20,203 nt of DNA from a virus: positions 1-20,203 of IMG/VR virus record IMGVR_UViG_3300042483_000600; one strand, written 5' to 3'. This document shows positions 1 to 20,203 of the stretch, piece after piece. Position numbers and translations under genes: made by a program. Under the pieces are notes generated by a model. It was not told where the DNA came from and searched no databases. It saw only the letters and a list, made by a program, of their open reading frames with translations. How positions within the stretch are numbered: position 1 is the stretch's first letter; the number at the start of each line of letters is the position of its first letter.

Positions 1-452
1 ATGATTGTTTTGCCTGCACCTGTGGCCACTTCTTGTATGCACTGTGGGTTGGCCAAGAAGTTGTTGATGATCTCCACTTGGTAGTCACGCAACATGATGG
101 GTTCACCTGCTGCCGGGTGTGCTTTGGGCCATTTCACATGTTCAAAACTTGTTTCAGTCACTTGCTCAAAATTGAATGTGTTCGAATAGTCACGTTGATC
201 ATCTAGTTCAATGTCGTAGTCAAACTTTTCCAAGATGGGCATGATCTCTGGCAGCAGGTTCACATAAGTTGATCCACCTAGTTGGAAGTATGCTACCTTG
301 CCATCCCACCGTCCTAAACGCACTGCCGGCAAATAACGTGCGGCAGGATTTTCATATTTAAATGCATTGACCAAGGCCTTGCGAACATCCAGGTCCAGAC
401 CTTCAATCTTGATGTTTACTTCGTCACGTATCTGTATGATGCATTGTTTCAT
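1..452 (-). CDS. uvsW: UvsW-like DNA helicase, N-terminal part (runs off window)
   Basis: The reading frame is open from the ATG at 452 to the window edge and gives 150 complete residues with no stop. Residues 1-115 are an N-terminal domain. It is followed by LRDYQ (121-125), typical of the Q-motif region of SF2 helicases, and by a Walker A ATGAGKT (143-149). In T4, UvsW is an ATP-dependent branch-migrating helicase that unwinds D-loops and R-loops and remodels stalled forks during recombination-dependent replication. The ATG overlaps the stop of the upstream gene as ATGA, so the two are probably translationally coupled. Walker B and the rest of the helicase lie outside the window. The call rests on the order of N-domain, DYQ and Walker A, and on the uvsX and uvsY-like genes nearby. 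Another SF2 helicase is the main alternative. Confidence 0.8.
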   Translation of the reverse strand, partial: MKQCIIQIRDEVNIKIEGLDLDVRKALVNAFKYENPAARYLPAVRLGRWDGKVAYFQLGGSTYVNLLPEIMPILEKFDYDIELDDQRDYSNTFNFEQVTETSFEHVKWPKAHPAAGEPIMLRDYQVEIINNFLANPQCIQEVATGAGKTI

Positions 453-1306
453 TGTATGCTTACTTCACGCACAAGTTGTCGTGACCTTATTTGGGATATT
501 AGTTGTTGTTGAGTTCCAGTGTATTCTAAATCTGCCACAGGAAATCGCAATGGTAGTGCTTGTACATTATACACATTTTCAATGCTGTGAGCAAGAAAAA
601 ATTCTTGATGTTGCTGAATGTATTGTTGCATGCTGGGTAGTTTTTGATTCAAGTCCCAATCATACAATGCCACATTGAAATCTGCGCTGTAGTGACCAAA
701 TGGCTTAAATGCACTATCACTTATGTATATATCATTGTCCTGCGCAAGGTCTTCCACAGTCTTGCCAATCTCACAGTAGTTGAGATATACTGTGCCAAAC
801 TTGACTTCAAGTTCTCCATAAGTTTTCATTGTGTCAACATCCAACTGTTGGGTCTTGGGCATACCAAACCAAGTGCAAACAAACCTTGGGCAAGGTGCAG
901 CCATGGCTGCTTCGCATCTGTGTACTGCTAAATTTAAATTTGCTAATGATTGTCTAACTGTGTCAGGTGCTGAGTGCCAATATTCAGATGTTTGTTGATC
1001 TAGTAGACCGTGGTAGCGTTCAAATATATTGTGCAAATAATTGAGACTATCTTGTGTGTATTCAAACTCTCGATCAATAATTGGATCATGTGCATTGATT
1101 ATGGCAATGCATTGTTGAATCATGTCAACTGCACGTTGTTGTTCTTGTTGAGCAGTGCCAAATCCGTAAAATCTATCTGGATTGTCCATGGTCCAGGCAT
1201 GACGTTGATGCATACGTTCCAACCATAGTTCAGCTAACGGGGTTGATCTTATTTGAAAACGTAGTTCAAGATCATGGCTTAATTTGATTACAAGGTGCTG
1301 AGACAT
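449..1306 (-). CDS. Conserved-looking phage protein of unknown function, upstream of uvsW
   Basis: I do not recognise this 285-aa protein. It has no signal peptide, membrane segment or nucleotide-binding motif. It is rich in aromatic residues, His and Gln, with an N-terminal beta-like stretch (LVIKLSHDLELRFQIRSTP) followed by WLERMHQRH and a PDRFYGFG segment. The frame also has a GTG at 1333, but that codon lies inside the spacer of a good promoter (1312-1340), so I chose the ATG at 1306. No clear Shine-Dalgarno sequence precedes it, and the predicted transcription start falls on or next to this ATG. The gene overlaps uvsW by 4 nt (ATGA) and is probably co-transcribed with it, which suggests a role in recombination or replication. 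That role is inference from position only. Confidence 0.8.
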   Translation of the reverse strand: MSQHLVIKLSHDLELRFQIRSTPLAELWLERMHQRHAWTMDNPDRFYGFGTAQQEQQRAVDMIQQCIAIINAHDPIIDREFEYTQDSLNYLHNIFERYHGLLDQQTSEYWHSAPDTVRQSLANLNLAVHRCEAAMAAPCPRFVCTWFGMPKTQQLDVDTMKTYGELEVKFGTVYLNYCEIGKTVEDLAQDNDIYISDSAFKPFGHYSADFNVALYDWDLNQKLPSMQQYIQQHQEFFLAHSIENVYNVQALPLRFPVADLEYTGTQQQLISQIRSRQLVREVSIQ

Positions 1307-1311
1307 AGCAC

Positions 1312-1340
1312 AGTATATACTCTTACAATGCACAAGTCAA
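1312..1340 (-). promoter_or_regulatory. Sigma70-type promoter for the 285-aa gene and uvsW
   Basis: On the minus strand, -35 TTGACT (1335-1340) and -10 TATACT (1312-1317) are separated by exactly 17 bp. It lies directly after a strong terminator, so it would restart transcription for the pair of genes downstream. The -10 ends only 5 nt before the ATG at 1306. Confidence 0.65.
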
Positions 1341-1365
1341 AAAAACAGGCTCCGAAGAGCCTGTT
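1339..1365 (-). terminator. Intrinsic terminator with UUCG tetraloop
   Basis: A 9-bp perfect stem (AACAGGCTC, 1344-1352, with GAGCCTGTT, 1357-1365) closes a loop that reads TTCG on the minus strand. It is followed on the minus strand by a run of seven T (1339-1345). This is a textbook rho-independent terminator for leftward transcription. It ends the transcription unit of the AAA+ ATPase and the 29-aa peptide. Confidence 0.9.
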
Positions 1366-1367
1366 AT

Positions 1368-1400
1368 AAAAACCCGGGGCGGAGCCAACCAATCCCCGGG
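1368..1400 (-). terminator. Second, GC-rich terminator in tandem
   Basis: The arms CCCGGGG (1373-1379) and CCCCGGG (1394-1400) form a 7-bp all-GC stem around a 14-nt loop. On the minus strand they are followed by TTTTT (1368-1372). The element sits directly before the UUCG terminator, so leftward polymerases meet two terminators in succession. Confidence 0.65.
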
Positions 1401-1407
1401 GTAAAAC

Positions 1408-1497
1408 TCAATCAAGTAACAAAATAAGAAATGCTAATAAGAATGCAAAGCCAATGTGCCCTAAAAATATTAACAGTAGCACAATAAGCCAAGCCAT
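1408..1497 (-). CDS. 29-aa hydrophobic membrane peptide
   Basis: The ATG at 1497 lies 1 nt after the stop of the AAA+ ATPase and gives 29 residues ending in TGA at 1408. The peptide begins MAWLIVLLLIFLGHIGF and stays almost entirely hydrophobic (Leu, Ile, Phe, Ala) up to a final Asp, so it would form a single transmembrane helix. It fits exactly between the ATPase gene and the tandem terminators. There is no independent RBS in the gap, so translation would be coupled. No function is recognised; small inner-membrane peptides in phages can affect lysis or superinfection, but nothing here shows that. Confidence 0.6.
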   Translation of the reverse strand: MAWLIVLLLIFLGHIGFAFLLAFLILLLD

Positions 1498-1498
1498 G

Positions 1499-2527
1499 TC
1501 AGGCACTCTTCATGCATGTAGTCTCAGCCATGCGCTTCCAGTTGCCTTCAAAGCTCTTGCGCAAGTCTGCGATCTTCAATGCCATACGCAAGCTCATCTC
1601 ACGCAGGCGATTTTGGTTTGCTTCCATGAACTCAACAATCTCGTCTTGCACACAGGGTTCAAAGTCATACTCTTGGAACAACACACCGTCCTTGGCAATC
1701 TGCTTGATACGCAACACTTTGTCACGCATGGTGTCAAGTGTCAAGTCAAGATAGTGACAGCGTGATTGCAATGCATCCAAGTGATCACGCAATTTTTGCG
1801 ACTTCATGCCATCAAACTTCAAGTTGGTAATAAAAATTACACTACCTTTGAACTCGAAACGATCTGGAATGCCTTCGCGGCGCAGAGCACTGGATTCTGA
1901 CAACCATGAAATGGTACGCTTCTTGCCGGAGTCCAATGCACCCTTCAGCAAGTTCAAGGCCACGTCGTCAAGCAAAATGCTGTCACAGTCATCAAACACC
2001 AACACACAGTTGTCGTCTGAGTATTTGTACAGGGTTTGGTACAAGCCAATGGGTGTTGCACTACCTTTGACAACTTCGGCACGGAGGCGCTTGCCTGCCA
2101 ATTTGTCAAACAATGTGGCTTTTTCGATCTCTTGTTCCACGCCAAAAGATTTGCCAACTCCGGGAGGACCTGACACAATCATAGCACGGATGTCGCCGTT
2201 GACACAGGCCTTTGTCATCTCATGCAGGATGTCAAAACGCTCACGAATACGTGTCATGATTTGTTCTTCTGTCTCTGCTTCTGCTTGGGGGGCAACAAAT
2301 GCCACTGTATTTTCTTTGCTCACTGCATCTCCATTGACATACTCGATGTCGCTAATGTTGTTGACTTTGATACGGATTGTGTCGGGGCAATTGGGAAATG
2401 CACCGTTGTTTTCTACTGTCACGAAATTGCCTTTAGCGCCAGATTGAAAGCCTGACACAAGATTGAAAGCGATATTGCGAACGGGTTTGTTGCGATACAC
2501 ACCTTTAATAACTCGAATTGCACTCAT
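1499..2527 (-). CDS. AAA+ family ATPase
   Basis: This 342-aa protein has an N-terminal region of about 110 residues before an AAA+ module. The module has Walker A GPPGVGKS (120-127), Walker B VLVFDDCD (175-182) and a sensor-1-like IFITN (231-235). Arginines at 223 and 256 are arginine-finger candidates. Such ATPases remodel protein or nucleic-acid complexes; the substrate is unknown here. The start is supported by AAAGGAG six bases upstream of the ATG at 2527 and by a promoter at 2571-2599. It is not an obvious gp44 clamp loader or gp41 helicase: the N-terminal domain is different and no partner subunits are adjacent. The 29-aa membrane peptide follows directly. Confidence 0.85.
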   Translation of the reverse strand: MSAIRVIKGVYRNKPVRNIAFNLVSGFQSGAKGNFVTVENNGAFPNCPDTIRIKVNNISDIEYVNGDAVSKENTVAFVAPQAEAETEEQIMTRIRERFDILHEMTKACVNGDIRAMIVSGPPGVGKSFGVEQEIEKATLFDKLAGKRLRAEVVKGSATPIGLYQTLYKYSDDNCVLVFDDCDSILLDDVALNLLKGALDSGKKRTISWLSESSALRREGIPDRFEFKGSVIFITNLKFDGMKSQKLRDHLDALQSRCHYLDLTLDTMRDKVLRIKQIAKDGVLFQEYDFEPCVQDEIVEFMEANQNRLREMSLRMALKIADLRKSFEGNWKRMAETTCMKSA

Positions 2528-2570
2528 TGTTGGCTCCTTTGAAATGCGGTTGTTTACTGTTTATGTAGCT

Positions 2571-2599
2571 ATTATAGCAAAAGACGGATTATTGGTCAA
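2571..2599 (-). promoter_or_regulatory. Sigma70 promoter, cassette copy C (AAA+ ATPase)
   Basis: -35 TTGACC (2594-2599), a 17-bp spacer and -10 TATAAT (2571-2576), with an extended TGC just before the -10. The -35 overlaps the last codons of the upstream 60-aa gene. It closely matches the promoters at 2802-2830 and 3294-3322. Confidence 0.85.
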
Positions 2600-2771
2600 C
2601 CGGGGCAAACAGTTCTTGCCCTTGTTGCATAAAAACAACAAACGCTTCCATTGTGCGCTCACTGTACATCATGCGACCATGTTGTTTGATGTCTTGCAGT
2701 GTTTCCAACAGGCCCATGCCCTGGAACTCTGCTTCTTTTTGTATTTGTTTGATTGCTGTGGTGATCTGCAT
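2589..2771 (-). CDS. Small phage protein, 60 aa, unknown function
   Basis: The 60-residue protein is probably helical throughout: IKQIQKEAEFQGMGLLETLQDIK, then a Met-rich segment (HGRMMYSERTMEAFVVFMQQ). It has no Cys, no membrane segment and no motif I recognise. The ATG at 2771 is preceded by AAAAAGGAG and a CCAGCA spacer, almost identical to the leader of the 62-aa gene. It has its own consensus promoter (2802-2830), the pattern of a strongly expressed early accessory gene. Its stop codon region overlaps the -35 of the next promoter. Confidence 0.8.
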   Translation of the reverse strand: MQITTAIKQIQKEAEFQGMGLLETLQDIKQHGRMMYSERTMEAFVVFMQQGQELFAPVDQ

Positions 2772-2801
2772 TGCTGGCTCCTTTTTGCTTTGTATGCCAT
2801 T

Positions 2802-2830
2802 ATTATAGCATTTTGGGAATTATTGGTCAA
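2802..2830 (-). promoter_or_regulatory. Sigma70 promoter, cassette copy B (60-aa gene)
   Basis: -35 TTGACC (2825-2830), a 17-bp spacer and -10 TATAAT (2802-2807) with extended TGC. The spacer shares AATTCCCA with copy A at 3294-3322. Confidence 0.85.
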
Positions 2831-2833
2831 CCA

Positions 2834-2862
2834 AAAAGTACTACTACAAAAGTATTACTTTT
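2834..2862 (-). terminator. Possible weak terminator after the 69-aa gene
   Basis: AAAAAGTA and TACTTTTT form an 8-bp A/T-rich stem, extendable by three pairs past one mismatch, around the stop codon of the 69-aa gene. The 3' arm supplies the T run for leftward transcription. The stem is weak and lies directly before the copy-B promoter. Confidence 0.35.
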
Positions 2863-3064
2863 TGAACTGTTCAAAGAAGCGGGTGTTGATAGCATCCATC
2901 TCTGCCTGCTCCACGTAGAAGTCAGTAGCGGGATCGTAGTACTGGCCCGCCTTGTTGTCATAATACAACACACGACCTGAGAAGTTGAACGGGCCTTCTA
3001 GTCCTTTGCGAGGGCCATACTTGTCACGCATGATGTCTATGGTGTCAACTACACGATATCCCAT
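2855..3064 (-). CDS. Small phage protein, 69 aa, unknown function
   Basis: I chose the ATG at 3064 (MGYRVVDTIDIMRDKYGPRKG) over one 11 codons upstream because AAGGAGCCAGCA precedes it directly, as in the neighbouring genes. The protein is polar and rich in Tyr and Asp (VLYYDNKAGQYYDPATDFY), with a basic, aromatic C-terminus (FFEQFKK). It has no membrane segment or recognised domain. The gap from the previous gene is only 10 nt, so the two share the promoter at 3294-3322. Function unknown. Confidence 0.8.
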   Translation of the reverse strand: MGYRVVDTIDIMRDKYGPRKGLEGPFNFSGRVLYYDNKAGQYYDPATDFYVEQAEMDAINTRFFEQFKK

Positions 3065-3074
3065 TGCTGGCTCC

Positions 3075-3263
3075 TTAAACAAGTTCCATTTCTTCAATTT
3101 CGTAGACTACATCTGCCCGGTCCTGGCCGTCTTCTTCCCAGCCCACCAGCAGTTCCTCTACCAGTGCCTCTGCCTGCTCGGGTGTGCTACATGCACCCAT
3201 ATTATAAAACTCATCTTCTCTATCGCCCCAACCTTGCACTTGCACGATATACACTTTGCTCAT
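3075..3263 (-). CDS. Small acidic phage protein, 62 aa, unknown function
   Basis: The ATG at 3263 follows AAAAAGGAG and a TCAGCA spacer. An in-frame upstream start at 3332 would lie beyond the promoter and is rejected. The protein begins with a beta-like MSKVYIVQVQGWG and continues into an acidic helix with many Glu residues (EQAEALVEELLVGWEEDGQD, then EIEEME). It is strongly acidic, without Cys clusters or membrane segments. Function unknown. It is first in a two-gene unit with the 69-aa gene. Confidence 0.8.
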   Translation of the reverse strand: MSKVYIVQVQGWGDREDEFYNMGACSTPEQAEALVEELLVGWEEDGQDRADVVYEIEEMELV

Positions 3264-3293
3264 TGCTGACTCCTTTTTGCTTTTTATGTGACT

Positions 3294-3322
3294 AGTATAG
3301 CAGAATGGGAATTTCTGGTCAA
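3294..3322 (-). promoter_or_regulatory. Sigma70 promoter, cassette copy A (62- and 69-aa genes)
   Basis: -35 TTGACC (3317-3322), a 17-bp spacer and -10 TATACT (3294-3299) with extended TGC. It lies in the gap after the glycosyltransferase that ends at 3342, so it separates the small genes from the glycan island. Confidence 0.8.
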
Positions 3323-3341
3323 GTACTACCAAAGTATTACA

Positions 3342-4085
3342 TTATTGCCAGTGCATTGCTACCACAGGATCCTTCAGGCATTCGTGCGGTTTGGGCCGTC
3401 CGTGAAATACCAAGATGCTGGTCTCGTCGCCTACTATGGTGGGTGCGCCGGGCTTTTGAGGTTGGCGTCTCTTAAAATCATAACCACCTTCGCTGATTTG
3501 CCAACGCCAACTTTGCAATTGCTTTTGTTCAAAATGTCTGCGTTGATTGTGATCAATCACTGCACCAATGTAGTCTTGGTCACCTTGATATCGCCGTACA
3601 GTTTGCTGGATGTCTAATTTCACAAAGTCAGCCCATACATCAGCAAACTTGGTGACATTCCACCACATCACACTGCTGTTGATTCCTGAGTGTGTGGTTT
3701 TTTGTAGATATCTAAAATCTCGTATGGTCCAAAAGTAATCAGTGCTGAGTTGTGGTATCCAACTGATGCTATTAATAATCACACAATCAAGATCAAAGTA
3801 CAACAGGTTGCCTGAGTGATGTTCAGGGTTGAACAACTGCATTTTGTACCACCAAGATCGTTTGGGTCCTGATATGCCGGGCCATTCACTCAAACAGTGT
3901 TTGATCATGTGTGGTGGCACTGATCTGTGTTCTTCAGTGTACACATGAAAACGTATGCCTTGGGGCAAGTGTCGTGTCAACATGTTGTACAGTTTGTCCA
4001 CGTACTGCCAATCGTAGCCAGTGCCGTGTATAACACAAGCACAATCAATTATGTCATCAGTGCGGGCTCTATTCTTTTTAGCCAT
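3342..4085 (-). CDS. GT-A-type glycosyltransferase (DxD)
   Basis: This 247-aa protein looks like a nucleotide-sugar-dependent glycosyltransferase. After a basic N-terminus it has a beta strand (CACVIHGTGYDW), the segment KRSWWYKMQLFNP, and YFDLDCVI with the DLD metal/nucleotide motif at 98-100. A later GDQDYIG segment and a C-terminal VFHGRPKPHE are typical of GT8/GT32-like phage and bacterial transferases. The donor and acceptor cannot be told. AAGGACT precedes the ATG at 4085. The start overlaps the 3' end of the next upstream gene by 37 nt, so the two form one unit at the left edge of the glycan island. Confidence 0.75.
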   Translation of the reverse strand: MAKKNRARTDDIIDCACVIHGTGYDWQYVDKLYNMLTRHLPQGIRFHVYTEEHRSVPPHMIKHCLSEWPGISGPKRSWWYKMQLFNPEHHSGNLLYFDLDCVIINSISWIPQLSTDYFWTIRDFRYLQKTTHSGINSSVMWWNVTKFADVWADFVKLDIQQTVRRYQGDQDYIGAVIDHNQRRHFEQKQLQSWRWQISEGGYDFKRRQPQKPGAPTIVGDETSILVFHGRPKPHECLKDPVVAMHWQ

Positions 4086-4900
4086 AGTCCTTCTCGTAGT
4101 TCTTGCACAGTGTATTCAGTATGGCATATCTTGGCCAACCATAGTTCTCTGTCTACTTCATAGGGTTGTTCAATGTCAGGATACCCAATTGCCACAGGAT
4201 ATGCCAGACTACTGTGTGCCACAATGGGCCTGCATCCTGCAATACCTGCTTGTATGCCTGGACCTGAGTTGTGATTCACAACTGCATGACAATTGAAGTG
4301 CATGTCAAAACTGTCGTAGGTGTTGGCCACAGGCCTTGCAACTTCCATTGTGGTATTAGCAGGCATGTATGGCATGCGCAGTGGGCTTCGTGGATGTGCT
4401 CGTATGCGTATGGGACGATCTGTTGAATTGCGCAGTTGTTGAACTTGCATCAATACCCACGATTCCATGCTGTCTATGCCGGCAACTTGCAAACTGTTCC
4501 GGTGCTGTGCGGCAATGATGATTTCTGGGGTTGAGTTGACTTGTGTTGCCAGGCTTATTTGCAATTTTCTAGGACGACTCATATCTAAATCGTGCTCGTG
4601 TCCATAGTAGCCATCTCGGGTGATATGGTTTACTGCCAGTTTCCAAGTCTGTCCGCGATACAACGCACCAATATCTATCACAATCACCGGTCGGTTCTGG
4701 CTGCGATAATGTTCATACACTGCTTGATTTGACTTCATTCTACCATGCCACAGTACTGACCAAATCACCGCGGCATCTGCAGTCATTGAGTTCTCTTGTG
4801 TTTGTATGCCCGCGGCTTGGCAACAATCCAAGAACGCACTCATCACAGGCTTGGAATTCAATGCACACTGGGCAGGAAAATAGGCTATGCTTTTGATCAC
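4049..4900 (-). CDS. GT-B-like glycosyltransferase, paralogue 1
   Basis: The protein belongs with three others in this window (5714-6523, 9644-10597, 10563-11552). Shared features are a strand with Arg before the C-terminal domain (RPIRIRAHPRSPLR), a small-residue loop with a glycine-rich helix (VNHNSGPGIQAGIAGCRPIVA), and a tail with W, A and E-x-R-x-G (VQELREGLWLKRI). This resembles the C-terminal nucleotide-sugar domain of KpsS/KpsC-type GT-B enzymes; the family assignment is inference. The start is uncertain. I prefer the GTG at 4900, which gives MIKSIAYFPAQ and leaves 13 bp to the divergent plus-strand gene. ATGs at 4957 (overlapping that gene) and 4843 (removing the first strand) are alternatives. 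No good Shine-Dalgarno is visible. Confidence 0.7.
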   Translation of the reverse strand: MIKSIAYFPAQCALNSKPVMSAFLDCCQAAGIQTQENSMTADAAVIWSVLWHGRMKSNQAVYEHYRSQNRPVIVIDIGALYRGQTWKLAVNHITRDGYYGHEHDLDMSRPRKLQISLATQVNSTPEIIIAAQHRNSLQVAGIDSMESWVLMQVQQLRNSTDRPIRIRAHPRSPLRMPYMPANTTMEVARPVANTYDSFDMHFNCHAVVNHNSGPGIQAGIAGCRPIVAHSSLAYPVAIGYPDIEQPYEVDRELWLAKICHTEYTVQELREGLWLKRIEPALMT

Positions 4901-4908
4901 TGTAAATA
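4898..4908 (+). promoter_or_regulatory. Possible T4-type late promoter box TGTAAATA
   Basis: TGTAAATA lies exactly 5 nt before the ATG at 4914 and differs by one base from the T4 late consensus TATAAATA. No Shine-Dalgarno is visible. It has the same spacing to the ATG as the perfect box before 13001. This is a tentative call. Confidence 0.3.
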
Positions 4909-4913
4909 CACTT

Positions 4914-5717
4914 ATGAAATACAGTGTAGTTACCACGTTTAACGCCGACGGATACAACTCTTATGGTCGTCGTATGATCCAAACTTTTTTACAAACTTGG
5001 CCAAAAGAAGTTGACTTAGTGGTATACGCCGAAAATTGCACAGTGCTTCAGTCTGCGCCAAATTTGACAATTTGTGATCTAGAACAATGCAGCAGTGAGT
5101 TGAGAGAGTTCAAAAACAAGTGGCGCGGTGTGCCCCGAGCCAATGGTGATATATCAGCAGATCCAGTGCGAAGCCGCAGAAGAGATGCTGCCAAACCATT
5201 CAAATGGGATGCAGTGCGTTTTGCTCACAAAGTATACAGCATATTCCACTGTGCAAAAAACACCACAGCAGATGTGATGATTTGGATGGATGCTGATACT
5301 ATTTGTCATAGCCCAATTACCATGCAAGACATTCAAAAATTAATTCCTGCTGACAAAGACCTGTGTTTCCTTGGAAGAAAAGGAAAATTCAGTGAGTGTG
5401 GATTGTATGCTATGAATTTGCGTTCAGAGGCTGTGCAAGTGTTCTTAAAAAGATTTCAATCCATGTATGATGACGCAGAAAATGGAATTTTCCAACAAGA
5501 TGAATGGCACGACAGTTTTATTTTTGATGTTGCTCGTCGGCACACTGTTTTGAAAGAACTTGACTGGAGCAGTCATTTAATCACAGGTGAAGGACACCCC
5601 TTGATCAATTCTGCATGGGGTGCGTACTTGGATCATCTAAAAGGTTCACGTAAAAAAACTGGACGCAGTCTTGCTACTGACTTGAAAATCAAGAGAACCG
5701 AAGCATACTGGCAATGA
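4914..5717 (+). CDS. GT-A-type glycosyltransferase (DxD), first gene of plus-strand block
   Basis: The 267-aa protein starts MKYSVVTTFNADGY, a typical first strand and loop of a nucleotide-binding GT-A fold. It has WMDADTI with a DAD motif at 126-128. Later features are a FSECGLYAMNL segment, an FQQDEWHD segment with acidic residues, and a C-terminal HLKGSRKKTGRS that I associate with a phage and bacterial family of putative glycosyltransferases. I chose the ATG at 4914 over one nine codons upstream because the fold begins there. It overlaps the next gene by ATGA. This is the first gene of the central rightward block of the island. Confidence 0.75.
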   Translation: MKYSVVTTFNADGYNSYGRRMIQTFLQTWPKEVDLVVYAENCTVLQSAPNLTICDLEQCSSELREFKNKWRGVPRANGDISADPVRSRRRDAAKPFKWDAVRFAHKVYSIFHCAKNTTADVMIWMDADTICHSPITMQDIQKLIPADKDLCFLGRKGKFSECGLYAMNLRSEAVQVFLKRFQSMYDDAENGIFQQDEWHDSFIFDVARRHTVLKELDWSSHLITGEGHPLINSAWGAYLDHLKGSRKKTGRSLATDLKIKRTEAYWQ

Positions 5718-6523
5718 ACTGGATCTACCTCAGCAAAAACGGTGATGACGAATACATTGACATGTATGCACATGGCCTAGGCAAACAGAGCACACCACTT
5801 GAGTCATGGCGCTATGAGGACAGTGTTGATCCAATCATGCTACGTGGCATAATGAAGCACAAGATCATCAAACAATGCTGGGCAGATCACAGACCATTTA
5901 GATACATGGACTCAGGATATCTGGGCAATCGTCCCAGTTTTAACAATCCTCATGGTTGGAAGATATGGCATCGCATAGTGCCCAACAACTTGCAACATGA
6001 TCAAGTAATTCCTCGTCCAAGTGATCGGTGGAATCGACTAGGGCTAGAGGTGGCCAATCGTCGTTGTGGCAACACAATATTGATTGTTGCACCCGATGAA
6101 AAGCCTTGCAAATTTTACGACATTGAATTAGATACCTGGCTGAAACAAACAATTGACACTATCAAACAACACACAGACAGGCCCATTGTTGTTCGTGATC
6201 GCAGCCGGAGTCGTACTGATAGAAAAACAAATCGTGTGGAAAAAGCCCTGGATGATGTGCATGCTGTGGTAACATTCAATTCAATTGCTGGCACAGAAGC
6301 CATACTAGCAGGTGTGCCTGTGTTTGCACTAGCACCATCAAACGCTGCTAGACCTGTGAGCAATACAGATCTAACCCGGATAGACAATCCATGGTGGCCT
6401 GATCGTGACCAGTTGTTGGCGTGGGCGTATCATTTGGCCTACGCTCAGTTTCACATAGACGAATTCCGAAACGGCACAGCTGAACGTATAATTAAACAAA
6501 CTGAGGAGATACTAAATGGTTGA
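5714..6523 (+). CDS. GT-B-like glycosyltransferase, paralogue 2
   Basis: The 269-aa protein aligns by eye along nearly its whole length with the C-terminal two thirds of the product of 10563-11552. Shared blocks are LRGI-x-K-x-K (43-50), Y-x-D-x-GY-x-GN (64-72), WHRI/YHRI (85-88), RP-x-DR (101-105), the TWLKQT block (141-146), FNSIAGTEAILAGVP (188-202) and the tail AWAYHLAYAQF with E-x-R-x-GTA-x-RI. The order suggests a two-domain GT-B-like transferase with its donor site in the C-terminal half. ATGA overlap with the previous gene and an 8-nt overlap with the FkbM gene make it part of one operon. Donor and acceptor unknown. Confidence 0.7.
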   Translation: MNWIYLSKNGDDEYIDMYAHGLGKQSTPLESWRYEDSVDPIMLRGIMKHKIIKQCWADHRPFRYMDSGYLGNRPSFNNPHGWKIWHRIVPNNLQHDQVIPRPSDRWNRLGLEVANRRCGNTILIVAPDEKPCKFYDIELDTWLKQTIDTIKQHTDRPIVVRDRSRSRTDRKTNRVEKALDDVHAVVTFNSIAGTEAILAGVPVFALAPSNAARPVSNTDLTRIDNPWWPDRDQLLAWAYHLAYAQFHIDEFRNGTAERIIKQTEEILNG

Positions 6524-7166
6524 GCATTATGGATGGAAATTCCCGGACTTTGAAACACACCTACCGCGAATGTTGAAAAAAAGTGTGGACAAAGGTCTTC
6601 CAGCCGAATATCAAGTTGCAGTGCGACGCCGAAGTATCGAACTGTGTAAAAATCGAACACTGGCACTGGATATTGGTGCCAATGTGGGCTTGTGGAGTCG
6701 TGACTTTGTTGGCAGTTTCAAACGTGTGATAGCATTTGAGCCAGTGGCCTTGTTTAGAGAATGTCTGGAACACAATGTGCAAGGCAAGAACTTTGAAGTT
6801 CAACCAATTGCTCTGGGTGATCAAGACACACAAGGAACCATGATCATCACTGAGGACAATTCGGGGCACAGCCACCTAGACCCTGCTACCATGGGCACAG
6901 GCAATGTACAAGTTGTTCGATTGGATACACTGAATTTTCATGATGTCAGTTATATCAAAATTGACTGCGAAGGATATGAGTATCGAATCTTGCAAGGCGC
7001 AGAACAAACCATTCGCCGCTGTCGACCTGTGGTGGTAATAGAACAAAAACCACACGATGCATACAGCAAGCAATACGGACAGTTTGCGGCAGTGGCGCTG
7101 TTGCAAGAATGGGGCATGATCAAACTAGATCAAGTGCGTGACGATTGGATCATGGGATGGCGATGA
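6516..7166 (+). CDS. FkbM-family SAM-dependent methyltransferase
   Basis: The 216-aa protein carries the FkbM signature. LALDIGANVGLWS (49-61) is SAM motif I, FEP (74-76) follows, VVRLDTL (133-139) comes before the key strand, and IKIDCEGYEYRIL (147-159) is the family hallmark. Members usually O-methylate sugars or small metabolites. GGAG lies just upstream of the ATG. The start overlaps the upstream gene by 8 nt, and the stop overlaps the start of a 23-codon ORF. Placed among glycosyltransferases, methylation of a transferred sugar is the simplest reading. Confidence 0.9.
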   Translation: MVEHYGWKFPDFETHLPRMLKKSVDKGLPAEYQVAVRRRSIELCKNRTLALDIGANVGLWSRDFVGSFKRVIAFEPVALFRECLEHNVQGKNFEVQPIALGDQDTQGTMIITEDNSGHSHLDPATMGTGNVQVVRLDTLNFHDVSYIKIDCEGYEYRILQGAEQTIRRCRPVVVIEQKPHDAYSKQYGQFAAVALLQEWGMIKLDQVRDDWIMGWR

Positions 7167-7234
7167 GTCCTTGTCAAGATGTACCCTATGAGTGTACCGA
7201 TAAGTATGAATTTGTAGAAACAATTTACCGATGA
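7163..7234 (+). CDS. 23-codon ORF linked by ATGA to both neighbours
   Basis: This ORF starts with an ATG overlapping the FkbM stop (ATGA at 7163) and ends with a TGA overlapping the GT25 start (ATGA at 7231). The 23 residues are polar, begin MSPCQDVPYECTDKYEF and include two Cys. It fills the only sizeable gap in this operon exactly. It may encode a microprotein, or it may only carry ribosomes across the gap to keep translation coupled. No homologue is recognised. Confidence 0.45.
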   Translation: MSPCQDVPYECTDKYEFVETIYR

Positions 7235-7983
7235 AATCATATATCATTACCATGCTGGGGCATGAACTATCAGAACAATTATCAGCCCAGTGCAGAGAAC
7301 AAGCAGCCCGGGTTGGAGTCAACGTAGAAATATTTCAAGCCATATGGGGGCGAGACTACGAACAACATCTGAAAAAACTCAACATCCGACTGGGCAAACA
7401 AAAATTAACCAAAATGACCCTGGGACACTATGGTAATTTTTTAAGCCATTATTATCTATGGCAGCAGTGTGTGCGAGATCAGGAGCCGTATCTTGTGTTG
7501 GAACACGATGGCTGGCTTATGCGACCAATTCCCAACAACATCATGAATCAATTTGATGATCTTTGCAAATTGGATTGTTTTAGCCCGTGGATGAAACAAG
7601 ATGGCGGTTATGATGTTGTGGTGGATCGAGATCAGACATCTCCGGTCACAGTCCACTCAATTCTGGATATTCCAAAAATTACTGGATACAGTGATCCGCT
7701 GAGATTTAAAAAACAAGCTGGATGTTACAGCTCAGGAGTGTATGCTTACATCATCAAACCACGTGGTGCAAAGAAGTTGATTGACCACATACGAGAAAAT
7801 GGATTCTTGGCCACTGACAATCAAGTCAACACCAATGTGATGAATGTCAAGGTATGTATACCATCAGTGGCTAGATTACATCCAGTTATGAAAAGTCGTG
7901 AGATCATTGGACAGATGTCAACATCAAGACACAGTCCAAATCCACACACAGGAAAAGGTATGGAAAATGCAGAACAAAAATAA
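7231..7983 (+). CDS. Glycosyltransferase family 25 (LPS-type)
   Basis: The 250-aa protein has the GT25 layout: a first strand YIITMLGH, IFQAIWGRDY (34-43), a LTKMTLGHYGNFLSHYYLW block (59-77) and YLVLEHDGWL (87-96) with the acidic EHD at 91-93. Later it has a GCYSSGVYAYIIKPRGAKKLID segment and DNQVNTNVM, the usual end of the catalytic domain. GT25 enzymes transfer galactose or glucose to LPS cores or protein-linked sugars. It overlaps the radical SAM gene by 17 nt at its 3' end. The exact sugar is unknown. Confidence 0.85.
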   Translation: MKSYIITMLGHELSEQLSAQCREQAARVGVNVEIFQAIWGRDYEQHLKKLNIRLGKQKLTKMTLGHYGNFLSHYYLWQQCVRDQEPYLVLEHDGWLMRPIPNNIMNQFDDLCKLDCFSPWMKQDGGYDVVVDRDQTSPVTVHSILDIPKITGYSDPLRFKKQAGCYSSGVYAYIIKPRGAKKLIDHIRENGFLATDNQVNTNVMNVKVCIPSVARLHPVMKSREIIGQMSTSRHSPNPHTGKGMENAEQK

Positions 7984-9070
7984 ACACATCGCACTGACAC
8001 AAAAATTCAGCACCTGGGGCGACAAGTTGTTGCAACACACTGATGTGTTGTACAGTATCCAGCACGATAAAAAATTCAAGCCCATCACCATCCAATTGTC
8101 ACCGTGTGAAGTTTGCAGCAGTGGATGCCCATTTTGCAGTGTGGCTGAACGTCCGCTAAAGTCATACTTGCCATTTGAAAAAATCAAACAAGTGTTGCGT
8201 GACTTCCGAACACTGGGTGCCAAAAGTGTGGAAATCACCGGTGGTGGTGAACCCCTGATTTATCGTGACAAGGACACCAAGGATGACATCAACAGCATAG
8301 TTGAGTATGCGCATGAACTGGGATACGATATTGGTATCATTACCAACACGCTGAAACTGTCAAGACTCAAACCAGAAAACTATGACAAAATTAATTGGAT
8401 ACGAGTCAGTTTGATCAAACTAGACGAAGGGTACGAGCCAGAAGATTTTGATTTCTGCGGCTTCCCTCCAGAAAAAATGGGCTTGTCATACATCATATAC
8501 GAAGGTGATACTGGCACAGGCAACAGATTAGACAAACCCTACCGGCCCACAGACGTTGACACCATTCGACGCATTGCTCGAGTGTTAGAATTGCATCCTG
8601 AACTTAAATTTGTTAGGATAGCAGGTAACTGTTTGATCAAGGGCAACAATGCGCAAATTAGAACTCAGTTCAAACAAGTGATTGATGAGATTGATACCAT
8701 GAACAAAATCTTTATCAAAGATATTGGCGAAGACGATTCTCCGTTTGAAGATGGTTGCTATGTGGGCATGATACGTCCGTATGTGGCTCCTGATCCACAC
8801 GGCAATGGAAAATATCAAGTGTACATTTGTACCAGTCATGTGCTGAACAAACAAAACTATGACTTGGATTATTCACTGTGTGATGTAGACAACATTATCC
8901 CCACATGGCAACAACTCAGTGACAACTATGCTGCCAAAGGTTATCCATACGAAGTAAAAAACAACTGCGGACAAAATTGGACTGACAGTTGCAAGTATTG
9001 TTACTACAAATTCAACAACAAAATTTTACATACTGTGGCACAAGAAATGCCAGATAGGAATTTTCCATGA
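7967..9070 (+). CDS. Radical SAM enzyme with C-terminal Cys cluster
   Basis: In this 367-aa protein the radical SAM motif is C50-x3-C54-x2-C57 (CSSGCPFC), with an extra Cys at 47. It is followed by a SAM-binding GGGEP (92-96) and strands typical of the partial TIM barrel (YDIGIITNTLKL). The C-terminus has Cys in CGQNWTDSCKYCYY, which could ligate a second iron-sulphur cluster as in SPASM/twitch proteins. The ATG at 7967 is preceded by an AGG-containing stretch; an upstream in-frame ATG at 7898 would overlap GT25 more and is less likely. It overlaps the next methyltransferase by ATGA. The reaction is unknown; sugar or nucleotide modification fits the neighbours. Confidence 0.85.
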   Translation: MQNKNKHIALTQKFSTWGDKLLQHTDVLYSIQHDKKFKPITIQLSPCEVCSSGCPFCSVAERPLKSYLPFEKIKQVLRDFRTLGAKSVEITGGGEPLIYRDKDTKDDINSIVEYAHELGYDIGIITNTLKLSRLKPENYDKINWIRVSLIKLDEGYEPEDFDFCGFPPEKMGLSYIIYEGDTGTGNRLDKPYRPTDVDTIRRIARVLELHPELKFVRIAGNCLIKGNNAQIRTQFKQVIDEIDTMNKIFIKDIGEDDSPFEDGCYVGMIRPYVAPDPHGNGKYQVYICTSHVLNKQNYDLDYSLCDVDNIIPTWQQLSDNYAAKGYPYEVKNNCGQNWTDSCKYCYYKFNNKILHTVAQEMPDRNFP

Positions 9071-9651
9071 CACAGGTATTTGATGAACAGTACTATCGTT
9101 CCAACAACTATGTTGACTATCTCAGCAAACGTGAACGATATGTAAAGACTGCAGAAGAAATACAACAAGTGTTTCATAAATTCAGTGTGATCGATCCGGA
9201 GTCGACTATCTTGGATTATGGATGTAGTCTGGGATTTTTGATCAAAGGATTTGAAAAGGTTGGATTTAAGAACGTGTGTGGTTATGATATCTCAGACTGG
9301 GCTGTGGAGCAGGCAAGAAAAAACGGTTGTAACATATTGAATCATGCGCTAGGCACATTTGATCTGGGTATTTTCTTAGACGTACTTGAGCACATGACTG
9401 ATCAGCAAATTGCCGAATTGTTTGCTGGACTCAAACTTGATAAAGTTTTGGTTAGAATACCATGTGCTGTTGCTGAACAACCTGATGAATTTTATTTAGA
9501 AGTATCACGTCGTGATGTCACACACATCAACTGCAAAACAGATCAAGACTGGATAGAGGTGTTCCGAGGCCTGGGATATCACAACTGTTTTCGTCTCAAC
9601 ATGTCTACCATATACGACTCGCCTGGGTGCTTTTGTTGTTTGTTTATTTGA
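9067..9651 (+). CDS. Class I SAM-dependent methyltransferase
   Basis: The 194-aa protein has motif I ILDYGCSLGFLIKGF (48-62), an acidic residue after the next strand (CGYDISDWAV) and a motif IV region FLDVLEHM. The N-terminal YYRSNNYVDYLSKRERYVK resembles methyltransferases found in glycan clusters. AGGA precedes the ATG and the start overlaps the radical SAM gene (ATGA). It is the last gene of the rightward block; its stop overlaps the 3' end of the convergent gene at 9644 by 8 nt, with no terminator between. Substrate not known. The C-terminus CFCCLFI is unusually Cys-rich. Confidence 0.85.
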   Translation: MTQVFDEQYYRSNNYVDYLSKRERYVKTAEEIQQVFHKFSVIDPESTILDYGCSLGFLIKGFEKVGFKNVCGYDISDWAVEQARKNGCNILNHALGTFDLGIFLDVLEHMTDQQIAELFAGLKLDKVLVRIPCAVAEQPDEFYLEVSRRDVTHINCKTDQDWIEVFRGLGYHNCFRLNMSTIYDSPGCFCCLFI

Positions 9652-10597
9652 TATAAGGCAAAAACTTTTGATAGATACGGCCTGCACGAGCATCCGCATC
9701 GCTCCAGTGTGCGGCTGCTAAGTCATAAATCCACTGTTCTCTAGCAAATGTTTCTGGAGTCTCAATTTTATTGATATCTTTGTTGGCCACTGTCCAGGCC
9801 ACACAACTGGCGTCATCTGCAAACACTGGAACACCTTCACACACTGCTGCCACGCTGGCACTACTGTTGAAGAACACTGCTGAATGTGCTCCTTGCAAGT
9901 TGTCAATCAGTCGACTTTGAGTAGGTTCGAGAATGGTAACACAATGCTTGATTTGTTTTTTATCAGTCCAGTGTTCAAAGTCTTTCATGTCGTACTGTCC
10001 TGGGTGCGGTCTAACCCAAATAGGACGAGCAGTAATTGATCTTATCTGTTGTATTTTTTCATTCAACCAAGTCACTGGGTCCAAGGTTTTCATTGCAAAA
10101 CCACCATCTCGTTGCATACCAATCAAGATGTGTCCTGTTTGATTTGACTTTGCTGGTTTTAATTGTACGCCCAATTGTCGGCTGATTTCTGACCATTTTG
10201 AGTCATCGCTGTTGCGGTTGGCATATTCAGCACGATCGTAAAATGGACCGTCAAGACTGTACCTCAAGTAACTGCCATGATTGTCAAGATACTTCCAGCA
10301 TGACGCATCTATGCACATGGTCTGAAATCCCAATCTACGTTGTTCAGCAATAATTTGTTTGCGCAACACAATGTTGCGACCACCGGTGTTTGTGGTGGCC
10401 CATCCCAGTATCACAGCCAAGCGGCTGGGAGTATACCGGTGTTCCCATTCTGTCACAACTGAGGCACCTGAGGCACGTACACCTTGAGCAAAACTTTCTA
10501 AACACTCAATTTTTCTTGTGTGTTTTCGGGCATTGGCCACACTGCTGATGTAAACTACTACATCAACCACCTTGCAATATTCTCCATGCTGTACCAT
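9644..10597 (-). CDS. GT-B-like glycosyltransferase, paralogue 3
   Basis: This 317-aa protein is related to paralogues 1, 2 and 4 mainly in its C-terminal half. It has RPIWVRPHPGQYD, then a helix-strand with FFNSSASVAAVCEGVPVFA (the small-residue loop and E-x-x-x-G-x-P), and a tail with QWIYDLAAAHWSDADARAG. The HPG segment is like the HPR of paralogue 1 and matches KpsS-type capsule transferases. The ATG at 10597 overlaps the upstream gene by 35 nt; a GTG at 10570 (just before DVVVYISSV) would begin at the first strand and is a good alternative. It converges with the methyltransferase at 9651. Confidence 0.7.
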   Translation of the reverse strand: MVQHGEYCKVVDVVVYISSVANARKHTRKIECLESFAQGVRASGASVVTEWEHRYTPSRLAVILGWATTNTGGRNIVLRKQIIAEQRRLGFQTMCIDASCWKYLDNHGSYLRYSLDGPFYDRAEYANRNSDDSKWSEISRQLGVQLKPAKSNQTGHILIGMQRDGGFAMKTLDPVTWLNEKIQQIRSITARPIWVRPHPGQYDMKDFEHWTDKKQIKHCVTILEPTQSRLIDNLQGAHSAVFFNSSASVAAVCEGVPVFADDASCVAWTVANKDINKIETPETFAREQWIYDLAAAHWSDADARAGRIYQKFLPYIK

Positions 10598-11552
10598 CGC
10601 GCATTTCTGTTTCAGTGAATTGACAATAAGCCATGTGGTTGGCCCAGGCTCTAATCTCGTCCAGTCCGGGACGTCGGATTTTTTCTATTTCTGAGATTGC
10701 GGTGCTACACAGTGAGGCTGCGGCGTTAGGGCCAAGTGTGATGGCCGGCTTTCCAAACAATATGGCTTCTCCGGCTGCAATACTGGAATAAGTTATCAAG
10801 CAATAGATGTCCTGGCTTAGAGCCATTTCTATAGTATCTGTATTGACTCTAGTACTGCGTCCTTGTTTGCGTCGAATTACAACTTCTCGATCTGTGTAAG
10901 CACTGATTTCTGCCAGTGTTTGAGCCAACCAAGTTTCAAGATCTATCTCATACAAATTCAACAATTTCTGACTGGGCGGTGCCAACAAAATTTTACTGCC
11001 AGTTGCACGGACTTTGCTGAGTTGAATTCCTGTGCGTTCAAATCTATCTCCAGGACGTTCGATAACTGGTCCAAAATTTTGAACATCATTTTTTGTGATT
11101 CTATGATAGAGTTTTTTCTTACCGTTGCCAAAATATCCTGTATCAATATAATAAAAGTCTTTGCCTCGGGCACGGCATGCATTCATTTCTTTGCGTTTGG
11201 TGATTCCTCGCAACACTATTGGGGTAGGTGTTGTTTCGGTTTTAGTCCAGGTGGTTATTTGTCCACCGCACCCACGCACAAAACTTTCTAATATGGGATC
11301 GTACATATAACCTTTTCTTTCGTATCTGTATTCGCTTTCAATGGCATGCACAGCCGATGTGTCTAATGCACGAATCTTTTCAGTCAACGCAGACAAACTC
11401 ATGCCATAGTAGTCTCCGGCTGGATCTACTCGATATTTTACAATGTCATAAACTATATCTTGAATTTCTGGCAATAACAAATCAAATTCATGTGGTGCTG
11501 GTGGCGCTGGTGGAATATATGGTGTTCTATCTTCTTGTTCCCATTCATTCAT
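10563..11552 (-). CDS. GT-B-like glycosyltransferase, paralogue 4, with N-terminal extension
   Basis: The 329-aa protein has an N-terminal extension of about 95 residues, beginning acidic and then Pro-rich (TPYIPPAPPAPHEF), that paralogue 2 lacks. The rest matches paralogue 2 block by block: LRGITKRKE, YYIDTGYFGN, YHRI, ERPGDRFERTG, TWLAQT, TYSSIAAGEAILFGKPAITLGPNAA and AWANHMAYCQF with E-x-R-x-GTA-x-RI. Both probably share fold and donor type. The start is 1 nt after the stop of the GT8-like gene, suggesting coupling; a weak AGAG lies upstream. Confidence 0.7.
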   Translation of the reverse strand: MNEWEQEDRTPYIPPAPPAPHEFDLLLPEIQDIVYDIVKYRVDPAGDYYGMSLSALTEKIRALDTSAVHAIESEYRYERKGYMYDPILESFVRGCGGQITTWTKTETTPTPIVLRGITKRKEMNACRARGKDFYYIDTGYFGNGKKKLYHRITKNDVQNFGPVIERPGDRFERTGIQLSKVRATGSKILLAPPSQKLLNLYEIDLETWLAQTLAEISAYTDREVVIRRKQGRSTRVNTDTIEMALSQDIYCLITYSSIAAGEAILFGKPAITLGPNAAASLCSTAISEIEKIRRPGLDEIRAWANHMAYCQFTETEMRDGTAWRILQGG

Positions 11553-11553
11553 G

Positions 11554-12237
11554 TTATATTCTCTGCTGACAATAGTCGGTTAATAATCTTTCCTTGTGCC
11601 AGTCTTCGGCAAAGTTGCCAGCATCAGCAAACTCATGAAAGCATGGTGTGCCCAAGGTATAGTGTACTAATTTTGCAAGTGGGTTCCACTCGTACTCAAC
11701 ATCCAGCCAGTTCCACTCTGGCGGTAGTTCACCAATGCGAGCATCTTCTAACCAGGTGAATCTATGCAGTTCAGCACCTGTTGATTTTTGCACAAATTCA
11801 GGTGTTAGTTTGCGATTGGGAAAACTGTTGCAGTTCCACAAGATCACACTGCTCCAGTTCTTGCGAGGATAGTCTTCGTTCTTGCTGCCAAGATACTTTT
11901 CAGTCATGCGTGTTTTGTAGTCGTGTTTTACAACCATGACATCGTTGAAAGGACTTTGCAGATTCCATAGTTCTACAATGTCTCCACGCAGGATCATGTC
12001 ACCATCAATGAATATAGCCCAGCCTGAGTAGTCCATCAAGTGTGGTACAAGGAAACGGCTGTAGATAAATTGATTGCTGCCGTCGGTGTGTGTTTCGTTG
12101 TAGTCTCGAAACAAATTCAAGGCCACAGGGATTATGGCCACTGGTTGACTAGCGTGTCTAATAATTGAATTCACGCATGTATGGTATGCTATGGCTTCTC
12201 GTGGATCGTATCCCACAAACACAGGAATTGGTTTCAT
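11554..12237 (-). CDS. GT8-like glycosyltransferase (DxD)
   Basis: In this 227-aa protein, IPVFVGYDPREAIAYHTCVNSI (4-25) is the nucleotide-binding first strand and helix, SRFLVPHL is a conserved linker, and AIFIDGDMILRGDI carries the DGD motif (78-80). SVILWNCN and GELPPEWNWL follow in the order seen in GT8-type transferases such as LPS galactosyltransferases. The start overlaps the stop of the nucleotidyltransferase-cupin gene as ATGA, so sugar activation and transfer may be coupled. Confidence 0.85.
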   Translation of the reverse strand: MKPIPVFVGYDPREAIAYHTCVNSIIRHASQPVAIIPVALNLFRDYNETHTDGSNQFIYSRFLVPHLMDYSGWAIFIDGDMILRGDIVELWNLQSPFNDVMVVKHDYKTRMTEKYLGSKNEDYPRKNWSSVILWNCNSFPNRKLTPEFVQKSTGAELHRFTWLEDARIGELPPEWNWLDVEYEWNPLAKLVHYTLGTPCFHEFADAGNFAEDWHKERLLTDYCQQRI

Positions 12238-13001
12238 TTTTTACGTTCTATGTCATCTTCAACACAGCGTTCACCGTATTGTATTTCAATCAACTTCAAA
12301 GGTCGGTCGGTTTCGTTACACAGTTGATGCCATTCATTTGTTTTGATAAATGTATGCTCATGCGCAGTTAATTGACATTTGATTTCTTGATCGGTTGAAG
12401 CCTCGTCTAGTGTATACACTGTGGCTTCGCCTTCGGCCACAAACCAAAATTCTGCACGTTGATCATGGCGTTGCATGCTCAAACATGTTTTAGGCATCAC
12501 AGTGAGTTCTTTGAGTTTGGTGTTGGCACCTACTTCGTGCAACACACGATAGTATCCCCAGGCACGATCAGTCTTGGGTGTTTTCCATTCAGTAAGAATC
12601 CATGAACTTGAATTCATTTTGTTTTCGCCACCCACACCAAATTCAAAGTCCACATCGTCAAATATCATTTCGGGTATGTTGTCTGCTGTGCGATCACCAC
12701 CATTGGCAAAGACAAATCGAGTTCGGGGCACAGTGTAATGTGTACGAGCAACACGTATGGCATCTATTGCTGTGTTGTCTGCGTCATCAAACTCAATCAC
12801 ACGATCCACCATGTTTAAGTTTTCGATAATGGCTCTGCGTTCGCTCATGGGCATAAACGGTCGACCTTTTTTGCGTGTGAGCCAAGCATCAGAGTTGAGC
12901 CCAACTACCAATCTATTGCCCAGTCGCTTTGCTGCTTCAAAGTAGGCAATGTGTCCGGAATGCAGTGGGTCAAACCCACCAGTGACAATTACGATTTTCA
13001 T
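12234..13001 (-). CDS. Nucleotidyltransferase-cupin fusion (sugar activation)
   Basis: Residues 1-135 are a cytidylyltransferase-like (RfaE/TagD-type) domain: TGGFDPLHSGHIAYF has the nucleotide-binding H14-x-G-H17, and GGDR lies at 101-104. Residues 145-252 form a cupin like the C-terminal domain of type II phosphomannose isomerase/ManC, with MQRHDQRAEFWFV, WHQLCNETDRPLKLIEIQYG and VEDDIER. The fusion could activate a sugar or sugar-like phosphate and isomerise or epimerise the same compound. A TATAAATA box lies 5 nt before the ATG at 13001 and no Shine-Dalgarno is visible. It is the first gene of a four-gene glycan operon that runs to 9644. Confidence 0.85.
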   Translation of the reverse strand: MKIVIVTGGFDPLHSGHIAYFEAAKRLGNRLVVGLNSDAWLTRKKGRPFMPMSERRAIIENLNMVDRVIEFDDADNTAIDAIRVARTHYTVPRTRFVFANGGDRTADNIPEMIFDDVDFEFGVGGENKMNSSSWILTEWKTPKTDRAWGYYRVLHEVGANTKLKELTVMPKTCLSMQRHDQRAEFWFVAEGEATVYTLDEASTDQEIKCQLTAHEHTFIKTNEWHQLCNETDRPLKLIEIQYGERCVEDDIERKK

Positions 13002-13006
13002 GCGGG

Positions 13007-13014
13007 TATTTATA
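13007..13014 (-). promoter_or_regulatory. T4-type late promoter box TATAAATA
   Basis: A perfect TATAAATA on the minus strand ends 5 nt before the ATG at 13001. In T4 this octamer is the gp55/gp33-dependent late promoter, with the transcript starting a few bases downstream. It lies in a 25-bp gap after the methyltransferase gene, so late transcription of the nucleotidyltransferase operon is likely. Confidence 0.6.
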
Positions 13015-13026
13015 GGCGCAGATAAC

Positions 13027-13656
13027 TCAGATCAGCTTTATTTCAACTGTGCTGCGTTTTTTACTGTAAGCTGATACCACATCCACTATTTCAAACCCGT
13101 CTATTCCCACATAATTGCCCACTGTACCTTTGGTGCGTATGTCCAATATAATACGTGTGTTTTCGTGTGAATGTCGACGCATGAGATCTATGTAAGTTTT
13201 TACAGGGTAGTGATGCCCGCAACTGAGCCATGATGTTATCACGTCAAATTTCACATGTTCAGGTAGGTTGATGTTGTTGGCATTGATCAAATGATAATTT
13301 TTTGTGCCAAGTTCTTGAAGTTTTGCATCCAAAAAATCAAAACTGTGATAAAAGTACAAAGCATCAGCAGTTGTGTTCCAATTACCATAAGACGCTGATT
13401 CGGACTTGCTGGTATTTTGTTGTTGGTCACCATCCAGCAACCATAACTCTGTGCCGTACTTTTCTCCAAACCAACGAGATTCCCAGGCAAAACCACATCC
13501 TATGTCCAGCAACTTACCAACGGGTTGAGACAAGTATGCATCAACGGTTTCAAAGTTTTCTCGTCGTTTGGCAATGTATTTGTCTGTGGTCCATTTTCTA
13601 GCCCACTGTGCTGAGTCATCAGCACCTTTGTCTGGATTGTCTATGTATGAATTCAT
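13027..13656 (-). CDS. Class I SAM-dependent methyltransferase
   Basis: This 209-aa protein has motif I LLDIGCGFAWESRWF (49-63) followed by LWLLDGD. A later HLINANNINLP is typical of the third motif, and FDVITSWLSCGHHYP of motif IV. An upstream in-frame start at 13686 is less likely: the ATG at 13656 overlaps the stop of the 40-aa peptide as ATGA. Substrate unknown. It lies at the boundary between the uvsY side and the glycan island and may belong to either. Confidence 0.85.
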   Translation of the reverse strand: MNSYIDNPDKGADDSAQWARKWTTDKYIAKRRENFETVDAYLSQPVGKLLDIGCGFAWESRWFGEKYGTELWLLDGDQQQNTSKSESASYGNWNTTADALYFYHSFDFLDAKLQELGTKNYHLINANNINLPEHVKFDVITSWLSCGHHYPVKTYIDLMRRHSHENTRIILDIRTKGTVGNYVGIDGFEIVDVVSAYSKKRSTVEIKLI

Positions 13657-13775
13657 AGTGTTATATATGATGTATGCACCAACCACCAGAATGCTACCCA
13701 GGCTTCAAAAAAGAACAGCAACAAAAAGATTTCCATTTCTTCTAAGTCTCGTTGCCAGCGTTGCTCGTCAGTCAT
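13653..13775 (-). CDS. 40-aa single-pass membrane peptide
   Basis: The frame starts 1 nt after the stop of the uvsY-like gene and its TGA overlaps the methyltransferase ATG (ATGA). A charged N-terminus (MTDEQRWQRDLEEMEI) is followed by about 18 hydrophobic and aromatic residues (FLLLFFFEAWVAFWWLV) and a short tail. This looks like a small membrane protein with an N-terminal cytoplasmic helix. The exact fit on both sides argues strongly that it is translated. Function unknown. Confidence 0.65.
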   Translation of the reverse strand: MTDEQRWQRDLEEMEIFLLLFFFEAWVAFWWLVHTSYITL

Positions 13776-13776
13776 G

Positions 13777-14229
13777 TTAGACTGTGATGTCTTCCATGCC
13801 TGCGGTGCGCAGGCGTACCACGTGACCCATTTGCCACTGCTTGGTGTCCAGGCCCTTCATGATGCCCAACCACCGGTTGCGTAGCAATGCTACTTCATTG
13901 ATGATGGTTTCAAAGTCCACAACTTCTTCTTCGCCATCCACATACTTTTCAGCATCACGTGCTGTGAGCGCACGGGCATAGCCTTCCAAATACTTCTTGA
14001 AGTGCCGGGTTCGAATTTTGCGCAGTTGAATATTGAGAAAGTTCAACACAGCTTCAATCTCTTGTAGCTGGTTGAATCTGTGTTCGGTTATACCTGGTAG
14101 TGCAGTGATATTCTTTTCTACCAGTCCACCAATCTTGCAGTCACGCTTAGCATCCGTGAGTTCTGACTCAAAGTGTGCAATGAAGTCAGGGATGTTACCA
14201 AGGTCTGCTACAACTCGACTATACCACAT
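13777..14229 (-). CDS. uvsY: UvsY-like recombination mediator (tentative)
   Basis: The 150-aa protein is helical and charged, with RFNQLQEIEAVLNFLNIQL, RKIRTRHFKKYLEGYARALTARDAEKYV and a C-terminal MKGLDTKQWQMGHVVRLR. The length, the basic central K/R-x-YL segment and the C-terminal helix resemble T4 UvsY, which loads UvsX onto gp32-covered single-stranded DNA. The assignment rests on this pattern and on the neighbouring uvsX, gp32 and uvsW; direct similarity to T4 UvsY is low. The start is supported by AAAGGA in the 3' end of the radical SAM gene, which it overlaps by 11 nt. Confidence 0.55.
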   Translation of the reverse strand: MWYSRVVADLGNIPDFIAHFESELTDAKRDCKIGGLVEKNITALPGITEHRFNQLQEIEAVLNFLNIQLRKIRTRHFKKYLEGYARALTARDAEKYVDGEEEVVDFETIINEVALLRNRWLGIMKGLDTKQWQMGHVVRLRTAGMEDITV

Positions 14230-15463
14230 GTTCTAATTCCTTTGCCAACCAAGGAAAAGTGTTGAGCCAATCAGATCCTCTTCGCCTATCATTTTCATCA
14301 AGAAAAGTTTTTAATTTTAACATTTCAACTGGGTTTGGCTGTGATTGTCTATAGTTAGATGCTATTCCCTGCATGTAAGTCTTTGCATTTAAATCGTCAT
14401 TCCTATTTTCAGACATGGCTAACAAAATGTTATTAAAATCTTTATCAAATACTTGATTGCCTAATATATTAGGAATCAGATAACTAGGTTCAGTCACTGC
14501 TTGAAAGTAATGTCCTACTTTGTGTTTTAGTCTCCATACTTTTAGTTTTTCAATTAACTCAGGCATGGTTTTGAGCGTGAGCAAGGTAATGGTTGACTGT
14601 ATGTTAAGAGTCAACCAGGGTTCCTGTAACAATCTTTCAAAATTCAAAATCCATTTATCTATGCTTATTCCATACCTGGCATATTCTTGTTCTGCACCAA
14701 CACAGTCAATGCTACACAATAATTCAACACGTTTGAGTTTCCGAACCTTGACTAAATTTTTAAATCGTTGTACTATTCGGTCTAGTTTTTCTGGAATAAT
14801 CATTAAATTGGTTATCACGACGAATTCCAAATTGGGATGATTGGTTGATTCAAAATAATCCAAACAAGTTTCAAACTCAGGTTGATAAAATCCTTCGCCA
14901 CCGGCCAGGTGAAATCTTACCAGTCCTGAAGAGTGGTTATGCATCCATATCCAAAATTGTTTGAGCATTTCTTTGTAATTTACATCAATGTCGACACTTT
15001 TAAGTACCATACCATTTTTTTCAAATGTTCCAAACTTTTTGTATTCTTGATTTATTTTTGAACTGTATTCTGGGCGACAATATACGCAAGCTAAATTGCA
15101 TTGATTGTTGAAAAAAACTTCAAGGATTGTTGGTTGCACTATCACAGCCGTGGAATCTGATTCTAATTCAATAGGAGATTGATTAGGCATGGTAAGATGT
15201 AATATCCTGTCACTCGATCCTCCTGATTCCTCTATTTTACGGCAATAGCCGCAACTTTGTTCCGGCCAAAGTCCCTGGAGCATTCGTTGTCGTTCTTGTT
15301 GTTTCTTTTCAGTGTTATGAAAAGTATCAAATGTCTCTGGTGTTATTTTTCCGTCACCAGTTCGATGACAACTAGCAGTATCTCCAGTATAAAGATAAAG
15401 ACTACTCCAATTCCATTTCAACTGACACGCTGTGGCAGTTTTAATAGGAAAATATTTTTTCAT
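14219..15463 (-). CDS. Radical SAM protein (twitch type), AT-rich
   Basis: This 414-aa protein has its radical SAM motif at C122-x3-C126-x2-C129 (CNLACVYC), a GGEG SAM-binding loop at 188-191 and barrel strands such as FVVITNLMII and LLCSIDCVG. The N-terminal 80 residues hold several Cys (C13, C32, C71, C74) and a WSSLYLYTGD block, as in phage and bacterial twitch radical SAM proteins. Its base composition is clearly more AT-rich than uvsX or the uvsY-like gene on either side, which suggests separate acquisition. It overlaps the acidic protein gene by 1 nt (TAATG) and the uvsY-like gene by 11 nt. Substrate unknown; a peptide, nucleotide or sugar is possible. Confidence 0.85.
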   Translation of the reverse strand: MKKYFPIKTATACQLKWNWSSLYLYTGDTASCHRTGDGKITPETFDTFHNTEKKQQERQRMLQGLWPEQSCGYCRKIEESGGSSDRILHLTMPNQSPIELESDSTAVIVQPTILEVFFNNQCNLACVYCRPEYSSKINQEYKKFGTFEKNGMVLKSVDIDVNYKEMLKQFWIWMHNHSSGLVRFHLAGGEGFYQPEFETCLDYFESTNHPNLEFVVITNLMIIPEKLDRIVQRFKNLVKVRKLKRVELLCSIDCVGAEQEYARYGISIDKWILNFERLLQEPWLTLNIQSTITLLTLKTMPELIEKLKVWRLKHKVGHYFQAVTEPSYLIPNILGNQVFDKDFNNILLAMSENRNDDLNAKTYMQGIASNYRQSQPNPVEMLKLKTFLDENDRRRGSDWLNTFPWLAKELEHVV

Positions 15464-15726
15464 TAATAGTCATCTTCTTGATTGTAGTTGTCCTCGTCAT
15501 CAAACTCTTCTTCTTCCTCTTCCGCATAGTCCTTGTCATTGTCCAGGTATGCAGTTAGAGCTTTTTTGATGTCTGAATCGCCTTTGAAGGCTTCCCGAAT
15601 TTCTTCAACGTCGTGGTCATGATCAATCAGGATAGACACAATGCTTTCAGCAGCATCTATACGATCTACCACGTTGACATATCTTTTTAGTTCGCCCCAA
15701 ATTTCGCTTGCTACTTCTGCTGACAT
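15463..15726 (-). CDS. Small acidic protein next to uvsX
   Basis: In this 87-aa protein the first 60 residues look helical (VASEIWGELKRYVNVVDRID) and the rest is a Glu/Asp tail (YAEEEEEEFDDEDNYNQEDDY). GGAGG precedes the ATG at 15726, in the last codons of uvsX, whose stop is 1 nt away. The acidic tail could mimic DNA or interact with a basic replication protein, much as the gp32 C-terminus does; that is inference. It is co-transcribed with uvsX. Confidence 0.8.
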   Translation of the reverse strand: MSAEVASEIWGELKRYVNVVDRIDAAESIVSILIDHDHDVEEIREAFKGDSDIKKALTAYLDNDKDYAEEEEEEFDDEDNYNQEDDY

Positions 15727-15727
15727 T

Positions 15728-16783
15728 TTATTCCTCCGTTGCGTCGGCTGTACTTACCTCAGTTTTGATGTTCTTGAAGTCAATCATGACCTTGTCCAAG
15801 CAACCATCATCATTCTTTTCCCATGCTTTGCGGAACTTCTTGATAACTTCGCCCTCGCTGGTGGTAAACACCAAGCTGTTGCCTTCACGCTTGAGCATCT
15901 CTTTTTTCTCAATCAAGTCCACTAGGCCACTGTAAGGACTCATACCTGTTGTGTAAGGAATCTTGACCTGCACACCTTCAAACGGTTTGGCATAGCGTGT
16001 TTTCATAACTTTACAGCCTGCACGAATGCCATTGACGTCACTCACCTTGTTGCCGTCCTCGTCCTCTTTCAGCTTCATCTTCTTCATGGCCACCACAATT
16101 GAACTGGCGTAAATGAAACCTTGGCCGCCGGAGATCTTGTCATCAGGATCAAACATGTCCTGACTTGCGTATGTGTGATTGGTACAAACCAAGCCCACGT
16201 TGTAACTACCAAACATGTTCACACAGTTGCGCACCAAGGCAGTGAGCGCTTTGGGTTTACGACCCAGATCACCCTTCATTTCACCTGCGTCAAACTGGTT
16301 GACGTCAGTAGGAGTCAACAACATGCCCAAACTGTCAATAACAAACATGACTTTGGGACGTTCGCCTTCGGGCAATGCCTTGTAGTCGCTCATGAATGTA
16401 CTAATGGTCTTTGCCACATCGTCAATCATGGCCATACTCAACTTCAGCAGTTTGCTTTCACTTGTGTCTACACCCAAGGCTTTGAGCCAGTCTTCGTCTA
16501 GTGCGTTTTCACTGTCAATCAACACCACAAAGATACCTTGTTCTTGTGCGTTCTTCACAATGTTGCCTGAACAAATGTAACTCTTGCCTGCGCCCGAGTC
16601 GCCAGCAAACACTGTGACCTTACCTAGCGGAATGCCACGATTGAAGTCTCCCGAGATCAAATAGTTCAATGCATAGTTGCCTGTGCTGATCCAGTCTGTG
16701 GGATCGTTAAAGCCGATGCTGAGCCCATCAATGCTTTTTGTGATTTCCTTGCGGAACTTGCTTACGTCAAATGGTTTTCCCAT
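15728..16783 (-). CDS. uvsX: UvsX/RecA-type recombinase
   Basis: The 351-aa protein is a strand-exchange recombinase of the T4 UvsX type. It has Walker A GDSGAGKS (61-68), Walker B VMFVIDSLG (145-153), a region matching the DNA-binding loops, and TNHTY (201-205). The strand FVVLIDSENAL (85-95) is typical of the RecA core. UvsX coats single-stranded DNA and performs homologous pairing in recombination-dependent replication. AAAGGAC in the 9-nt gap supports the ATG at 16783. It is followed closely by the acidic gene and preceded by an AT-rich gene, so the unit is probably a single transcript from gp32. Confidence 0.9.
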   Translation of the reverse strand: MGKPFDVSKFRKEITKSIDGLSIGFNDPTDWISTGNYALNYLISGDFNRGIPLGKVTVFAGDSGAGKSYICSGNIVKNAQEQGIFVVLIDSENALDEDWLKALGVDTSESKLLKLSMAMIDDVAKTISTFMSDYKALPEGERPKVMFVIDSLGMLLTPTDVNQFDAGEMKGDLGRKPKALTALVRNCVNMFGSYNVGLVCTNHTYASQDMFDPDDKISGGQGFIYASSIVVAMKKMKLKEDEDGNKVSDVNGIRAGCKVMKTRYAKPFEGVQVKIPYTTGMSPYSGLVDLIEKKEMLKREGNSLVFTTSEGEVIKKFRKAWEKNDDGCLDKVMIDFKNIKTEVSTADATEE

Positions 16784-16792
16784 GTCTGTCCT

Positions 16793-17698
16793 TTAAAATT
16801 TAATACTTGCTCGATTGTTATTTCGAGAATTTCTAAATAAAACTTTTCTGTACTCAAATAAGTTTTTTGAAATGTCTACAATATTAGCAACAGGCAATTG
16901 ATCAGTAATCAGTGGCACACCATGTGTGTTTGCCCATGCTATTGCTTCCTTGCTGTAAGGAATAGTTTGAGGTTTTTGTAAATTTAACTGAAACGAAAAT
17001 TCCAACTGTTCATAATTGTAGTGATCAGGATATGTTAAATTATCATCAAAGAATTCAAACTTATTGTAATATTGTCGCCCAACATACGTGTATCCAAAAC
17101 TAAAATTTGTCACATTACTATTTGATATTATACTATCAATAAATGGATTGTCAAATATATCCCATTTTTTATCTGCACTAAACTCTAAATTTTGTTTATT
17201 GAACGCAGATTCTAAGCGGTGAACTCCTAAATTTACTTCCTCGTACGGATATATGTATCCCAGCTTCTCCATTGCTGGAGCAGTTTTAACAATTCGAATC
17301 TCATCTGGATACAGTTCATGCAATTGATTACCTAGCTTGGCTTGATTTGAATTTGCGTTGTATCTAAGTGCGTCAATGTCAACTTCACTGTATTGAGAAA
17401 ACACCCAGTCTGAATGAGTCTTGTTTAGAAAATTTTGATCTAGATATTGTTCTAAATCAGTGTGTTGATCAAACGATTTACCAATTAACTGATACAGCAC
17501 TTCGTTGGTTTTTGATATTGCCCAATGTAGGTGTGTAATTTTTGTATCAAGTTCAGCAAACAATGTTTGATTGTTTGAAAAACTGTTCTGATGTTTCTGA
17601 TTTGCTTGATCTACAAAAAATTCAAAAAGCTCATGATTAGACACAACCTCAAATGGTAAACAATCGCCTGAGTTATCAAATACTAGAGAAAATTTCAT
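16793..17698 (-). CDS. AT-rich gene of unknown function between gp32 and uvsX
   Basis: I chose the ATG at 17698 (MKFSLVFDNSG) over a TTG three codons upstream. The 301-aa protein is rich in Asn, Phe, Tyr and Gln, with no membrane segment or nucleotide-binding motif. It contains GYTYVGRQYYNKFEFFDDN in the middle, GVPLITDQLPVANIVD near the end, and a C-terminal FEYRKVLFRNSRNNN. It is much more AT-rich than its neighbours, like the radical SAM gene at 14219. The two may have been acquired together, on either side of the uvsX pair. No Shine-Dalgarno is visible. Function unknown. Confidence 0.75.
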   Translation of the reverse strand: MKFSLVFDNSGDCLPFEVVSNHELFEFFVDQANQKHQNSFSNNQTLFAELDTKITHLHWAISKTNEVLYQLIGKSFDQHTDLEQYLDQNFLNKTHSDWVFSQYSEVDIDALRYNANSNQAKLGNQLHELYPDEIRIVKTAPAMEKLGYIYPYEEVNLGVHRLESAFNKQNLEFSADKKWDIFDNPFIDSIISNSNVTNFSFGYTYVGRQYYNKFEFFDDNLTYPDHYNYEQLEFSFQLNLQKPQTIPYSKEAIAWANTHGVPLITDQLPVANIVDISKNLFEYRKVLFRNSRNNNRASIKF

Positions 17699-17712
17699 TA
17701 GTGTCAATTGAG

Positions 17713-17738
17713 ATGGATCTGAGTTTCCCCAGATCCAT
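17713..17738 (-). other. Intercistronic hairpin after gp32
   Basis: ATGGATCTG (17713-17721) and CAGATCCAT (17730-17738) form a perfect 9-bp stem with an 8-nt loop, just after the gp32 stop. There is no T run, so it is more likely an mRNA stabiliser or processing site than a terminator. Confidence 0.5.
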
Positions 17739-17744
17739 GTACTA

Positions 17745-18746
17745 TCACTTGGCTTGACGGCTACGGATCATGGCCAGGATGTCCTGGGCATTTTGTCCGC
17801 TGGCTGCAGGCTTGGCCACAGGGGCTGATGCTGCAGGAACATCGTCCTCGTCAAAGTCACTTGCTGGCGCAGGTGCTGCCACTTTGAGTGCAGGCTTGGC
17901 TGCTGGTACTTCGTGTGCGTCTCCATGACCGTCTACAGCATGTGTGCTGCCTCCCGGTGCTTGTACACCAGCAGGACGGAAGTACTGACCCCAGCGGTCT
18001 GTGTCGTATGGTTGTCCATCCACACTGGCCTCAAACATCTCTTTGATGACCTTGAGTTCAACATCGCCAGGTTTCTTGGGCAGGAATGTGCTCAAGTCAA
18101 ACAAACCATGTGTGGCAATTGCCGCTTGTTCTGCTTCGGTCAGTGCAGACTCTTTACGTGCCCACTTGCTTGTTGAGTAATCAGCAAAGCCACCTTTGGC
18201 AGTTTTACTGACTCGGAAGTCCAAGCCACGCAGGGTGTCTGTGGGCATTTCTTCCAGCTCAGGATCCATCAGCGCACCCTTAATGGTGGCAAAGATTTGT
18301 GGTCCGATGATGAAACGTCGGATGGGATTTTCTGGAGTCTTGTCTTCGCTCAGTGGGTTCTCACGCACAAAGCCTTGAAAGATGTAACTGCGTTTCTTCC
18401 AGTACTTGCGACCCATTTCTTCAAGGCTCTTGTCCTTGAACCAGGTGCGTACTTCTGCTAGGATAGGACAGGCTTCGCCCCACATTTCCACACAAGGTAC
18501 TTGTACGTACACTTGTTTGGAATCCATCTCGCCTTTGATGCCAGCAAAAGGCAAACGAATCATTGCTCGTTCTTGCCAGAAAAATGTGTTTTTTGTATTT
18601 GCATCGGGAAGGAATCGCAGTGTTGTACTTTGTCCTTCTTCCATGTTCCAATGTGGATAAATTGAATTGTCTCCACCGGTGGATTGCCCACCTTTGTTGC
18701 CCTCTGCTGCCTGTAGTCTTGCTCTGATTTCTGCTAATGATGCCAT
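17745..18746 (-). CDS. gp32-like single-stranded DNA-binding protein
   Basis: The 333-aa protein opens with a basic and acidic helix (MASLAEIRARLQAAEG), as in the gp32 cooperative-binding end. The core has STTLRFLPDAN and YVQVPCVEMWGEACPI, where C85 and C93 may be part of a zinc site, though the full Cys/His set of T4 gp32 is not visible. The segment KYWKKRSYIFQGFVRENP carries a run of basic and aromatic residues. The C-terminus is Ala/Pro-rich with an acidic DFDEDDVP patch and a final NAQDILAMIRSRQAK. AAGGAG precedes the ATG. gp32 covers single-stranded DNA and works with UvsX and UvsY, which lie downstream here. Confidence 0.85.
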   Translation of the reverse strand: MASLAEIRARLQAAEGNKGGQSTGGDNSIYPHWNMEEGQSTTLRFLPDANTKNTFFWQERAMIRLPFAGIKGEMDSKQVYVQVPCVEMWGEACPILAEVRTWFKDKSLEEMGRKYWKKRSYIFQGFVRENPLSEDKTPENPIRRFIIGPQIFATIKGALMDPELEEMPTDTLRGLDFRVSKTAKGGFADYSTSKWARKESALTEAEQAAIATHGLFDLSTFLPKKPGDVELKVIKEMFEASVDGQPYDTDRWGQYFRPAGVQAPGGSTHAVDGHGDAHEVPAAKPALKVAAPAPASDFDEDDVPAASAPVAKPAASGQNAQDILAMIRSRQAK

Positions 18747-18765
18747 AGTTTTTTCTCCTTAGTAA

Positions 18766-18814
18766 GTTGCCTATGTTATGTTGCCTATCTAAATGTTTAG
18801 ATCTCTGTTGCCTG
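18766..18814 (-). promoter_or_regulatory. gp32 leader repeats and hairpin (possible autoregulatory site)
   Basis: In the leader, AGGCAAC occurs three times (18766-18772, 18780-18786 and 18807-18813). The two copies nearest the gene extend to ATAGGCAAC. A perfect inverted repeat ATCTAAACATTTAGAT (18787-18802) lies between copies. T4 gp32 represses its own translation by binding a leader pseudoknot and the unstructured RNA next to it. This leader could act in the same way, but the structure here is not proved. Confidence 0.4.
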
Positions 18815-18825
18815 TGACACAAACA

Positions 18826-18862
18826 AAAAAGCGCAAACACTGTAGTAGTATATGCGCTTTTT
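18826..18862 (-). terminator. Terminator hairpin between the unknown gene and gp32
   Basis: AAAAAGCGCA (18826-18835) and TGCGCTTTTT (18853-18862) form a 10-bp stem around a 17-nt loop. T and A runs on both sides let it work in both directions. It follows the stop of the gene at 18887. The -10 of the gp32 promoter (18847-18852) lies in its loop. Confidence 0.6.
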
Positions 18863-18875
18863 GTCTACGTGTCAA
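18847..18875 (-). promoter_or_regulatory. Sigma70 promoter for gp32, inside the terminator
   Basis: -35 TTGACA (18870-18875), a 17-bp spacer and -10 TATACT (18847-18852). The expected start at about 18840 lies past the first stem arm, so the gp32 transcript cannot form the terminator. A CATAAATA late-like box sits just upstream (18879-18886). Confidence 0.8.
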
Positions 18876-18886
18876 GTGTATTTATG

Positions 18887-20203
18887 TCATCTGAGCAAAG
18901 CCAGTGATTTTATTCTTGCCAGAAGTGCATCGCCTTCTTGTGATCGGGTTTCTTTGCCTTCGTAGTATGCACCGGTCATAGCGGCATTGTAGTTGATTGG
19001 ATCGTCTGTGCCTTCGCCCATGCTGTAAGGCATGCCTACTGCACCACCGTCTTCATCGACTCCAGTGTCAGCTGGACCTAGATCAGTGCCTTGAATATCA
19101 CTGCGTGGCAGTGGTTTCGACACTGGTCGCTTGATGTTTGGAACTGCGGCCCTGTACGCTTTTCCAGCTGCGGCGTGGTCACGTGTGCCTGGAATAAAAC
19201 CAACTGATGTCATTCTATCATCAATCTGGGCTTGAGACATTCCTCGAGGATTTAGTTTGGGTGGCAATCCAAATGGGCGATCTGCTACGCTTTTGGTGGG
19301 TGTTGTATCTGGACGGTATTTCAAACCAGATGGTGCGGTTTGCTGTTGCGCGGTGCCGTCAGTACGCTGGCTGGCGGTTTTACCATCTTCATACATGCCT
19401 TCACATGTGGCCAGGCCGTGTTCGGGGCAGTAAGAACCTTCCATGGTCATGTTGCAACTACCTTCGCTCACAGGCATGATCATTGGTGAGATAAGATTTT
19501 CATTGATGCCGAGATCCTCAGCAAAACGGTCGCTGATCCATTCATGAGGATCACCTGTGCGAGCCTTCTTTGTACCATAAGGCATGTCATCAAAATAATA
19601 GTCATACAGCACATCATACAATGCATCACTCATGTTGCCAGTTTGGGCAAAGTCTTTGACGTCACGTTTGAATGTGTTTTGGATGTGATCTAGTGTGCTG
19701 CCAGTTGAATCTGTGAGCACACCTTCTTTGATGGGCACACCAGCGTACTTCAGCATTTCAGCCAATTCACGATCTTCCACAAATGTACTCATGTTGTCGC
19801 CTTCTGCCATGCCTTGTGGTTGCTGTGCTGCTTGGTACAATTGAGGGTACGCTTTTCTAATATCAGTGATGGCATCTTTTATAGTTCTGCCAGTTCGGTC
19901 TCCGGCTTCACGCCCAAGCATATGACGATTCTGCCTGACATAGGTCAAAATATTTCTAATAGTATTTGCATCACCATTTGAATAACGAGCAACAATGTCA
20001 AATGCCGTTGCACCGTCACCGTGTGGATGTAGAGCTTGTGACCAGTCTGAGTAGTCTTGTGCTACAGGATCAAAGCCTTCTGCCATGCCTTTTTTCATTT
20101 TAGCCATTGCGGCTTGAGTCTTTTCGCCTGCATCAACATAATCATCAATGCCAACTTCTTGTCCTATGCTTCGGCGTTGGTCCAGGCCTGGTAACTTATC
20201 TTG
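18887..20203 (-). CDS. Large protein of unknown function (runs off window)
   Basis: The frame is open from the TGA at 18887 to the right edge. An internal ATG at 20107 is not the certain start, because 32 in-frame codons upstream also have no stop. The 438 visible residues are polar, with repeated GMAEG segments (KGMAEGFDP and QGMAEGDNM), a YSNGDANTIRNILTYVRQN helix and ELAEMLKYAGVPIKEGVL. A Cys/His-rich patch (CNMTMEGSYCPEHGLATC) could bind a metal. After it comes a low-complexity, Pro/Thr/Gln-rich region. A structural or internal head protein is possible, but I do not recognise it. Confidence 0.75.
   Translation of the reverse strand, partial: QDKLPGLDQRRSIGQEVGIDDYVDAGEKTQAAMAKMKKGMAEGFDPVAQDYSDWSQALHPHGDGATAFDIVARYSNGDANTIRNILTYVRQNRHMLGREAGDRTGRTIKDAITDIRKAYPQLYQAAQQPQGMAEGDNMSTFVEDRELAEMLKYAGVPIKEGVLTDSTGSTLDHIQNTFKRDVKDFAQTGNMSDALYDVLYDYYFDDMPYGTKKARTGDPHEWISDRFAEDLGINENLISPMIMPVSEGSCNMTMEGSYCPEHGLATCEGMYEDGKTASQRTDGTAQQQTAPSGLKYRPDTTPTKSVADRPFGLPPKLNPRGMSQAQIDDRMTSVGFIPGTRDHAAAGKAYRAAVPNIKRPVSKPLPRSDIQGTDLGPADTGVDEDGGAVGMPYSMGEGTDDPINYNAAMTGAYYEGKETRSQEGDALLARIKSLALLR

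Follow-up and report, generated by a model that had tools for sequence, protein, structure and literature searches.

What does a T4-like phage do with a block of sugar-chemistry genes placed among its recombination genes? The window analysed here is an entire 20.2-kb IMG/VR contig (20,203 nt) of a T4-like freshwater phage. At 3342–13656, between uvsY and the AAA ATPase/uvsW block, it carries 13 genes from families that activate sugars, transfer glycosyl groups, methylate substrates or perform radical SAM chemistry. Where phages carry glycosyltransferase islands, the label 'LPS modification' is often applied without timing or target evidence. Promoter evidence links this large island family to virion genes, so that a guess gives way to a claim that can be tested: a methylated sugar chain is probably assembled in late infection and most likely decorates the phage's own particle.

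Content and flanks of the island

The annotated features are as follows.

3..452, minus: uvsW helicase N-terminus (150 aa), truncated at the contig end, left flank (by-eye alignment with c4)
1499..2527, minus: AAA ATPase, left flank (phrog_1250, E = 6e-84)
3342..4085, minus: GTa1, GT-A-like glycosyltransferase (phrog_1962, 2.5e-21)
4049..4843, minus: GTb1, GT-B, Kdo-transferase-like family, RxHP motif, QxxxS replacing QxxxD (paralogue comparison, motifs)
4903..4908, plus: TAAATA late-promoter-like core, 5 nt before the GTa2 ATG (motif)
4914..5717, plus: GTa2, GT-A-like glycosyltransferase that opens the plus-strand operon (weak GT2, below cut-off)
5714..6523, plus: GTb2, GT-B, Kdo-transferase-like family, without HP motif (paralogues, predicted fold)
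6516..7166, plus: FkbM-family methyltransferase (PF05050, 3.7e-20)
7231..7983, plus: GT25-family glycosyltransferase (PF01755, 2.9e-15)
7967..9070, plus: rSAM1, radical SAM enzyme whose C-terminus carries additional cysteines, CX7CX2C (PF04055, 1.1e-9)
9067..9651, plus: MT2, class I methyltransferase (PF13489, 7.5e-9)
9644..10597, minus: GTb3, GT-B, Kdo-transferase-like family, RxHP motif, without the catalytic Asp (predicted fold, motifs)
10563..11552, minus: GTb4, GT-B paralogue of GTb2, without HP motif (paralogue comparison, motifs)
11554..12237, minus: GT8-family glycosyltransferase, DGD motif (PF01501, 2.9e-6)
12234..13001, minus: NTcup, first gene after the minus-strand late box (domain matches)
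13007..13014, minus: TATAAATA, late-promoter-like box, 5 nt before the NTcup ATG (motif)
13027..13656, minus: MT3, class I methyltransferase (PF13489, 8.7e-6, just below the Pfam cut-off)
13777..14229, minus: uvsY, right flank (phrog_231, 1.2e-12)
15728..16783, minus: UvsX recombinase, right flank (phrog_97, 3.4e-67)

All 13 island ORFs were intact at the positions given by the first-pass annotation, and the MT3 start was corrected to ATG 13656, read from the sequence. Its gene families also held. The four GT-A-like enzymes are GTa1 (phrog_1962), GTa2 (a weak GT2 match below the Pfam cut-off), GT25 and GT8. The four GT-B-like genes are true paralogues by pairwise E-values (GTb2/GTb4 9e-54, GTb2/GTb3 8e-13, GTb1/GTb3 5e-8). 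Family matches agreed with three methyltransferases (FkbM, MT2, MT3) and one radical SAM protein. The proposed nucleotidyltransferase-cupin fusion, NTcup, joins an HldE/RfaE-domain-II-type nucleotidyltransferase to a mannose-6-P-isomerase-type cupin. Pfam detected no NAD-dependent epimerase/dehydratase among the 13 proteins, and no transmembrane-like segment was found in them (no 19-residue stretch with hydropathy >1.6).

The right flank carries uvsY, UvsX and a gp32-like SSB. On the left, by-eye alignment pairs the uvsW N-terminus with c4, the uvsW-like helicase gene that adjoins AAA in relatives. The island had been placed between uvsY and uvsW. It abuts uvsY but does not touch uvsW, because the space on that side is taken up by the AAA ATPase (phrog_1250), three small ORFs and an unknown gene.

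The uvsY-AAA interval in related phages

The uvsY-AAA interval is a hotspot. Among 53 distinct intervals, 43 held large islands (>5 kb) and 10 held small ones (0.2–3 kb); the AAA ATPase also served as a tree marker. In relatives the cassette occurs in either orientation, is cut down to one or two genes, or is absent. These empty or minimal intervals are part of the support for the earlier view that a glycan-assembly island was inserted into a T4-like recombination region. A universal gene order in the phage group, named in the first-pass annotation as grounds against its reading, was not what the interval comparison gave: the order is common, not universal. GTa1 was present in 43/43 large islands and keeps its place beside AAA in both orientations.

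The strand switch at 4914–9651 is real, but the wording 'built-in inversion' does not fit it, since orientation A normally consists of two operons that converge. About 30% of relatives have the block reversed. GT8 lay on the same strand relative to the flanks in 77 contigs and on the opposite strand in 31. Convergence is therefore the usual arrangement and no local accident. A search of the island region for long inverted repeats able to flip the block gave only three pairs of 16–18 nt. The Moraphages were dropped as members of the same lineage; their paper (PMC12619734) predicts Bacteroidota hosts, without mention of uvsY. The site, found empty, with a minimal island or with a full one, and in both orientations, forms a natural series for the exchange of phage sugar chemistry.

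GTa2 has relatives in the podovirus ct7QV12 and in Pelagibacter phage Mosig EXVC030M (MT647606, about 124.8–130.7 kb). The latter, also T4-like, carries GTa2, GT8, two GTb homologues and methyltransferases in one strand-coherent cluster. The Mosig cluster differs in lying by nrdA/nrdB/ruvC, not uvsY, and in having a sulfotransferase gene; its annotation is partly hypothetical, and the genome announcement does not mention the glycosyl genes.

GT-B paralogues and the radical SAM enzyme

The predicted GTb3 model (pLDDT 90.9) matched KpsC with Z 14.6 (rmsd 3.9 over 242), and the 15 top rows were all Kdo transferases; the next other fold had Z 10.8. The GTb2 model (pLDDT 93.3) matched KpsC with Z 11.9 (rmsd 4.8 over 230; next other 8.8). 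Both proteins are thus predicted to adopt a GT-B fold in the Kdo-transferase arrangement, the fold of KpsC (GT107), WbbB (GT99) and KrkA (GT140).

In retaining Kdo transferases, (K/R)xHP is the CMP-binding motif, and the nucleophilic Asp of QxxxD is absolutely conserved (PMC12887879). The (K/R)xHP motif was present in 107/107 GTb1 and 86/86 GTb3 homologues, whereas it was lost in GTb4 (0/71) and GTb2 (1/76). At the QxxxD site, placed by sequence order and motif and not by residue-level structure superposition, the residues read QxxxS in GTb1 (Q and S conserved in 108/108 rows, window included) and QRxxG in GTb3 (87/87). The nucleophilic Asp is therefore absent from GTb1 and GTb3, and QxxxD is missing entirely from GTb2 and GTb4, whose aligned homologues have no such Q. 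All four paralogues are relatives of retaining Kdo transferases, but without the catalytic Asp of those enzymes. A known fold and CMP-binding motif occur here apart from the catalytic residue by which the known enzymes are defined, and the family therefore bears on the evolution of retaining versus inverting chemistry. KdsA/KdsB beside a GT8 homologue in S-SCSM2R had been considered as evidence on the GTb donor; this was dropped because the region yielded no GTb homologue.

rSAM1 matched 20 viral loci at 93–98% protein identity, and the next-best match had 24%. This identity, with no intermediate relatives, raised the possibility of a recent horizontal sweep. The sweep was rejected because third-codon-position identity in distant carriers was only 0.62–0.64, near that of uvsX (0.55–0.57). 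Strong purifying selection would account for the protein identity better. Assignment of rSAM1 to viperin or MoaA failed, with scores far under the cut-offs. A pattern scan of one genome each from 84,980 species gave no relative that could be a cellular source.

Late promoters and the candidate acceptor

T4 late genes have an 8-bp TATA box whose first base is at position −13 (PMC2988020). The T4-type late-promoter core TAAATA preceded NTcup in 76/84 distinct upstreams (expected 2.8), in 74 of them exactly 5 nt from the ATG. It preceded GTa2 in 28/61 (expected 1.6). These counts were taken over related sequences and so are not fully independent. The motif was found in 0/469 upstreams of uvsX, uvsY, the acidic gene, AAA and ssb. 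Within G002, a 349-kb relative, it marks the tail sheath, baseplate wedge, head-tail adaptor and a virion protein. With the motif at both operon starts and at these structural genes, the island appears to be switched on together with virion genes.

The target had been left among LPS, virion protein and DNA. Glycosylation of hypermodified bases of phage DNA, as T4 glucosylates hydroxymethylcytosine, would suit a T4-like phage with its island among recombination genes. It would also need a base-supplying enzyme, and the PF00303 family (dCMP hydroxymethylase superfamily) was found in 0/22 related records, some of which may be fragments, including island-bearing ones of 349, 213 and 210 kb. No island protein matched the T4 alpha/beta-gt DNA glucosyltransferase families in Pfam. 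The lack of dCMP-hydroxymethylase-type genes in relatives and the late-promoter evidence make a DNA target unlikely, and we consider it very improbable. We also give little chance to a diffusible sugar-containing small molecule, or another cytoplasmic target modified during infection. Secondary-metabolite clusters, too, can contain a radical SAM enzyme, several methyltransferases and a nucleotidyltransferase, and a small-molecule-type role has been proposed for another cyanophage cluster (PMC7824862). However, the eight glycosyltransferases are accompanied by no scaffold synthase, ligase or exporter (Pfam, 13 proteins), and late-type promoters count against this role too.

Alteration of host LPS or capsule, as superinfection exclusion or a pre-lysis surface change, is a possible but doubtful explanation. 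Cyanophage glycosyltransferase clusters offer a parallel: P-SSM2-type clusters in jumbo and T4-like phages are polymorphic and, like the island, combine paralogous glycosyltransferases with a HIGH-type nucleotidyltransferase and a cupin. They were assigned to surface polysaccharide, and related jumbo-phage clusters were interpreted as O-antigen modification (PMC7824862). An association with LPS or capsule holds for the HldE-type domain, the GT25 family and the Kdo-transferase fold, and bacterial GT8 relatives neighbour NeuB (3 loci) and KpsF-type SIS/CBS proteins (4 loci). Unlike complete cyanophage clusters, the island has no epimerase/dehydratase genes; it also differs in its fixed uvsY-AAA hotspot, its late-promoter association and a Kdo-fold family as its main paralogue set. 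Late-promoter control would come later than most exclusion should act. The hydropathy scan found no flippase, polytopic or lipid-linked transferase, though soluble LPS-core enzymes would still be compatible.

We give roughly an even chance to the reading of the island as a glycan-assembly cassette that is exchangeable and expressed late, with a virion protein as its most likely acceptor. This acceptor is favoured because of the apparent late switch-on, the lack of membrane proteins and the failure to find the base-making enzyme family in the related records. We infer the following chemistry and order of steps. NTcup would activate a phospho-sugar, and soluble glycosyltransferases of two folds would build a short oligosaccharide in the cytoplasm, with GTb1 and GTb3 probably using CMP-activated sugars. 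The methyltransferases would modify the sugar, joined in the window variant by the rSAM1-MT2-GT25 trio. Late in infection, the finished glycan would be placed on a virion protein. As a precedent for such a target, PMC12619734 cites glycans on capsid and tail tube subunits of mycobacteriophage virions (Freeman et al. 2023); these phages are unrelated, and the likeness lies in the proposed acceptor.

A fuller version is only tentative and, taken whole, rather unlikely. Here GTb1/GTb3 and GTb2/GTb4 would be new glycosyltransferase families with a Kdo-transferase fold, their covalent Asp nucleophile lost and two of them still using CMP-sugars. They would belong to a self-contained cassette, exchanged at one site in either orientation, whose late promoters are so placed that the first mRNA begins at its ATG. 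Virion proteins would receive from it a methylated, radical-SAM-modified sugar specific to the lineage.

Against a virion acceptor, late timing also fits a host-surface effect at the end of infection. Soluble cytoplasmic enzymes also add LPS core sugars.

No structural genes adjoin the island within the window. In favour of a virion acceptor, Caulobacter phage C1 has homologous GT8/GTb/FkbM genes after its tail-fibre genes, and podovirus ctDrO704 has a GT8/FkbM pair within its capsid region. Beside bacterial GT8 relatives, one protein family adjoins in 32/80 loci. All five members scanned had TPR repeats, and two proteins whose ends were read had a glycosyltransferase-like signature by eye. 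These TPR partners hint at protein glycosylation, without proving it.

Gene content and variability of the uvsY-AAA interval

The island in the window belongs to a known type, the phage glycan-assembly island. The first-pass annotation had placed a thirteen-gene sugar island in a T4-like recombination region, and this was confirmed in the window, which is a whole IMG/VR record (20,203 bp). The gene identities were assigned with Pfam, PHROGs, and NCBIfam. The four GT-B-like genes (GTb1-4) had no above-cut-off Pfam match and are paralogues of one another.

Features of the island and its flanks
3342-13656: island of 13 genes, all intact
Minus strand: GTa1 (GT-A-like glycosyltransferase) and GTb1
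Plus strand: GTa2 (GT-A-like), GTb2, FkbM (methyltransferase), GT25 (glycosyltransferase), rSAM1 (radical SAM enzyme), and MT2 (methyltransferase)
Minus strand: GTb3, GTb4, GT8 (glycosyltransferase), NTcup (HldE-type nucleotidyltransferase-cupin fusion), and MT3 (methyltransferase)
Right flank: uvsY, a twitch-domain radical SAM gene, an acidic protein gene, UvsX, and a gp32-like SSB
Left flank: three small ORFs, an AAA ATPase (phrog_1250), one unknown gene, and the first 150 codons of uvsW
14219-15463: the twitch-domain radical SAM gene (NF033640, 236 bits, above cut-off), between uvsY and the acidic protein gene
13014-13007, minus strand: late-type box TATAAATA, 5 nt before the NTcup ATG
4903-4908, plus strand: TAAATA, 5 nt before the GTa2 ATG

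The twitch-domain gene is present at this place in some relatives and missing from others, and relatives also bear divergent copies (20–28%) near terminase, ssb, and uvsX genes. The small acidic protein in the uvsX-uvsY gap (15463-15726) has a Glu/Asp-rich C-terminal tail and is retained by most relatives.

Viral contigs were scanned with UvsX, AAA, uvsY, rSAM1, and GT8, which gave 311 loci. The 53 distinct uvsY-AAA intervals comprised 43 of more than 5 kb and 10 of 0.2–3.0 kb. The small intervals held nothing recognised or a methyltransferase of cluster c20, which was alone, paired with NTcup, or accompanied by both NTcup and GT8. GTa1 was present in all 43 large islands, and GT8, GTb1, and a GTb3-like gene were each present in 42. 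Next came NTcup (38), GTa2 (36), GTb2 (33), FkbM (31), and GTb4 (24), and rSAM1 and MT2 were found in only 3. The centre was variable, and relatives have other methyltransferases or glycosyltransferases in place of the rSAM1-MT2-GT25 trio. The interval comparison proposed in the first-pass annotation showed that the gene order is common and not universal, with small intervals, a variable centre, and two orientations. The island is not a universal feature of the phage backbone.

On dereplicated contigs, GT8 ran in the same direction as the flanks in 77 and was opposed in 31. In the opposed form, uvsY often still has c20 as its neighbour and AAA has GTa1 (e.g., L122, L104, and L194), indicating that the block between them is reversed. 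The opposed label required 13 changes on the AAA tree, at least 10 of these being forced by well supported branches, and the closest neighbours of the window cover both the co-oriented (L251, AAA 99%) and the opposed form (L271, AAA 98%, GT8 94%). Exchange or flipping of the island is therefore uncoupled from the backbone. No long inverted repeats able to explain flipping were found in the island region.

Kdo-fold glycosyltransferases and other enzymes

The AlphaFold model of GTb3 (pLDDT 90.9) matched KpsC, WbbB, and KrkA best, above any other fold (Foldseek E 6e-8; Z 14.6 vs 10.8 for the next fold), and the GTb2 model agreed (Z 11.9 vs 8.8). These three proteins are retaining beta-Kdo transferases. 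One of two sequence profiles of the GTb family matched WbbB (E=3e-4), and the other only at E ~1. The key motifs of Kdo transferases are (K/R)xHP, which binds CMP, and QxxxD, which carries the nucleophilic Asp (PMC12887879, PMC9587256). GTb1 and GTb3 keep (K/R)xHP without exception, whereas the nucleophile position is Ser or Gly, and GTb2 and GTb4 lack both motifs. The fold match and the missing nucleophile indicate that GTb1-4 are relatives of Kdo transferases by fold and not members by mechanism. From the retained motif, the donor of GTb1 and GTb3 may fairly be taken to be a CMP-sugar.

GT8 retains the DGD metal motif. NTcup was closest to the ADP-heptose-forming HldE domain II (5.5e-21), short of the equivalog cut-off. 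Outside this phage group (20 viral loci, 93–98% identity) rSAM1 was not seen: the next match was a single one at 24%, and a pattern scan of cellular genomes gave no relative. It is under strong purifying selection.

Late-type promoters

In T4, late genes have an 8-bp TATA box that lies roughly one helical turn before the start; the box begins at -13, and there is no -35 element (PMC2988020). The core TAAATA preceded NTcup in 76 of 84 distinct 25-nt upstreams, 74 at exactly 5 nt, and GTa2 in 28 of 61, against 2.8 and 1.6 expected from shuffles keeping base content alone, the upstreams coming from related, non-independent sequences. It was absent from the upstreams of uvsX (120), uvsY (136), the acidic gene (121), AAA (43), and ssb (49). 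In a 349-kb relative, the longer ATAAATA lies before tail sheath, baseplate wedge, head-tail adaptor, and virion structural genes, which supports the motif as the probable late promoter of this lineage.

With T4 geometry, the 5-nt gap would make the A of the ATG the first transcribed base, and the NTcup mRNA would be leaderless. In the co-oriented form, a separate late-type box precedes each of the convergent operons. That of NTcup is retained in the reversed form (50/54 and 16/16 in the two forms), and the operon could thereby work in either orientation. We found no description in the searchable literature of the late-promoter link, the two-orientation hotspot, or the nucleophile-less Kdo-fold family.

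At 2571-2599, 2802-2830, and 3294-3322 (minus strand), sigma-70-like promoters (TTGACC-17-TATAAT or TATACT, with TG preceding the second box) lie within three copies of a 49–62 nt repeat, ahead of the small ORFs on the left side of the island. They are likely early promoters, in contrast to the late motif of the island.

Possible targets of the glycan

The target is narrowed by the late-type promoters, by the absence of the thymidylate synthase/dCMP hydroxymethylase (PF00303-type) superfamily from the related records searched, and by the lack of island proteins that look membrane-bound. No member of this superfamily was detectable in 22 related records, including island-bearing ones of 349, 213, and 210 kb, which makes glycosylation of DNA by the T4 route unlikely. 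DNA modification is judged very unlikely. Modification of the host surface is the main rival, possible and the less favoured reading. None of the island proteins appeared membrane-bound, and a lipid-linked O-antigen export pathway is thus not encoded, although soluble LPS-core enzymes are possible.

Glycosylation of a virion protein is the best explanation, at about even odds. Caulobacter phage C1 has tail-fibre genes followed by two GTb, GT8, and FkbM genes, and podovirus ctDrO704 has GT8 and FkbM genes within its capsid region. Bacterial GT8 relatives (57–70% identical) come mainly from Beta- and Alphaproteobacteria. One protein family adjoins them in 32 of 80 loci, with TPR repeats in the five members scanned; a transferase domain in these neighbours was not confirmed by Pfam. 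TPR-bearing glycosyltransferases, such as OGT, modify proteins. These contexts point toward a virion protein target without proving it.

In some relatives, the space between GTa1 and AAA holds small proteins of clusters c82 and c56 (L122:8801-9355 and L079:18888-19577), which had no family matches; the late motif ATAAATA precedes 6 of the 8 c56 copies. These proteins are possible virion components and candidate acceptors. The SAR116 single-cell contig L383 carries a TPR protein with GT8, GTa2, GTb, and FkbM homologues beside FtsK-like and LolA-like genes, and contig L415 carries GT8, GTa2, and GTb homologues; these sets are possible cellular equivalents of the phage genes. In podovirus ct7QV12 (MW202713), the terminase and head-tail joining genes have as neighbours a TibC-annotated glycosyltransferase gene, homologues of GTa2 and GTb, and genes for a methyltransferase and a PLP-dependent enzyme.
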